A stretch of DNA of 57,821 nucleotides from Clostridia bacterium (GTDB lineage Bacteria; Bacillota; Clostridia; Oscillospirales; CAG-272), in contig JAGATW010000119.1 of assembly GCA_017621085.1 (NCBI GenBank), positions 1 to 57,821 on the forward strand, read 5' to 3'. Both the position numbers and the translations under genes were made by a program. Positions 1 to 57,821 of the stretch are shown in pieces (position 1 is the stretch's first letter; each line of letters begins with the position of its first letter). The notes under the pieces were generated by a model. It ran no database searches and was not told where the DNA came from. It worked only from the letters and a program-made list of their open reading frames with translations.

Positions 1-35
1 AAACCTTGTCGTGGGTTCAAGTCCTTTCGGTCGCT
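1..35 (+). tRNA. possible 3' end of a tRNA cut by the window edge
   Basis: A T-loop-like GGGTTCAAGTCC lies at about 13-24 and is followed by CGGTCGC, which could be the 3' half of an acceptor stem. The T-stem is poor: only two G-C pairs, two G-T wobbles and one mismatch. No CCA follows. The 5' part would lie outside the window, so this may be a degenerate or chance match. Confidence 0.3.
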
Positions 36-150
36 TGTTTTTGACTGTATATTTGGAAAAAACGGTTCAATCCATAGTTCGTTCCTTTCGGCTCAATGAA
101 ATAGCGAAAATGAATCTATGAAACTGTGAAAAAAAGTAGGCGCGAAAAAA

Positions 151-176
151 CGGGAGAAATCTCTCGAAATCTCCCG
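151..176. terminator. hairpin flanked by A and T runs, terminator after tRNA-Trp
   Basis: The arms CGGGAGA (151-157) and TCTCCCG (170-176) form a 7-bp stem with a 12-nt loop. A six-A run precedes it (a U-tract when read on the minus strand) and TTTT follows. It sits downstream of the minus-strand tRNA-Trp and could work in both directions. Confidence 0.65.
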
Positions 177-219
177 TTTTCTCTTGTTTTCTCGGTCGGA
201 TCTTTTTGACCGATAATGA

Positions 220-295
220 TGGCAGGGGCGCAAGGACTCGAACCCTGGACACCCAGTTTTGGAGACTGGTGTTCTACCAACTGAACTACACCCCT
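220..295 (-). tRNA. tRNA-Trp (CCA anticodon)
   Basis: Read on the minus strand this is a full cloverleaf. The acceptor stem is AGGGGTG against CGCCCCT. The D-arm includes AGTTCAGTTGGTAGAAC. The anticodon loop CTCCAAA gives anticodon CCA, which reads UGG (Trp). The T-loop is GGGTTCGAGTCC. The discriminator is G and the 3' CCA is encoded (220-222). The length is 76 nt including CCA. It has its own promoter upstream and a hairpin downstream, so it is probably transcribed alone. Confidence 0.95.
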
Positions 296-323
296 ATATT
301 AAATTCTCAAATAAGGCTCATAT

Positions 324-352
324 AGTATAGCACAGCTTTTTTGAAATTGCAA
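324..352 (-). promoter_or_regulatory. sigma-A promoter of tRNA-Trp
   Basis: On the minus strand a -35 TTGCAA (347-352), a 17-bp spacer and a -10 TATACT (324-329) are seen. The -10 is preceded by TGC, an extended -10. It lies 28 bp upstream of the mature tRNA 5' end. Confidence 0.75.
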
Positions 353-443
353 TAGGTTTTTTTAAAACTTTAGTGAAAAATTTTCAAATTGCATACATTT
401 GTGAATTAATTGTTAACTTGATATGCAAATTCATAAAAAGTTC

Positions 444-472
444 TTGATTAATTAATAAAATGGTGATATACT
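444..472 (+). promoter_or_regulatory. sigma-A promoter of the small lipoprotein gene
   Basis: TTGATT (444-449), a 17-bp spacer and TATACT (467-472) stand just upstream of the ribosome binding site and ATG at 498. Confidence 0.75.
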
Positions 473-497
473 TTTAATCAAGAAGGAGGTGACAATA

Positions 498-914
498 ATG
501 AAAAGAGTATTGTCTTTAATTTGCGCATTGGCATTAGCAATTAGCTGTTTATTTGTTCTTGCATCCTGTGGTGCTCCAAACAGCGACCCGGATAAGGCTT
601 TAGAGGCTTTGAAGGAAAACGGTGTTACATGGGCTGCTAAGGATACAAAGGTTATCCCCGGTTTGCTTAAGATTGCCGGCATTGACGATGTTGATTGCGT
701 AGTGTCCGGTACAGGCGAGATTGATGGTGAGTACGCTCACATCACAATCATCTACTTTGAGGATGCTGGTGCTGCTTCCGATGAATGGGAAGACGCTCAG
801 GATTATGCAGATGATAATAAGGGTGACAAGGCTGAAGAGTCTGACTGGGTTTGCAAGAAGTCCGGTAAGATGATTTACTACGGCACAAAGAATGCTATTA
901 AGGCTGCAAAATAA
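498..914 (+). CDS. small secreted lipoprotein of unknown function
   Basis: The product has 138 residues. ATG 498 is chosen because AGGAGG (484-489) lies 8 nt upstream; the in-frame GTG at 489 falls inside that ribosome binding site. A Lys-Arg N-terminus and hydrophobic segment lead to a lipobox (LASC, Cys24), so the mature protein should be lipid-anchored on the outer face of the membrane. The mature part is acidic, about 115 residues, with alternating short beta-like stretches and a run rich in Glu and Asp around residues 90-120. I recognise no family or catalytic motif. The gene stands alone, with its own promoter upstream and a strong terminator immediately after the stop. The coding call is secure; the function is unknown. 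Confidence 0.85.
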   Translation: MKRVLSLICALALAISCLFVLASCGAPNSDPDKALEALKENGVTWAAKDTKVIPGLLKIAGIDDVDCVVSGTGEIDGEYAHITIIYFEDAGAASDEWEDAQDYADDNKGDKAEESDWVCKKSGKMIYYGTKNAIKAAK

Positions 915-920
915 TTTAAA

Positions 921-951
921 AAATATCACGGTTAATCCCGTGATATTTTTT
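921..951 (+). terminator. intrinsic terminator of the small lipoprotein gene
   Basis: AAATATCACG (921-930) pairs with CGTGATATTT (939-948) around an 8-nt loop and runs into a T-tract, 6 nt after the stop codon. Confidence 0.85.
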
Positions 952-952
952 A

Positions 953-981
953 TTGACTTTGATTTTCTAAAATCCTATACT
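953..981 (+). promoter_or_regulatory. good promoter with no obvious gene
   Basis: TTGACT (953-958), a 17-bp spacer and TATACT (976-981) form a near-consensus sigma-A site. An AAGGAG follows at 1003-1008, but no open reading frame begins behind it; a TTG at 1023 reads four codons to a stop. It may add to transcription of the PHP gene, make a short RNA, or be left from a lost gene. Confidence 0.55.
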
Positions 982-1114
982 TATATTGATATGAATTTGT
1001 AAAAGGAGAAGAACTTTTTAGATTGAATTTTACATAGTAATGGGTGTACACTTTATTACTAAGAAAGCAACCATTATTCAAAAGCAATAAAACTTAATGT
1101 TAACATTAAATGTG

Positions 1115-1144
1115 TTGACACCATATTAAAAAGTGTGGTAATAT
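1115..1144 (+). promoter_or_regulatory. promoter of the PHP phosphoesterase gene
   Basis: TTGACA (1115-1120), an 18-bp spacer and TAATAT (1139-1144) lie 33 bp before the ATG at 1178. Confidence 0.7.
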
Positions 1145-1177
1145 TATTTATATTTTGCGCGTTTAAGAAGGACAAAA

Positions 1178-2014
1178 ATGAAATATTGTGATTTACACAA
1201 CCATTCAAATTGCTCTGACGGTAGCTTTACACCAACGGAGCTTGTAAAATATGCTAAGGAAAAGAATATTTCCGCACTTGCTTTAACAGACCATAATACA
1301 GTAGAGGGCTTAGAGGAATTTGAAAGTGCTTGCCTTGAAAATAACCTTGAGTATATTTTTGGAAGTGAGCTAACAACAGATTATAGTGGCAAAGAGGTTC
1401 ACCTGCTTTGCATGTTCATAACCTCAAAAAATGCACAAATCATCAGAGATTTTACAAAAGAGCAGCTTGAAAGAAAGAAGATAAGCAACATAGATTTAGA
1501 AAAAAATCTAAGAAATGCCGGATATGACATAAGCTTAGAGGCTCTTACAAAAAAATATGGTGAAAACATAAATAGAGCTCACTTTGCACATGCCCTTGTA
1601 GAAAAGGGGTATTTAGCAACCACCGAAGAAGCATTTGATACTCTCTTGCGTTCATCATATGGTTATTATAATCCACCAAAAAGACTTGGCTTGCTCGATG
1701 CAATTAAGCTTGTAAAAAGCTGGGGGTGTGTGCCGGTTATTGCACATCCGCTTTTAAGTGTTACTCGTGATGAGCTTGAGGAGCTATTACCAAAGGCAAA
1801 GGAAAATGGCCTTGTTGGAATAGAGGTTTATTATCCTAAGTTTTCCGAGGAAGAGAAGAATTATCTACACGTCCTTGCCCAAAAACACAATTTAGTAGAA
1901 AGTGGTGGAAGCGATTATCATGGAAATATGAAATCACAGGGAGACTTAAATGAAGCAAAAGCTCCTTATTCCTGCTACGAAAATCTAAAGAAAGCATATC
2001 TATCACTTTCATAA
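1178..2014 (+). CDS. PHP-domain metal-dependent phosphoesterase (TrpH/YciV type)
   Basis: The product is a 278-residue soluble, cytoplasmic protein. The N-terminus shows the PHP metal motif HNH (His7, His9) followed by SDGS, then TDHN (Asp38, His39), Glu64 and His75. An IAHP motif stands near residue 190 and a C-terminal SGGSDYHG brings further metal ligands. These are the marks of the PHP superfamily, whose YciV/TrpH branch removes phosphate from 3',5'-nucleoside bisphosphates or trims short RNA. The exact substrate cannot be told from sequence. The length is typical for the branch. GAAGGA precedes the ATG. The gene is monocistronic: its own promoter lies upstream, and it converges on the kinase gene across a shared terminator. 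Confidence 0.85.
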   Translation: MKYCDLHNHSNCSDGSFTPTELVKYAKEKNISALALTDHNTVEGLEEFESACLENNLEYIFGSELTTDYSGKEVHLLCMFITSKNAQIIRDFTKEQLERKKISNIDLEKNLRNAGYDISLEALTKKYGENINRAHFAHALVEKGYLATTEEAFDTLLRSSYGYYNPPKRLGLLDAIKLVKSWGCVPVIAHPLLSVTRDELEELLPKAKENGLVGIEVYYPKFSEEEKNYLHVLAQKHNLVESGGSDYHGNMKSQGDLNEAKAPYSCYENLKKAYLSLS

Positions 2015-2017
2015 AAA

Positions 2018-2050
2018 AGCAGTCTGCTAAGGATTAGCAGACTGCTTTTT
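2018..2050. terminator. bidirectional terminator between PHP gene and histidine kinase gene
   Basis: A 13-bp perfect stem (2018-2030 with 2034-2046) and a 3-nt loop carry an A-run on the left and a T-run on the right. The stop codon of the minus-strand kinase gene (2034-2036) lies inside the right arm. Confidence 0.9.
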
Positions 2051-3293
2051 GTTTCTTTTTAAGAATTAGAGCAAATGTAGTGCCGTCTTCAACCGAGCTT
2101 TTTACCCCTAAATCTCCACCTAAAGCTATGGCAAGACTTTTTGCTATGGCAAGACCCAAGCCGTTACCACCCTCTGCACGGGATTTGTCAGCACGGTAAA
2201 ACCTTTCAAAAATATGCTTAATTTTCTCCTCACTTATATAGCATTGATTGTTCACTAAAAGCACAGCCCTTTGCTTGTCATCTTGCAAGGAAACTTTAAT
2301 TGTGCTTCCTTGGTTAGAAAACTTTATTGCATTATCAATTAAGGACTGCAATATTCTTAAGTAAGCGTCCTTATTAGTGTTAACGATAACATTTTCTTTA
2401 ATGCTTGTATCAAATGTAATTTGCTTTTCAAAGGCAAATGGCTCAAGCTGTAAAATTTCAGCCTCTGTAAGCGCACTAAGACTCTCCTTTTCCAAAGGAA
2501 GATTAACACTTGGAGCTTCAGCCTTAGCGAGGTCTAACATTTGCCCAACTAAGCTTTTCATTTTTAAAGCCTCTTCCTCTGTGCTCTTAATCCATTTTTC
2601 TTGACTTTCAATAGAGTCATTTTTGTGTGAAAGTAATATATCACTATTAGCTAAAATAACTGTAATCGGAGTTTTCAAATCGTGAGATGCGTCGGCAACA
2701 AATTGCTTTTGAAGCTCCCATGATTTTTTTACCGGCTTTATAACATATGATGAAAGTCTTTCGATTAATATGAAAAATATTAAAAGACTAAACATACACA
2801 AAATTACGCAAATGAGTACAGTATCATATAACGCGTTGTCAACGGAATCTGATGGAGTAAATACTATAATTGTGCCACCCTGTGTCGCTTTTTTTAAATA
2901 AATTAGTCCCTTTGATTTGATTTTTCCACTTTCTTTTTCCTTGCTCAAGGCTATTTTTGCTGCTTCTTCTATTTGTGTAGCATCAATGCTTTCGTTTTTT
3001 AAATCTGAACCCAAAATGTTGCTATAATTATCAACAAAAATTTTAATGGTATAAATCTTGGGGAGAAAGGAAAAATCCTTATCAGGTGGCATTGGTTGAG
3101 GCTTATTAGCATTTGGCAAGCCATTATCAAGCTGGTTAAACGGAGAGGACGCCTCTTGCTCCAAAAAGTCAACAGTATGCTCCATTTGTGAGCTATATGT
3201 AAGAATGCAAATTGCAACAAAAATAGAAATTATTATTATTCCTACAATTGTCATAGTTATTAAAATGAATTGCTTTTTTAAATTTTTAATCAT
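2034..3293 (-). CDS. membrane sensor histidine kinase
   Basis: The product has 419 residues. The first transmembrane helix lies at about 13-33. An extracellular sensor region of about 120 residues follows, then a second helix near 157-180. The kinase core comes next: an H-box with SHDLKTP (phospho-acceptor His204), an N-box with LIDNAIKFS, a GNGLGLAIAKSL G-box and a final GTTFALIL. It should phosphorylate the response regulator encoded immediately upstream, whose last 8 bases overlap this gene's start, implying translational coupling. The extracellular part contains a Pro-rich, Asn-rich stretch (about residues 50-75) and no domain I can name, so the signal is unknown. Regulation is by the regulator promoter and its predicted operator at 4043-4060. 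Confidence 0.93.
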   Translation of the reverse strand: MIKNLKKQFILITMTIVGIIIISIFVAICILTYSSQMEHTVDFLEQEASSPFNQLDNGLPNANKPQPMPPDKDFSFLPKIYTIKIFVDNYSNILGSDLKNESIDATQIEEAAKIALSKEKESGKIKSKGLIYLKKATQGGTIIVFTPSDSVDNALYDTVLICVILCMFSLLIFFILIERLSSYVIKPVKKSWELQKQFVADASHDLKTPITVILANSDILLSHKNDSIESQEKWIKSTEEEALKMKSLVGQMLDLAKAEAPSVNLPLEKESLSALTEAEILQLEPFAFEKQITFDTSIKENVIVNTNKDAYLRILQSLIDNAIKFSNQGSTIKVSLQDDKQRAVLLVNNQCYISEEKIKHIFERFYRADKSRAEGGNGLGLAIAKSLAIALGGDLGVKSSVEDGTTFALILKKKQKAVC

Positions 3294-3969
3294 TTTTTGC
3301 CTCTAATTTGTATCCTAATTTTTTGTATGAATTAATAGCTACCCTTGAGCCAATAAAGCGTAGCTTTTTCCTTATAAATGAAACGTAAGCCTCAACATTA
3401 TTGTCCTGTGCATCGGAGTCATAGCCCCAAACCTTAGTAATTAAATCCTCTTTTGATATAATAATTCCAACGTTTGATAAGAAAATTCTTAGCATTTCTG
3501 ATTCCTTGAAGCTACAACTAATGCTTTTTGATGTGGTAGTGCAGGTAAGAGAGCTGGTTGAAATTGAAAAAACAATATCATCAAAGCATAATTCGTCAAG
3601 AATAATTTCTCCTTTTCTTCTTGTAAGGGTTCTGATTCTTGCCAAAAGCTCCTCTGTGGAAAATGGCTTTGTCATATAGTCATCTGCGCCACAATCTAAG
3701 CCTTGAACCTTATCGCTTATCGAATCTCTGGCTGTCAGCATTAATATGGGTGTTGAAATTTTTTCTTTTCTTAAAATAGAACAAATTTCAAAGCCGTTTT
3801 TGTAAGGTAGCATAATATCAAGAATAATACAATCGTAAATTCCACTTCTTCCATAATCATATCCGTCGCGACCATCGTTTACTATATCTACCATATATCT
3901 TTTTTCTAATAATATTTGTCCAATAGCCTCTGCTAAGCGCTTTTCGTCCTCTACAATAAGTATTCTCAT
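3286..3969 (-). CDS. OmpR/PhoB-family response regulator
   Basis: The product has 227 residues. The start is set at 3969 (MRILIVEDEK), behind AAGGAG; a longer frame from 4023 would put 18 unrelated residues in front of the receiver domain. The receiver shows the acidic pair in VEDE, the phosphorylation site Asp51 (ILDIMLP) and a conserved Lys in MTKPFS. The C-terminal half is a winged-helix DNA-binding domain with the usual KVWGYDSDAQDNNVEAYVS segment. It is partnered by the overlapping kinase gene. Two pairs of 7-bp direct repeats with 4-bp gaps in its upstream region are what this family usually binds, so it probably controls itself and the divergent lipoprotein gene. Confidence 0.95.
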   Translation of the reverse strand: MRILIVEDEKRLAEAIGQILLEKRYMVDIVNDGRDGYDYGRSGIYDCIILDIMLPYKNGFEICSILRKEKISTPILMLTARDSISDKVQGLDCGADDYMTKPFSTEELLARIRTLTRRKGEIILDELCFDDIVFSISTSSLTCTTTSKSISCSFKESEMLRIFLSNVGIIISKEDLITKVWGYDSDAQDNNVEAYVSFIRKKLRFIGSRVAINSYKKLGYKLEAKND

Positions 3970-3999
3970 CTTTTTCTCCTTAAAAGCTTTGCTGATTAA

Positions 4000-4028
4000 A
4001 TTATACATCAAAAATTCCCACAAGGCAA
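4000..4028 (-). promoter_or_regulatory. promoter of the two-component operon
   Basis: On the minus strand -35 TTGCCT (4023-4028), a 17-bp spacer and -10 TATAAT (4000-4005) precede the regulator ATG by about 30 bp. The repeat pair at 4043-4060 sits 14 bp upstream of the -35. Confidence 0.7.
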
Positions 4029-4042
4029 TTGTATATAATAAA

Positions 4043-4060
4043 ACTTAAAAAATACTTAAA
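4043..4060 (-). promoter_or_regulatory. predicted response-regulator operator facing the two-component operon
   Basis: ACTTAAA occurs at 4043-4049 and again at 4054-4060, that is, 7-bp direct repeats with a 4-bp gap (11-bp period). On the minus strand this reads TTTAAGT twice, oriented toward the regulator promoter. The 11-bp period is typical for OmpR/PhoB dimers. The assignment to this regulator is inference from position. Confidence 0.55.
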
Positions 4061-4063
4061 CTA

Positions 4064-4097
4064 TTTTAAGCATTTTTTAAGTTGATGTGCTTAAAAT
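4064..4097 (+). promoter_or_regulatory. predicted operator plus -10 of the Cthe_2159-like lipoprotein gene
   Basis: TTTTAAG occurs at 4064-4070 and 4075-4081 (7-4-7 spacing). A TAAAAT -10 at 4092-4097 follows after 10 bp, and no recognisable -35 is present. This is the arrangement of Pho-box activator promoters, where the regulator replaces the -35 contact. A further CTTAAAA lies at 4090-4096. Confidence 0.55.
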
Positions 4098-4124
4098 ATT
4101 TACATAAATAATGAAGGAGAAAAT

Positions 4125-6224
4125 ATGAAAAGGCTATTTTTAATTTTATTGATTTTAACTTTTTCCCTTAGCTCCTGTGGAAATGATAAGGACATAGAAA
4201 AGGGTGCATTTAATCCAAATACAACTAATAGTGTGGTAGGAGATGACAACACCGCCTTTGGTGATGATATCAGCGATGAATTAAATGAGGGCTATTTTGA
4301 AGATATCACTAATAATGTAGAAATAAGCCTGGTTTCGGGCACTCCGGATGCTTATAGGTGGGAAGAGAATACACTAATTTTTGACGAGCTTACAGATAAT
4401 TCTGTTTATTCTATCTCTGGTCAGCTAACAGGAAGCATTATAATTGACATAGGAGAGGAATATAAGCTTGACTTAGAGCTTTGTGGATTATCTATTGTAG
4501 GAAGGAATACAAATCCTATAACAGTATTAAGTGGTGATAAGGTTAAATTAACTGCAAAAAATGGTTATGAAAGCTATGTTTATGATAAAAGAGATAAAGT
4601 AGACAGTCAAGACGAAGGTGCTTATTCCTCTGCTATATATTCATTGTGTGATCTGGAAATTGCAGGCAAGGGAGCATTAACAGTTTCCTCTGACAATAAT
4701 AATGGAATACATTCAAAAAAGGATTTGAAAATCAAAAATCTTACCCTTACAGTTAACTGTAATGATAATGCATTAAAGGGAAACGATAGTGTTACAATAG
4801 AAGGTGGCAAAACAACACTTATAGCAACAATGGGTGATGGCATAAAAACCACAAACAGTGATGTATCAACTAAGGGTAATCAAAAAGGTACAGTTACAAT
4901 TACCGGTGGTGAGCATACCATATATTCAGCCTGTGATGGTATTGATTCAGCATATAATGTGGAAATCAATGATGAAGCAACAATCTTAAATATATACACT
5001 GATAAATACTCAAACCATTCAAAAGAGATAACAACCATTACAGAAAATGCGTATTATGTGAGGTTTACAAGTGATTCTTACAAATATTCAATAAAGTATT
5101 ACAATTCTGAAAATGATTATTTTTGGGTTAATTCCGCATATCATTCAACAGTTTCCTCAGGTAGAAATAATTATTACTATTATGCTCTTGAAAAAAGGAC
5201 AGAATATAGTAAAATAAAGCTGTTTATTTACTCCACTAATATGGAACAGGGACAGGAAAATGAATATATAGCTTGTACAGATTATATGGCTCCCAATATA
5301 GCATATGATACAATTGCACTGTCAGCACGTATGGGAGGCTTAAGCTACGGATGGACCAATTACACAACCAATATTCAAGAGGGAATGGGTGACTTTGGCG
5401 GAATGGGTGGAATGAATGATGGTAATACCGAAAAGGGAAGCTATTCAACAAAGGGAATTAAAGCATCAAATGAAATAATTATAAATCAAGGCAACATTGT
5501 AATTAAAGCATATGATGATGCTATACATTGTAAAATCGATGAGGCACTGGAAAATGGTAAGGAGCCACTTGGCAATTTAACAATCAATGGTGGTGGCTTA
5601 ACACTTTATAGTAACGATGATGGCTTACACGCAGACGGAAGCTTAAGCATAAATGATGGCAAAATATCAATAGTCAATAGCTACGAGGGAGTAGAGGGCT
5701 TGTGCATAAGCATAAATGGTGGTTGCTTATCGGTAATTGCAAGGGATGACGGAATAAATAGTACCACAAATGACGGCACAGGAATTATTATAAACGATGG
5801 ATGTATTTATATATACTGTAACGGTGATGGTATAGATGCAAATACTAAAAGCTCATATGGAGGAATAGTATTTACAGGTGGCAACACTGTTGTAATCTCC
5901 ACCTCGGGTGGTAACTCTGCCCTTGACACAGAAAGGGGCTACAAATATACAGGTGGACGAGTGGTAGCAATAATGCCATCCGGTGGAATGACTCAAGAGT
6001 CAACAAATTGTGATGATTTTACAAGCATAGGAAAAAGCCTTAATGTATCAGTCACTTTGGGTGAATATATCACTATATCAGTTGACGGTACGACACAGGT
6101 TGCAATAAAAATGCCACTTTCCATTAACGGAAAGCTCGTATATTTAGGGTCAAGCTCTCCAAAAATGACAATAAAAGATGACTGCTCCTATGAAACAGAT
6201 GCAAACGGAATATATTGGAAATAA
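4125..6224 (+). CDS. Cthe_2159-like carbohydrate-binding beta-helix lipoprotein
   Basis: The product has 699 residues. A short signal sequence ends in a lipobox (LSSC, Cys18), followed by an acidic Asn/Asp-rich linker to about residue 60. The rest is built of recurring short strands with patterns such as GIHSKKDLKI, GDGIKTT, CDGIDSA, DDGLHADGS and GDGIDAN, the signature of the right-handed beta-helix family typified by Clostridium thermocellum Cthe_2159, a calcium-dependent polysaccharide-binding protein. Gly/Met-rich GGMGGMN sits near residue 425. A binding role at the cell surface is likely; enzymatic activity cannot be excluded. The gene is divergent from the two-component system and has an activator-type promoter, so its expression probably depends on that regulator. 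GAAGGAG stands before the ATG. The family call is good; the ligand is unknown. Confidence 0.8.
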   Translation: MKRLFLILLILTFSLSSCGNDKDIEKGAFNPNTTNSVVGDDNTAFGDDISDELNEGYFEDITNNVEISLVSGTPDAYRWEENTLIFDELTDNSVYSISGQLTGSIIIDIGEEYKLDLELCGLSIVGRNTNPITVLSGDKVKLTAKNGYESYVYDKRDKVDSQDEGAYSSAIYSLCDLEIAGKGALTVSSDNNNGIHSKKDLKIKNLTLTVNCNDNALKGNDSVTIEGGKTTLIATMGDGIKTTNSDVSTKGNQKGTVTITGGEHTIYSACDGIDSAYNVEINDEATILNIYTDKYSNHSKEITTITENAYYVRFTSDSYKYSIKYYNSENDYFWVNSAYHSTVSSGRNNYYYYALEKRTEYSKIKLFIYSTNMEQGQENEYIACTDYMAPNIAYDTIALSARMGGLSYGWTNYTTNIQEGMGDFGGMGGMNDGNTEKGSYSTKGIKASNEIIINQGNIVIKAYDDAIHCKIDEALENGKEPLGNLTINGGGLTLYSNDDGLHADGSLSINDGKISIVNSYEGVEGLCISINGGCLSVIARDDGINSTTNDGTGIIINDGCIYIYCNGDGIDANTKSSYGGIVFTGGNTVVISTSGGNSALDTERGYKYTGGRVVAIMPSGGMTQESTNCDDFTSIGKSLNVSVTLGEYITISVDGTTQVAIKMPLSINGKLVYLGSSSPKMTIKDDCSYETDANGIYWK

Positions 6225-6226
6225 AA

Positions 6227-6254
6227 AATCGCCCTTTTGAAAAGGACGATTTTT
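6227..6254. terminator. bidirectional terminator between the beta-helix gene and recG
   Basis: AAATCGCCCTTTT and AAAAGGACGATTT pair around a short loop, with an A-run before and a T-run after. Convergent genes end on both sides of it. Confidence 0.85.
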
Positions 6255-6257
6255 TGC

Positions 6258-8393
6258 TTAGTTAATAGTGCTTGATTTTTCGTCAATGATTTTTCTAAGC
6301 TCCTCTTTAATTCGCAAATGATTTTCGTTTGTTAATTCCGGGTCTGTATCTAAAAGAGCCTTAGCACTTTCAAAGGCAGAATGAAGAAGAGCAGTGTCAC
6401 TACAGCTTTTGGAAATACCTAACCCTGTGTCGCCTGATTGACGAATTGATGAGCCTGACGAGAAGAAATCACCGGGACCACGCATTTGTAAATCGCGCTC
6501 AGCAATTGTGTATCCGTCATAAATTGTGCGCATTATGTTTAGCCTTTCCTTTGATTTAGGGCTATTACTGTCAGAAACAAGAACACAATAGGATTGGTCG
6601 CTGCCACGACCAACTCTACCCCTTAGCTGATGAAGCTGGGAAAGACCAAACCTTTCGGCGTTTTCCACTATCATAAGAGTAGCATTAGGCACATTAACAC
6701 CAACCTCAATAACAGTTGTGGAAACAAGGACGTTTATATTGCCCTTAGCAAACTCTATCATTATTTCATCCTTTTCCTTGGGCTTTAGCTTTCCATGAAT
6801 AAATGCTATACTAAGGTCAGGAAAAACATTTTCTTGTAAATCCTTAGCATATTCGACCGCAGCCTTTAGCTGTGGTTGATTATCTTCAAGAGCAATGGTA
6901 AATGGGTCATAGTCCGACGCATTATCAATATCATCCTTTTTTTCTTCAACAGTTGGGCAAACAATATATACTTGATTACCGTTTACAACCTGTTTCCTTA
7001 TAAAATCATTAAGCCTTTTGCGATACCCCTCATCAACAACATAGGTGGAAACTCGTTTTCTGTTAGGTGGCATTTCATCAATTAATGAAATATCAAGGTC
7101 ACCATAAAGCATAAACGAAAGAGTCCTTGGTATAGGAGTTGCACTCATAACAAGAGTGTGCGCACTCATACCTTTTTCACTCAAGGATGCACGCTGGCGC
7201 GCGCCAAAGCGATGCTGTTCATCGGTAATAGCAAGGGCTAAATTGTCAAATTCAACACTGCCTTGTATAAGGGCGTGCGTACCAATTACAAATTTAGTTT
7301 TTCCCGATTTTAGTCGGAGGAGTGTCTCCTTTTTTGCTTTTGCAGGAGTTGAGCCCGTTAGTAATTCACACTCAATTCCAAGCTTGTCAAACTGTGGCTT
7401 TAGTGATTCGTAATGCTGAAATGCAAGAATTTCAGTAGGCGCCATCAAGGCGCATTGATAGCCATTTTTACATACCATGTATGCACCGGCTGCTGCACAA
7501 AGTGTTTTACCACTACCAACATCACCAACTACAATTCTGTTCATTGGCACACATGTATTCTCTGCATTTTTTGGACACAGGTCAAGGGCAATTTCATTAA
7601 TTGCTCTTGTTTGCGCGCCTGTTGGAGCATAGGAAAGGAGCTTTAAAAGTGGGGAAATGTCAGTGTCCTTGATTACAGGCGCGGTCATTGACCGTTGAGT
7701 GGTTTTCATTTTTGAAAGAGATAGTGCAAACATAAAAAGCTCATCAAAGGTCAATCGCTTGATGGCAGCATTCAAGGCTTGCTCACTTTCGGGAAAATGA
7801 ATATTTTTAAGAGCATAATTTAAAGTACAAAGCTGATTTTCTTGCTTAATTTCATTAGGTAAGTAGTCACTTGAAAAGGATTGAAGCTGACCTACAACCT
7901 CACCAATCAGCTTAGAAAGAAACTTTTGGTTAAGACCTGAAAAAAGAGGATAAACAGGGATTAACGGAGCAAGAGCTTTTGTTTGTAAAATAGGCTCATA
8001 TGATGGAGAATTCATACACAGGGTGCGCTTTTCTTGTGTAATTTTGCCCCAAAATCTAAATGTTGAGCCAACGGTAAAAACATCCTTTAAGTAGTTTTGA
8101 TTAAAATAAGTTATGTTAACCGTGCCCGTTTCGTCAAAGGCTCTTAGCTTCATAATGTTCATCCCGCGTCTAATCATAGCTGTCTTAGGTTCACTTGAAA
8201 TGGTTAGAATGTAGGAATGAAAGCTATTATATGAGGATATGTCATCAACATATCGCACATCACCTCTGTTTTGATAGGCTCTTGGAAAGTGGTAAACTAA
8301 ATCCTTAACGGTAAAAAGTCCACCGGAGTGTAGATATTTTTCGATTTTTTCGCCAACTCCGTATAATTCCTTGACTGATGTGTTAAAGTCCAT
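6258..8393 (-). CDS. recG: ATP-dependent DNA helicase RecG
   Basis: The product has 711 residues, slightly longer than the usual 680-690. The N-terminal wedge region (OB fold, about 60-160) carries FWGKITQ. The helicase core has Walker A GDVGSGKT (290-297, Lys296), the DEQH box (391-394) followed by RFGARQR, SATPIPRT motif III, and the C-terminal motifs TTVIEVGVNVPNAT and QLRGRVGRG. The family reverses stalled replication forks and processes Holliday junctions in the cytoplasm. ATG 8393 is supported by AAAGGAGG. It follows the glucokinase gene on the same strand, separated by a terminator, and is therefore probably transcribed separately. A weak TTGCAT-18-TATACA lies upstream. Confidence 0.97.
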   Translation of the reverse strand: MDFNTSVKELYGVGEKIEKYLHSGGLFTVKDLVYHFPRAYQNRGDVRYVDDISSYNSFHSYILTISSEPKTAMIRRGMNIMKLRAFDETGTVNITYFNQNYLKDVFTVGSTFRFWGKITQEKRTLCMNSPSYEPILQTKALAPLIPVYPLFSGLNQKFLSKLIGEVVGQLQSFSSDYLPNEIKQENQLCTLNYALKNIHFPESEQALNAAIKRLTFDELFMFALSLSKMKTTQRSMTAPVIKDTDISPLLKLLSYAPTGAQTRAINEIALDLCPKNAENTCVPMNRIVVGDVGSGKTLCAAAGAYMVCKNGYQCALMAPTEILAFQHYESLKPQFDKLGIECELLTGSTPAKAKKETLLRLKSGKTKFVIGTHALIQGSVEFDNLALAITDEQHRFGARQRASLSEKGMSAHTLVMSATPIPRTLSFMLYGDLDISLIDEMPPNRKRVSTYVVDEGYRKRLNDFIRKQVVNGNQVYIVCPTVEEKKDDIDNASDYDPFTIALEDNQPQLKAAVEYAKDLQENVFPDLSIAFIHGKLKPKEKDEIMIEFAKGNINVLVSTTVIEVGVNVPNATLMIVENAERFGLSQLHQLRGRVGRGSDQSYCVLVSDSNSPKSKERLNIMRTIYDGYTIAERDLQMRGPGDFFSSGSSIRQSGDTGLGISKSCSDTALLHSAFESAKALLDTDPELTNENHLRIKEELRKIIDEKSSTIN

Positions 8394-8452
8394 AAAATCC
8401 TCCTTTCTGTATAGTTAATATAAGTTTGCTAATGCAACAAATTTTTAAAACT

Positions 8453-8476
8453 AAAGCCGTGGGTTGCCCACGGCTT
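8453..8476 (-). terminator. terminator after the glucokinase gene
   Basis: The stem AAGCCGTGGG with CCCACGGCTT is followed, on the minus strand, by a loose T-rich tract (TTTAGTTTT). It separates glcK from recG. Confidence 0.75.
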
Positions 8477-8493
8477 ATAGCGTTATATTACAA

Positions 8494-9459
8494 TTAAAGA
8501 CCTAAAACAGCAGCACCGATGATACCGGCATCGTTACCAAGCTCAGCAATTTTAAGCTCTGTTTGAGGAGAAACACCTGTCTTTGTATATGTTTGCTCAA
8601 AAACCTCTTTGAACAGTGGCTTTAACAAGTAATCCTTTTCGTTACAAACACCGCCACCAATTGAAAGTACATTTGGTTGGAAAATGTTAATAATGCTTGC
8701 AATACCGCTTGCAAGGTAAGAAATGTATTCATCAACAATTTCCTTACCAACCTCATCGCCCTGCTTCATAGCAGCAAAGGAAACTCTTGCATTACAGTTG
8801 TCAATGTTGCCGTTTATCATATCTTCAATGATAGTTTTTCTACCTTCTTCTCTTGCTTTGATAACGTGTTCCTTTGTCATGTTTGTAAGACCGGTTGCAG
8901 AGCTATAAGCCTCCCAACATCCACGTCTGCCACAAGAGCATTGCTTACCATCCTTTTGAATAACAATGTGACCTAACTCAGCTCCTGCAAAGTTAAAGCC
9001 GGAATATACCTTGTTATCAATAACAATACCACCACCAAGACCTGTGCCGAGAGTAATCATAACTGAATACTTGCTACCGCGAGCAGCACCGGCGATTGCT
9101 TCTGCCTTAGCTGCAGCATTTGCATCGTTTTCAATTAAAACCTTCTTTACTCCAAGATATTCCTTCAAAAGGTCAGCAATTGGAAATTTCTTAAATGGCA
9201 GGTTGTTTGCATATTCAACAACACCGGTCTCAGAGTTTGCAGTACCCGGAGTTGCAATTCCTGCATATTCAATATCGTCAATAGTCAAGCCGCACTCACT
9301 AATAAGGGAACGGCAAAGCTCTGCCATGTCCTTTATGATAAGCTTGCCATCACGATTAGCAAGAGTAGGTGTGCTTTTTTTCTTTACAATTTCATACTTT
9401 TCGTTTACGATTCCGGCAGCAATATTTGTACCACCTAAATCAATGCCTAAATAATACAT
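8494..9459 (-). CDS. glcK: ROK-family glucokinase
   Basis: The product has 321 residues from ATG 9459, chosen for the AAGGAG 8 nt upstream and because the glycine-rich ATP motif DLGGTN should sit at residues 7-12. The catalytic Asp112 lies in ENDANAAA. The zinc site of ROK kinases is complete: His164 (ELGHI) and Cys174, Cys176, Cys181 (CSCGRRGC). The family phosphorylates glucose with ATP to glucose 6-phosphate in the cytoplasm; other hexoses are possible. It has no N-terminal helix-turn-helix, so it is the kinase and not the repressor branch. It is divergent from the glycan-uptake operon, across a 424-bp region holding consensus promoters and repeated palindromic sites. This suggests shared control and a role in handling the imported sugar. 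Confidence 0.9.
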   Translation of the reverse strand: MYYLGIDLGGTNIAAGIVNEKYEIVKKKSTPTLANRDGKLIIKDMAELCRSLISECGLTIDDIEYAGIATPGTANSETGVVEYANNLPFKKFPIADLLKEYLGVKKVLIENDANAAAKAEAIAGAARGSKYSVMITLGTGLGGGIVIDNKVYSGFNFAGAELGHIVIQKDGKQCSCGRRGCWEAYSSATGLTNMTKEHVIKAREEGRKTIIEDMINGNIDNCNARVSFAAMKQGDEVGKEIVDEYISYLASGIASIINIFQPNVLSIGGGVCNEKDYLLKPLFKEVFEQTYTKTGVSPQTELKIAELGNDAGIIGAAVLGL

Positions 9460-9490
9460 ATGACTTCTCCTTGAGATTGTTGTTATCATT

Positions 9491-9519
9491 ATTATAAACC
9501 GAAAATGTTTCGATGTCAA
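9491..9519 (-). promoter_or_regulatory. perfect-consensus glucokinase promoter with a palindrome in its spacer
   Basis: On the minus strand TTGACA (9514-9519), a 17-bp spacer and TATAAT (9491-9496) match the sigma-A consensus exactly. The spacer holds an inverted repeat CGAAA-ATG-TTTCG (9500-9512), a position where a repressor would block RNA polymerase. Confidence 0.8.
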
Positions 9520-9583
9520 GAAAAAAGAGAAAAATAACTGGGAAAAACAGGATGTTAAAGGTAACAAAAAAAGAGGGGCTTTT

Positions 9584-9600
9584 TTGTGCAATTTGCACAA
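9584..9600. promoter_or_regulatory. 17-bp palindromic operator-like site, distal copy
   Basis: TTGTGCAA (9584-9591), one base, then TTGCACAA (9593-9600) make a perfect 17-bp palindrome. A related TTTTGCGCAAAA palindrome follows at 9611-9622. The same TTGnnCAA-N-TTGnnCAA layout recurs at 9759-9775. Confidence 0.5.
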
Positions 9601-9758
9601 TGTGTAGAAATTTTGCGCAAAAATTACAAAATTTGCTTAAAACATTGAAGTTGTTGAGCTTGTGGGGGATAAAACGGTACAAAAAATTTTAATTAAAATA
9701 AAAAGCAGAAGATACAAAATGAAAAAAACGGTGATATGTGCAAGGCTTTCATATTTGA

Positions 9759-9775
9759 TTGTACAAATTGTGCAA
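9759..9775. promoter_or_regulatory. 17-bp operator-like site next to the glycan operon -35
   Basis: TTGTACAA (9759-9766), one base, then TTGTGCAA (9768-9775) share the layout of the site at 9584. It ends 9 bp upstream of the -35 of the operon promoter. The centre-to-centre distance to the distal copy is 175 bp, which would allow looping. The regulator is not in the window. Confidence 0.5.
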
Positions 9776-9784
9776 AAAATCAAC

Positions 9785-9813
9785 TTGACTTTATTATTTA
9801 ATTATGCTAAAAT
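9785..9813 (+). promoter_or_regulatory. promoter of the glycan-uptake operon
   Basis: TTGACT (9785-9790), a 17-bp spacer and TAAAAT (9808-9813) with an extended -10 TGC at 9805-9807. Transcription would begin near 9820. Confidence 0.75.
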
Positions 9814-9836
9814 TATTAAAAATATTATATAATTAA

Positions 9837-9857
9837 TGCCTCGACGCTTCCGAGGCA
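9837..9857 (+). other. 5' leader hairpin of the glycan operon mRNA
   Basis: TGCCTCG (9837-9843) and CGAGGCA (9851-9857) form a 7-bp stem with a 7-nt loop close to the predicted mRNA 5' end. No T-tract follows, so it is not a terminator; it may protect the transcript end. The ribosome binding site CGGAGG at 9871 is outside it. Confidence 0.5.
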
Positions 9858-9883
9858 TAACGAATTAAAACGGAGGATTTCTT

Positions 9884-12800
9884 ATGAAAAAGAAGGCAAA
9901 AAGATTGCTTGCATTGCTTTTGGCTTTTGTGATGCTATTACCCCTTGCATCGGTAACAAGCGCAGCAAGCAATACAGGGGGCTCCCAAGGCTCCGGCTCC
10001 TCTATTTCCGAGGTTGGTAATATTCTCAATATCATCACCTATGAGGAATATAGAGAGAAATACGGAAAGTTTGGAGTTCCAACGGATAGCGTTTCCGTTA
10101 ACGTAGGTGAATTTGAGTTTACCAACGGTAATGGAAAGGATGAGCCAAAGCTTGATTCCAAGTATGGCGACAATGGTGATGAGCAGGGCCTTGAGATTCC
10201 TGCAAATGGTACAATTACATGGACAGTAGATATCGAAAAGGATTCAAACTATGTAATTGAAATTGTTTATCGCCAAATTGGTAGCAAGTCTAACTCCATC
10301 GAGCGTGTATTCTACATTAATGGACAGGTTCCATTTTCTGAGGCTCGTTCAATAGTTCTTTCCAAGGTTTGGACATATGACTATCAATACGATGAAAACG
10401 GTGATAGAACCTTTGAAAGAGAAGAGCGCGAAAACGGAAAATTGGGTAATGATATTCGTCCAAACGTTATTCAAAGTCCAAAATGGATTACATATTCAAT
10501 TACAGACTCAAACGGTTATTACTCTGATCCATTTGAATTTTATTTCAAGGAAGGTAAGAACACAATTTCCTTAGAGGGTCAAAGAGAGCCGATTGTAATT
10601 CAGTCTATTACTCTTCGTCCTGCAGAAAAGGCTGATTCATATCAGGAGTATCTTAACAAGCTTGCAGCACAGGGTATAACACCTGAAAACAGCAAGCCAT
10701 CAGCAGATGCAACCTTGAAGTTCCAGGCCGAAGCACCTGACTATGTTTCCGCTGTTACTATGTATCCTGTATATGACAGAACCTCACCTCTTACCATGGG
10801 TATTACAGGTGCGCAATCACATATGTACACAAAGTACAACACAGCAGGTAAGGAAAAATGGCAGAACATTGGTGAATGGATGGAATATACCGTAACACCA
10901 ACTGAAAGTGGTTTTTATTCTCTTGCTGTCAGATACAAGCAAGCGCTTCTTTCAGGTATGTATGTTTCAAGAAGAGTTTACATAAATGGTGAGCTTCCGT
11001 TTGCTGAGGCAAACAACTGCCGTTTCCCATTTGCAGATAAATGGAAGACAATTTACCTAAGCGATGGCTCAGGTGACCCATTCCAGTTCTATTTTGAAGC
11101 AGGCAAGACCTACACAATTAGATTAGAGGCAGGTCTTGGCGATATGGCAGAGGTTGTTAAGGACGTTAGTGAGGCACTTAACAATATCAACAACTGCTAT
11201 CTTGAAATTTTGAAGCTTACAGGTAGTACACCTGACTCTAACCGTAACTATGGCTTTGCAAGAGTAATGCCTAACGTGCTTAACACAATGATGCTTGAGT
11301 CCATTAGATTAAAGGGCGTATATGATACACTTGTTAGCACATCAGGTAAGGGTGAAAAAACCTCAACCATTGAGCAGGTATATCTATTGCTTGAAAAAAT
11401 GGCAAGAGATGAGCAGGAAATTGCAGGTAACTTAGCAACACTTAAGTCCCATATCGGTTCACTCGGTACTTGGATTAACAGTGTAAAAACACAACCATTA
11501 CAGGTTGATGAATATACCCTCCAAAACAGTGGTGAGAAATTGCCAAGAGGCGAGGCAAACTTCTTCCAGTCACTTTGGTTTGAAATTAAGCTATTCTTTG
11601 CAAGCTTTGTAACAGACTATAGTTCCATAGGTGGCTCAGAGGGTGAAGATGGACAGGAGACCATTCAAGTATGGGTGGCAACTGACCGTGACCGTGCGCA
11701 AATCATAAGAAATCTTATAAATAATGATTTTACTCCCGATACAAACATTAGTGTTGACTTAAAGCTGGTAGCAGGAAACACCTTGTTGCCATCAGTACTT
11801 GCAGGCGTTGGTCCTGATGTATCATTGATGGAATCAAGCACAACAATTATTGACTTTGCACTTCGTAATGCAGTAATTCCACTTAACCAGTTTATCTCAT
11901 CAAAGGAAAATCCTGAGGCAGATGTTCAATTGACAGATGAGGAGCGCGAAAACAGCATATTATCTGCTTTCCCGGATGCAGCGATAGTTCCTCTAACATT
12001 GTACAATTACAACTCTAAAACCGGTACAACTGATGAAATAATCTATGGCTTACCGGACTCACTGTCATTCTCAATGATGTTCTATCGTAAGGATGTTTTG
12101 GCATCACTTGATTTGGAAATTCCAAAAACATGGGATGACTTATTGTCCATTCTTCCTATTCTCCAGTACAACAATATGGAAATAGGTATTCAAAACGACA
12201 TTTATACCTTTATATATCAAAGTGGTAATGAAGCATATAAGGACCATGGTATGAGCATTAACTTCGACGATGTTGGAGTATTGAATGCATTTACCAAGCT
12301 CTGTAATATGTACACACAATACTCACTACCGTATCAGTTTGACTTTGCAAACCGTTTCAGAACCGGTGAAATGCCAATTGGTATCTCATCATATACAACA
12401 TGTAACCAGTTAGCAGTATTCGCATCAGAGCTTTCAGGTCTTTGGGGATTTGTTCCACTACCGGGCTATGAAACAAAGGATGAAAACGGAAACACAGTTA
12501 TCAACAATACAGCAATTTCAACCGTTACAGGTTGTTTAATGCTTGACGGATGCGATAGCTACGATGCATCTTGGACATTTATGGAGTGGTACACCGGTGC
12601 TGAATTCCAGGCTGCCTTCTCAGATGAAATCGTTTCAATCGTTGGTATTGCAGCAAGACCTGCAACTGCAAACATTGAGGCATTGAGTGAGCTTCCATGG
12701 ACCGCAGAGGAAGCAGCAAACATTGCAGCTCAGTTTGAAAGCTTGGATGCAGTTCCAAACCATCCGGGTAGCTACTACCTTGCACGTTATGTCAACTTCG

Positions 12801-12937
12801 CATTCTTAGCAGCATATAACGAGGGCAGTGACCCTGCTGACGCTTTACTTTCCTATGTTCCTGCAATTAATAAGGAAATAGATAGAAAACGTGAAGAGTT
12901 CGATATGGAAATTGCAGACAGAGAAGCTGAAGAATAA
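9884..12937 (+). CDS. extracellular solute-binding protein with tandem CBM-like domains
   Basis: The product has 1017 residues. A signal peptide (about 1-29, ending in SAA) without lipobox suggests release or retention by other means. Two similar jelly-roll-like domains follow, at about 100-245 and 275-405. They share GEWMEYTV/TITWTVD starts, YINGxxPFxEA and DPFxFYFxxGKxT motifs, as in CBM6/35-type modules. A helical linker (about 405-540) leads to an ABC sugar-binding fold (about 575-985) with VLAGVGPDVSLME, PKTWDDLLSILPILQ and SYTTCNQLAVFASEL. It should capture a glycan with the CBMs and hand oligosaccharide to the permeases downstream. It is over twice the usual size of such binding proteins. 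It is the first gene of the operon. The substrate is unknown. Confidence 0.83.
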   Translation: MKKKAKRLLALLLAFVMLLPLASVTSAASNTGGSQGSGSSISEVGNILNIITYEEYREKYGKFGVPTDSVSVNVGEFEFTNGNGKDEPKLDSKYGDNGDEQGLEIPANGTITWTVDIEKDSNYVIEIVYRQIGSKSNSIERVFYINGQVPFSEARSIVLSKVWTYDYQYDENGDRTFEREERENGKLGNDIRPNVIQSPKWITYSITDSNGYYSDPFEFYFKEGKNTISLEGQREPIVIQSITLRPAEKADSYQEYLNKLAAQGITPENSKPSADATLKFQAEAPDYVSAVTMYPVYDRTSPLTMGITGAQSHMYTKYNTAGKEKWQNIGEWMEYTVTPTESGFYSLAVRYKQALLSGMYVSRRVYINGELPFAEANNCRFPFADKWKTIYLSDGSGDPFQFYFEAGKTYTIRLEAGLGDMAEVVKDVSEALNNINNCYLEILKLTGSTPDSNRNYGFARVMPNVLNTMMLESIRLKGVYDTLVSTSGKGEKTSTIEQVYLLLEKMARDEQEIAGNLATLKSHIGSLGTWINSVKTQPLQVDEYTLQNSGEKLPRGEANFFQSLWFEIKLFFASFVTDYSSIGGSEGEDGQETIQVWVATDRDRAQIIRNLINNDFTPDTNISVDLKLVAGNTLLPSVLAGVGPDVSLMESSTTIIDFALRNAVIPLNQFISSKENPEADVQLTDEERENSILSAFPDAAIVPLTLYNYNSKTGTTDEIIYGLPDSLSFSMMFYRKDVLASLDLEIPKTWDDLLSILPILQYNNMEIGIQNDIYTFIYQSGNEAYKDHGMSINFDDVGVLNAFTKLCNMYTQYSLPYQFDFANRFRTGEMPIGISSYTTCNQLAVFASELSGLWGFVPLPGYETKDENGNTVINNTAISTVTGCLMLDGCDSYDASWTFMEWYTGAEFQAAFSDEIVSIVGIAARPATANIEALSELPWTAEEAANIAAQFESLDAVPNHPGSYYLARYVNFAFLAAYNEGSDPADALLSYVPAINKEIDRKREEFDMEIADREAEE

Positions 12938-12976
12938 TTCATTACTATACTATATAATTAAGGAGAGAAATTGTAA

Positions 12977-14116
12977 ATGGAAGATCGTATAGACAAGAAT
13001 AACGATTCCGTTATGGAAGAATCAGAAAATTTACAAAATAGTATTGTTAATGAAGAAGTCGAGGCGGTTGACAATACTGAAAATGTAAATACAGAAGAAG
13101 CTGAGGTAGCTACAGATGATGTGGTTGCCGAGGCAGGCGAGCCTTCTGAAGGTAACGAAGGCGAAGCTCCAAAGACTGAGAAAAAGAAAGCAGTATCCAG
13201 AAAGGATATGACCATGGCTCAATGGACATGGCACGAAATGAAGAGAAACAAAATAGCATATCTTATGATAGCGCCATTTATGTTTGTATTCCTTCTTTTC
13301 ACAGTATTCCCTGTTGTGCTTTCTCTTGTACTCAGCTTTACAAACTTTAACATGCTTGAAATGAATTGGGACATGTTTATAGGCATTAAGAACTATACAA
13401 GATTGTTCTTTGAGGATGATATATTCCTTCTTGCTTGTAAAAACACACTTGTATTCGCTATGATTACAGGACCTGTTTCCTACATTCTTTCATTCTTGGT
13501 AGCTTGGTTTATTAACGAGCTATCCCCAAGAATAAGAGCAATTATCACACTTATTTTCTACGCTCCATCAATCTCAGGCTCCGTATATCTTATCTGGGCA
13601 ACACTTTTCTCAGATGACGCGTACGGTTGGGTAAATGGTGTACTTCTTGACTTAGGTATGATTGATAGCGCAATTTTGTGGTTCCACGACGAAAAATACG
13701 CAATGACACTTTGTATTGTCGTTGCACTTTGGATGTCACTTGGTACTGCATTCCTTTCATTCATTGCCGGCTTACAGACAATTAATAAGAGCTTGTTTGA
13801 GGCAGCAGCCGTTGACGGTATTAAGAACAGATGGCAAGAGCTTTGGTATATTACCTTGCCAATGATGAGACCACAGCTTATGTTCGGTGCGGTAATGGCT
13901 ATTACAGGCTCATTCGGATTCGGTGGTGTTGTAACAGCACTTTGCGGATTCCCTTCAGTTAACTATTCATGTCACACAATAATGCACTGTCTTGATGACT
14001 ATGGTAACACAAGATGGGAAGTAGGCTATGCATCATCAATTGCCTTTGTATTATTCTTGATAATGATAGGAGCGAATACGCTCGTTAATAAAATGCTATC
14101 GAAGGTGGGACAATAA
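12977..14116 (+). CDS. sugar ABC transporter permease with acidic N-terminal tail (pair 1, subunit A)
   Basis: The product has 379 residues. The first 75 or so are a low-complexity, Glu/Asp-rich cytoplasmic tail, after which the usual six-helix MalF/UgpA-type core begins (YLMIAPFMFVFLLFTVFPV). The EAA loop that contacts the ATPase is present as EAAAVDGIKNRWQELWYITLP, near residue 275. The core length is normal for the family; the tail is not. AGGAGA precedes the ATG. The gene follows the binding protein by 39 nt and is 2 nt from its partner permease. No ATPase gene is in the operon, so a shared MsmX-type ATPase is expected from elsewhere in the genome. Confidence 0.9.
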   Translation: MEDRIDKNNDSVMEESENLQNSIVNEEVEAVDNTENVNTEEAEVATDDVVAEAGEPSEGNEGEAPKTEKKKAVSRKDMTMAQWTWHEMKRNKIAYLMIAPFMFVFLLFTVFPVVLSLVLSFTNFNMLEMNWDMFIGIKNYTRLFFEDDIFLLACKNTLVFAMITGPVSYILSFLVAWFINELSPRIRAIITLIFYAPSISGSVYLIWATLFSDDAYGWVNGVLLDLGMIDSAILWFHDEKYAMTLCIVVALWMSLGTAFLSFIAGLQTINKSLFEAAAVDGIKNRWQELWYITLPMMRPQLMFGAVMAITGSFGFGGVVTALCGFPSVNYSCHTIMHCLDDYGNTRWEVGYASSIAFVLFLIMIGANTLVNKMLSKVGQ

Positions 14117-14118
14117 TT

Positions 14119-14991
14119 ATGCAAAAAATGAGAGTAAGAAATCATCAAGTTGTCCTCAACCGTTCGGTAGGAGGCGACGCAGGAATTGCATTCTTCCTTA
14201 TTATAATGGGTGTGTTTATGTTCCTGCCAATGTACTATGTTATTATTCAGTCCTTAAAGCCACTTGACGAATTGTGGATGTTCCCACCAAGGTTTTATGT
14301 TCAGCATCCAAACTTTAAGAACTTCTCCGATTTGTTCACACTTTTAAGTGACTCTTGGGTACCATTCTCAAGATACATATTTAACACAGTATTTATCACA
14401 GCAATGGGTACATTTGGAAACCTTTTGTTCTCATCACTTGCTGCGTACGCAATATCAAAGATTCCATTCCCGGGAAGAAAGGCTTGCTTCTGGGTTATTC
14501 AAAGATCCCTTATGTTTACTTCAACAGTAACAGCAATTGCAAACTTCTTAACCCTTTCAACCTTTGGTCTTATGGACAATCTATTTGCAATCATTATCCC
14601 TGCGTGGGGCTCATCAATGGGTCTTTATCTTATGAAGCAGTTTATGGACTCCTCTATTTCAGACGACGTACTTGAAAGTGCACGACTTGATGGTTGTAGT
14701 GAGTTCAAAACCTTCTGGATAATCGCTATGCCAATGGTTAAGCCGGCATGGCTAACCCTTATCATTTATTCGTTCCAGGGCTTATGGAACACAGGTGCAT
14801 CACAGTATATCTTTAGTGAGCAGTTAAAGACACTTAACTATGCAATCAGCCAGATTACAGCCGGTGGTATTGCCCGTGCAGGTGCTTCTGCTGCTGCAAC
14901 AGTTATTATGATGATTGTACCTATACTTGTATTCGTAATTACACAAAGTAACATCATCGAAACAATGGCTTCGAGTGGTATGAAGGATTAA
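14119..14991 (+). CDS. carbohydrate ABC transporter permease (pair 1, subunit B)
   Basis: The product has 290 residues of the MalG/UgpE type. About six hydrophobic helices start at residue 20 (IAFFLIIMGVFMFLPMYYVIIQ). The EAA loop reads ESARLDGCSEFKTFWIIAMP, near residue 190. It begins 2 nt after the preceding permease stop; a second in-frame ATG at 14128 is an alternative start. It would form the heterodimeric channel with the 12977 gene product. Confidence 0.92.
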   Translation: MQKMRVRNHQVVLNRSVGGDAGIAFFLIIMGVFMFLPMYYVIIQSLKPLDELWMFPPRFYVQHPNFKNFSDLFTLLSDSWVPFSRYIFNTVFITAMGTFGNLLFSSLAAYAISKIPFPGRKACFWVIQRSLMFTSTVTAIANFLTLSTFGLMDNLFAIIIPAWGSSMGLYLMKQFMDSSISDDVLESARLDGCSEFKTFWIIAMPMVKPAWLTLIIYSFQGLWNTGASQYIFSEQLKTLNYAISQITAGGIARAGASAAATVIMMIVPILVFVITQSNIIETMASSGMKD

Positions 14992-15000
14992 GGAGGGCTT

Positions 15001-17157
15001 ATGAAGAAAAATTTAATAAGAGTTTTCGTATTCGTATGCGCTCTTGTAATGCTCTTACCGGTAGTGGCAAATGCGGCAATTCCATATTCAACATATACAT
15101 ATTCAATTGACGGTCTTGTACTTGATTCACCTGATGCATATGTACCCTCAGGAAGTGGTGCATACAACTTTACAGCAATGGGTCTTGACAAGGACTTGAA
15201 CTCTCCTTCAGATATTGAAGCTGACGGAAAGGGCAACGTTTTTATTACCGATAAAGGTAATAACAGAATAGTTTGTCTTAACGAGTTTTATGAATTAAAG
15301 GGATATATTTCCACATTTGTAAACTCTGATGGCGTTGACGATTCTCTTAAAACACCGGCAAGCACATTCGTTGTTGATGAAGGCGATTTTAGAGGAATTT
15401 ATGTATGTGATAAGGGTAACAAGAGAATAGTAATATTTGACCAAGATACTCTTGAATACAAAAGAACAATTGAACAGCCAAGATCTGAGCTTGTTGATAG
15501 CTATGACCCAATTAGCTGTGTAGTTGATAAGTACGGAAGAATTTATGTCGCTCCGGAAATGACCAAGAATGGTATTCTTGTAATGACATATGAGGGTGAG
15601 TTCATTAACTTTATCGGTGCGCCAAAGGTAGCTGTAAAGGGCTTAGATGCAATTATTGCACTTATCGCTCCTGCCGCAGTTAGTCAAGGAACTACACCAA
15701 CAACATATACAAACCTTGAGCTTGACTCAACAACAGGCGAATTTGTATATGGTACAATTATCTTCTCACAAGAATATGAGAAGAATCAGTTAGAGGGCTT
15801 AACAACAAAAACAAGTGACTATTCACCTGTTAGACTTTTAAATGCCAATGGTACAGATATTATGAAGCGTAACGGCTTCTTTGCTCCGGCCGGCGAGGTT
15901 GCAGTTGAATTAAATGCAAAGGTAACCGCCGCTAACGAAACAGCACCAACCGGTGTTTCTAACATAAGAGACATTTCAAGCGGTCCTGACGGAGTATGGT
16001 CAATCATTGACAACAAGCGTTCAAAAATTTACACATATGATAGCGATGGAAACCTTTTATACATTTTCGGTGATAAGGGTAGCCAATTCGGTAACATTAT
16101 AAAGGCTTGTGCAATTACATATCAAGGCTCAAACATCATTGTTCTTGATGAAACAAACCGTTCTTTTACAGTTTATAGAAGAACAGAGTATGCTGAGCTT
16201 TTAAGTGGGGCTATTAAGCTTCAAAACGAAAGAAGATACGACGACGCAGCACAAGAATGGAACAAGGTTCTTGCAAGAAACAATAACTTTGATACAGCAT
16301 ATGTTGCAATGGGTAAGGCTCTTTACCGTGAGGGTAAATTTGAGCAAGCTATCGAATACTTTCAAAATGCATTTGATATTGAAAACTACGCAACTGCATT
16401 TAAAGAGGTTCGTTCCAACTTTATGGAAAAGTGGTTCTTACTATTTGTTGCCGGTATAATTGTAATAATCGTTGCCTTAGGTAAGCTATTTGGCGCTATG
16501 GGTAAGGTTAATAAAAAGGCAACAGTTAAGGCAGGACCAAGAACTTACCTTGAAGAAATCTGCTATGGTATGCACTTAATATTCCACCCGTTTGATGGAT
16601 ATTGGGATTTGAAGCATGAAAAGCGTGGCTCAATGAGAGCATCCTTTACATTCTTAGGACTTACAATCCTTGCATTCTATTATCAATCAATAGGTCAAGG
16701 CTATTACTACAACCCACAACAGATATCCGGAACAATCTTTTCACAGATTCTTTCAGTTGCAATTCCATTCTTCCTATTCATTATTTCAAACTGGTGCTTT
16801 ACAACCTTGTTTGATGGCGAAGGAAGCTTAAAGGATATCTTTATTGCAGCATCATACGGCTTATATCCATTACCGTTGTTTATTGTAGTTTCTACAATTT
16901 TAACAAACGTATTGGTAGGCACTGAATCACAAATTCCAACATTAATAATAACAATCGCAGCTATTTGGATGGCATTCCTTGTTATTATCGGTATGCAGGT
17001 AACACATGACTACTCAATGGGTAAGAATATTCTTACAATTATTGCTACAATAGTAGGTATGGTATTCATTATGTTTATTGCATTATTGTTCACTTCATTA
17101 ATTTCAAAGATGGTTTCACTTGTAACAACAATTACCAGTGAATTAAGCTACAGGTAA
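15001..17157 (+). CDS. NHL/TPR protein with Yip1-like membrane domain
   Basis: The product has 718 residues. A signal peptide ends near residue 25 (VANA). Residues 55-390 are NHL/beta-propeller repeats (PSDIEADGKGNVFITDKGNNRIV; GIYVCDKGNKRIVIF; YGRIYVAP). Residues 405-465 form tetratricopeptide repeats (YDDAAQEWNKVLARNNNFDTAYVAMGKAL). A transmembrane helix follows near 475-495, then a cytoplasmic stretch and a multi-helix Yip1-family region (about 505-718). Thus a propeller and TPR face outside and the Yip1 part is in the membrane. It is 9 nt after the permease gene and has AGGAGG, so it belongs to the operon. A scaffold or quality-control role for the transporter or surface protein is conceivable, but the function is unknown. 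Confidence 0.75.
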   Translation: MKKNLIRVFVFVCALVMLLPVVANAAIPYSTYTYSIDGLVLDSPDAYVPSGSGAYNFTAMGLDKDLNSPSDIEADGKGNVFITDKGNNRIVCLNEFYELKGYISTFVNSDGVDDSLKTPASTFVVDEGDFRGIYVCDKGNKRIVIFDQDTLEYKRTIEQPRSELVDSYDPISCVVDKYGRIYVAPEMTKNGILVMTYEGEFINFIGAPKVAVKGLDAIIALIAPAAVSQGTTPTTYTNLELDSTTGEFVYGTIIFSQEYEKNQLEGLTTKTSDYSPVRLLNANGTDIMKRNGFFAPAGEVAVELNAKVTAANETAPTGVSNIRDISSGPDGVWSIIDNKRSKIYTYDSDGNLLYIFGDKGSQFGNIIKACAITYQGSNIIVLDETNRSFTVYRRTEYAELLSGAIKLQNERRYDDAAQEWNKVLARNNNFDTAYVAMGKALYREGKFEQAIEYFQNAFDIENYATAFKEVRSNFMEKWFLLFVAGIIVIIVALGKLFGAMGKVNKKATVKAGPRTYLEEICYGMHLIFHPFDGYWDLKHEKRGSMRASFTFLGLTILAFYYQSIGQGYYYNPQQISGTIFSQILSVAIPFFLFIISNWCFTTLFDGEGSLKDIFIAASYGLYPLPLFIVVSTILTNVLVGTESQIPTLIITIAAIWMAFLVIIGMQVTHDYSMGKNILTIIATIVGMVFIMFIALLFTSLISKMVSLVTTITSELSYR

Positions 17158-17171
17158 GGAGGTACGCAAAT

Positions 17172-20024
17172 ATGAAAAAGAGAATATTAGCGGCCATTCT
17201 TGCCGTATTAATGATTTTCCCATTAGCTATTGTCGCATTTGCTAACACAGCAAGAAAGATTAACTATGTAGCAACCGACTGGGGAACAAAAGAAGATAGA
17301 GTTAATGCAATGGGTGACCCTGTTGCCACCAGCCCGGATGGAAACATGCTTATGTATGTTGACAGGGATTCCGGTGAAATGGCAATTAAGAATGCTAAAA
17401 CCGGTGATATCGTTCTTTCTAACCCACAAAATATTAACTCAAGTGACCTTTTGAAGAGAGAAAAGCCATACGCGCTTTCACAGCTTGATTTGAATTACAC
17501 AATCAATTCAACAGGTGAGGGAAAAACTCTTCATAGCTATAGTGATGCTTTCGCAGTAAACCAAGCAACAATTACAGTTGTAGAAAACGGTATTCAGGTT
17601 TACTACATGCTTGGTGAGCAGGAAAAGAGATTGCTCATTCCTAACAAGATAAGTGTTGATGATATGATGGCACTTTTAGACGAATGCTTAGCAGACAGAA
17701 CTGAAACTGCAAAAGAAAATATTAAAACAACTATTCTTGGTGCTTATAACCTTTACTGCTCTGAGGCAGGTGCCGGTGAGATTTTAACTAAGTATCCAAA
17801 GCTTGGCGATTCTTACATTTGGCTTGAAAGCCCAACCGCAGAAAGAATCAGCACAAATGTAAGAGAATATCCAATTTGTGCAACTATCCCTGTTTTTGTA
17901 ATTAAAACAGCAGGCTCAGGTAATAAGGCAATCGAAAACTATTTCATTTCAAAGGATGCTAATGATGAACAAAGAGCAGAGTTTGAAAAGAAATTAGATG
18001 AAACTTATAAAAAGGTTGAGGAAAAGGGTATTGACGACTTTTCCACAAGCTTAAGACCAAAGTTTGAAATTACAGCTACCTACAAGGTAACAAATTCAGG
18101 CTTAGAGGCAAGCGTTGACGCAAGCACATTAGCCTACGATACAACACTTTACACAGTAAATACAGTTTCAATTCTCCCATACTTTAATGCAGCAAGTGCA
18201 TCAAACATAGGAGTTGATGAAAATGGTGATTCCATTAAGTATTGCGATAAGGGTTATACCTTTATTCCTGACGGAAGTGGTGCTATTGTAAGATTTGAGG
18301 ACTTGTTTGAGGATAACAACAAGCAGGTTAAGTTTGAAAATGATATGTATGGTAATGACTATACATATTATCAAGTAAAAATTAAGAATGCTGAAAATAT
18401 GACAATGCCTGTATTTGGCTTGTCAAATGAAACAGAAAAAGCAGGCTTTGTTGCTGTTATTGAGGATTGTGATGCATTAAGTACAATTATTTCAAACCAC
18501 AGCACAGCATATCACTCAATTTATACAAGCTTTAAGCTTACACCATCTGATGTGTATGACTTGGCTGATTCATTCTCCGGTGGTTCATCTTCATCTAAGA
18601 AAATAGGCATTACATCAAGTAATACTTATAAGGGAATGTGTAAGGTAAGCTATACATTATTAACTGATGATGAGGTAGCGCAAGAGGCCGGAATCAGCTC
18701 CTACTATGAAAACTCATATGTAGGTATGGCAAAGTTCTATAAGGAATACCTTGAAAAGAAGGGTGCTATTTCCAAAATTCCGGATAGCGAAATCAATACA
18801 GAGTTTGTAAAGCTCTTCATTGAAACCTTCGGCTCAATTAAGGTTGAGGAAAAGATAGCAACATTCCCTGTAACAGTAAACAAGGAGCTTACAACATTTG
18901 AGGACATTAAAACTATTTACAAGGAGCTAAAGGAAGCAGGCGTTGGTAACACCTCATATATTCTTAAGGGCTTTGCAAATGGTGGTCTTCTTTCCACATA
19001 TCCAACAAAAATCAAGTGGCAAAAGGTACTTGGTGGTAAGAAGGGCTTCAATGACCTAATGAGTTATGCAAAGGAAAATGATTTTGATGTAATTCCTGAT
19101 GTTGAGTTTAGCTATTCATACGGTAGTAAGGCATTTAGTGGCTATTCAAATAAGAAGCACGGTGCAAGAACTCTTGATAACAGATACACAACAAAGAGAG
19201 TTTATTATGCGGCAACACAAACCTTTGAAAGAACAGGTGGCGTTGCAGTATCAAGTGCAGCATTTGATTACTTATATGAAAAGTTCTATAAGTCAATTTC
19301 CGTGTATGATATTGAATACCTCTCAGTAAGAACATTAGGCTCCGACTTGAACTCTGACTTTGATAAAGAGGAATATTACGACAGAGAAGCAGTAAAGGAT
19401 CAGGTTATTGAAATGCTTGGCTTGCTTAAGGGCTCAAGCGGAAATAAAGACTATAAACTTGTATTAGATGGTGGTAACTCATATGCAATGCCATATGCAA
19501 GCGCAGTTTTATCAGCATCCCTTGACAGTAGCCGTCGTAGTGAAATGAGTGAAAGCGTACCATTCTATGGTATGGTATATCACGGCTCAGTTGAATTTAC
19601 CGGTAGTGCATACAATATGGAGGGTGATACCGAATATGCCTTCTTGAAGGCAATTGAGAACGGTGCAACTCTTTACTTTACAGTTGCTATGCAGAATGTT
19701 GAGCTTTTAAAGTTCAACCCGGAATACAATAAGTACTATTCAGTAAGCTATGCAAACCTTAAGGATACAATCGTATCAACCTATAAGGAATTCAATGGCT
19801 TGATGAAGGATTTACAAAATAAGTACATAGTTGACCACGACTTCCTTGATGCAACACGTACTAAGGATGGTGGAAAGGTAGATAGCTCCCTTGTAGTAAT
19901 GGTTGAATACGAGGGTGGCATAGGCTTTGTACTCAACTACTCAAGCTATGAAATTGATGTAGAATTGCCAAATGGTGAAAGTGCAACAATTGCACCATTC
20001 GGCTACAACAGATACACTAAATAA
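17172..20024 (+). CDS. DUF5696-type secreted protein, probable TIM-barrel glycan-active enzyme
   Basis: The product has 950 residues. A signal peptide ends near residue 24 (VAFA) without a lipobox. The middle carries the segment GYTFIPDGSGAIVRFEDLF, which I associate with the DUF5696 family. A beta/alpha region follows at about 550-870 (TFEDIKTIYKELKEAGV, DFDVIPDVEFSY, SVYDIEYLSVRTLGSDLNSDF, SVPFYGMVYHGSVEF), suggestive of a TIM barrel with Asp/Glu at strand ends. This pattern suggests a glycoside hydrolase-like fold; catalysis is unproven. The protein is extracellular, sits between the two permease pairs, and has AGGAGG before its ATG, 14 nt after the Yip1 gene. Confidence in the family name is moderate, and lower for the activity. 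Confidence 0.68.
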   Translation: MKKRILAAILAVLMIFPLAIVAFANTARKINYVATDWGTKEDRVNAMGDPVATSPDGNMLMYVDRDSGEMAIKNAKTGDIVLSNPQNINSSDLLKREKPYALSQLDLNYTINSTGEGKTLHSYSDAFAVNQATITVVENGIQVYYMLGEQEKRLLIPNKISVDDMMALLDECLADRTETAKENIKTTILGAYNLYCSEAGAGEILTKYPKLGDSYIWLESPTAERISTNVREYPICATIPVFVIKTAGSGNKAIENYFISKDANDEQRAEFEKKLDETYKKVEEKGIDDFSTSLRPKFEITATYKVTNSGLEASVDASTLAYDTTLYTVNTVSILPYFNAASASNIGVDENGDSIKYCDKGYTFIPDGSGAIVRFEDLFEDNNKQVKFENDMYGNDYTYYQVKIKNAENMTMPVFGLSNETEKAGFVAVIEDCDALSTIISNHSTAYHSIYTSFKLTPSDVYDLADSFSGGSSSSKKIGITSSNTYKGMCKVSYTLLTDDEVAQEAGISSYYENSYVGMAKFYKEYLEKKGAISKIPDSEINTEFVKLFIETFGSIKVEEKIATFPVTVNKELTTFEDIKTIYKELKEAGVGNTSYILKGFANGGLLSTYPTKIKWQKVLGGKKGFNDLMSYAKENDFDVIPDVEFSYSYGSKAFSGYSNKKHGARTLDNRYTTKRVYYAATQTFERTGGVAVSSAAFDYLYEKFYKSISVYDIEYLSVRTLGSDLNSDFDKEEYYDREAVKDQVIEMLGLLKGSSGNKDYKLVLDGGNSYAMPYASAVLSASLDSSRRSEMSESVPFYGMVYHGSVEFTGSAYNMEGDTEYAFLKAIENGATLYFTVAMQNVELLKFNPEYNKYYSVSYANLKDTIVSTYKEFNGLMKDLQNKYIVDHDFLDATRTKDGGKVDSSLVVMVEYEGGIGFVLNYSSYEIDVELPNGESATIAPFGYNRYTK

Positions 20025-20038
20025 GAAGGAGGAGAATT

Positions 20039-21487
20039 ATGAAAATTTCTAATAATCGCTTTCAAGAAAGCGATACAAAAACAAGAAAAAGACATGAAGT
20101 TATGTTAACTACAGATTCTCCCGATTCTGTTAGTGGTGAAATGGAGCTTTGTGCAAGTGATATAGTTCATACGTCTCCAAGCGAAAAGGCATGGGCCGCT
20201 AAGTCACAAAAGCAGGCGGAAAAAATAGAGGTGCCTGTTATTAACGATGTGTCTGAGAATAATACTGTACAGGAAGAAGACGCGGTAGTTAAAGAGCAAT
20301 TGCAGGATACAACCGATGATGTATTAGAGGAACAACCACAAGATACAACTGAGGATGTATCAGAAGAGAGCGAAGAGACCGTTGACGAAAGCTCAACACT
20401 TGATGTTGACGATGAGGAAAACGGAAGCGAAGAGCCTGAAAAGGTAGAGACTAAAACTAATACAACTGAAGCTATAGATATTGAACAACCAATTTCTCAA
20501 TCGATCGAGGAACCAAAGGATAAGCCGGCAAATGAAGAAACAAATGCTCTTCCTAAGAAAAAGCGCTTTAGACTTTCACTAACAGAAAGAAAAGCTCTTT
20601 CAGGATGGTTATTTGTACTTCCATTTGTTATTGGTATCTTGTTCATTTATGCTCCAATCGTATTTGATTCAATTCAAATTTCATTATCAGATTACACACT
20701 TGTGCCTGGTAGAATGGATCTTGAATGGAACAATTTTGCAAACTACAAGTATTTGTTTGCTGATGATGGTGACCCATATTTCTCAATTACAATTGTGGAC
20801 GGTATTAAGGACCTTCTCTTACAAATTCCTGCAATAGTTATTTTCTCATTATTTATGGCTATCATACTTAACCAGAAGATGACAGGACGTGCAGTATTCC
20901 GTGCAATATTCTTCTTACCGGTTATTCTTTCAACAGGTATTATTGACGCAATTGACACAAAATCTGCATTTATGCAGGCAGTTAGCAATTCACAGGGTGG
21001 AGTTGACGACAACACAGGCGGAGAAGCAGGCGGAATTATGTCAGCTATGGACCTTGAATCTATGCTAAGTGGCATAAAAATAGGTACTGAGCTTGTTACA
21101 TACGTTGTTGACCTTGTAAATAACATTTTTGACATAGTTAGCCGTTCAGGTGTACAGATGCTTATATTCCTATCAGGCTTACAATCTATTTCACCGGCGA
21201 TTTACGAATCCTGTGAGGTAGAGGGTGCGTCTGCTTGGGAAACCTTCTGGAAGATTACACTTCCGATGATAAGCCCAATGATTCTTGTTAATGCTATCTA
21301 CACAGTAATTGATGCATTTACAGCAGCAGATAACAGAGTAATGGTATATATCGAAAAGATATATTCACAATCCAAGTTCGCAATCTCCAGTGCAATGTCC
21401 TGGGTTTACGTAGGAGTAGTATTACTGTTTATCGTACTTGTTGCATTGATTATGAAGACGGTAGTATTCTACCAGAGAAGAGATTAA
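20039..21487 (+). CDS. sugar ABC transporter permease with long acidic tail (pair 2, subunit A)
   Basis: The product has 482 residues. About 175 cytoplasmic residues of Glu/Asp/Thr-rich low complexity come first, including a repeated QDTTxDV unit, and end in a basic KKKRFRLSLTERKALSGW. The MalF-like core follows (LFVLPFVIGILFIYAPIVF). An additional loop of about 45 residues, rich in Gly and Asp, lies between helices near residues 310-360. The EAA loop is ESCEVEGASAWETFWKITLP. The core fits binding-protein-dependent sugar permeases. The tail is far longer than is usual and resembles, in kind but not in sequence, the one on the first permease of pair 1. It starts 14 nt after the DUF5696 gene behind AAGGAGG. 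Confidence 0.88.
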   Translation: MKISNNRFQESDTKTRKRHEVMLTTDSPDSVSGEMELCASDIVHTSPSEKAWAAKSQKQAEKIEVPVINDVSENNTVQEEDAVVKEQLQDTTDDVLEEQPQDTTEDVSEESEETVDESSTLDVDDEENGSEEPEKVETKTNTTEAIDIEQPISQSIEEPKDKPANEETNALPKKKRFRLSLTERKALSGWLFVLPFVIGILFIYAPIVFDSIQISLSDYTLVPGRMDLEWNNFANYKYLFADDGDPYFSITIVDGIKDLLLQIPAIVIFSLFMAIILNQKMTGRAVFRAIFFLPVILSTGIIDAIDTKSAFMQAVSNSQGGVDDNTGGEAGGIMSAMDLESMLSGIKIGTELVTYVVDLVNNIFDIVSRSGVQMLIFLSGLQSISPAIYESCEVEGASAWETFWKITLPMISPMILVNAIYTVIDAFTAADNRVMVYIEKIYSQSKFAISSAMSWVYVGVVLLFIVLVALIMKTVVFYQRRD

Positions 21488-21500
21488 AGAGGAGGTCAGT

Positions 21501-22541
21501 ATGGATAGTACAGTAAAAATTAAAAGAGAATCCAAAAACAAAATCCGTGTTGATTTTGAAAGAGCTCCTCTTAGTGAAAGACTTAAGTCAAAGTTTTTGA
21601 ACACATTCTTCTTAAAGAAGGTTGTATTCTTAATCTTTAAGCTTGTTCTTTTGCTTGGCGTATCATACGTAATTTTGTTCCCATATATTACAAAGATTGC
21701 CGGTTCATTTATGACTGCAAGTGATTTTAAGGATGTAACAGTTATTCTTATATCTAAAAATCCAACCATAGACCAGTATAGATACATTATTACTGAAAAC
21801 GGTTATTTCTCAGCATTTTTGAACACATTCTTAGTTTCCTTAACAGTTGCATTAATCCAGACAGTTGTATGCTCACTTATCGCATACGGCTTGGCTAAAT
21901 TCAAATTTAAGGGAAATACAATTGTATTCGGTCTTGTAATATTCACAATGATGGTTCCACAGGAAAGCTTAAGATTTGCTATGGAAATGTTCTTTAAGCT
22001 ATTTGGAACAAGTAACATAGTAGGTAAGCTATTATCTGCTATTGGAATTATAGAAACAGGATTTGTTAACTCACTAATACCACAGTACATGCTTGCATTC
22101 ACAGGACTCGGCTTTAAGAATGGTCTTTACATATTTCTATTAAGACAGTTCTTTAAGGGCGTACCTGATGAACTTGAGGAATCAGCATATGTTGATGGCT
22201 CTAATACATTTAGAACCTTCTTTACAATCATTATTCCTTTAGCTGTACCAATGTTAATTACAGTATTTATCTTCTCATTTGCATGGCAATGGACAGATGA
22301 TTTCTACACATCTATCTTGTTTGAGCCTGGCTATTGGGATAGAGAAGGCTCATTACAGTTTATGAGTAGTATTACAGGCGTTCCTGACTCCTTGGCAATG
22401 GCAACAAAGAACTTGGAAGCATATGCTTCTGCAATAACCGGTACAGCAACCATCTTGATTGCACTACCACTTATCATTGCATATCTCTTTGTTCAAAAAT
22501 ACATTGTTCAAGGTATTGAGCGTAGTGGTATCGTAGGCTAA
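21501..22541 (+). CDS. carbohydrate ABC transporter permease (pair 2, subunit B)
   Basis: The product has 346 residues, MalG-like, with about 55 extra basic residues before the first helix (VVFLIFKLVLLLGVSYVILFP). The EAA loop reads EESAYVDGSNTFRTFFTIIIP. It starts 13 nt after its partner behind AGAGGAGG and is the last gene of the operon, followed by a strong terminator. It would pair with the 20039 product. No second binding protein accompanies this pair. Confidence 0.9.
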   Translation: MDSTVKIKRESKNKIRVDFERAPLSERLKSKFLNTFFLKKVVFLIFKLVLLLGVSYVILFPYITKIAGSFMTASDFKDVTVILISKNPTIDQYRYIITENGYFSAFLNTFLVSLTVALIQTVVCSLIAYGLAKFKFKGNTIVFGLVIFTMMVPQESLRFAMEMFFKLFGTSNIVGKLLSAIGIIETGFVNSLIPQYMLAFTGLGFKNGLYIFLLRQFFKGVPDELEESAYVDGSNTFRTFFTIIIPLAVPMLITVFIFSFAWQWTDDFYTSILFEPGYWDREGSLQFMSSITGVPDSLAMATKNLEAYASAITGTATILIALPLIIAYLFVQKYIVQGIERSGIVG

Positions 22542-22550
22542 TTTAAAACA

Positions 22551-22582
22551 AAAATAGGGCTTTGAAAAAAGCCCTATTTTTA
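22551..22582 (+). terminator. terminator of the glycan-uptake operon
   Basis: AAAATAGGGC (22551-22560) pairs with GCCCTATTTT (22571-22580) and a T-tract follows, 9 nt after the last stop codon. Confidence 0.88.
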
Positions 22583-22605
22583 TTGCATATATTCACTATA
22601 AAAAG

Positions 22606-22638
22606 CACACCCCAAGGGCAAAAATCCCTTGGGGTGTG
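22606..22638 (-). terminator. terminator of the glycosidase operon
   Basis: A perfect 13-bp stem (22606-22618 with 22626-22638) with a 7-nt loop is followed, on the minus strand, by CTTTTTAT. It closes the convergent glycosidase operon. Confidence 0.9.
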
Positions 22639-22657
22639 TATGATTTTTAAGTAAAAA

Positions 22658-24616
22658 TTACTTTTCTACAACGAAAACAGGACACTCGGAAACATTAATT
22701 ACAACCTTGCCATTTTTGTTTTCAAGGTCAGACCACGCTCCCTTGTATTTTTCAAATCCAAATTCAACAAGACTGTATTCACCCTCACCAACAGGAAGAA
22801 TGTAACCGGGAATCTTTGTTCCGTTAGAGGTTACGCACCAAACAGCATATTTAGCTTTACCCTCTTCGCTTACATACTTAAAGATTTTTACGTTTGCATT
22901 TGTAGATTCAACCTCACCTGCAAAGGTACAATCCTTAAGAGTTTCCTTTAATGTGTAAATATAGTAGAAGGAATCCTTCTTGTTACCTTGAATTACATTG
23001 TTAGCTGTAATCTCAATTGGGAAACGAACAAGACCACTTGAGCCATACTTACCAACAGCAGTTTCCTCAGGACCACAGTCACGTGACATATACATAGCTG
23101 CACGGTCAACACCGATTGAAGAAAGGAGTAAATACTCACGAACAAGCCACATAGCCTGTACCTGTCTGCCTGTATATTCAGCATAAGCGTGAGCAGCGGT
23201 AGAGGTTTTATATGATTGGTTTGTATCCCAACCAAACTCTGTTAGCCAAATTTCCATATTTGGATAGTATCTGTCTCTCCATTCTCTTATTGCATCAAAG
23301 TTAGCTGTAATGTTGCCTTCTTCAGGGCTAACACCAACAAATATATTGTTACCTTGGTCGCCACGGTCAACTAAGTTAACGTCAACAAGCTCGGCAACGC
23401 CCTTTTCATCAAGCTTTTTACCGCAATAGCAGTGAGCATTAATAACGTCGAAAGGAAGCTTGCCATCTTTTCTATTATATTTGCACCAAAATTCAACAGC
23501 CTTAAGTCTTGCATAGGAAAGACCTGCACCACCTGACATAGACATTAAGAAATTAGGGTCAGCCTGCTTAACACCACAGTTTTTAAATCTACCCTCATGT
23601 CCGTCATAGCACATACTAAGGAATGAAGCCATTTCAAATGGTGAGAAGTATTGCTCACGTCCAAGCCAAGTTCCGTCAGGCTCGTTAAGTGGCTCAATTG
23701 CATCAAGCACACCCATACCAATCTTGACCTCTTGACCCTCGTCAACCTTGATTACGGATGGGTCAATATTCTTATTAGAGCCATATCTTGCAACATATTG
23801 GAATAGCATACAAGCATAGCTTAAGAAGTTTTCAGGAGCCCAGGAGTTAGGAGATAAATCCTTAGGGGTTCTCTTATGATGTGTAGAAATAGTAGGACAA
23901 ACGTTAATACCAAATTTCTTCATTCTTGTGTAGTATTCGTCAAAATCCCACATTTTGTTAAGGCTTAGGCTTGGAGCAAGAGATGTGTTTTCGCCATCAG
24001 GTATAGAGGTCCATAGCCAAGGGTGATATTCACGAATATAGGTAACAGCACGGCAAATATCGTCAGCGTCGTTAACAAACGCATTCATACCAACAAACTT
24101 ATCAAGCTTTTTAAAGGTCTGTGGAGCTCTTTCTGGAACATCCTTTTCAATATCTCTTACCTTGTAGCCATAAATAACAATTTCACTTGGTGCTTGGTTA
24201 TTGTTAAAGGAAAAGTTAATGTACTGTGTTTCATACTTTGTTTCAAAGCCGGTCCATTTTCTAACCTCAGGAGCTAATTCCTCATCGTACTCCCAACTAA
24301 ATGGAGTACCCATCTTAACCTTAACCTTACGAACACCATAGTCGTGCTTATCCTTTTCAGGCTTATGCTCGTCATAGTTATTGAAAATATACATATTTGT
24401 AATTTGATAAATAGCACCTAAATCAACTGTAAAGCATAGGTCGCTTTCGCCAATCCACCAATGGTCATGTCTTTGGTGAATTTGTGGCACAGCACCCTCT
24501 ACACCATATAGTGGGTCGCCATCATTGTCAAATTCGCAAAAATAGTTTTCGATTCTTTCTACGCCAAAATCATTAATAAGCATATCAGGCGTAACTCTAA
24601 TTTTTTCTGGTTTCAT
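22658..24616 (-). CDS. clan GH-A-like glycosidase without export signal
   Basis: The product has 652 residues and neither signal peptide nor lipobox, so it is predicted cytoplasmic. The N-terminal part (about 45-150) looks like a discoidin/F5-8C beta-sandwich (CFTVDLGAIYQITNMYIF, APSEIVIYGY). A TIM barrel follows, with the acid/base Glu312 in PLNEPDG and the nucleophile Glu460 in WLTEFGWDTN, the strand-4 and strand-7 pair of clan GH-A. A beta-rich C-terminal domain completes it. It should cleave beta-linked glycan fragments after import; the family and linkage are unknown. It is a full-length paralogue of the upstream lipoprotein glycosidase, 26 nt away in the same operon. It stands convergent to the uptake operon, consistent with a shared pathway. 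Confidence 0.75.
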   Translation of the reverse strand: MKPEKIRVTPDMLINDFGVERIENYFCEFDNDGDPLYGVEGAVPQIHQRHDHWWIGESDLCFTVDLGAIYQITNMYIFNNYDEHKPEKDKHDYGVRKVKVKMGTPFSWEYDEELAPEVRKWTGFETKYETQYINFSFNNNQAPSEIVIYGYKVRDIEKDVPERAPQTFKKLDKFVGMNAFVNDADDICRAVTYIREYHPWLWTSIPDGENTSLAPSLSLNKMWDFDEYYTRMKKFGINVCPTISTHHKRTPKDLSPNSWAPENFLSYACMLFQYVARYGSNKNIDPSVIKVDEGQEVKIGMGVLDAIEPLNEPDGTWLGREQYFSPFEMASFLSMCYDGHEGRFKNCGVKQADPNFLMSMSGGAGLSYARLKAVEFWCKYNRKDGKLPFDVINAHCYCGKKLDEKGVAELVDVNLVDRGDQGNNIFVGVSPEEGNITANFDAIREWRDRYYPNMEIWLTEFGWDTNQSYKTSTAAHAYAEYTGRQVQAMWLVREYLLLSSIGVDRAAMYMSRDCGPEETAVGKYGSSGLVRFPIEITANNVIQGNKKDSFYYIYTLKETLKDCTFAGEVESTNANVKIFKYVSEEGKAKYAVWCVTSNGTKIPGYILPVGEGEYSLVEFGFEKYKGAWSDLENKNGKVVINVSECPVFVVEK

Positions 24617-24642
24617 TGTCCTTTTCTCCTTACTAAACCAAA

Positions 24643-26733
24643 TTATTCAGAAAATACAAGTATAGGTCTTTCGCTAACATTAACAGTAACAACTCCATTT
24701 TCAACAGTTAAATCGCTTGAAACACCACTGATTTCAAGATTTTTAAACTCTGTCATTGTAGCCTTTGTACCATCTATGTTAAGCTTATAACCATCAACTC
24801 TTACATCGTCCATAGTAGGACACCATAATGCATAACAGGACTTACCGTTATCATTTTCAAAGCGATAAATCCAAACATTTTCATTACCTGAATCAATTAT
24901 TTCTGCAAAATGCATATCACCCATTGTATTTCTTAGGGTGTAAATGTAATAATATGAATCCTTAAACTCACCGGAAGAGGAAATAACACCACTTGTACCA
25001 TACTTGCCTGTGCTTGTTGCCTCGTCACCTAAATCGGATGCCATGTAAAGAGCACAACGGTCAACACCGGCAGCTGCAAACATAAAGTAAGCACGTACAA
25101 TCCACATAGCTTGAATTTCTCTTGCTGTAAAGTCAGCATATGGGTGACAAGCATTTTCTGTTTGATAGCTTGTGTTAGTGTCCCAACCAAACTCGGTTAA
25201 CCAAACCTCTTTGTCCGGATAATACTTATCTCTCCACTCACAAAGCTCAATTACATATTCAGTAATCTTACCAATTTCCGGACAAACACCAACATAAACC
25301 TGATATCCGTTATAAGTAATAAGCTTTTTGCAATAAGTGTGAACATTAAATGCATCAAGACCAAGCTCTCCGTCGGCGCGATTATGCTTAAGCCAGAAGG
25401 ACATTGCTTGAATATATCTTGTACCAACACCTGCTAAGCCTGCCATTGCCATCTTAACATTGGAATTAGCGTTATAAACACCGACACCACTACCGGTAGG
25501 AGCTATAACTGTGTTACAGTGACCATCATAGGAGCAGGATGTAAGAGCAGCTAATTCGTATGGAGAAAAGCCGTCATTGCCTTCACCATTAGGCTCGTTT
25601 CCTGCCTCAATCCATTGAATTCTGTTTTGGTTAAAGCCGGATGCTCTTTTTGCATCAAGTATCTTTATTAAATCCTTGTTGGTTTGGAAGGAGTAATCCT
25701 TGTTATAGCCAAATCTTAAAGCTGTTTGATATAAAAACTCACCATACATTACATATGTTTCAGGCTTTACATAATCCTCAATGCTTGATACGTCAAAATC
25801 TTTACCTGTAAACATAAAGCAAGGAACAGGAGCAGTAATACCGTATTCCGTTAAATACTTATATTTTGAATTATATGTTGACGACATATCAGTAGAATAT
25901 GTAGTGCCGGGCGAAGTAGGATACACGCTTTTATTGAAGCACCATAGCCAGTTAATATAATCTCTGAAATACGGAGCGCACCTAAGAGTTGCAGACTTAT
26001 CCTTTTGGTTACCATTCATACCAAGTAAATAATCAAAATTTTTATAATCGTGCTTTTCTGTATTAATTGGGTCGTACTTACCTGTTCTTATACCATACAC
26101 AGCAAGCTCGCTCGGAGCTTGACCGTTTTTGAACTTAATGTTTACATATCTTGTCTGTCTTTTAATTTCCACCTTACTCCAGCTCATGCTATCGCAGGCA
26201 TATGTAACAGTATTGTCATAATTAAATGGCTCGCCTGTTTCAAAGGTTATAGCATCGCCGGCCTCTTCAAAGAAAACGTAAATGCTATCAAGATAGTGCA
26301 TAGCACCTAAGTCAAGAGTAACCTCATAAACATGCTCAAGGTCATCATTGGCTATATCACCGTTTCCGTTGGCATCATAAACAGGTACAAAGGAAACAGG
26401 AAACTGTGGAAACTCGCCGCTATTAATATCGCTACGTGGGTCACCAATAAAGTCCTGCTCGTCAAAAATCGGAGAAAAGTCCTTTAAGGATGTACCAACA
26501 TATGTCATAGTTTTATAATCTATTGTTATTTTAGATGTGTCAGATGCATCAAATGGCCCTTGTGGAAGCTTTTCATCTTCATCATTAACATCGCCACTCT
26601 CAGTATTGCTTGAGGAAGTGGTAGGTGGATTATTATTCTCCGACTCGTTCTCATCAGTACAAGCAACAATGGCAAAGCACAGGGCAAGAACAAGAAGCAT
26701 TGAAACAATAAATCCAAAAATATTCTTTTTCAT
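24643..26733 (-). CDS. secreted lipoprotein glycosidase, clan GH-A-like
   Basis: The product has 696 residues. The signal sequence ends with lipobox IVAC (Cys25) and a Ser/Asn/Glu-rich linker reaches about residue 75. A discoidin-like domain follows (LDLGAMHYLDSIYVFF, APSELAVYGIRTG). The barrel carries Glu380 in EAGNEPNGEG as acid/base and Glu514 in WLTEFGWDTN as nucleophile. A C-terminal beta domain has the same order as in the 22658 paralogue. It is predicted to be anchored outside and to begin the breakdown of the polysaccharide captured by the CBM-bearing binding protein. AGGAGG precedes the ATG; a clear promoter lies at 26770-26798. The GH-A assignment is from active-site motifs only. 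Confidence 0.77.
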   Translation of the reverse strand: MKKNIFGFIVSMLLVLALCFAIVACTDENESENNNPPTTSSSNTESGDVNDEDEKLPQGPFDASDTSKITIDYKTMTYVGTSLKDFSPIFDEQDFIGDPRSDINSGEFPQFPVSFVPVYDANGNGDIANDDLEHVYEVTLDLGAMHYLDSIYVFFEEAGDAITFETGEPFNYDNTVTYACDSMSWSKVEIKRQTRYVNIKFKNGQAPSELAVYGIRTGKYDPINTEKHDYKNFDYLLGMNGNQKDKSATLRCAPYFRDYINWLWCFNKSVYPTSPGTTYSTDMSSTYNSKYKYLTEYGITAPVPCFMFTGKDFDVSSIEDYVKPETYVMYGEFLYQTALRFGYNKDYSFQTNKDLIKILDAKRASGFNQNRIQWIEAGNEPNGEGNDGFSPYELAALTSCSYDGHCNTVIAPTGSGVGVYNANSNVKMAMAGLAGVGTRYIQAMSFWLKHNRADGELGLDAFNVHTYCKKLITYNGYQVYVGVCPEIGKITEYVIELCEWRDKYYPDKEVWLTEFGWDTNTSYQTENACHPYADFTAREIQAMWIVRAYFMFAAAGVDRCALYMASDLGDEATSTGKYGTSGVISSSGEFKDSYYYIYTLRNTMGDMHFAEIIDSGNENVWIYRFENDNGKSCYALWCPTMDDVRVDGYKLNIDGTKATMTEFKNLEISGVSSDLTVENGVVTVNVSERPILVFSE

Positions 26734-26769
26734 TTAAAGACCTCCTATATATAAATATAGCTTAGTTTA

Positions 26770-26798
26770 AGTATAACCTATAATTAATGAAAAGTCAA
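26770..26798 (-). promoter_or_regulatory. promoter of the glycosidase operon
   Basis: On the minus strand TTGACT (26793-26798), a 17-bp spacer and TATACT (26770-26775) precede the lipoprotein glycosidase gene. Confidence 0.78.
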
Positions 26799-26863
26799 TA
26801 AAAAAACTATTAAATTAGCGCAATAATTTGATAAAAATAAACAAAAGCGCATATGATAATAGG

Positions 26864-26892
26864 TTGACAAAAAAGCAAAAAAGTAGTATAAT
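26864..26892 (+). promoter_or_regulatory. perfect-consensus promoter of the GT2 gene
   Basis: TTGACA (26864-26869), a 17-bp spacer and TATAAT (26887-26892) match the sigma-A consensus at all twelve bases, 30 bp before the ATG at 26923. Confidence 0.85.
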
Positions 26893-26922
26893 GAATTGTA
26901 AGTGATAAAAAGGAGAAGAAAG

Positions 26923-28155
26923 ATGAAATTAAGTGTAATTATTTGCCTTTACAATACTGAAAAGGAGCATTTTGACAATTGCTTAAACAGTATTTACACA
27001 TCAACACTTAAGGATTTTGAGGTAATAGTAATTGATGATGGGTCAACTATTGATTATGGCGAAATTTTGGAAAAGTACCATCCTGTGTACGTAAAAACCA
27101 ATAATAGAGGACATTTAGCTGCAAGAACATATGGCTTAATGCTTGCAAAGGGTGAGTATGTTGCATATGTTGACTCGGACGATAGCGTAACCTTTAATTA
27201 CCATATGCCAATGGTTGATGTAGCATATGACAAAAATGCAGATATTATTATAAATGACTGGGCGTTTAAGACAGCGTCAACAATTGCAGCCTGTCAAAGC
27301 GACACAACAATATCAACCGACTTGTCATTAGATGGTGATGAAATTTTAAATCAATATGCTAAGCATCAGGGCAGACAGCATTCTTATTTTGTTTTATGGA
27401 ATAAAGTATTCAAAAGGGAGCTTTTGCTAAAGGCTAAAGCTGAAATTGAAAAGACGAATGCTATTATGAACAGAATGACATATTCCGAGGATATGTTAAT
27501 TACTTTTTTTGCATTCAAATTTGCCAAAAAGCTTGAAAATATTCACACAGGGTACTACTTTTATACTGTTCACAATGGTCAAACAATAGTTGCCGATACA
27601 AGCAAAAAAATCAAGGACCAAATCGATATGACAAACACAAGCTTTGATATTATGCTTGAAAACAGTGAAGACAACAAACACGCAAATGAAATTAAAGAAA
27701 ACATATTAGCCTGGAAGACGCTTATGTCAAGAACTCATTACTCCTACGCCAAGGCGCAAGGGGATAAGGAGCTTTGCAGTTACGTAAGGGAAAGATATAA
27801 TGTAGATAAGCTAACTACATCAAAGCCAAAGGATAGCTTTGATTATATTGCATCAAATTTGCTTGGAGATAACTTTGAGGGAATTGATAAAATTTTCAGG
27901 TTTATCTACAAAAAAGGCAAGGACGTGTCTGTAAATTACGATAAAAGCGATGAATATATTGCTAAATGTATAGGCTATCTTGCCCAAAAGGAGAATATTA
28001 GAATTACATTTTCCAAAAACGCTGAAATTACCATTCCAAAAAGGACAAGCTCACTTAAAAACAAGCTTTTCCATAGCAAGCTTGCATATGCAGTTGGACT
28101 AACACTGTTCCCAAAGGGCTCTTCCTTGCGTAAGAAGCTTAAGAACAATCTATAA
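26923..28155 (+). CDS. family 2 glycosyltransferase
   Basis: The product has 410 residues. ATG 26923 is used; the in-frame GTG at 26902 would place the AAGGAG ribosome binding site inside the gene. The GT-A fold starts at once (KLSVIICLYNTE), with IDDGS (37-41) and the metal-binding DSDD (84-87). No transmembrane helix is evident, so it is probably a soluble or peripheral cytoplasmic enzyme that transfers a sugar from a nucleotide donor to a surface polymer or lipid. The C-terminal 150 residues are basic and not recognised. The gene is divergent from the glycosidase operon and has a very strong promoter. Acceptor and donor are unknown. Confidence 0.85.
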   Translation: MKLSVIICLYNTEKEHFDNCLNSIYTSTLKDFEVIVIDDGSTIDYGEILEKYHPVYVKTNNRGHLAARTYGLMLAKGEYVAYVDSDDSVTFNYHMPMVDVAYDKNADIIINDWAFKTASTIAACQSDTTISTDLSLDGDEILNQYAKHQGRQHSYFVLWNKVFKRELLLKAKAEIEKTNAIMNRMTYSEDMLITFFAFKFAKKLENIHTGYYFYTVHNGQTIVADTSKKIKDQIDMTNTSFDIMLENSEDNKHANEIKENILAWKTLMSRTHYSYAKAQGDKELCSYVRERYNVDKLTTSKPKDSFDYIASNLLGDNFEGIDKIFRFIYKKGKDVSVNYDKSDEYIAKCIGYLAQKENIRITFSKNAEITIPKRTSSLKNKLFHSKLAYAVGLTLFPKGSSLRKKLKNNL

Positions 28156-28182
28156 TTTAAATATTTATGAACATCGTGTTAC

Positions 28183-28206
28183 TATTTTAGCAAACTAAAA
28201 TATTTT
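28183..28206 (+). terminator. AU-rich terminator candidate after the GT2 gene
   Basis: TATTTTAG (28183-28190) and CTAAAATA (28195-28202) pair around CAAA and a short T-run follows. The stem is weak because it is nearly all A-T. Confidence 0.45.
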
Positions 28207-28218
28207 AGCCCGTTTCTA

Positions 28219-28247
28219 TTGATTTTTCACCTATTTTATGGTATCAT
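28219..28247 (+). promoter_or_regulatory. promoter of the TlpA-lipoprotein gene
   Basis: TTGATT (28219-28224), a 17-bp spacer and TATCAT (28242-28247) with TGG just before the -10 (extended -10). Confidence 0.6.
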
Positions 28248-28292
28248 ACTACGTGGTTTAAATTAAGTTTAATTATATTAAGGAGAAATAAT

Positions 28293-31200
28293 ATGGAAAG
28301 AACCAAAAGATTGTTGTCATTGCTAATTTCACTTGTGTTAGTGTTGCTAACCGTGGCAATTATGACAGCTTGTGGTGATGAAGAGGAAAATCCTGCACCG
28401 GGTAACTCATCTACACCACCGACTTCATCAAGCAGTGATAGTGGCAATAACGACAACCAAGACAAACCTGACGATGGAGAGAATAAGCCAGGAGACAGTG
28501 AAGGCAAGAAATTAAGCTATACAGTTAAAATCACTGACAAAAACACAGGCAAGCCTATTCAGGGAGTTAGCGTATTCTTGCAGGAAGAGGCAAGCATGAC
28601 AGCCACTATGTACGCAAGAGGCACAACTGACGAAAATGGCATTGTAGTTTTAAATGCTGAGCCAAAGTATGCAAAGTATGTGTATGTTGAAGGCTTCCCA
28701 AAGGGATATGTTTACGAAAATTTCTATGCGCTTGGTGCAACAGGCGTTGAAATCAAGGTAGGCACTCAAATTATTGAAAATGAGGGTAACTTTGACGGCA
28801 AAACACTCGCTTTAGGCGACGTAATGTACGACTTTACCTTAAATACATTCTCATATGACAAGGAAACAGGAGAATTCGTTTCTAAGGAAATTAAGCTATC
28901 TGAGCTTTTGAAAAATGGCAAAAAGGCTGTTATGCTTAACTTCTGGTACACAACCTGTACTTATTGTATTGAAGAGTTCCCATACATTCAACAGGCATAT
29001 GAGCAATATGGTGAGGATTTAGAGATTATTGCCATTAATGCTTATGGTGATACAGAGGATGATTGTAAGGACTTCTTAGAGACCTTTGCACAGGGTGGCT
29101 ACTATACAGAGGAGTCATGCCCATTAACCTTCCCGTTTGCACTTGATGCACTTGGAATTCAAGATGCATTTGGCTTTACAGTTAACCCATGCTCCGTTAT
29201 GATTGACCGTTATGGAGTTGTTTCTATGGTTCAAATCGGCGGCGTTTTAGGTCCAAGATACTTTACAAATGCCTTTGACCACTACGTAGCAGATGAATAT
29301 GAGCAGGGCTTATATTCATCAATTTATGACCTAACACCTGTACTTAAGCCTGATGTTGAAATGTCAGACGAGAGCGAAATTAAGGATGCAACCGTTATAG
29401 GTGACATTGTTATTTCCTTCAGACCCGAGGATGGTGAGGACGGAGAATATGCTTGGCCATTTGTTGTAAAGGGCGAGGGCGATAACAAATATATTGAAAC
29501 AACAAATATTGACATTGACGGCTCATATGCAATTCTTTACGCGGATGTTGAATTAAAGAAGGGTCAAGCAATTATGTTTGACTATTTCGTATCATCCGAA
29601 AGACTTAACGACGTTTTATTTGTAATCGTAAACGGTAAGGATATTTACACAATTTCCGGAAGACCGCTTGAGGATGATGAAGGAAACTTCTTAGAGAACC
29701 CTTGGCAGGCTTGCTGCCCTTGGGTAGCAGAGGAGGACGACATTTATGAGGTTGCCTTCTGCTATGTTAAGGATGAAAGTGACAAGGATGGTGATGACGT
29801 TGCTCGCCTTGATAACTTCAGAGTTGTGAGCGAGGATGAAATTGAGGTTGAAACCTACATTCCAAGATACGCCGCGCAAGGACTTAAGGATGATAACACA
29901 TTCGAAAAGTATGTAAGCGTTGTATATAACGAAGAGGACGGCTACTACCATGTAGGCGAAAAGGACGGTCCGCTTCTTTTAGCAGGTCTTGTTGATGTTA
30001 ACACACAATTTACCTTAAAAATGGAAGCAGAGGACAGATATACAGTAGTAATAAAGCTTACTAAAGATGAAGAGTTCATCGTAAATGGCGAGGACAAATA
30101 CACTCCTTTCATTATGTATTGTAACTATGCATCTAACGCACAGCCTCATGGCTACTGCCCGGTAACAGAGGAATTAAGAGGCTACCTTGAAGAGTTTGTA
30201 AAGCAAAACGACTTTGTTGTAGATGAAAATTCATGGCTCCAGCTTTGTGCGTACTATGATTCCTATGGTACAGATAAGGAGCTTGAGGACCCAATCAAGG
30301 GACTTTCAACCTTCTCAGCATACGATGCTATTGTAACAGAAGAGGGTGAAGAGGGCTTTAAGAATGTAGTAACCTACACACAAATTCTTATGCCAAGAGG
30401 CAAGTTCTTTAAGTTTGTTCCTACAAAGTCCGGTGTATATCGTATTACATCAAAATCTGCACAAGAGGTTGATGGTTGGATATTTGTAGGCAACCACAAT
30501 CAATGGAACAACGAAAATAACGGTGACAGAATTCTTTATGACGATTCCACAATCGGCGAAAGATACTGTCCGGAATTGCTTATCGACCCGGATGGAGACG
30601 GTAAGTATGAAAGAGACTTGAAAAACTGTTCTATGATATCATACTTTGAAGAGGGTAAGGAATACTACATCGCTATCGGCTACTATGACGTATATGGTGC
30701 AGGCACATTCTCCTTTGATATTAAGTATGTAGGCGAGAAGTTTAACAAATTCGAGGAAGCATCTATCGGTGCATTCACATACGATTTGGAAACTATGGAC
30801 ACAATTACAGGTGGTATTGATGTTAAGCTTTGCGATGACGAAGATGACCCAAGATACGGCTACTACTGTCACTTGCTTCCAAACGGTGAGCTTGGCTCAA
30901 TCCTATATGCAGATTTCCACTATACAACAAATATTTTCCCAACACAATCAATAGCTCAGCTGATTGAAAGCAATGGCTTTAATTTCGGATGGACCGCGAC
31001 CGACCACGAGGCATATGTGTACTTTAAGAACTACTATGAAAAGGACGGTTACGAGGCACTTGAAAAGCTTTGGAAGGGCGACTTTGAGGCAAACTGGGAG
31101 CTTTATCAAATGGACGATATTATAAATGGCATCTATCACGGTAAGGGACCTGACCTAACAGAGGAAGCAAGAAAGTATCTTGATAAGATTGAGGACGGAA

Positions 31201-31583
31201 CCGATGGTGTAAGTGATGAAATCATTTATCCTGAGCGTCAGGGCTGTGTGCCTGTTGATGCAAGACTTGCAGAATTACTCCAAGCATTAATGGATAAATT
31301 CTCATTTGCAGGAATTGACCACTCTTGGACAAAGCTTTGCTACTACTATAAGAGCTTAGAAGCTCCGGATAGTGTTGAAGAAAAGCTTGCAAAGCTTGAA
31401 GCAATGATAGAAAATGCTTATTCTTCTGCTGAAGATGTTCCGGCTGAAATAACCGCAATATGTGATGAGCTTGAGGCGTTATTGGAAAATTGGACAATTG
31501 AACAGGTTAAGAAAAATCTTATTGATGAAGCAATGAAAGCAATCTATGAGATTATCGAAACTGACGCACAGAAAAATGGCTAA
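28293..31583 (+). CDS. large lipoprotein with TlpA-like thioredoxin domain
   Basis: The product has 1096 residues. A signal sequence with lipobox MTAC (Cys27) is followed by a Ser/Pro/Asp linker to about 75. An Ig-like domain (YTVKITDKNTGKPIQGVSVFL) covers about 75-165. The TlpA/ResA-type thioredoxin domain lies at about 170-340, with the redox pair Cys222-Thr-Tyr-Cys225 in NFWYTTCTYC and a cis-Pro region (VNPCSVMID). Beyond it are a jelly-roll-like segment and two copies of a domain with the pattern NEEDGYYH...DGPL, also seen in the next gene. An Asp-rich loop (DPDGDGKYERD) may bind calcium. It should work outside the membrane as a thiol-disulfide exchanger linked to a large binding scaffold. 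The likely electron donor is the TlpA-polyferredoxin at 36282. Confidence 0.8.
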   Translation: MERTKRLLSLLISLVLVLLTVAIMTACGDEEENPAPGNSSTPPTSSSSDSGNNDNQDKPDDGENKPGDSEGKKLSYTVKITDKNTGKPIQGVSVFLQEEASMTATMYARGTTDENGIVVLNAEPKYAKYVYVEGFPKGYVYENFYALGATGVEIKVGTQIIENEGNFDGKTLALGDVMYDFTLNTFSYDKETGEFVSKEIKLSELLKNGKKAVMLNFWYTTCTYCIEEFPYIQQAYEQYGEDLEIIAINAYGDTEDDCKDFLETFAQGGYYTEESCPLTFPFALDALGIQDAFGFTVNPCSVMIDRYGVVSMVQIGGVLGPRYFTNAFDHYVADEYEQGLYSSIYDLTPVLKPDVEMSDESEIKDATVIGDIVISFRPEDGEDGEYAWPFVVKGEGDNKYIETTNIDIDGSYAILYADVELKKGQAIMFDYFVSSERLNDVLFVIVNGKDIYTISGRPLEDDEGNFLENPWQACCPWVAEEDDIYEVAFCYVKDESDKDGDDVARLDNFRVVSEDEIEVETYIPRYAAQGLKDDNTFEKYVSVVYNEEDGYYHVGEKDGPLLLAGLVDVNTQFTLKMEAEDRYTVVIKLTKDEEFIVNGEDKYTPFIMYCNYASNAQPHGYCPVTEELRGYLEEFVKQNDFVVDENSWLQLCAYYDSYGTDKELEDPIKGLSTFSAYDAIVTEEGEEGFKNVVTYTQILMPRGKFFKFVPTKSGVYRITSKSAQEVDGWIFVGNHNQWNNENNGDRILYDDSTIGERYCPELLIDPDGDGKYERDLKNCSMISYFEEGKEYYIAIGYYDVYGAGTFSFDIKYVGEKFNKFEEASIGAFTYDLETMDTITGGIDVKLCDDEDDPRYGYYCHLLPNGELGSILYADFHYTTNIFPTQSIAQLIESNGFNFGWTATDHEAYVYFKNYYEKDGYEALEKLWKGDFEANWELYQMDDIINGIYHGKGPDLTEEARKYLDKIEDGTDGVSDEIIYPERQGCVPVDARLAELLQALMDKFSFAGIDHSWTKLCYYYKSLEAPDSVEEKLAKLEAMIENAYSSAEDVPAEITAICDELEALLENWTIEQVKKNLIDEAMKAIYEIIETDAQKNG

Positions 31584-31588
31584 ATGTA

Positions 31589-31617
31589 TATGCGGTAAGG
31601 TAAGCCCTTACCGCATA
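31589..31617 (+). other. intergenic hairpin between two lipoprotein genes
   Basis: TATGCGGTAAGG (31589-31600) pairs with CCTTACCGCATA (31606-31617), a perfect 12-bp stem with a 5-nt loop. No T-run follows (TTGCTTAC), so it may be a partial terminator or an mRNA processing/stability element that tunes the downstream gene. Confidence 0.55.
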
Positions 31618-31645
31618 TTGCTTACTAAACAAAATGGAGAATGCT

Positions 31646-33322
31646 ATGAAAAATTTATTTAAAGCAATAGCAATTTTATGCTTAATATTGGGAGTTATAT
31701 TTACAGTATGCTCCTGTGGTGAAGAAGAAACACCTGAGCCAACACCATCTAACCCTGAATCATCCACATCATCTTCTACCACCGATTCAAAGGTAGAGGA
31801 CAATGAGGGTAGTGGCGATAAAGAACCCGAAATGGTTGATTACAAGGTAATGGTAGTTGATGCCTTTGGAAATAATATAAGCGCAGTTGTTGAAATGTTT
31901 ATGAATGGCGAAAGCTTAGGCGAAATGCCAACAAGACAGGGCGTTGCTACCTTTAAGCAGGAAAAGGGAGATTATACCTTTGAAATTGAGCCGTTACAGG
32001 GCGAGTATTACTATGATGTAAACGAGTGTGTATTAAGTAGTGATGTAACAGAAAAAACAATTTCACTTTATGCCTATGCAGATAGCTCAAATAAGCAAGA
32101 AATATGGGTGTACGACGAAACAATTGAGGATCATGTTCCTTACGAAGCAGTCAGCATTTCAGAGGGGGGAGTGTATGTAAATATAGACCGTCCGGAATTT
32201 ACATATTTCATTTTTACCCCAACACGTGGCGGTATTTACAGATTTAGCTGTGTTTCCGAAAAGAAGGTAACCTTTGGCTATTACGGCTCACCGCATAATG
32301 TTTTAAAGGATTGTCCGATAGACGTTGGCGAGGACGCATCCTTTGAAATTGAAATTAAGGACGGTAGTGTAGCTATTGGAAATCAAGGAGGTACATCACA
32401 GTTTGTTTTAGGCGTTCGCACCTTTGCTACTAAGAACTGCGTCATTAAAATTGAACGTATTGGAAATGCAACGGTTGAAATGCCATGGACAGATGTTCAC
32501 GCAAATAAAAATGAAACCAAAAAGGACAACTACCTAAATAGCGAATTTGTAGATTTTGATGTTACCAATCCTGATTTAAAGGTTGTATTTAATGAAAATG
32601 ATGGCTATTACCATCTTAATACAGCTGACGGGCCACTTGTTTATATAAGAATTTCAACAGCTGTTATTAAAGGAATAATCGTTGAGGGCGACGCACAGTA
32701 CACAGAGTATAAGTATTTGGCACCGTTTACAGTAATGTGTGAAACCGGCAGACTTGGAAAATTATACTATGACGATAACGGAAAGATAATTTTAAAGGAA
32801 TGCTATAACGAAATGTTTAAGGAATATGCTGAGCTTTGTGGAACAAAGGGTGTATATCCTTTAAATAAGCAGCTTGAAGAGGCAATTAAGAATATAGGTG
32901 ATCATGAGGGTTGGTTTGACCTTGATAGTGAAACGAACCTTTGCTTTAAGGATGATACTTCAAATGTTGTTATAGAAAATGCTTGGCTGTTTGCTTGCTG
33001 TTATGAAAACAAGCAGGCTATTGGCACTACCGAAAAGCCTGCACCAATCACCCCAAGCGCACAAGACAGTATTGCAACCGAGGCAATTTTTGTAACAAAG
33101 GGCGAGGAGGTAACCCTAAGAACCCTTACAAAGGCAAAATTAACAGTTAAAAACCCGGAAGGTGTTAAGATTATTGCAAACGACGGTACAGAGTATACGG
33201 TTGACACAGAAACCGGTAAGCTTGAAGTAATAATCAAGGCAGAGCAAAACTTTGTAATTGTTTACGAGGGTGACGAGGAGCAAACAGATGTTCGCTTTAC
33301 CTTTGTTGAGCATTTTGAATAA
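31646..33322 (+). CDS. lipoprotein with shared DGYYH domain, no thioredoxin module
   Basis: The product has 558 residues from ATG 31646; the upstream in-frame ATG at 31634 overlaps the likely GGAG ribosome binding site. The lipobox is VCSC (Cys24), then a Ser/Thr/Glu linker, then an Ig-like domain (YKVMVVDAFGNNISAVVEMFM). The mid part has a PPC-like beta domain (IFTPTRGGIYRFSC) and then the domain NENDGYYHL...DGPLVYIR, matching the one in the preceding protein. The C-terminus is another beta domain. It has no CXXC pair and no catalytic motif I can name. It is 62 nt downstream of the TlpA-lipoprotein gene, probably partly cotranscribed through the hairpin at 31589. It is extracellular; the role is unknown, perhaps ligand binding. 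Confidence 0.75.
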   Translation: MKNLFKAIAILCLILGVIFTVCSCGEEETPEPTPSNPESSTSSSTTDSKVEDNEGSGDKEPEMVDYKVMVVDAFGNNISAVVEMFMNGESLGEMPTRQGVATFKQEKGDYTFEIEPLQGEYYYDVNECVLSSDVTEKTISLYAYADSSNKQEIWVYDETIEDHVPYEAVSISEGGVYVNIDRPEFTYFIFTPTRGGIYRFSCVSEKKVTFGYYGSPHNVLKDCPIDVGEDASFEIEIKDGSVAIGNQGGTSQFVLGVRTFATKNCVIKIERIGNATVEMPWTDVHANKNETKKDNYLNSEFVDFDVTNPDLKVVFNENDGYYHLNTADGPLVYIRISTAVIKGIIVEGDAQYTEYKYLAPFTVMCETGRLGKLYYDDNGKIILKECYNEMFKEYAELCGTKGVYPLNKQLEEAIKNIGDHEGWFDLDSETNLCFKDDTSNVVIENAWLFACCYENKQAIGTTEKPAPITPSAQDSIATEAIFVTKGEEVTLRTLTKAKLTVKNPEGVKIIANDGTEYTVDTETGKLEVIIKAEQNFVIVYEGDEEQTDVRFTFVEHFE

Positions 33323-33328
33323 GAATAA

Positions 33329-33364
33329 AAATATTGCGGAAAAGTCCTTCCGCAATATTTTTTT
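33329..33364 (+). terminator. terminator after the second lipoprotein gene
   Basis: A 13-bp stem AAATATTGCGGAA (33329-33341) with TTCCGCAATATTT (33348-33360) and a T-run, 6 nt after the stop. Confidence 0.88.
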
Positions 33365-33376
33365 AGTGTGAACGTA

Positions 33377-33405
33377 TTGCAATACAGCTAAATAAATGTT
33401 ATAAT
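33377..33405 (+). promoter_or_regulatory. promoter of the third lipoprotein gene
   Basis: TTGCAA (33377-33382), a 17-bp spacer and TATAAT (33400-33405). Confidence 0.68.
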
Positions 33406-33480
33406 ATATACGTATAATTGTGTGGCTTGAAAAACGATTTTAATAAATGCTTACAGCCATTCAAATTTTAGGAGGAATTT

Positions 33481-36210
33481 ATGAAAAATTTAAAAAGAAT
33501 TGCACTAATAATAGCTGCTACTCTTGCAATTATTAGTATGGTTGTGCTAATGTCAGCTTGTGGTGAGGACGAAAATGAGCCAACTCCACCTACATCATCA
33601 AGCAGTACATCAGGTACAACAGATAATTCAAAGCCTGATGATTCATCAAAGCCTGACGAAAAGGACGAGTTAGAGGAAAATCCTAACCTTGTAAGAGTAA
33701 ATGTTGTTGATGAAAAGGGCAAGCCTGTAAACGGCGCAACTGTTCAAATTTGCCAAGGTGAGCTATGCTTTGCAAAGCCAATTAAAACAGGCGCTGACGG
33801 TAAGGGTACAAGAGAATATACACTTGACGGTACAGCCCTTAAGGCAAAGGTACTTAAGATTGACGGTATGACAGACTATCTTACCCCGGGCGAGCTTGGT
33901 TATATCTATTTTGATGCAGGCTCACGTGAAATTACAATTAAAATCAAAAAGGTAACCGTAAATGTATTTGACACAGACGGTAAGGCAGTTGAGGGTGCTG
34001 TTGTTCAGCTATCTCAGGGCGAGCATATCTTAGGTGCAAATACAGAGCTTGTTACTGATGCTGATGGTGTAGCATCCGGCTTTGTTGCTTTAAGTGGTGA
34101 GGAAATTTTTGCTAAGGTTACCGAAATTCTAAGTGGTGGCAGCTATGAGCTTGAGGATGAAAGCTATGGCTTTGGTATTGGCACTTATGACGGTACAGTA
34201 ACAGTAAAAAAGCTTTTAGCTTATGTAGTTAAAATCTCCACAATGCTTGGGGAAAATCTCTCAGACGTAAAGGTTCAGCTTTTCGACTCCAAAAACAGAA
34301 TGAGAAAGACCCTAACAACTGACGAAAACGGTGTTGCAAGATTTGAAAATGTTGACCCTGATGATTACTATGTAAAGGTTACAACTAACGACCCAAGATA
34401 TGTCATAATTACAGAAAATACCGATGGTAAATATTATTTCAAAGAAGGCTCAACCACACTTAATTTAGATGCAGTGGTTGTAACGGATATTACATATACA
34501 ATAACTGTATCAAACGCTCTTGCAGGTCAAACCGTAAAGCTTTACAACTATGATAGTGAGCTTGTTGCATTTGGCAAAACTGATGAAAACGGTGTTGCAA
34601 GCATTGTAGCTCCTTATGGCGAATATATCGCAGTTCTTGATAGTGAATATTTTGCAGAATATATAGAGCTTTCAGGTGAAAAGCTAAGTGGCGAAATTAC
34701 AGTAACTAATGAAATTGCCGGCTCAACTGAATACTGGCCAAAATATATTTTTGACACAGAAAATTTAAGCTTTGAAGCAAATAGCGAATACGTTTGGTAT
34801 GAGATTGTTAACTATCAGGGCAAGCTTGTTGTTATTGAAAAAATTTCAGGTGATTACGCTTATGGCTATAACTTTACAGGTTATCTCGGCACTGATTTTG
34901 AAACAATTGTTCTTGAAGAAACGGGACTTTTCAATATAGGTCCATATCAAAATAGCGCAGAGCTTACAGTAACAGTTAAGGTGCCCGGTACACATTCAAG
35001 CCCAATTGATATTACAGAAAATTCAAGCGTTGATGTATCAATTAAGGAAAATCACACCACATACTATACCTATACAGCTTTAGAAAATGGTGTTTTAAAA
35101 ATAACAGTTGACAAAAATGTTATAATCTCCTTTGAGGGCGTAGGTCAAGGACTTAAATATGATGACCAAGACAAGGTAACATATATTTACCCACTATGTA
35201 AGGATGAGAGCGTTATAATAGGCGTTAGCTCCTATGATGAGGACACAAATTCATCAGTAGCTCTTGATACAACCTTAAATGTAGCATATGGCAAGGAAAA
35301 TAAGAGCTACACAGTAAAGGTTCTTAAAGAGGGTGAATTATCCGAGGGTACAGTTGTAATTCTTTACACAAAGGTAAATGGCGAATTAACCGAGATTGCA
35401 AGAGGCACAACTAACGCAAACGGCGAATACGTGTTTGAAAGCATAGACTATGCAAGCAACTATGTAGTAAAGGTTGAATATCCGGAGGGATATACTTCCG
35501 TATATGAAGAGGTTGAATTTGGCACAGAGCTTAATGCAAATGTGTATATGACAACAATTAAAACAGGTAGCGTTGACCTTCCATTTGATTTTGATACAAT
35601 AGGTGGCGAGGAAAGCACAACCGTTAACGCAGGCTCTACTGTTTGGTACACAGTTAATGTTCGTCCAAGCAATGATGGAACAAAGTTTACACTTACAGTA
35701 AATAGTGCAAGCGTTGTAATTAAGGTATATTACACCGACACAAATGATGATGGCATAATTGATGAAAATGACACACCGGTAGGCACATCAACAGTTGTTG
35801 ACGGAAAGACAGTATACACCTTTAATTCAAATGACAGAGTATATAAAATCGCAGTTTCTACTACAAATAGCGAGGCAGAGGATGTTACATTAACCTATGC
35901 GTCTAAGTCAACTCAAGAGGGTGAAACAGTAGATAATGCTATTGAAATCACAGAGGCTGGTGAATACAAGGCAAGCCTTAATAATTCTTGCCTATATTAC
36001 AGATACACAGGCGAGGCTGCAACTCTTACAGTAACAGTTACAAGCGATAACGGAACTCTTAAAACAGTAACGCTTTCCATAGACGCTGACCCTGTTATAG
36101 AAGCGGTGGACGGTAACACCTTTACCGTTGAAACAGAGGGCAACTGGATTTACTTTGCAATTGAATCCAGCGCACAAGCAGAGGTTACCTTCACAGTAAC
36201 AGTTGAATAA
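33481..36210 (+). CDS. multi-domain Ig/SpaA-like lipoprotein
   Basis: The product has 909 residues. The lipobox is MSAC (Cys27), with a Ser/Asp/Lys-rich linker to about 75. Then come repeated Ig-like beta-sandwiches of the SpaA/Cna-B or carboxypeptidase-regulatory type: VRVNVVDEKGKPVNGATVQICQGE, VNVFDTDGKAVEGAVVQLSQGE, VKVQLFDSKNRMRKTLTTDENGVARFENV, and another near 640. They alternate with PPC-like domains (SSVDVSIKENHTTYYTYTALENG; STVWYTVNVRP). An EF-type loop DTNDDGIIDEND near 760 may bind calcium. No enzyme motif is seen. It is an extracellular stalk or binding protein with its own promoter and terminator. Its linker and first Ig domain resemble those of the two upstream lipoproteins. Confidence 0.75.
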   Translation: MKNLKRIALIIAATLAIISMVVLMSACGEDENEPTPPTSSSSTSGTTDNSKPDDSSKPDEKDELEENPNLVRVNVVDEKGKPVNGATVQICQGELCFAKPIKTGADGKGTREYTLDGTALKAKVLKIDGMTDYLTPGELGYIYFDAGSREITIKIKKVTVNVFDTDGKAVEGAVVQLSQGEHILGANTELVTDADGVASGFVALSGEEIFAKVTEILSGGSYELEDESYGFGIGTYDGTVTVKKLLAYVVKISTMLGENLSDVKVQLFDSKNRMRKTLTTDENGVARFENVDPDDYYVKVTTNDPRYVIITENTDGKYYFKEGSTTLNLDAVVVTDITYTITVSNALAGQTVKLYNYDSELVAFGKTDENGVASIVAPYGEYIAVLDSEYFAEYIELSGEKLSGEITVTNEIAGSTEYWPKYIFDTENLSFEANSEYVWYEIVNYQGKLVVIEKISGDYAYGYNFTGYLGTDFETIVLEETGLFNIGPYQNSAELTVTVKVPGTHSSPIDITENSSVDVSIKENHTTYYTYTALENGVLKITVDKNVIISFEGVGQGLKYDDQDKVTYIYPLCKDESVIIGVSSYDEDTNSSVALDTTLNVAYGKENKSYTVKVLKEGELSEGTVVILYTKVNGELTEIARGTTNANGEYVFESIDYASNYVVKVEYPEGYTSVYEEVEFGTELNANVYMTTIKTGSVDLPFDFDTIGGEESTTVNAGSTVWYTVNVRPSNDGTKFTLTVNSASVVIKVYYTDTNDDGIIDENDTPVGTSTVVDGKTVYTFNSNDRVYKIAVSTTNSEAEDVTLTYASKSTQEGETVDNAIEITEAGEYKASLNNSCLYYRYTGEAATLTVTVTSDNGTLKTVTLSIDADPVIEAVDGNTFTVETEGNWIYFAIESSAQAEVTFTVTVE

Positions 36211-36214
36211 TAGC

Positions 36215-36245
36215 AAAGGAGCTGACTTTTGAGTCAGCTCCTTTA
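36215..36245 (+). terminator. terminator of the third lipoprotein gene
   Basis: AAAGGAGCTGACT (36215-36227) pairs with AGTCAGCTCCTTT (36232-36244), a perfect 13-bp stem just after the stop. The T-run is short (TTTATT). Confidence 0.75.
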
Positions 36246-36247
36246 TT

Positions 36248-36280
36248 AAAAAGGACTTTCAAAACGAAAGCCCTTTTTTG
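36248..36280 (-). terminator. terminator of the polyferredoxin operon
   Basis: AAAAAGGACTTTC (36248-36260) and GAAAGCCCTTTTT (36266-36278) pair fully only on the minus strand, where the odd position is a G-U wobble; on the plus strand it is an A-C mismatch. This assigns it to the minus-strand operon. Confidence 0.75.
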
Positions 36281-36281
36281 T

Positions 36282-37892
36282 TTAATTCTTTGCTAATTCC
36301 GTGTCAATTATGTCTTTGAGTGAATTATAGTTCATTGATGCCTTAATTGAAGCAATAATTACACCGTTTCCATCAAGAATAATTGTAATCGGGTAGGAAT
36401 CTCCACCGCCGAGCATCTTAAAGTAGGTTTCATCAGCAAACTCATCGTTTTCGTCTAAGGAGGTGTCCTTAACAAAAATCATATCTGAGTCCTTATAATG
36501 TGTATTTACATAATCAGAAGCGGTATTGAAATCTCTGTGTGTATGTACAGCAACAACTGTTACCGTGTCCTTATATTCTGTTGCAATAGTGTCAAAGTAT
36601 GGTAATTCCTCAATACATCCGCCACACCAAGTGCCCCAGAAGTTAATAACTGTAATTTTACCCTTGTTGTTAGCAGGATTAAAGGTAGTGCCTGTTTTTC
36701 CGTTTTCATCAAAAACTTCCATTTCATAGCCATAACAGGTGTTACCAACCTTGTTGCCAAGCTCTGGAGCATTGTCATCAATTGGTGGCTGGTCTGGTGT
36801 AGGTGGAAGCTGTGGCTCGCTCACCTTGTTAATAACATTGTAGTAAATCAGCGCAAAGGCTAATAGTCCTATCATCAATGCAGAAACAACGATTTTTAGA
36901 ACCTTGTTGCGCTTTTTGATTTTTTCGTTACGCGCCAAAAATTCCTCTCTTTGCTTATTAGCAAGGAAAACGTCATTTTCAGAGCTGTTTTCATCAATAA
37001 CAATAGGATTTTCAATTTCATTTGGTGGCAAAATAAATTTAGAGCCCTTCCAAGAAATTGCATTAGTTGGACAAACCTCAATACATTCACCACAGTTAAT
37101 ACATTCGTGGTCGTTAACGTGACGAATGTCAACCTTACATTTGCTAACACAAAGTCCACAATCGGTACACTTGTTCTTTTCAAGCTTAATGCCAAATACA
37201 CTAAAGTGATTGAAAAGACCGTAAATAGCACCAAGTGGGCAAAGGAAACGACAGAATAATCTGAAGATAAATATAGAGCCAACAACAATGCTTACAAGTA
37301 AAAGGAATTTCCAAGTAAACAAAGGACCAAGACGAGCAAGCTCACTTTCATTTACCTTGTTTGAAAGAAGTCCTAAAGCGCCCTCAAGCGTGCCTGCCGG
37401 ACATATGTACTTACAAAATGCAGGAATTGCTCTGTCCTTGAATGCATAAAGCACAGGAACAATAACTACAAAAAACACTAAAATGACATATTTTAAGTAA
37501 GATAAAATCTTAGTAACCTTATTTTTCTTTAGCTTTGGCGTTTTAATCTTGTATAAAAGCTCTTGAATAAGTCCAAAGGGACAAAGAAAGCCACAAATAA
37601 AGCGACCAAAAAGCAAGCCATAAAGTAAAAGAATACCAATAACATAAAAAGGTACGGTTTTTTGACTGGCACCTAAGGCATTTTGCAAAGCCCCTAAGGG
37701 ACAAGCACCAACAGCACCGGGACAGGAATAGCAGTTAATACCCGGGGCGCATATATTCTTTGTTGGACCCTTGTAAATTTTTCCGTTAAAGAAGCCCTGT
37801 AAATTTGCATTAAACAAAAGAGCAGCATAAAGCTGAATCAGCTTTCTCTTAGAAGGGAGAAGGCTTTTTAATTTACTAAATACTTTTTTCAT
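36282..37892 (-). CDS. NapH-like polyferredoxin fused to an extracellular TlpA thioredoxin domain
   Basis: The product has 536 residues from ATG 37892, which is 2 nt after the preceding stop; ATG 37913 lies inside the upstream gene and lacks a ribosome site. Residues 48-220 hold the membrane part with four Cys-Pro clusters typical of NapH/YccM proteins (CYSCPGAVGACP, CGFLCPFG, CKYICPAG, CRFLCPLG). Residues 242-274 hold two 4Fe-4S ferredoxin motifs (CTDCGLCVSKC, CINCGECIEVCP). A last helix (333-352) leads to a Pro-rich linker and a TlpA/ResA domain with Cys423-Gly-Gly-Cys426 in FWGTWCGGC. Electrons from a cytoplasmic donor could thus cross the membrane to an extracellular thiol pair. The fusion is directly visible; direction of flow is inferred. 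Confidence 0.87.
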   Translation of the reverse strand: MKKVFSKLKSLLPSKRKLIQLYAALLFNANLQGFFNGKIYKGPTKNICAPGINCYSCPGAVGACPLGALQNALGASQKTVPFYVIGILLLYGLLFGRFICGFLCPFGLIQELLYKIKTPKLKKNKVTKILSYLKYVILVFFVVIVPVLYAFKDRAIPAFCKYICPAGTLEGALGLLSNKVNESELARLGPLFTWKFLLLVSIVVGSIFIFRLFCRFLCPLGAIYGLFNHFSVFGIKLEKNKCTDCGLCVSKCKVDIRHVNDHECINCGECIEVCPTNAISWKGSKFILPPNEIENPIVIDENSSENDVFLANKQREEFLARNEKIKKRNKVLKIVVSALMIGLLAFALIYYNVINKVSEPQLPPTPDQPPIDDNAPELGNKVGNTCYGYEMEVFDENGKTGTTFNPANNKGKITVINFWGTWCGGCIEELPYFDTIATEYKDTVTVVAVHTHRDFNTASDYVNTHYKDSDMIFVKDTSLDENDEFADETYFKMLGGGDSYPITIILDGNGVIIASIKASMNYNSLKDIIDTELAKN

Positions 37893-37894
37893 AA

Positions 37895-38734
37895 TCAACC
37901 CATCCCTATACATTCAGTACAAATATTAATTGCCTTTGTAAGCACATCGCCCATGCCACCGTTTAAAACGCCTAAAACGATAAATGTAATTGCAAGACAA
38001 GCAACAACCAACTTTATAATAATGCCTAAAACCTTATGCCATTTCTTAGGTGAGGAGGCATTCCTGTAGCTTTGCATCATGTTTTGTGAAAGCTTAGTAA
38101 ATGTGCCAAGCTGGGTATTTTCAGCCACTCCCTCGTTAATTTTAGCATTTTTAAGCTCGCTTTTAACAATTTCAAGCTCCTTTTTAATGCTAAACTTACA
38201 TACATAAGCAGTAACTATCAAATATACAACAGGGACAATGAAATATCTGAGAATAGAAAGACATCCCTTTATCATTTCACCGTTAATATCAGTCTTTGAT
38301 GCATCAAAGCTATTAAGCACAGAAACGAATGAAACAACAGACGCAGTCACAACCAATAAAATGCTAATTACAACCATAACTAAACGTAAAATGCGTTGCT
38401 TTTCTATTTTTGCACATCCGTCCCTGCTAACCTTATTAAGACGTGAGCTTAAGTTGTGTAAAACCAAGGCATCATTAACCTTGCCCTTGGTTTTTTTCTC
38501 CAACGGAGAAACAATACTTAAAACAGCACCAAGCACTACAAAGCAAATAAGCACATAAACAAAAACTGCTATTTTTGAAAAATGCTCACTAACGCTTTCT
38601 CTTGTAAATGGAGAGGGACCGGTTTTGTAAATGTCAACGCACATAACAATAAACAAAACGCCAACAACACACAAAAGAATGCTTATGATAATGCCATAAA
38701 TCAAATTAATCTTTTTTAATGTTTTTTCTGACAT
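37895..38734 (-). CDS. five-helix membrane protein ending in a CD1871A-like CXXC tail
   Basis: The product has 279 residues, with about five transmembrane helices (near 9-35, 50-72, 112-135, 152-172 and 240-262). The tail NGGMGDVLTKAINICTECIGMG ends the protein 7 residues after its first Cys. This ending resembles the short CD1871A-family CXXC proteins of Clostridia, in which a single helix precedes an ICxECIGxG end. With a positively charged N-terminus inside and an odd helix count, the CTEC pair would face outside, like the TlpA domain encoded by the next gene. It is the first gene of a two-gene operon, 2 nt from the polyferredoxin gene. A role as membrane thiol carrier is inferred; the first four helices are not recognised. 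Confidence 0.7.
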   Translation of the reverse strand: MSEKTLKKINLIYGIIISILLCVVGVLFIVMCVDIYKTGPSPFTRESVSEHFSKIAVFVYVLICFVVLGAVLSIVSPLEKKTKGKVNDALVLHNLSSRLNKVSRDGCAKIEKQRILRLVMVVISILLVVTASVVSFVSVLNSFDASKTDINGEMIKGCLSILRYFIVPVVYLIVTAYVCKFSIKKELEIVKSELKNAKINEGVAENTQLGTFTKLSQNMMQSYRNASSPKKWHKVLGIIIKLVVACLAITFIVLGVLNGGMGDVLTKAINICTECIGMG

Positions 38735-38765
38735 ACTAAAATCCTTTCAAAGAATATTCCTATTA

Positions 38766-38794
38766 ATTTTAACATAAAAATAATAAAATGTCAA
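38766..38794 (-). promoter_or_regulatory. promoter of the redox operon
   Basis: On the minus strand TTGACA (38789-38794), a 17-bp spacer and TAAAAT (38766-38771), with extended -10 TGT, lie 31 bp before the start at 38734. Confidence 0.78.
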
Positions 38795-38892
38795 TAACAA
38801 GGAAATCTGTGGCTGAAAAAAGTGAAAAAATATGAAAAAACAGACACAGGGTAGGTTGAATTTGTAAAAATTAAGCTTTTACTATTACCAAT

Positions 38893-38952
38893 TTGACAAA
38901 AAAGAAACAAAAAGTAAATTTCTTGTCACAAAAAAGTAACAAAATAAATTTT
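38893..38952. repeat. two imperfect 30-bp A-rich tandem repeats in a 467-bp intergenic region
   Basis: A unit beginning TTGACA (38893) recurs as one beginning TTGTCA (38923). Each holds two A-runs and ends in TAAATTTY. The A-tracts imply intrinsic bending. It lies between the divergent promoters of the redox operon and the giant protease gene, so it may be a regulatory site. The rest of 38795-39111 shows no gene. Confidence 0.5.
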
Positions 38953-39111
38953 AGTGCTGAAATCGGCAATTTTATGCAAAAGCCTAAAATGTTCAAAAGC
39001 CTATTAAATACTAAGACTTACGGCACTTTTTCACTTTATCGTAGTAAATCAAAAGCAAGGTAAAATAATGAAGCTTTTCACCCTATATTATATATAAGTT
39101 ATAAAAAAGCC

Positions 39112-39140
39112 TTGCATTTTATCGCCTTATATGTTAAAAT
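39112..39140 (+). promoter_or_regulatory. promoter of the protease-peptide uptake unit
   Basis: TTGCAT (39112-39117), a 17-bp spacer and TAAAAT (39135-39140) with extended -10 TGT at 39132-39134. Confidence 0.68.
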
Positions 39141-39201
39141 TAATCACGTATGTAATGTTTTATATTTTATACACGCAATAATATAAGAAAGGCGAAACGA
39201 A

Positions 39202-42200
39202 ATGAAAAGAAACGGAATCGTAAGATTAGCAGTTGCAACGGTGTCAGTATTACTGCTAATCGCCATGATGCTCTCTATTTGTACATCGGCTCTCGGTGTG
39301 TCCTCATCTGCGCCAACGTACATTAATGAGTATAATGGAAATCTGAAAACAAACATCGAACAATTTTTTAACAACAAGGTGGTACAAAAGCTACCAAGCA
39401 CTGTTAAAAACACAGATACTATATCTGTAATTGTCGATCTTGACTTGCCGGCCATTATGGACGCATATGACTGGACAGGTTCTAATTTAACAATGGCTGA
39501 GTATGCTTCAACAAATGAAGCTAAGGCACTTATGAGTGAGGCTTTAAAGGAGAAGACAAATATTCTTAAAAAGCTTGACGAAAAGGGAGTTAAATATACT
39601 CAAGGTGCTAACTACTCAACAATCTTTAGCGGCTTTGAAATTTTAATTCAAGCCTGTGACTTTGATGTAGCCTGTGATGCAATCGGCACAAAGGCAACAA
39701 TAATGGTTGGCGAGGTTTATAAGCCTGCTGACTCAAAGCTTGTAGAAAATGACGTTAACTTCTACGAGGACACAGGTATTTTTAATAGCGCTGACTTTAA
39801 ATATCAAGGTCAGGGTATGGTAGTAGCAGTTCTTGACACGGGTCTTGACTACACACATACAGCATTTCTTGATAGTAACTTTACAGCAGATAGAGCAAAG
39901 CTTGGCTTAACAAAGAAAATGGTTGCCGACCTTTTACTCGCTAAGGACACTCGTGCTGAATTCTATATGCAGGGTGTTACTGCTGATGACCTATATGTCA
40001 GTGACAAGGTTCCGTTTGCGTTTGACTATGCTGATGGTGATGCTGACGTTTATTCCTTGCACAACAACCACGGTACACACGTATCAGGTGTTATTGCAGG
40101 TAAGGATAGCGTTATTACGGGTGTAGCACCACAGGCGCAAATCGTTTCAATGAAAACCTTCTCCGACGTTGAGGAATCTGCACGCACATCTTGGATTCTT
40201 TCTGCCCTTGAGGACTGTGTGCTTTTAGGCGTTGATGTTATTAACATGTCACTTGGTACAGCCTGTGGCTTCAGCCGTGAAAGCGATAGGGAAGCAATCA
40301 ATGGTAACGTATATCAAAAGATAAGAGATGCAGGGATTAGCTTAGTTGTTGCAGCATCAAACAGCTACAACTCAGCATATGGCTCTGATAAGAATGGTAA
40401 CTTGGGTCTTACATCTAACCCTGATACATCAACAGTAGGCTCACCTTCCACATACGAGGGCGCTATGTCTGTTGCATCTATTGATGGTAAAAAGACTCCT
40501 TACATTCTATATAATGACGCAATTATTTACTTCATCGAGGCAACAAACGCATCAAGCAAGGAAAAGGACTTCTTTGCTGAGGTATTAAAGGACAAAATAC
40601 CGGAGGACTCAAACGAGGCTATTGAGCTTGAATACGTAGTTGTTCCCGGTGCCGGCCGTCCCGCAGACTACCGTGGTTTAGACGTAAACGGCAAAATTGC
40701 ATTAGTACGCCGTGGCTCCACAACCTTCGAGGAAAAGGCACAGGCAGCACAAAAGGCAGGAGCTTCCGCTATCATCATTTATAACAACGTGTCCGGTGAT
40801 ATCAAAATGAACGCAGGTACAATCACAATTCCTATCTGTTCAATTTCACAGGACGATGGTGAATTATTAGCTGCAAGCGCAACCGGTAAAATTAAAATCA
40901 GCCGTGCGCAAACATCCGGTCCTTTCATTTCAGACTTCTCATCCTGGGGTCCTGCTCCTGACTTAAGCATTAAGCCGGAAATTACAGCACACGGTGGTAA
41001 CATCCTTTCTGCTGTAACAGGTGGTGACTATGACCGTTTGTCCGGTACATCAATGGCATGTCCTAATATGTCCGGTGTAATTGCACTTTTACGTCAATAC
41101 GTAACAAATGAATACGACAGTATAAAGAATATGCCCGAGGGCGCTGAAAAGTCCAAGGCAACAAATGCACTTGTTAACTGCCTCTTAATGTCAACTGCTG
41201 ATATTATGAGAAACAAGAGCGACCTACCATATGCTGTAAGAAAGCAGGGCGCAGGTCTTGCAAACCTTGTAAAGGCATCAACAACCACAGCTTACATCCA
41301 AACCTATGATAGAAACGACGGCTCCGTTATGGACAAGGCAAAAATTGAGCTTGGTGATGATATAGAAAAAACAGGTGTTTACACACTTAAGTTCGCAATC
41401 AATAACTTTGGCACAACAGCTCTTACATATGACCTGACAGCTCAGGTATTAACCGAGGGTGTTAGTGAAACAGAAACAGTTCGTGGCGAAACAACCGTAA
41501 CTGAAGAGGGCTATATCTTAAATGGTGCTAAATTCGAGGTAATTAAGGTTACAAATGGTACAAATAACGGCAACTCCGTAAGTGTAAACGGTGGCAATGT
41601 TGCAGTTGTAGAGGCTAAGATAACTCTTTCCGATGCAGATAAGAAGTATCTTGACGAGTCCTTTGAAAATGGTATGTACGTTGAGGGCTTTGTATGCTTA
41701 AAGGCTACAAGCGGTACAACAATTGACCTAAGCGTTCCATTCCTTGCATTCTATGGTGACTGGACAAAATCACCTATGTTTGACACAGATTACTTTGAAA
41801 CAAATAAGGATGAGCTTGATGATGGTATTTCACAGGACGATAAGGTAATGGCTGATGCTTATGCTACACGTCCAATCGGTGGTCTTTACTCCGACTACGT
41901 AAGCTATCTTGGCTCATACTACTTCCAGCAAAATCCAAATGATAAGGTTATTGCTGCAAGCAGAGATTTTATTGCACTTTCTTATGCTGATGAAACAGTT
42001 CACTCCTTCCGTTTCGTTTGGGCAGGTATTTTAAGAAATGCTGCTAAGATTGTAGTAACAATCACAAACGATGCAACAGGCGAGGTTATATTTGAAACTG
42101 TAGATTACGACATTCGTAAATCCTATGGTGACGGTGGTTCAATCTACCCGGCAAATATCGATGTTGAATTTGATACACAGGACTTTGACTTGCCAAACAA

Positions 42201-45200
42201 TGCACAATTAAGCGTTAAGCTTGAGGGCTACCTTGATTATGATAACGACGGCAAGGAAACAAACCTTAAAAACACATTCGAGTTCCCAATCGTAATTGAC
42301 TATCAAGCTCCAACCGTTACAGATTGTGAGTTCTACACAGAATACGATAAGGACCTAAAGAAGAATAGACTATTTGCAAGAGTTGGTGTTTACGATAACC
42401 ATTACGCAATGGCACTTAACTTCGGTTATGTAAGAGAAGCAACAGATGAAGAGTACCAAAAGGACGGCTACAAGCACTTAATGGAATCCTTTGAAAGCTA
42501 CTTAACACCTGTATATTCAACCTTTAATAATACAACATACGTTGAATACGAGCTTACAGATTATATCTACACACTTAAGGAAAAATCCAAAAATCCAAAC
42601 TCATTTGTTGTAACCTGTTATGACTATGCGCTTAATATGACAACCTATGAAATCGGCTTGCCGGATGAATACGTTGACTTCTACTTTGAGGAATCAAAGA
42701 ACGAAACAAACTACCTAAGTGTAAACCAAGTATATCAGCTAAAGCCTCTCCTTTATCCAAATGCTGAAACAAATCCGGACGCAACAGATAATCCATGGGC
42801 TGAGCTTGTTACATTTAACTCCACAAGACCAAAGGTTGCAAAGATTGTAAACGACAAAATTGTTGCTCTTAGCCCGGGTGTTACCTACATTCAGGCAAAG
42901 GACGCAAATGGTCACGTGGCGCAATTCCACGTAACAGTATTAGGTAGTGAGGCAAAGGACAATCCGGTTCTTTCCCCATACTACAAGGAATATGATAAGC
43001 CGGTAGCTGACGAATTTGACGTAATAGGCTATAAGACCTTAAAGGCATTCTTCTATCTCAACAATGACGAAAGAGATATAGGCGCAACAAACGACCTAAA
43101 GCTATTTGAAGGTGGCTTTGACCTAAAGATGTTCCCATCTGAGTCAGTTGAATTGAGAACAAAATTCACACCGTATCTTGACTCAGCAAAAATAGCATAC
43201 CAATCCAATAATACAAATATTGTAGAAATTGATGAAAATGGTGTTGTAACAGCTAAGGAAGAGGGCTATGCATCTGTAACAGTAAGAGTTCTCATTGACG
43301 GAGAAAGAACCTTCTTCTCAGAAACAATAAATGTTGAGGTTAAAAATCCTTGGATAAGAACAGGTCCATCACTTACCCACTACTTTGGTAATGGTGGAGT
43401 AGTAACAATCCCATCTAACCTAAATCTTACAGAGGTTGGCGCTTACTCATTCTCAAACTTCGACTATGTAGAGAAGGATGAAAATGATGAAATCTCCGAG
43501 GAAGACCCAAATCTTACAAAGCAACAATTCCTTGGTGAAAATACAATAACAAAGGTAATCATTCCTATTGGTATTGAAAAAATCGGTCCATATGCATTTG
43601 CAGGACTAACAGCCCTTGAGGAGGTTGTAATTCCATATACACTTGAGGCAATTGAATATGGCGCGTTCTTAGGCTGTAAGAACTTAAGAACAATATCCTA
43701 CATGGATGAAAAAGGAAATGTAATACCTTCCGTTGGCTTAAAGAATGTTAAGCTTATCAATATGGGCGCATTCCAAGGCTGTAACTTAAGAGGCGAGCTT
43801 GTTCTTGACAATGCACGTGCAATAGGTGACTATGCATTTGCAGACAATCAAACTCTTTCCTCAGTAGTAATTCCAAAAACACTTCAGTCCATTGGTGGAT
43901 ATGCATTCTTTGGAAACAAGTCACTTACAAACGTAACAGTTCACGCTGAGCTTGTTAAGTACGGTCCATATGTATTTGCAGGCTGTTCAAAGCTAAGCTC
44001 AATGACAACACTCAATAGTGATGATGAGCCAATAGGCACAATTAACACAGCAGTAATTCCACAGGGCGCATTCTATGGCTGTGAAAGACTTACAAGCGTA
44101 ACCGTTGGTAAGGACGTAAACGTAATTGGTGAGTACGCATTTGCAAACTCCGGCGTTAAGAGATTTATTGTAGCTGAGGGTAGCTTAGCATTTAAGCCAC
44201 AAAACCAAGCTTACATTTTATCAAACGATGGCTCTGAGCTTGTTGTAGTAGCTCCAACTGTTGAAGGCAAGTTCGAGTTAAGTGGAGTTACCTCAGTTGG
44301 CATAGGCGCATTTGCTGAAAACAGAAAGCTTACAGAAATTAAGCTACCAAATGTTACTAAGGTTGGTAAATACGCATTTGCTGAATGTAGCAGGCTTCAA
44401 ACCATTACCCTTGGTAAGCTTACAGTAATTGATGAGTACTCCTTCTTTGGCACACCAATTAAGACACACCCATCATTTGAAAATGTTACATATATCGCTC
44501 CATACGCATTCTCAAATACAAGTCTTGAAAGCGTTGTAATTCCAAATGGCGTAACCGTTGGAGAGGGCGCATTCTGTGAGTGCGATAAGCTTGCAAGCGT
44601 AGTTATTGGCGATAACGTAGTGCTTGAAATGGGTGCATTTATGTACAACAACAGAATCGGTGGCAGATGGCAGCTATTATACTATGTAAAGAATAATCAG
44701 CGTCATTACTACTATGATTATATTTCACCACTTAAGTCACTTACAATTGGTGACAATGCTGTAATCGGTGAATCTGCATTTATGGGTGCTTCAGACTTAG
44801 AGTCTGTAACCCTTGGCGAAAACATTGTAATTGGCGACCAAGCCTTCTATAATGCTTGCTCACTTAAAGTCATTCTTGATAAAAACGGTAACAACGTTGG
44901 CTTTAAGAATGTTGTATCAATTGGCGAGCGCGCATTTACAGGTGATGAGCAATTTGTATTTACAAACTCATTTACAAGCTTCGATGAGGCAAACCAAATG
45001 ATAGTTGATGGTGCTTATGTATATCACTACTATGGTGCTGCATTTGAGGAAATTGATTTAACTAATGTTGAAACAATAGGAATGGGCGCATTTGCATACT
45101 GTACACAGCTTGTAAGCCTTAATGTAGGCGCACACAAGGATATTCCTGAGCTTGCATTCTACGGCTGTGAAAAGCTTGAAAGCGTTAACCTTGAAAATGT

Positions 45201-46617
45201 AGAAACAATTGGCAACAATGCCTTTGCAAATGCTACATCACTAAAAGAGGTTAATTTGTCAAGCGCAACAAGCGTTGGCGAATACGCATTTGCATTAAGT
45301 GGACTTGTAGAGGTTACGCTTAACGAAAACGGCACAGACCTTGGCATGGGCGCATTTGCATACTGTGAGGACTTAAACAAGGTAAATAACCTTGGCGCTT
45401 CACGTAATATTGCATCATACGCATTTGCATATTCAGGACTTACAAGTGCTGATATTACAAATACTGAAACACTTGGTGACCACGTATTTATTAAGGAAGC
45501 CTTAACTCCATTTGAGGTAATATATGGTAAGAGCTTAAAGTCAGTTGGTGACAACCCGTTTGCTCTTTGCCAAGTTGCTCCATTTGTTGAAAGGACAGAA
45601 TATGAGTTCAATGGCACAACCTACATAGTAGAGAATTACACCTTTGATATGACAGATACAGTAAAGGTTGTAAATGGCTCACTATATTCTTGGGTTGACT
45701 CAGGCTATGAGCTTGTTACATATGCAGGAAATGAGGGTAATGGTGTTGTAGCTGTTCTTGAAGGAACAGTAAGAGTAAGCTCTTATGCTTTTGCAGGCTC
45801 CGACGTTGTAACAGTACAGCTTCCACACTCACTAAACGCAGTAGGACACAAGGCATTCTTTGATTGTGATAGCCTTGAAACAGTAATCTTCAGAAGCTAC
45901 AAGGCTCCTATTCTTGAGGAACAGCTTGACGTAGCATACTATAATTCATACGATAACATCCCAGGTAGCGGCACATTTAATGTTGAGCTTAACAATGGCG
46001 ATGTTCTAATTAAGGAAGGCTTAGGAATAGTAGACTACTATATGTGGAACGTTCCCGCAGGACTTTACTATGATGTATTCTTTGGTGCAAACTTTATGAA
46101 TAACATAGGCCACATAGACAGACAGCTTATTATGATAAGACCTTCAAATGGTCAAGGCTATGAAAACTTTGTTTATGACCAGTACTTTGAAAAGGTAATT
46201 GATGGTGCTATTTCAGCAACAGATGAAACCTTGGCAGCAATTGCAGCAATTGCAAAGCTTCCAAGAATAATCAAGCTAACAGACGAGCATCTTGTTGTAG
46301 CAGCCCGTGAGGCATATAACAAGATAGCTACAAGAGACCAACAGGCACTTGTAACAGATTATGCAACCTTAGTATCTGCTGAAAATAAAATTCAGCGTTT
46401 AAAGGATGAAGCATTAAATCCTGATATAACCCCACCTGATGATCCAAACACACCAAATGATAACCCAATTGACCCTGTAACTCCTGACAAGGATAGATCC
46501 ACGGTTGGTTATGTTATAGCAATTGTAGTATTGGCAGTAATGCTTGTTGGTGGTGCTGTAGCTGTGGTAATAGTAATGATAAAAATGAAAAAGCGCTACG
46601 ATAGACCCCTTATGTAA
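39202..46617 (+). CDS. giant surface subtilase with PA domain and BspA-type leucine-rich array
   Basis: The product has 2471 residues. A signal peptide (about 1-32) and a propeptide-like region precede an S8 catalytic domain with Asp212 (VAVLDTGLD), His290 (NNHGTHVSG), oxyanion Asn387 (AASNS) and Ser617 (LSGTSMACP). A PA domain is inserted at about 455-560, as in lactocepin/C5a-peptidase types. Beta domains follow, with two Big2-like modules near 1180-1250 and 1300-1380. Then comes a long array of LRR_5/BspA repeats (about 1450-2230), rich in YAFAxCxxL and AFxG motifs. A helical FIVAR-like segment (about 2335-2405), a Pro-rich stretch and a transmembrane anchor (about 2437-2460) with a basic end finish it. 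There is no LPXTG. It should degrade proteins at the cell surface, with peptides taken up by the transporter encoded downstream. Confidence 0.92.
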   Translation: MKRNGIVRLAVATVSVLLLIAMMLSICTSALGVSSSAPTYINEYNGNLKTNIEQFFNNKVVQKLPSTVKNTDTISVIVDLDLPAIMDAYDWTGSNLTMAEYASTNEAKALMSEALKEKTNILKKLDEKGVKYTQGANYSTIFSGFEILIQACDFDVACDAIGTKATIMVGEVYKPADSKLVENDVNFYEDTGIFNSADFKYQGQGMVVAVLDTGLDYTHTAFLDSNFTADRAKLGLTKKMVADLLLAKDTRAEFYMQGVTADDLYVSDKVPFAFDYADGDADVYSLHNNHGTHVSGVIAGKDSVITGVAPQAQIVSMKTFSDVEESARTSWILSALEDCVLLGVDVINMSLGTACGFSRESDREAINGNVYQKIRDAGISLVVAASNSYNSAYGSDKNGNLGLTSNPDTSTVGSPSTYEGAMSVASIDGKKTPYILYNDAIIYFIEATNASSKEKDFFAEVLKDKIPEDSNEAIELEYVVVPGAGRPADYRGLDVNGKIALVRRGSTTFEEKAQAAQKAGASAIIIYNNVSGDIKMNAGTITIPICSISQDDGELLAASATGKIKISRAQTSGPFISDFSSWGPAPDLSIKPEITAHGGNILSAVTGGDYDRLSGTSMACPNMSGVIALLRQYVTNEYDSIKNMPEGAEKSKATNALVNCLLMSTADIMRNKSDLPYAVRKQGAGLANLVKASTTTAYIQTYDRNDGSVMDKAKIELGDDIEKTGVYTLKFAINNFGTTALTYDLTAQVLTEGVSETETVRGETTVTEEGYILNGAKFEVIKVTNGTNNGNSVSVNGGNVAVVEAKITLSDADKKYLDESFENGMYVEGFVCLKATSGTTIDLSVPFLAFYGDWTKSPMFDTDYFETNKDELDDGISQDDKVMADAYATRPIGGLYSDYVSYLGSYYFQQNPNDKVIAASRDFIALSYADETVHSFRFVWAGILRNAAKIVVTITNDATGEVIFETVDYDIRKSYGDGGSIYPANIDVEFDTQDFDLPNNAQLSVKLEGYLDYDNDGKETNLKNTFEFPIVIDYQAPTVTDCEFYTEYDKDLKKNRLFARVGVYDNHYAMALNFGYVREATDEEYQKDGYKHLMESFESYLTPVYSTFNNTTYVEYELTDYIYTLKEKSKNPNSFVVTCYDYALNMTTYEIGLPDEYVDFYFEESKNETNYLSVNQVYQLKPLLYPNAETNPDATDNPWAELVTFNSTRPKVAKIVNDKIVALSPGVTYIQAKDANGHVAQFHVTVLGSEAKDNPVLSPYYKEYDKPVADEFDVIGYKTLKAFFYLNNDERDIGATNDLKLFEGGFDLKMFPSESVELRTKFTPYLDSAKIAYQSNNTNIVEIDENGVVTAKEEGYASVTVRVLIDGERTFFSETINVEVKNPWIRTGPSLTHYFGNGGVVTIPSNLNLTEVGAYSFSNFDYVEKDENDEISEEDPNLTKQQFLGENTITKVIIPIGIEKIGPYAFAGLTALEEVVIPYTLEAIEYGAFLGCKNLRTISYMDEKGNVIPSVGLKNVKLINMGAFQGCNLRGELVLDNARAIGDYAFADNQTLSSVVIPKTLQSIGGYAFFGNKSLTNVTVHAELVKYGPYVFAGCSKLSSMTTLNSDDEPIGTINTAVIPQGAFYGCERLTSVTVGKDVNVIGEYAFANSGVKRFIVAEGSLAFKPQNQAYILSNDGSELVVVAPTVEGKFELSGVTSVGIGAFAENRKLTEIKLPNVTKVGKYAFAECSRLQTITLGKLTVIDEYSFFGTPIKTHPSFENVTYIAPYAFSNTSLESVVIPNGVTVGEGAFCECDKLASVVIGDNVVLEMGAFMYNNRIGGRWQLLYYVKNNQRHYYYDYISPLKSLTIGDNAVIGESAFMGASDLESVTLGENIVIGDQAFYNACSLKVILDKNGNNVGFKNVVSIGERAFTGDEQFVFTNSFTSFDEANQMIVDGAYVYHYYGAAFEEIDLTNVETIGMGAFAYCTQLVSLNVGAHKDIPELAFYGCEKLESVNLENVETIGNNAFANATSLKEVNLSSATSVGEYAFALSGLVEVTLNENGTDLGMGAFAYCEDLNKVNNLGASRNIASYAFAYSGLTSADITNTETLGDHVFIKEALTPFEVIYGKSLKSVGDNPFALCQVAPFVERTEYEFNGTTYIVENYTFDMTDTVKVVNGSLYSWVDSGYELVTYAGNEGNGVVAVLEGTVRVSSYAFAGSDVVTVQLPHSLNAVGHKAFFDCDSLETVIFRSYKAPILEEQLDVAYYNSYDNIPGSGTFNVELNNGDVLIKEGLGIVDYYMWNVPAGLYYDVFFGANFMNNIGHIDRQLIMIRPSNGQGYENFVYDQYFEKVIDGAISATDETLAAIAAIAKLPRIIKLTDEHLVVAAREAYNKIATRDQQALVTDYATLVSAENKIQRLKDEALNPDITPPDDPNTPNDNPIDPVTPDKDRSTVGYVIAIVVLAVMLVGGAVAVVIVMIKMKKRYDRPLM

Positions 46618-46652
46618 TTAAGTAAAAGTAATAAAAGGATGCAATTAAAGAA

Positions 46653-48032
46653 ATGAACAAGAGAATAAGAGTAATTTTATTAGTAGCTATTGCATTAATT
46701 ACTGTATTGCTTGTTACATCCTGTGATGATTCCCCGTATGGCAAGTATGATAACTCCGGCTACGGTGTCAGTGTTAAATACGATGCCAACGGTGGAACGT
46801 TTACAGCAGGAACATCAGTAATAGTAGATACATACAACCTACAAAGCTTGCCTTTAAAGGATGGAAAAAGGATTGCCAAGCTTATGACCCCGGATGATGA
46901 GGGAAGAGGCTCAGGTAACTCCTTTATTCCAAGTAAAACAGGCTACATCTTTGTTGGCTGGTATGCAGAATGTAATAGAGTTGAAAGTCCAAATGGCGAG
47001 ATAACATTTGAATATTCAAAAATGTGGGACTTTAAAAATGATCGCTTAGAGCTTGACCCAAATAAGGAATACACAGCATCCGAGCCGGAGCTAACACTTT
47101 ATGCTGCGTGGATTCCCGAGTTCAAGTTTGAATTTTATTCAATTGATGACCCCGATACTCTTTTAAAGGAATATAAGGTAGCTCCTTATACAAAAATTAA
47201 TGTTCCGGCATGGGACAAAAAGAGCAGCAAGGGTGCAATTAAAATGTATCAATTCCCTGAAATTAGCGGAAAAACCTTTGAGGCTGTATATGCAGACCCG
47301 GATGGAACCGTTAAGCTAACAGGTGATACAATTTTGCACCACGGACAATTGAATTATGATAATGCAACAGCAACCGACCCTGTAATGAAGCTTTACATTG
47401 ATACAATAGATGGTGAATGGTATCACATATTCACCGCTAACCAGCTAAAGAACATTTCCTTAAATGGCAATTATGTAATTGAAAACGACATTGACCTTGA
47501 AAATGTTACAAGAAACTGGGCAAGCTACCTAACCTATGGTAAGTTTACAGGTAAGCTTATCGGTAAGGCACAGGAAAATGGCGAGGCTGTAAAGCTAAAG
47601 AACATTAATTTCTATCAGGCAACAATTGGTGCTGACAAATATACAACAGGCTTATTCGGTCAGTTAACCTCTGAGGCAGTAATAGAAAATATTGCTTTTG
47701 AAAACGTAACTATGAATATGGACACAGGCGCTCCTATGAGAAAGGACGTAAGCTTCGGCTTGCTCTGTGGTACTATTGATTCGAATGCTACCTTAAATAA
47801 TGTTACGGTAAACGGAACAATTAAGGTAAGCACAAAGTGCGTTTTCTCACCTGATACAGGCTCATATAGAACAGATGCAGGCTATTCAATCGGCTTGATT
47901 TGCGGAACAGGCACAACACACGATATTGACTATTCAGGCATAACAGTTGAAATAGTAAATGAAAGTGATGCACAAGTAATTGAATATGAGCTTGATGGTA
48001 ATAGCTTAGTGCTTATCATTACCAAACAATAA
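46653..48032 (+). CDS. lipoprotein with InlB-type (Flg_new) repeat
   Basis: The product has 459 residues. The lipobox is VTSC (Cys24). A module of the Listeria-Bacteroides InlB B-repeat type lies at about 38-150 (VKYDANGGTFTAG, YIFVGWYAE, LTLYAAW). The C-terminal half has GLUG-like strands (KFTGKLIGKAQ, TTGLFGQLTSEAVIENIAFENVTM, GLLCGTIDSNATLNNVTVNGTIKV). These modules bind surfaces or partners; no enzymatic motif is seen. It starts 35 nt after the protease gene with no terminator between them, and 44 nt before the peptide-binding protein gene, so it probably works in the same unit as an adhesion or docking protein. Confidence 0.8.
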   Translation: MNKRIRVILLVAIALITVLLVTSCDDSPYGKYDNSGYGVSVKYDANGGTFTAGTSVIVDTYNLQSLPLKDGKRIAKLMTPDDEGRGSGNSFIPSKTGYIFVGWYAECNRVESPNGEITFEYSKMWDFKNDRLELDPNKEYTASEPELTLYAAWIPEFKFEFYSIDDPDTLLKEYKVAPYTKINVPAWDKKSSKGAIKMYQFPEISGKTFEAVYADPDGTVKLTGDTILHHGQLNYDNATATDPVMKLYIDTIDGEWYHIFTANQLKNISLNGNYVIENDIDLENVTRNWASYLTYGKFTGKLIGKAQENGEAVKLKNINFYQATIGADKYTTGLFGQLTSEAVIENIAFENVTMNMDTGAPMRKDVSFGLLCGTIDSNATLNNVTVNGTIKVSTKCVFSPDTGSYRTDAGYSIGLICGTGTTHDIDYSGITVEIVNESDAQVIEYELDGNSLVLIITKQ

Positions 48033-48076
48033 TTTTTGCTCAAAATTAAGTTTTAATATAAATAAGGAGAAACAAC

Positions 48077-50740
48077 ATGAAAAAGAGAATTCTTTCTTTG
48101 ATACTCTGCATTGCAATGTGTATGAGCCTTGTTGGAATTTTTGCAGGCTGTGGTGATAATGAAAACCCAGACCCTAACAATCCAAATAACGGACAGCAAA
48201 ACGCAGGCTTGCCGGCAAACAAGGACGCACTTGTAATCATGTCAGAGGAGCTTGATGGATTGTTCAACCCATTCTATTCAACCTCCGGTGCTGACAGTAC
48301 AATTGTATCAATGACACAAATTGGTATGCTTACATCTAAGTATGTAAACGGTGAGGTTGAGGTTGCCTTTGGCGAAAACGAGGCAGTTGTAGCAAAGGAC
48401 TACATGTCAAAGTATGACGAAGCAACAGAAACAACAACATATACCTTCGTTTTAAAGAACGGTATTAAGTATTCAGACGGCGCACCTCTTACAATGGAGG
48501 ACGTGCTTTTCAACCTTTATGTTTATCTTGACCCTGTATATGCAGGCTCAGCAACACTTTATTCAACAAAAATTCAGGGCTTAACCGAGTATAGAACTCA
48601 GGAGCAAAACTCTGACACAGGCGTTGATGCTGACAGTCAGCTCTCTGACTTGGCAAGCGCAAGCGCTATGAACCGTGTAAACGAGCTTGTTAACCTTTTC
48701 AAGAACGTTGGTAAGACACAACAGGATGGCGTATATGATGCAGACATCCAAACAATGACAGATGCTATCAACGCACTTTCCGAAAGCCAAATCAGTGCAG
48801 GTTATAAGGAGGCAGTTTCCCACGAGCCAAGCTCCATTTCTCACGAGGATTGGAAAAAACAGCTCCTTAAGGACTACAAGACAATTTGCGACCTTTATAA
48901 GGAAGAGCTTCAATCTGCATATAACACAGCAAAAGAGGCTTATACAGAATCTCCATACAAGGAGCATGATGAGTTTAAGGACCAGCTCTTCTGCTTTATG
49001 GCTTCACAGGGCTATGTAGAAATTACATACGTTAAGGTTAACGGAAAAGACGACAAGAGCCAAATCGAAAGCGTAAGAGCACTTTACGGTGCGCATATAG
49101 ATACAATGGAGGAGGCTATTGATTATGCTTATAATGATACAATCGCAAGCTCACTTCCGGCTGTATTTGCATACACAAGCTCTGCTCAAAAGGTAATTAA
49201 TGAGTACGTTTCCAATGCAAAGGACGTAATCCTTCGTGGTAAGGTACAAGCAGACGGCTCACTTAAGTTTAGTAGCATCTCCGGTATTGTTTCCCTTGGT
49301 CACACAGAAGGCAAGAAGGGCACAACAATTGAGGTTAACGGTACAACCTACACAATCGCATCAGCTCACAATGCTGACGGTACAGTAGTAAATAAGGACG
49401 AGTACGACGTTCTTCAAATCACAATTGACGGTATTGACCCTAAGGCTGTATGGAACTTTGCATTTGCAGTAGCTCCACAGCACTACTACGGTAAGGGCTC
49501 AAGCGTTGGCGTAGATATTGAAAACAACAAGTTCGGCGTTGAATGGGGCTCATTCGAGTTTATGAAGGAAATCATTCAATCTCCACTTAACATTAAGGTT
49601 CCTATGGGTGCAGGTGCTTATAAGGCAACAGACCGTTCCGACAATGATAATCCTGCAGGAAACGCATTCTACAACAGTAACGTAGTATATTTCAAGGCTA
49701 ACACATACTTTGATACAGTTGGTGAAGGCATTGAAAACGCAAAAATTCCAAAGGTTCGTTATCAGGTAGTAAGTGCATCTAACGCACTTCCAATGCTTGA
49801 AAGTGGCTCTATCCACTACGCAACACCTCAATTAACAGATGCCAACTTTGCAAAGATTGAAGCTCTTGACAAAATCGGTGCAAACTACATTCTTAATGAC
49901 CAGCTCGGTTACGGTTATATCGGTGTTAACGCATCTAAGGTAACAGACATTAACCTACGTAAGGCAATTATGTGCGCAATGAACACAGCATTAGCCCTTG
50001 ACTACTATCGTCCGGGTACAGCAGAAAGAATTTTCTGGCCAATGTCAACAGTTAGCTGGGCATATCCAAAGGATGGCTCAGGCAAGCTTGATGAAAATAA
50101 CGAGCGCGACTATCCATTGCCTGACTTTACTGAAGAGGACGCAACAATTCTTATTGAGGACTACATGCAAAGAGCTGGTGTTACAGCAGGCTCAAGCAAG
50201 CTTAAGTTCACATTTACAATTGCAGGCTCTAACCTTCAGGATCACCCAACCTATAAGACATTTAGAGACGCAGCAGCGCTTCTTAACAAATTAGGCTGGA
50301 CAATTACAGTACAGGCTGATACACAGGCACTTACAAAGCTTTCAACAGGCTCACTTGAGGTTTGGGCAGCAGCTTGGGGCTCAACAATTGACCCGGATAT
50401 GTATCAGGTATATCACAAGAACTCAACAGCTACAAGTACACTTGCTTGGGGTTACCCAACAATCAAGAGCTCAGGCTCAAAGGAAGAGCAGGATATCTTG
50501 AATGAGTTAAGCAAGGTAATTGAAGAGGCTCGTGAAACAGACGTAAGAGCAGACAGAGCAGAGCTTTACAGAGAGGCTATGGGATATGTTCTTGACCTTG
50601 CAATTGAGCTTCCTGTTTACCAACGTAGCGTAGTTTACGTATATAATGCAAACGTAATTGATGCATCCTCATTACCGGAAGCATCCAACCCATATTCATC
50701 ACCACTTGATAGAATTTGGGAACTTGAATTTGCAAAATAA
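48077..50740 (+). CDS. oppA: oligopeptide ABC transporter substrate-binding lipoprotein (OppA-like)
   Basis: The product has 887 residues, against about 550-600 for the family. The lipobox is FAGC (Cys25). The SBP_bac_5 fold begins with LNPFYST-type and TTYTFVLKNGIKYSDGAPLTMEDVLFNLY segments and ends with the late lobe (LRKAIMCAMNTALALDYY, VWAAAWGSTIDPDMYQVYHKNS). About 200 mostly helical residues (around 175-400) interrupt the fold and account for the extra length. It should bind peptides outside and deliver them to the OppBC channel encoded next. AAGGAG precedes the ATG. The peptide specificity is unknown; nickel or sugar binding is less likely given the neighbouring protease. Confidence 0.88.
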   Translation: MKKRILSLILCIAMCMSLVGIFAGCGDNENPDPNNPNNGQQNAGLPANKDALVIMSEELDGLFNPFYSTSGADSTIVSMTQIGMLTSKYVNGEVEVAFGENEAVVAKDYMSKYDEATETTTYTFVLKNGIKYSDGAPLTMEDVLFNLYVYLDPVYAGSATLYSTKIQGLTEYRTQEQNSDTGVDADSQLSDLASASAMNRVNELVNLFKNVGKTQQDGVYDADIQTMTDAINALSESQISAGYKEAVSHEPSSISHEDWKKQLLKDYKTICDLYKEELQSAYNTAKEAYTESPYKEHDEFKDQLFCFMASQGYVEITYVKVNGKDDKSQIESVRALYGAHIDTMEEAIDYAYNDTIASSLPAVFAYTSSAQKVINEYVSNAKDVILRGKVQADGSLKFSSISGIVSLGHTEGKKGTTIEVNGTTYTIASAHNADGTVVNKDEYDVLQITIDGIDPKAVWNFAFAVAPQHYYGKGSSVGVDIENNKFGVEWGSFEFMKEIIQSPLNIKVPMGAGAYKATDRSDNDNPAGNAFYNSNVVYFKANTYFDTVGEGIENAKIPKVRYQVVSASNALPMLESGSIHYATPQLTDANFAKIEALDKIGANYILNDQLGYGYIGVNASKVTDINLRKAIMCAMNTALALDYYRPGTAERIFWPMSTVSWAYPKDGSGKLDENNERDYPLPDFTEEDATILIEDYMQRAGVTAGSSKLKFTFTIAGSNLQDHPTYKTFRDAAALLNKLGWTITVQADTQALTKLSTGSLEVWAAAWGSTIDPDMYQVYHKNSTATSTLAWGYPTIKSSGSKEEQDILNELSKVIEEARETDVRADRAELYREAMGYVLDLAIELPVYQRSVVYVYNANVIDASSLPEASNPYSSPLDRIWELEFAK

Positions 50741-50760
50741 TATAGGAGAACAAAGGACCT

Positions 50761-51756
50761 ATGTTAAAGTACATTCTTAAAAGATTAGCATTATCAATAC
50801 TAATACTCATTGGTGTATCATTGATAATATATTTCTTGATTCGTTTAATGCCTGTTGACTTTATTCAAGATAAAATCAACGCAATGAATCAGGGTGGTGC
50901 AACAGTGCCACAGGAAACAGTTGATAAGATGTACGAAATGTATGGACTTGAAGCAAATCCTACCTTCTTAGGTATCATTAAAGGTTATTTAACATGGCTA
51001 AAGGCACTATGCCGTTTCGATCTTGGAACAAGCTTCGTATACGGCATACCTGTAGCCGAGGTAATTGTTGACCATATGGGAGTTTCCTTTGCTGTTGCAT
51101 TAATTGCAACTGTATTTGAATTTTTAATTGCAATCCCACTTGGTATAACAGCAGCAACACATCAGTATTCAATAAGAGACTATGTTGTTACAATCTTCGT
51201 AATGATAGGTATATCCCTTCCATCCTTCTTCTTTGGACAAATGTTGAAGGACTGGTTTGCAATAAAGCTGGACATTTTCCCTGTTTCGGGACTTGTAGAC
51301 GCAAGTGGCTCTGCAACAGGACTTGCATTATTGCCTGACTACTTTATGCATATGTTCTTACCGGTATTGACCGTTGTAATCCTTTCAATAGGCGGTCGAA
51401 TGAGAATGACAAGAACAAATATGCTTGAGGTTATGAACTCAGACTATATTCGTACAGCAAGAGCAAAGGGCTTGAAGGAAAGTAAGGTTATTTACAAGCA
51501 CGCATTCCGTAACACACTTATTCCAATAGTAACAACCTTGGCAGCATTGTTGCCATCCTTGTTCTCAGGTGCTATCATCACCGAGCAGGTATTTGACTTG
51601 CCTGGTATCGGTAACGTAGCCCTTAAGGCAATGAACAAGGGCGATATTCCATTTATAATGGGCTACAATATGTTCTTAGCAATTTTGAGCGTAGTAGGCG
51701 TATTGTTATCAGACCTTATGTACGCAGTTGTTGACCCACGCGTAAAGCTTGAGTGA
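50761..51756 (+). CDS. oppB: oligopeptide ABC transporter permease OppB
   Basis: The product has 331 residues. The usual OppB/DppB start (YILKRLALSILILIGVSLIIYFLIRLMP), six helices and a cytoplasmic EAA loop (YIRTARAKGLKESKVIYKHAFRNTLIP, near 235-260) are visible. The length is normal. It pairs with OppC, 47 nt downstream. Confidence 0.94.
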   Translation: MLKYILKRLALSILILIGVSLIIYFLIRLMPVDFIQDKINAMNQGGATVPQETVDKMYEMYGLEANPTFLGIIKGYLTWLKALCRFDLGTSFVYGIPVAEVIVDHMGVSFAVALIATVFEFLIAIPLGITAATHQYSIRDYVVTIFVMIGISLPSFFFGQMLKDWFAIKLDIFPVSGLVDASGSATGLALLPDYFMHMFLPVLTVVILSIGGRMRMTRTNMLEVMNSDYIRTARAKGLKESKVIYKHAFRNTLIPIVTTLAALLPSLFSGAIITEQVFDLPGIGNVALKAMNKGDIPFIMGYNMFLAILSVVGVLLSDLMYAVVDPRVKLE

Positions 51757-51803
51757 TGAGGTGCGTGGAAATGACAAGAAATAATATAAAGGAGGAAAGA
51801 TAA

Positions 51804-52904
51804 ATGGCTAATTTAGAAGACAAAAATCAAATAGACCCAAGCGTTTCCTCCGAGGGTATAATTGAAAATAGTGACTTTGAGGAAGTAAATGCGGTAAAAA
51901 AAGAGGACGAGCCATTAGATAAAAATGTAAAGCTAATGTCCCCAACTCGTATGGTTTTACGTAGATTTTTCCGTTCAAAGCTCAGTATTGTTGGTCTTAT
52001 AATGGTTGTTGGTCTTTTCGTATTCAGCTTCTTCGGTCCACTCGTTTATAACGAATGGGGTGAAACAGAGCTTGACGAAAGCGGTAAAACCATTTATACA
52101 ACAACAGAAATTGAAATAACCGATGATAATGGCGAAAAATACACTATTTATCAAACAATTGAAAAAGAGGTTAAGGATAACTTCTTAGCTGCTCCATCAA
52201 GGGACCATATCTTAGGTACTGATAACGAGGGCTACGATATTTTTGTAAGACTTATGTATGGTGGTAGAATTTCCTTAACAGTTAGCTTTATCGCTGTATT
52301 TGTAATTACAATACTCGGCGTTGTTTTAGGTGGTGTAGCAGGCTACTTTGGTGGCGCAATTGACAATATTATAATGAGAATTTGTGATATTTTAATGTGC
52401 TTACCCGGTATTCCTATCTTGCTTATCATCAGTACTATTCTTGATGCCGCAGAGGTTGACGGAAAGTATCGTATTTATTTACTTATGATCTATCTTACCT
52501 TGTTCTCTTGGACAGGAACTGCGCGTCTTGTTAGAGGTCAAATTCTTTCCTTAAGAGAGCAGGAGTACATGGTAGCTGCTGAGGCTATGGGCTACTCCAC
52601 AGGAAGAAAGATATTCAAGCACTTAGTACCAAACGTAATGCCACAGCTAATAGTTCAAATGAGCTTAAGCCTTGGTAGCATGATTTTGTATGAGGCAACC
52701 TTGTCCTACCTAAATCTTGGTGTAAAGCCACCATACGCAGCGTGGGGTACAATGATTAACATTATTTCAACAAATATGGATATTTTGCAGAACCACTTTA
52801 ACGTATGGGGACCTGCCGGTATTTGTATTGTAATTGCCGTTCTTGGCTTTAACTTTGTAGGCGATGGCTTGCGTGACGCACTTGACCCTAAGATGAGGAG
52901 ATAA
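51804..52904 (+). CDS. oppC: oligopeptide ABC transporter permease OppC, acidic tail and loop insertion
   Basis: The product has 366 residues, longer than the usual 300. An acidic cytoplasmic tail of about 50 residues comes before the first helix (LSIVGLIMVVGLFVFSFFG). A 45-residue Glu/Thr-rich extracellular stretch (about 85-130) follows, before the conserved LGTDNEGYDIFVRLMYGGRISL. The EAA loop is EYMVAAEAMGYSTGRKIFKHLVPNV. AAGGAGG precedes the ATG. It forms the channel with OppB; the tail recalls those on the two sugar permeases of this window. Confidence 0.93.
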   Translation: MANLEDKNQIDPSVSSEGIIENSDFEEVNAVKKEDEPLDKNVKLMSPTRMVLRRFFRSKLSIVGLIMVVGLFVFSFFGPLVYNEWGETELDESGKTIYTTTEIEITDDNGEKYTIYQTIEKEVKDNFLAAPSRDHILGTDNEGYDIFVRLMYGGRISLTVSFIAVFVITILGVVLGGVAGYFGGAIDNIIMRICDILMCLPGIPILLIISTILDAAEVDGKYRIYLLMIYLTLFSWTGTARLVRGQILSLREQEYMVAAEAMGYSTGRKIFKHLVPNVMPQLIVQMSLSLGSMILYEATLSYLNLGVKPPYAAWGTMINIISTNMDILQNHFNVWGPAGICIVIAVLGFNFVGDGLRDALDPKMRR

Positions 52905-52908
52905 AATT

Positions 52909-54264
52909 ATGAGCATTATAGATAAACTCAAAAGCCTCATTTCAAAGGACAAGAATGGTAATGAGGTAAAAACAGCAAATTCCTATCTTTCAGGTAAGGA
53001 GATTCGCAGAATTGCCAAGGAAAACAGTAAGGTTATGAAGCGTCTTGAGGCGTACAAATACCGTAAGGCAGACGAGAGCGAATTTGTAACTGAATTAAAG
53101 GATGAAAAGAATATTTTGGAAATTGAGGATTTACATACATACTTCTTTACAGACCAAGGCGTTGTAAAGGCGGTAAACGGTGTTTCCTTTGACGTTCCAA
53201 AAAATGCAACCGTTGGTGTTGTTGGTGAAAGCGGCTGTGGTAAGAGTGTTACCAGTATGTCTGTTATGCGTTTATTACAGGGCCCACAGGGTCAAATTTA
53301 CTCCGGCGACATTCGCTTCAAAGCCAATGACTATAAGTACGACGCCAATGGCAAAATGATTCCCGTTTACGAAACAGACGAAAACGGAGAAATAGTTTAC
53401 GAGGAAATAGTAAACAAAAAGGGCGAGACTGTAAGAGTGCCTGTACAAAAGAAAAACGTAGATGGTGCATTACAGTATGAAATGGAAGAAAAGATTTACG
53501 ATATTGCTAAAATGCCAATTAACGAGATACATCGTATTCGTGGTAAGCAAATCGCAATGATTTTCCAAGAGCCAATGACATCTCTTAACCCAATTTTCAC
53601 AATCGGTGAACAGCTTGATGAGGTAACATTTATTCACGTTCCGGGTGCTACAAAGCAAATGGCAAAGGATAAGTCAATAGAAATGCTTAACCTTGTTGGA
53701 ATTGCAATGCCGGAAAGAGTGTATAAATCCTACCCACACGAGTTATCAGGTGGTATGCGTCAAAGAGTTATGATAGCTATGGCGCTTGCCTGTAACCCAC
53801 GCTTGATTATAGCAGACGAGCCAACAACAGCTCTTGACGTTACAATTCAAGCCCAAATTCTTGATTTATTGCGTGACCTAAAGGAAAAAATTGATGGTTC
53901 AATTCTTCTTATCACACACGACCTTGGCATAATTGCTGAAATGGCTGATTATGTTGTAGTTATGTATGCGGGAAGAGTAATTGAAAAGGGTACAGTTTCT
54001 GAAATTTTCCACAATCCTATGCACCCATATACAATAGGCTTGCAGAAATCAAAGCCTACCCTTGAATCAAATACAGAAACACTTTTCAATATTCCGGGTA
54101 ACGTACCAAACCCAATTAATATGCCTAACCACTGTTATTTCAAGGAAAGATGCTCACAGTGTATTCAAAAATGCTCTGGCGACTATCCGGGAATGATACA
54201 GGTTAGCCCAACACACTACGTAGCTTGTCATTTATATGAGGAAAAGGAGGAGCAAAATGGCTGA
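52909..54264 (+). CDS. oppD: oligopeptide ABC transporter ATPase OppD with insertion
   Basis: The product has 451 residues against about 330 usually. A basic N-terminal extension of about 65 residues precedes the ABC fold. Walker A is GESGCGKS (106-113), Q-loop Gln220, signature LSGGMRQR (279-286) and Walker B LIIADEP (299-305). About 60 residues (138-197), charged and Val/Glu-rich, are inserted between Walker A and the Q-loop. The C-terminal Cys-rich segment (CYFKERCSQCIQKC) is the one seen in OppD/DppD proteins and may hold an iron-sulfur cluster. It starts 4 nt after oppC and overlaps oppF by 8 nt. Confidence 0.94.
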   Translation: MSIIDKLKSLISKDKNGNEVKTANSYLSGKEIRRIAKENSKVMKRLEAYKYRKADESEFVTELKDEKNILEIEDLHTYFFTDQGVVKAVNGVSFDVPKNATVGVVGESGCGKSVTSMSVMRLLQGPQGQIYSGDIRFKANDYKYDANGKMIPVYETDENGEIVYEEIVNKKGETVRVPVQKKNVDGALQYEMEEKIYDIAKMPINEIHRIRGKQIAMIFQEPMTSLNPIFTIGEQLDEVTFIHVPGATKQMAKDKSIEMLNLVGIAMPERVYKSYPHELSGGMRQRVMIAMALACNPRLIIADEPTTALDVTIQAQILDLLRDLKEKIDGSILLITHDLGIIAEMADYVVVMYAGRVIEKGTVSEIFHNPMHPYTIGLQKSKPTLESNTETLFNIPGNVPNPINMPNHCYFKERCSQCIQKCSGDYPGMIQVSPTHYVACHLYEEKEEQNG

Positions 54265-55357
54265 AAATAAGATTTTAGAGGCTGAAGAGCAAGAAAACTC
54301 CCCTATGTATGATGACGAGGCAGAAAAGGCAAGATACCAAGAAGCACGCAAGGCGCAAGCCGAGGAGGACTTTAAAAAGCCCTTTGACAAGGATGCTCTT
54401 TTAGAGGTGCGTCACCTAAGAAAGGCTTTCCCGATTAAAAAGACCATAACAGGTAAGGTTTTACAGGAGCTTGTAGCTGTTGACGATATTTCCTTTAAGC
54501 TTCACGCAGGTGAAACTATTGGTATCGTTGGTGAAAGTGGATGTGGCAAAACCACAATGGGTAGAACAGTTCTTAAATTGCACAAATCCAATGGCGGTCA
54601 AATTATATTTGACGGACAGGATATAACTGATTTTAAGCCAAGTCAAATGCGTGAAATACGTAAGAAAATGCAAATCATTTTCCAAGACCCATATTCATCA
54701 CTACCACCAAGAAGCACAGTAGGCGGCATCTTGTCAGAGCCTGTAAATGTTCATAAAATCGTTCCTAAGGACCAGGTTAAGGACTATGTTCTTGAATTAA
54801 TGGACAAGTGTGGCTTACGTGATTATTATTACGAAAGATATCCACACGAGTTTTCGGGTGGTCAGCGTCAAAGAATTTGTATTGCTCGTGCGCTTAGTGT
54901 TAACCCTAAGCTTGTAATTTGTGACGAGCCTGTTTCTGCTCTTGACGTATCAATTCAAGCACAAATTATTAACCTTTTAAAGAGCTTACAGGAGTCAATG
55001 AACTTAGCGTACTTGTTTATTTCCCACGATTTAAGCGTTGTTAAGTTCATTTCCGATAAAATCGGTGTTATGTATCTTGGCTCAATGGTTGAGTTTGGCT
55101 CAAAGACAGATATATTTGCAAATCCGCTTCACCCTTATACAAAGGCATTATTCTCAGCTATACCAAATCCTAATCCTGATATTAAGATGAAGCGTATAGC
55201 ATTAGCCGGTGATATTCCATCTCCTGCTAACCCGCCAAACGGATGTCGCTTCCATACCCGTTGCCCTTACGCAAAGGAAATTTGTAAGCACATTACCCCG
55301 GAATATAAGGAATACGAAACAGGACACTTTGCAGCCTGTCATTTATTAGAGGAGTAA
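54257..55357 (+). CDS. oppF: oligopeptide ABC transporter ATPase OppF
   Basis: The product has 366 residues from ATG 54257, which overlaps the oppD stop (ATGGCTGA) and has AAGGAGGAG 6-14 nt upstream; an in-frame ATG at 54236 lacks one. Walker A is GESGCGKT (92-99), the signature is FSGGQRQR and Walker B is LVICDEP, followed by the H-loop FISHD. A conserved C-terminal Cys motif (CRFHTRCPYAKEIC) is present. The N-terminal 45 residues are charged and helical. With OppD it powers the peptide importer. Confidence 0.95.
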   Translation: MAENKILEAEEQENSPMYDDEAEKARYQEARKAQAEEDFKKPFDKDALLEVRHLRKAFPIKKTITGKVLQELVAVDDISFKLHAGETIGIVGESGCGKTTMGRTVLKLHKSNGGQIIFDGQDITDFKPSQMREIRKKMQIIFQDPYSSLPPRSTVGGILSEPVNVHKIVPKDQVKDYVLELMDKCGLRDYYYERYPHEFSGGQRQRICIARALSVNPKLVICDEPVSALDVSIQAQIINLLKSLQESMNLAYLFISHDLSVVKFISDKIGVMYLGSMVEFGSKTDIFANPLHPYTKALFSAIPNPNPDIKMKRIALAGDIPSPANPPNGCRFHTRCPYAKEICKHITPEYKEYETGHFAACHLLEE

Positions 55358-55360
55358 TTA

Positions 55361-55597
55361 ATGAAGGACAAAAAGAAAAAGGAAAAGGTAATCTATATTG
55401 ACGATGGACGCACAATTGCAGATATGTCAAATGTAGGCTATGGTAAATACATAAGCAAGGATGGTAAAAGAAGGTCAACCTTCAAGGAAAAATGGAATAC
55501 CTATTGGGAGGCCGTTAAAATGATGCTTGTCCCTATGCTTGTAGTAATTGGTATAATTGCCGTAGCATACCTTGTTATGTACTTTTCTTTAAAATAG
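55361..55597 (+). CDS. small single-pass membrane protein coupled to the opp operon
   Basis: The product has 78 residues. A strongly basic N-terminus (KDKKKKEK), a short conserved-looking stretch (YIDDGRTIADMSNV) and one transmembrane helix (about 53-75) are seen. It starts 3 nt after oppF, with GAGGAG overlapping the oppF stop, so it is translated with the transporter. It may be an accessory or assembly subunit. I do not recognise a named family. Confidence 0.78.
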   Translation: MKDKKKKEKVIYIDDGRTIADMSNVGYGKYISKDGKRRSTFKEKWNTYWEAVKMMLVPMLVVIGIIAVAYLVMYFSLK

Positions 55598-55623
55598 CCT
55601 AAAGGATTGCTAACTATAAAGAC

Positions 55624-55657
55624 AAAAGCACAGAGATTTTTCATCTCTGTGCTTTTT
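55624..55657. terminator. terminator closing the opp unit
   Basis: AAAAGCACAGAGAT (55624-55637) pairs with ATCTCTGTGCTTTT (55643-55656), with A-run and T-run on its flanks. It may serve both this unit and the convergent ASCH gene. Confidence 0.88.
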
Positions 55658-55662
55658 CTGTA

Positions 55663-55998
55663 TTAAATTAACTCAATCTCAATTGCCAATGCTCCATATA
55701 GCTTTATATCCTTATCATTATAGTATTGGCTCATATCACAAGGGTCGGCGGTTTCATTTTCCAAGTAGCCAAGCCTTACCTTGTCATAGTGCTTATAAAG
55801 CTCGTCAAAATCCTTGAATTTTGTCAAATTACAAACACGTGTTAACACTTTTTCGCCCTTTTCTCTGTGAGAAAACTCTATTTCATCACCAATTTTAATT
55901 AAAGAACGCTTTTTATCACATAGCCTCATTTCAATTGTTTTTTGCCCTGATTTAATTGAGTAAAAGGGTCCATCATTCAGCTTCATTTCATATCTCAT
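55663..55998 (-). CDS. ASCH-domain RNA-binding-type protein
   Basis: The product has 111 residues, the length of a lone ASCH domain. The N-terminal pattern LNDGPFYSIKSGQKTIEMRL and the following IKIGDEIEFSHRE are the usual ASCH strands (substrate-side Lys and Glu/Arg). The family resembles PUA domains and some members hydrolyse N4-acetylcytidine or bind modified RNA; which applies here is unknown. Its start overlaps the end of the TrmO-like gene by 4 nt (ATGA), so the two are cotranslated and may both act on RNA. Confidence 0.83.
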   Translation of the reverse strand: MRYEMKLNDGPFYSIKSGQKTIEMRLCDKKRSLIKIGDEIEFSHREKGEKVLTRVCNLTKFKDFDELYKHYDKVRLGYLENETADPCDMSQYYNDKDIKLYGALAIEIELI

Positions 55999-56672
55999 TT
56001 TTCACAAATCTCCACAACAGTTAAAATCTTGCCATCTACCATAAATTTTATCTCATATTTATCAAAGTAAAATCCGTAAATTCTGTCCTTGTCCTCAATA
56101 TATGATGGTCGTGGGTCTTGACCCAAGGCCTCCTCTAAGCATATAATTAAGGATGGGTCTATTTTACGTCTTAATTCCTCTGGTATTATAACCTCTTTCG
56201 TATAGTCCTCAATTTCTGTGCTAAAGCCGCCTAAAGCATCTTTTACACAATCAATGTGTGGAAGATAAGGCTTTATGTCATAAACAGGAGTATTATCCAT
56301 CATATCAGCACCGCTTAAATGCAAAACACAGCCAAGAGTGTCTGTTTTTTCAATTTTTTCAAGCTTTAGACAGGAAAGTGCCAAGGAGTTGGGACGGAAT
56401 GAGGAGCGTGTGGCAAAAACCCCCATACGTGTATTTCCACCTAAACGTGGTGGACGCACGGTAGGCGAAAAGCTATCTTGCTTATTTTCGGAAAAGCCCC
56501 AAATTATCCACACGTGACTGTACTTTTCTAAGCCCCTTAGTGCTTCCGGTATTCTGTACTCCGGCTCAAAAACAAGAGTTGCCATAATACTTTTACAAAG
56601 CCCACTTTGCCTTGGTAACCCAAACTTTGTAGGAAAGGCTGTTCTTATATGTCCAATTGGTTTAATCTCCAT
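55995..56672 (-). CDS. trmO: tRNA t6A37 N6-methyltransferase TrmO (TsaA family)
   Basis: The product has 225 residues. The start IKPIGHIRTAF, the segment GLEKYSHVWIIWGF and the long signature RPPRLGGNTRMGVFAT (73-88) with SSFRPN next to it define the TsaA/TrmO family, a beta-barrel S-adenosylmethionine enzyme that methylates N6-threonylcarbamoyladenosine at position 37 of certain tRNAs. DxxPVYDIKPYLP near 125-140 is also conserved. Length is normal. AAGGAG precedes the ATG. An inverted repeat lies upstream (56691-56747). Confidence 0.9.
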   Translation of the reverse strand: MEIKPIGHIRTAFPTKFGLPRQSGLCKSIMATLVFEPEYRIPEALRGLEKYSHVWIIWGFSENKQDSFSPTVRPPRLGGNTRMGVFATRSSFRPNSLALSCLKLEKIEKTDTLGCVLHLSGADMMDNTPVYDIKPYLPHIDCVKDALGGFSTEIEDYTKEVIIPEELRRKIDPSLIICLEEALGQDPRPSYIEDKDRIYGFYFDKYEIKFMVDGKILTVVEICEK

Positions 56673-56690
56673 AATAATCTCCTTTAAGTA

Positions 56691-56747
56691 GCCAAAATGT
56701 ACCTGCTTGAACGTGCCTGAAAAGTGATATAGCGAGTACGTTTTGGC
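56691..56747. repeat. 12-bp inverted repeat with a 33-nt loop upstream of trmO
   Basis: GCCAAAATGTAC (56691-56702) and GTACGTTTTGGC (56736-56747) pair at all 12 positions on the plus strand with one U-G wobble, and at 11 of 12 on the minus strand. It lies between divergent genes, just upstream of the trmO ribosome site. No riboswitch class was recognised. Confidence 0.5.
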
Positions 56748-56800
56748 AAAGCATACACAAACATTTTAACATAATAATACAAAAAAATCCATAATTTAAG

Positions 56801-56829
56801 TTGAATTTATATAAGCTTTGTGTTATTAT
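56801..56829 (+). promoter_or_regulatory. promoter of the TRIC channel gene
   Basis: TTGAAT (56801-56806), a 17-bp spacer and TATTAT (56824-56829) with extended -10 TGT, 30 bp before the ATG at 56860. Confidence 0.65.
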
Positions 56830-56859
56830 TACGTTGTAAAATAAATTTGAGGTGCATAA

Positions 56860-57558
56860 ATGGTAGATATAATTTTAGGTATTGTAGAATACATAGGCGT
56901 TATATCCTTTGCAATTTCCGGTACAGTTATAGCCATTAATAAAAAAACCGATGCAGTAGGTGCAGTTGTTTTTGCCTTGCTTACCTGCTTTGGCGGTGGT
57001 ATGTTAAGAGATATTGTGTTAGGTATAACTCCAAAAATTTTAACTAACAGAGAGTATCATTATTTAGCCCTTACCTGTATAGGTATAGCGCTTATTTGCT
57101 TTATGCTTGCATTTGTCCCCAAAACAGCAACCTTTATATCAAAGCATAGCCACGACTTTATAATTGACTTTACTGATGCGATTGGTCTTAGTGTATTTTG
57201 CGTTTTCGGTATAGATGTAGCACTTGAAATAAACGCAAATGCAAACTCTGTGCTATTAATCTTTTGTGGCTGCATAACAGGCGTTGGCGGTGGAATGCTA
57301 AGAGATATTTGCTCAGCTGAAATTCCATTTATCTTTAGAAAGCATATTTATCTAATTCCAACCTTATGTGGCGCAGCCTTCTATGCCTTAACCTATAAGT
57401 ATATTCCACACTTAGCCTCAATGCTAATAGCCATAGGAATTATAATTTCCTTGCGCGTCCTTGCCATTATATTTAAGTGGAATTTGCCTGTACCAAAGGG
57501 CAACAACAGTGGAATAAAGGAAACAACCTGCGAAAAGGAATTGAGCGAAATTAAATAA
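56860..57558 (+). CDS. trimeric intracellular cation channel family protein (UPF0126/YadS)
   Basis: The product has 232 residues and about seven hydrophobic helices. The family shows an internal duplication, and both halves carry its hallmark GGGMLRD (45-51 and 143-149). Known members form homotrimeric cation channels in the cytoplasmic membrane; some appear to pass K+ or Na+, and some have been tied to glycine transport. GAGG lies upstream of the ATG. The last 20 residues form a charged cytoplasmic tail. It is monocistronic, with its own promoter and terminator. Confidence 0.92.
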   Translation: MVDIILGIVEYIGVISFAISGTVIAINKKTDAVGAVVFALLTCFGGGMLRDIVLGITPKILTNREYHYLALTCIGIALICFMLAFVPKTATFISKHSHDFIIDFTDAIGLSVFCVFGIDVALEINANANSVLLIFCGCITGVGGGMLRDICSAEIPFIFRKHIYLIPTLCGAAFYALTYKYIPHLASMLIAIGIIISLRVLAIIFKWNLPVPKGNNSGIKETTCEKELSEIK

Positions 57559-57563
57559 AAAAC

Positions 57564-57600
57564 AAACCTCTTGTAGCAAAAGATTACAAGAGGTTTTATT
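57564..57600 (+). terminator. terminator of the TRIC channel gene
   Basis: AAACCTCTTGTA (57564-57575) pairs with TACAAGAGGTTT (57585-57596), followed by TATTG. The A-run before it could allow use on the minus strand too. Confidence 0.8.
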
Positions 57601-57683
57601 GTATAACGAAAACATCACGATAGTTGTGGGGTTCACTTTATTTAAAAGTGGATATTTATTTATGCATCATTCCGGGGAGTATG

Positions 57684-57709
57684 CCACACTGGGCTCGAAC
57701 CAATGTGGT
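57684..57709 (-). other. tRNA T-arm-like hairpin, no full tRNA
   Basis: On the minus strand ATTGG-TTCGAGC-CCAGT forms a T-stem and a T-loop matching the tRNA consensus, and the stem extends to 9 bp (CCACATTGG with CCAGTGTGG). No acceptor, D-arm or anticodon arm can be folded around it within the window. It may be a tRNA remnant or a chance hairpin. Nothing else is recognised in 57601-57821. Confidence 0.3.
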
Positions 57710-57821
57710 TTTATGTGGTAAATATTTCGCCTATCTTCAAAAACTCACTTGCCAATATGCCTATATAGTCTGCGTTCGTTTTTTTGCTATGCAAAATATT
57801 TTCTCACCTAAAACTGCTTCG

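Follow-up and report, generated by a model that had tools for sequence, protein, structure and literature searches.

The textbook routes that keep exported thiols reduced, DsbD and CcdA, rely on cysteine pairs and on cytoplasmic thioredoxin. Ferredoxin:thioredoxin reductase, in which a [4Fe-4S] cluster reduces a thioredoxin-type disulfide in two one-electron steps, is a soluble enzyme; it would offer a chemical analogy for the locus described here, and its Pfam family is not among the matches of our window scan. The ccdA-eTrx-msrAB loci of Fusobacterium are a described example of CcdA with an extracytoplasmic partner (PMC12288474). In flavinylated systems, a NapH-like protein (PF12801) has been proposed to act as a transmembrane Fe-S carrier to an extracytoplasmic domain (Meheust et al., 2021, eLife, PMC8238504), in an article whose main text does not contain the word TlpA.

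The locus analysed here, from a Clostridia bacterium (GCA_017621085.1, contig JAGATW010000119.1), appears from its sequence to join NapH-like electron conduits with CcdA-like thiol relays. It occupies positions 28293-38734 of the window, by which we mean the whole stretch of DNA analysed (57,821 nt), and its features and neighbours are as follows.

26902..28155, + strand: family 2 glycosyltransferase travelling with the LP1-LP3 block (co-location)
28293..31583, + strand: LP1, large lipoprotein with a TlpA domain, likely recipient (Pfam, Cys conservation, co-inheritance)
28815-29243, + strand: TlpA domain of LP1, Cys222/Cys225 (AhpC-TSA, 1.5e-11)
31634..33322, + strand: LP2, lipoprotein with sequence in common with LP1 (Cys455 kept in 18/18)
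33481..36210, + strand: LP3, lipoprotein built of Ig-like/prealbumin-like repeats (Cys91 and Cys96 kept in 11/11)
36282..37892, - strand: NapH-TlpA, 536-aa fusion of a NapH-type Fe-S membrane protein with an extracytoplasmic TlpA domain at its C-terminus (Pfam)
36615..36626, - strand: TlpA active site of the fusion, Cys423-x-x-Cys426 (Cys conservation)
37071..37169, - strand: two ferredoxin-type [4Fe-4S] motifs spanning C242-C274, on the predicted cytoplasmic side (Pfam Fer4/Fer4_7; net-positive segment)
37239..37253, - strand: C214-xxx-C218-P, second Cys pair of the predicted inner four-Cys site (alignment)
37401..37403, - strand: C164 (in C160-xxx-C164-P), one of the four Cys of the predicted outer site (alignment)
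37581..37595, - strand: C100-xxx-C104-P, first Cys pair of the predicted inner site (aligned with E. coli NapH and with controls)
37701..37733, - strand: C54-xx-C57-x6-C64, the other three Cys of the predicted outer site (alignment)
37895..38734, - strand: CTEC protein of 279 aa (predicted to have five TM helices)
37898-38011, - strand: CD1871A_fam domain, CTEC residues 242-279, with tail Cys272/Cys275 (NF040920)
39202..46617, + strand: S8 subtilase-LRR protein, encoded divergently next to the CTEC gene, possible client (Pfam Peptidase_S8, LRR_5)

Five ORFs were confirmed within the locus. The genes, cysteines and NapH-TlpA fusion singled out in the preliminary description were borne out by ORFs, domain matches and Cys conservation, as was the convergence of the CTEC/NapH-TlpA pair on the lipoprotein genes, with 71 bp between the ORF ends. 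The longest NapH-TlpA ORF starts at 37913; in close orthologues (L025, L030, L031 and L032) the start codon corresponds to ATG 37892, and given this start the numbering of Cys423/Cys426 holds and the ORF begins 2 nt past the stop of the CTEC gene, a spacing from which we infer that the two genes are cotranscribed. The locus was compared with 35 genomes of the window's family (GTDB CAG-272, Oscillospirales; several are incomplete, and the window's own genome, G000, is 65% complete), 23 order relatives, 53 Bacillota loci found via CD1871A_fam and 80 named loci, all counts being raw and uncorrected for relatedness. The CTEC and NapH-TlpA genes are adjacent in all 18 family genomes that have NapH-TlpA, which, together with the conserved Cys, argues that the gene set is more than a chance association.

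We propose, with a probability of roughly 0.7, that the locus encodes a membrane Fe-S-to-thiol reductant relay, an iron-sulfur counterpart of CcdA/DsbD thiol exchange. Cytoplasmic electrons, perhaps donated by ferredoxin, would first reach the two clusters of ferredoxin type in the NapH-like protein and pass to an inner-face cluster at C100/C104/C214/C218 and on to an outer-face cluster at C54/C57/C64/C164, which would reduce the disulfide of the CTEC (CD1871A) CxxC tail anchored alongside. The reduced tail would then serve the TlpA domain fused to NapH, which would pass the electrons to further exported lipoproteins with TlpA domains, LP1 among them, and these in turn to exported proteins. 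Cluster binding at the Cys sites, the order of transfer, its reductive direction and its clients are what we infer here. Like CcdA/DsbD acting with TlpA, ResA or Etrx, such a relay would supply TlpA-like thiols outside the cell with reducing power drawn from the cytoplasm; unlike CcdA/DsbD (PF02683), its carrier is an Fe-S membrane protein of the ferredoxin type whose partner ends in a CxxC tail.

In Pfam the NapH-TlpA protein matches Fer4_5 three times and has ferredoxin-type Fer4 matches and a Redoxin/TlpA domain. With Fer4_5 above cut-off, two CX3CP motifs and two ferredoxin motifs it belongs to the NapH-like proteins of PF12801, and it scores 81.2 bits against the strict NapH/MauN model TIGR02163 (cut-off 213.05). 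Its CX3CP pairs and eight ferredoxin Cys align with those of E. coli NapH, the predicted inner site being common to NapH-like proteins, whereas E. coli NapH lacks C54, C57, C64 and C164 as well as the TlpA fusion; the Fe-S Cys are conserved in 18/18 family proteins. In contrast to the flavinylated NapH-like systems, the terminal domain is TlpA (thiol) rather than FMN-binding, no FMN-binding domain being found in NapH-TlpA at E 0.05 or among the window proteins scanned, and an outer four-Cys site and a CD1871A partner are present in addition. The TlpA part can be assigned to the TlpA/ResA group by Redoxin and AhpC-TSA matches above cut-off, by structural matches of the AF2 model (pLDDT 87.9) to ResA, Etrx1 and TlpA, and by its CxxC, conserved in 19/19 aligned rows (the 18 family NapH-TlpA proteins and a TlpA lipoprotein of the same genome, L143); scores stay below the narrower NCBIfam models for ResA, StoA and TlpA. 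Charge distribution predicts this domain to be outside and the ferredoxin part inside, which disfavours a TlpA domain facing the cytoplasm. The window's own genome encodes further TlpA lipoproteins, including a trigger-factor/FKBP-TlpA fusion.

The preliminary description had also noted a five-helix protein ending in CTEC, and five hydrophobic segments and the C-terminal sequence ICTECIGMG are indeed found. The protein scores 39.5 bits against NF040920 (cut-off 32) and thus belongs to the CD1871A family; Cys272/Cys275 are kept in 18/18 sequences of the family alignment, and the tail is predicted by charge distribution to be extracytoplasmic. With 279 aa, five helices and CD1871A at its end, it departs from the form usually seen in our phylum survey, a short protein, often of 43-60 aa, with a single hydrophobic segment, although this form is no stated rule of the NF040920 model. 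The list for the named loci contains 79 tail proteins, of which 77 exceed 100 aa and two have 46 and 56 aa. The outer four-Cys set, predicted to be extracytoplasmic, occurs in all 49 CD1871A-linked NapH proteins of the phylum set and in full in none of 35 evaluable NapH-like controls without CD1871A; seven of these controls have a Cys aligned with C64 and one has a Cys aligned with C57, and all 35 lack a Cys at the position of C164. So strict a coupling would also be expected if the CTEC Cys were not a cycling dithiol but bound metal or formed a structural tail by which the outer Fe-S site of NapH is completed or stabilised, with this site reducing TlpA directly, and the position of the CxxC motif at the extreme, hydrophobic C-terminus agrees with such a role. 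We consider this improbable, since the four invariant outer Cys of NapH suffice for one cluster and redox pairs usually consist of a CxxC next to a thioredoxin-like partner, although neither point is decisive.

The core of the locus is a widespread cassette. A NapH-type gene lies near CD1871A on the same strand in 53/53 Bacillota loci (49 by ORF and HMM, four by tblastn), and CD1871A lies beside NapH in 79 of the 80 named loci, the exception (L193) having a NapH gene that starts at a contig edge; linkage in relatives, whose lack would have spoken against the proposal, is thus found both within and beyond the family. NapH and TlpA share a single ORF in 78/80 named loci, TlpA is a separate gene in most phylum loci, and the window carries the fused form of the cassette. 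On plasmid EAL2_808p of Peptoclostridium acidaminophilum, the record annotates CD1871A immediately ahead of a 4Fe-4S binding protein, and a TlpA gene is close by. A TlpA-like gene is present in 45/53 Bacillota loci and was not recognised in the other eight (~12 kb read per locus). Eighteen of the 45 have an in-frame TGA at the first active-site Cys of TlpA, which probably encodes selenocysteine; a tRNA-Sec match of >64 bits is found in 18/18 TGA genomes compared with 16 of the other 35.

CcdA/DsbD (DsbD_TM, PF02683) is absent from all 35 genomes of the window's family, with no match in the six window proteins scanned or in the window's own, 65% complete genome. It is present in 8/23 order relatives, each time with a TlpA match <400 bp away (8/8), and across the phylum in 15/53 CD1871A genomes versus 252/344 (Fisher p 5e-10, ignoring kinship). 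This complementarity, the ResA/Etrx1-type fold and the probable active-site selenocysteine fit a reductase better than the reverse flow, in which TlpA would oxidise exported thiols and NapH would send electrons inward to ferredoxin or quinone in the manner of DsbB/VKOR. We regard that direction as highly unlikely, even though NapH-like proteins have been described as feeding reductases or draining oxidases (Meheust et al., 2021, PMC8238504) and the many conserved Cys of LP1 and of the S8 protein could form disulfides. A reducing route of this kind does not seem to be essential in the family, since 16/35 genomes, several of them incomplete, are without strong matches to NapH, LP1 and DsbD_TM alike.

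The domains, the linkage, the Cys sites with their coupling, the complementarity with CcdA and the in-frame TGA of relatives can be taken as established at the level of sequence, and the relay reading draws on the cassette linkage, the outer Cys site confined to CD1871A partners, the charge topology, the anticorrelation with CcdA, the TlpA-like genes with TGA and tRNA-Sec, the ResA/Etrx1-type fold and the co-inheritance of NapH-TlpA, CTEC, LP1 and S8. Counting against it are the weak AF2 model of the CTEC protein (pLDDT only 67), the 15/53 genomes with DsbD_TM, the 8/53 loci without a recognised TlpA, and two exceptions, G023, which has LP1 without NapH, and G043, in which CD1871A and NapH are on different contigs. 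The preliminary description knew of no named system with this gene set; we likewise found no paper describing it, but its CTEC tail is a named family and its core the cassette above. The relay of these gut Clostridia is likely to be an alternative, apparently undescribed, to CcdA/DsbD for keeping exported thiols reduced. There is perhaps an even chance that it represents a third chemical route, in effect a membrane-embedded ferredoxin:thioredoxin reductase. In this reading a four-cluster Fe-S wire, made up of the two ferredoxin clusters, the inner-face cluster and an outer-face cluster peculiar to this NapH subfamily, would reduce a CxxC microprotein anchored in the membrane, take the place of CcdA in many anaerobic Bacillota and supply TlpA proteins that contain Cys or Sec. 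If true, strict anaerobes could spend reduced ferredoxin on the quality control of exported proteins, TlpA reduction in many CcdA-less Bacillota would be explained, an uncharacterised CxxC microprotein family and a NapH subfamily would gain a function, and the Fe-S/thiol interface would be defined at the outer membrane face, where it is directly testable.

The lipoproteins were first described as three related proteins, one with its own TlpA domain, into which the relay was thought to feed. LP1, LP2 and LP3 each have a signal peptide and a lipobox-like Cys (judged by eye). The TlpA domain of LP1 is confirmed, its CxxC being conserved in 17/17 sequences, and further conserved Cys are found at 474, 610, 622, 652, 985 and 1016. 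The relationship holds for LP1 and LP2, which share stretches (LP1 ~525-726 matches LP2 genes; LP2 has no Pfam match at E 0.05), and only in part for LP3, whose N-terminal ~135 residues match LP1 and whose remainder carries bMG3, SpaA and carboxypeptidase-regulatory-like domains. LP1 accompanies NapH-TlpA in 18/18 family genomes, and an LP1 relative, down to 24% identity, lies <=~10 kb from NapH in 20 of the 55 evaluable named loci. This near-perfect co-inheritance, the linkage in distant loci and the conserved extra Cys suggest that the lipoproteins may be recipients of electrons.

The relay could still have other clients, for example a secreted folding factor or, in a StoA-like role, the assembly of spores, with LP1-LP3 and S8 as mere neighbours on a surface-protein island. 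Favouring this are the further TlpA lipoproteins of the genome, the presence of Spo0A in 32/35 family genomes and the fact that six of the 18 genomes do not have the LP block and NapH within one ~20 kb stretch; we nevertheless find it rather unlikely, because LP1 follows NapH-TlpA in the unlinked cases too, an LP1 relative is close to NapH in the 20 named loci mentioned above and Spo0A does not track NapH. The S8 protein is the divergent neighbour in all 18 family genomes with NapH-TlpA, and its N-terminal part has strong matches in the same 18 genomes and a shorter frame in G015. The glycosyltransferase lies near LP1 even where the block is away from NapH (L148, L150 and L153).

Our analysis showed that the CTEC gene stops 2 bases upstream of the start of the gene for the NapH-TlpA fusion, in which Pfam recognises Fer4_5, ferredoxin and Redoxin/AhpC-TSA domains. 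No Pfam family scores above cut-off for the CTEC protein, and its last 38 residues match above cut-off the NCBIfam model NF040920, 'CD1871A family CXXC motif-containing protein'. The ORFs were found in the window at the positions given in the preliminary description, and comparison with close orthologues puts the first codon of NapH-TlpA at ATG 37892, which makes its TlpA cysteines residues 423 and 426, as numbered there. The pairing of the two genes that it reported recurs in relatives: NapH-TlpA is present at E < 1e-90 in 18 of the 35 genomes of the window's family (G000, the window's own, to G034), and the CTEC gene adjoins it in all 18. Four of the NapH proteins (G005, G006, G017 and G027) have two tandem TlpA domains. 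LP1, the convergent lipoprotein gene with an AhpC-TSA domain of its own (Pfam), occurs at E < 1e-100 in these 18 genomes and in G023 (Fisher p 4e-9 over the 35 family genomes, kinship ignored). The LP block shares a ~20 kb stretch with NapH in 12 of the 18 genomes; in the other six (G001, G002, G005, G006, G027 and G032) it is over 15 kb distant or on a separate contig. A link to sporulation was tested and rejected: Spo0A occurs in 32 of the 35 family genomes and does not follow the distribution of NapH. Beyond CTEC, the following gene is divergent in all 18 genomes, cut by the contig edge in G006:

Window 39202-46617, + strand: 2471-aa S8 subtilase with a PA domain and a long BspA-type LRR array; it has 24 Cys, many of them kept in relatives

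Its N-terminal part has matches (E < 1e-60) in the 18 NapH-TlpA genomes, and also in G015 (a 640-aa frame, 1e-88) and in two remoter genomes of the order, G047 and G053 (the latter at 3e-53).

The cassette extends well beyond this family. The CD1871A model matches 54 of 398 Bacillota genomes (window's own counted), 44 of them above cut-off. At all 53 loci other than the window's, where ~12 kb was read round each and less near contig ends, there is a same-strand NapH-type gene, identified by ORF calling and HMM at 49 and by tblastn at the other four. The two genes mostly overlap or are a few tens of bases apart, the widest gaps being ~2.1 kb (L096) and 0.8 kb (L117). In genome G043, the microprotein is on one contig and a NapH gene, followed by a TlpA gene, on another. 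Low-scoring matches of the CLSCIGI type had come under suspicion because a regular expression caught NapH C-termini, but NapH genes lie near these matches too; we therefore rejected the idea that they are false positives and included them in every count. A TlpA-like gene is present at 45 of the 53 loci, 27 with CxxC and 18 in which TGA, in frame, takes the place of the first active-site Cys, and none was recognised in the ~12 kb read at the other eight. A second set, picked by the peptide patterns PG[IL]NCYSC or ECI[SN]CG[ED]C, comprises the best 80 of 576 confirmed relatives. Its records are mainly MAGs from gut Clostridia, and some look like the same assemblies as the family genomes (e.g. 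L157 and G025). NapH and TlpA share one ORF in 78 of these 80 named loci and are neighbouring genes in the other two (L223 and L236). A CD1871A tail, on proteins of 46 to 357 aa, lies beside NapH in 79, the exception being L193, where NapH is at the contig edge. The parts of the putative relay, their conservation, coupling and distribution can be read from the sequences themselves.

The NapH proteins of the cassette are set apart by four cysteines. C100, C104, C214 and C218, together with eight ferredoxin Cys, align in E. coli NapH and nearly all NapH-like controls. Every one of the 49 CD1871A-linked phylum proteins has C54, C57, C64 and C164; these proteins were chosen by CD1871A alone and are thus free of pattern bias (the four tblastn-only genes are outside the alignment). 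The full set is present in none of 35 evaluable NapH-like proteins without CD1871A. These controls were E. coli NapH and six proteins from the order, all from genomes without a CD1871A match, and 28 phylum loci from 30 of the best-scoring PF12801 matches, after removal of L245 (a 117-aa fragment) and L262, the CD1871A-linked locus of genome G201. Of these PF12801 loci, L262 alone has the four-Cys site, and no other has CD1871A in the ~3 kb around it. Single cysteines align in some controls: C64 in seven phylum PF12801 loci, C57 in L239 and C164 in none. The site is also found in the 80 named proteins, where C54 and C57 at 80/80 are partly a matter of construction, since the selection patterns contain them.

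The TlpA domain had been described as extracellular rather than cytoplasmic, and the positive-inside rule predicts the same. Mean net charges over 18 orthologues are +8.1 for the N-terminal region of NapH, +5.6 for loop 1, -0.3 for loop 2, +5.3 for the ferredoxin region and -18.7 for TlpA; for CTEC they are +2.0 at the N-terminus, -0.5, +5.9, -1.7 and +3.7 in the loops and -0.6 in the tail. This pattern places the ferredoxin region inside and the TlpA domain and CTEC tail outside. The predicted orientation of NapH would require a short, not clear-cut membrane crossing near residues 17-36, without which the whole strongly positive N-terminal region would be an exception to the rule. In either topology, three crossings (79-97, 133-150 and 188-208) lie between the C54-C64 loop and the ferredoxin part. 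Given the predicted topology, C54/C57/C64/C164 would be grouped at the outer face of the membrane, with C100/C104/C214/C218 at the inner face, and each set may bind a [4Fe-4S] cluster. AlphaFold2 gives a good model for NapH-TlpA (pLDDT 87.9) and a poor one for CTEC (67.2). The TlpA domain of the former matches ResA, Etrx1, CcmG and TlpA structures, and thioredoxin/TlpA/ResA-type chains are among the Foldseek matches listed (50 of 1214). By sequence, the NapH membrane domain has no counterpart among solved structures: the best stretches of the 49 matches (E <=0.1) fall within residues 218-291.

The 18 TGA-containing TlpA-like genes (L070, L077-L079, L081, L083, L084, L087-L090, L092-L094, L096, L097, L099 and L101), among which the FFSPGUxxC type is frequent, probably encode selenoproteins. 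A tRNA-Sec match above 64 bits was found in 18/18 TGA genomes versus 16/35 others (Fisher p 4e-5), a line chosen after the scores were seen, since the E-value cut of the search itself lets all 53 genomes 'match', in part because of other tRNAs. With TGA read as U, five of the genes score as AhpC-TSA/Redoxin (Pfam), four over both cut-offs and that of L077 over the Redoxin cut-off only. The TGA pattern search covered 23 of the 53 loci; a repeat with a TlpA profile covered all 53 and gave no additional TGA locus, while missing four of the 18 found by pattern (L081, L088, L090 and L101) and the Cys locus L074, whose CxxC was visible otherwise. It added five Cys loci overlooked by ORF calling (L075, L076, L091, L095 and L118), counted anywhere in the ~12 kb read. 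About 20 nt downstream of the TGA, 15 of the 18 genes have a near-identical inverted-repeat stretch (TGCAGTTGC with flanking complementary bases), which looks like a bacterial SECIS; RNA folding of the 48 nt that begin with the TGA had a weak mean z-score of -0.73 (n=18, mononucleotide shuffles), which is no proof of it.

The known route for thiol reduction outside the cell, CcdA/DsbD (PF02683), has a distribution largely complementary to that of the cassette. PF02683 matches none of the 35 family genomes, G000 included, and descent of the system from CcdA was rejected on that ground. It matches eight of 23 other genomes of the order; none of these eight has a CD1871A match, and in each a TlpA match lies less than 400 bp from the PF02683 one. 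Across the phylum, it occurs in 15/53 CD1871A genomes versus 252/344 others (Fisher p 5e-10, window's genome omitted, kinship ignored). The two routes thus mostly avoid one another but can occur in the same genome. The replacement of CcdA, the type of TlpA domain and the probable selenocysteine together point to a reductive direction. The clusters, the direction and order of electron transfer and the clients of the relay are inferred. In a bolder reading, the cassette would be a membrane ferredoxin:thioredoxin reductase. The closest published work is on a NapH-like flavinylated group, for which the relevant passages of Meheust et al. 2021 (PMC8238504) propose electron transfer over the membrane to FMN domains; the outer partner is FMN there and a thiol here. 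The open-access literature yielded nothing on CD1871A and, among the matches listed, no description of a NapH-TlpA system or of the whole gene set. A selenoproteome review (PMC13188914) includes UxxC TlpA/redoxin-type selenoproteins, with '4Fe-4S' and 'NapH' absent from its main text, and TlpA and thioredoxin are absent from the main text of a 2026 paper on the C. difficile 4Fe-4S binding protein CD17960 (PMC13260099).

Among candidate clients, the LP1 CxxC is kept in 17/17 aligned sequences, and Cys 474, 610, 622, 652, 985 and 1016 are each kept in at least 16 of 17 or 18; C91 and C96 of LP3 are kept in 11/11. An LP1 relative (at least 500 residues aligned) lies within ~10 kb of NapH at 20 of the 55 named loci, from the best 80, that have at least 5 kb downstream, and on the opposite strand in 19 of these 20. 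The conserved cysteines and this linkage at distant loci make LP1 a plausible rather than a proven recipient. A small TlpA lipoprotein-like ORF (~270-390 aa) is present near LP1 in L028, L034, L148, L150, L153 and L154, and in four of these loci it immediately precedes LP1. G000 also has genes for at least three other exported proteins with a TlpA domain. One is a lipoprotein of 224 aa, with a TlpA ~84-85% identical to the one in NapH-TlpA, and a second is a 165-aa lipoprotein. Another, a lipoprotein of 567 aa, combines an FKBP/trigger-factor-like part with a TlpA domain and is possibly a chaperone that is secreted and linked to the relay. Its gene lies here:

G000:C67, locus L143 2667-4370, + strand: trigger-factor/FKBP-TlpA exported lipoprotein

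Directly downstream of NapH, two phylum loci encode a 125-aa protein, which in L070 is desulfoferrodoxin-like by eye, hinting at a role in oxidative stress:

L070 4605-4982, - strand: 125-aa protein
L077 4483-4860, - strand: 125-aa protein

Elsewhere in the window is what is perhaps a glycan uptake locus:

Window 9884-22541, + strand: solute-binding and permease genes of ABC type in a row, together with genes for a DUF5696 protein and a Yip1/NHL/TPR protein
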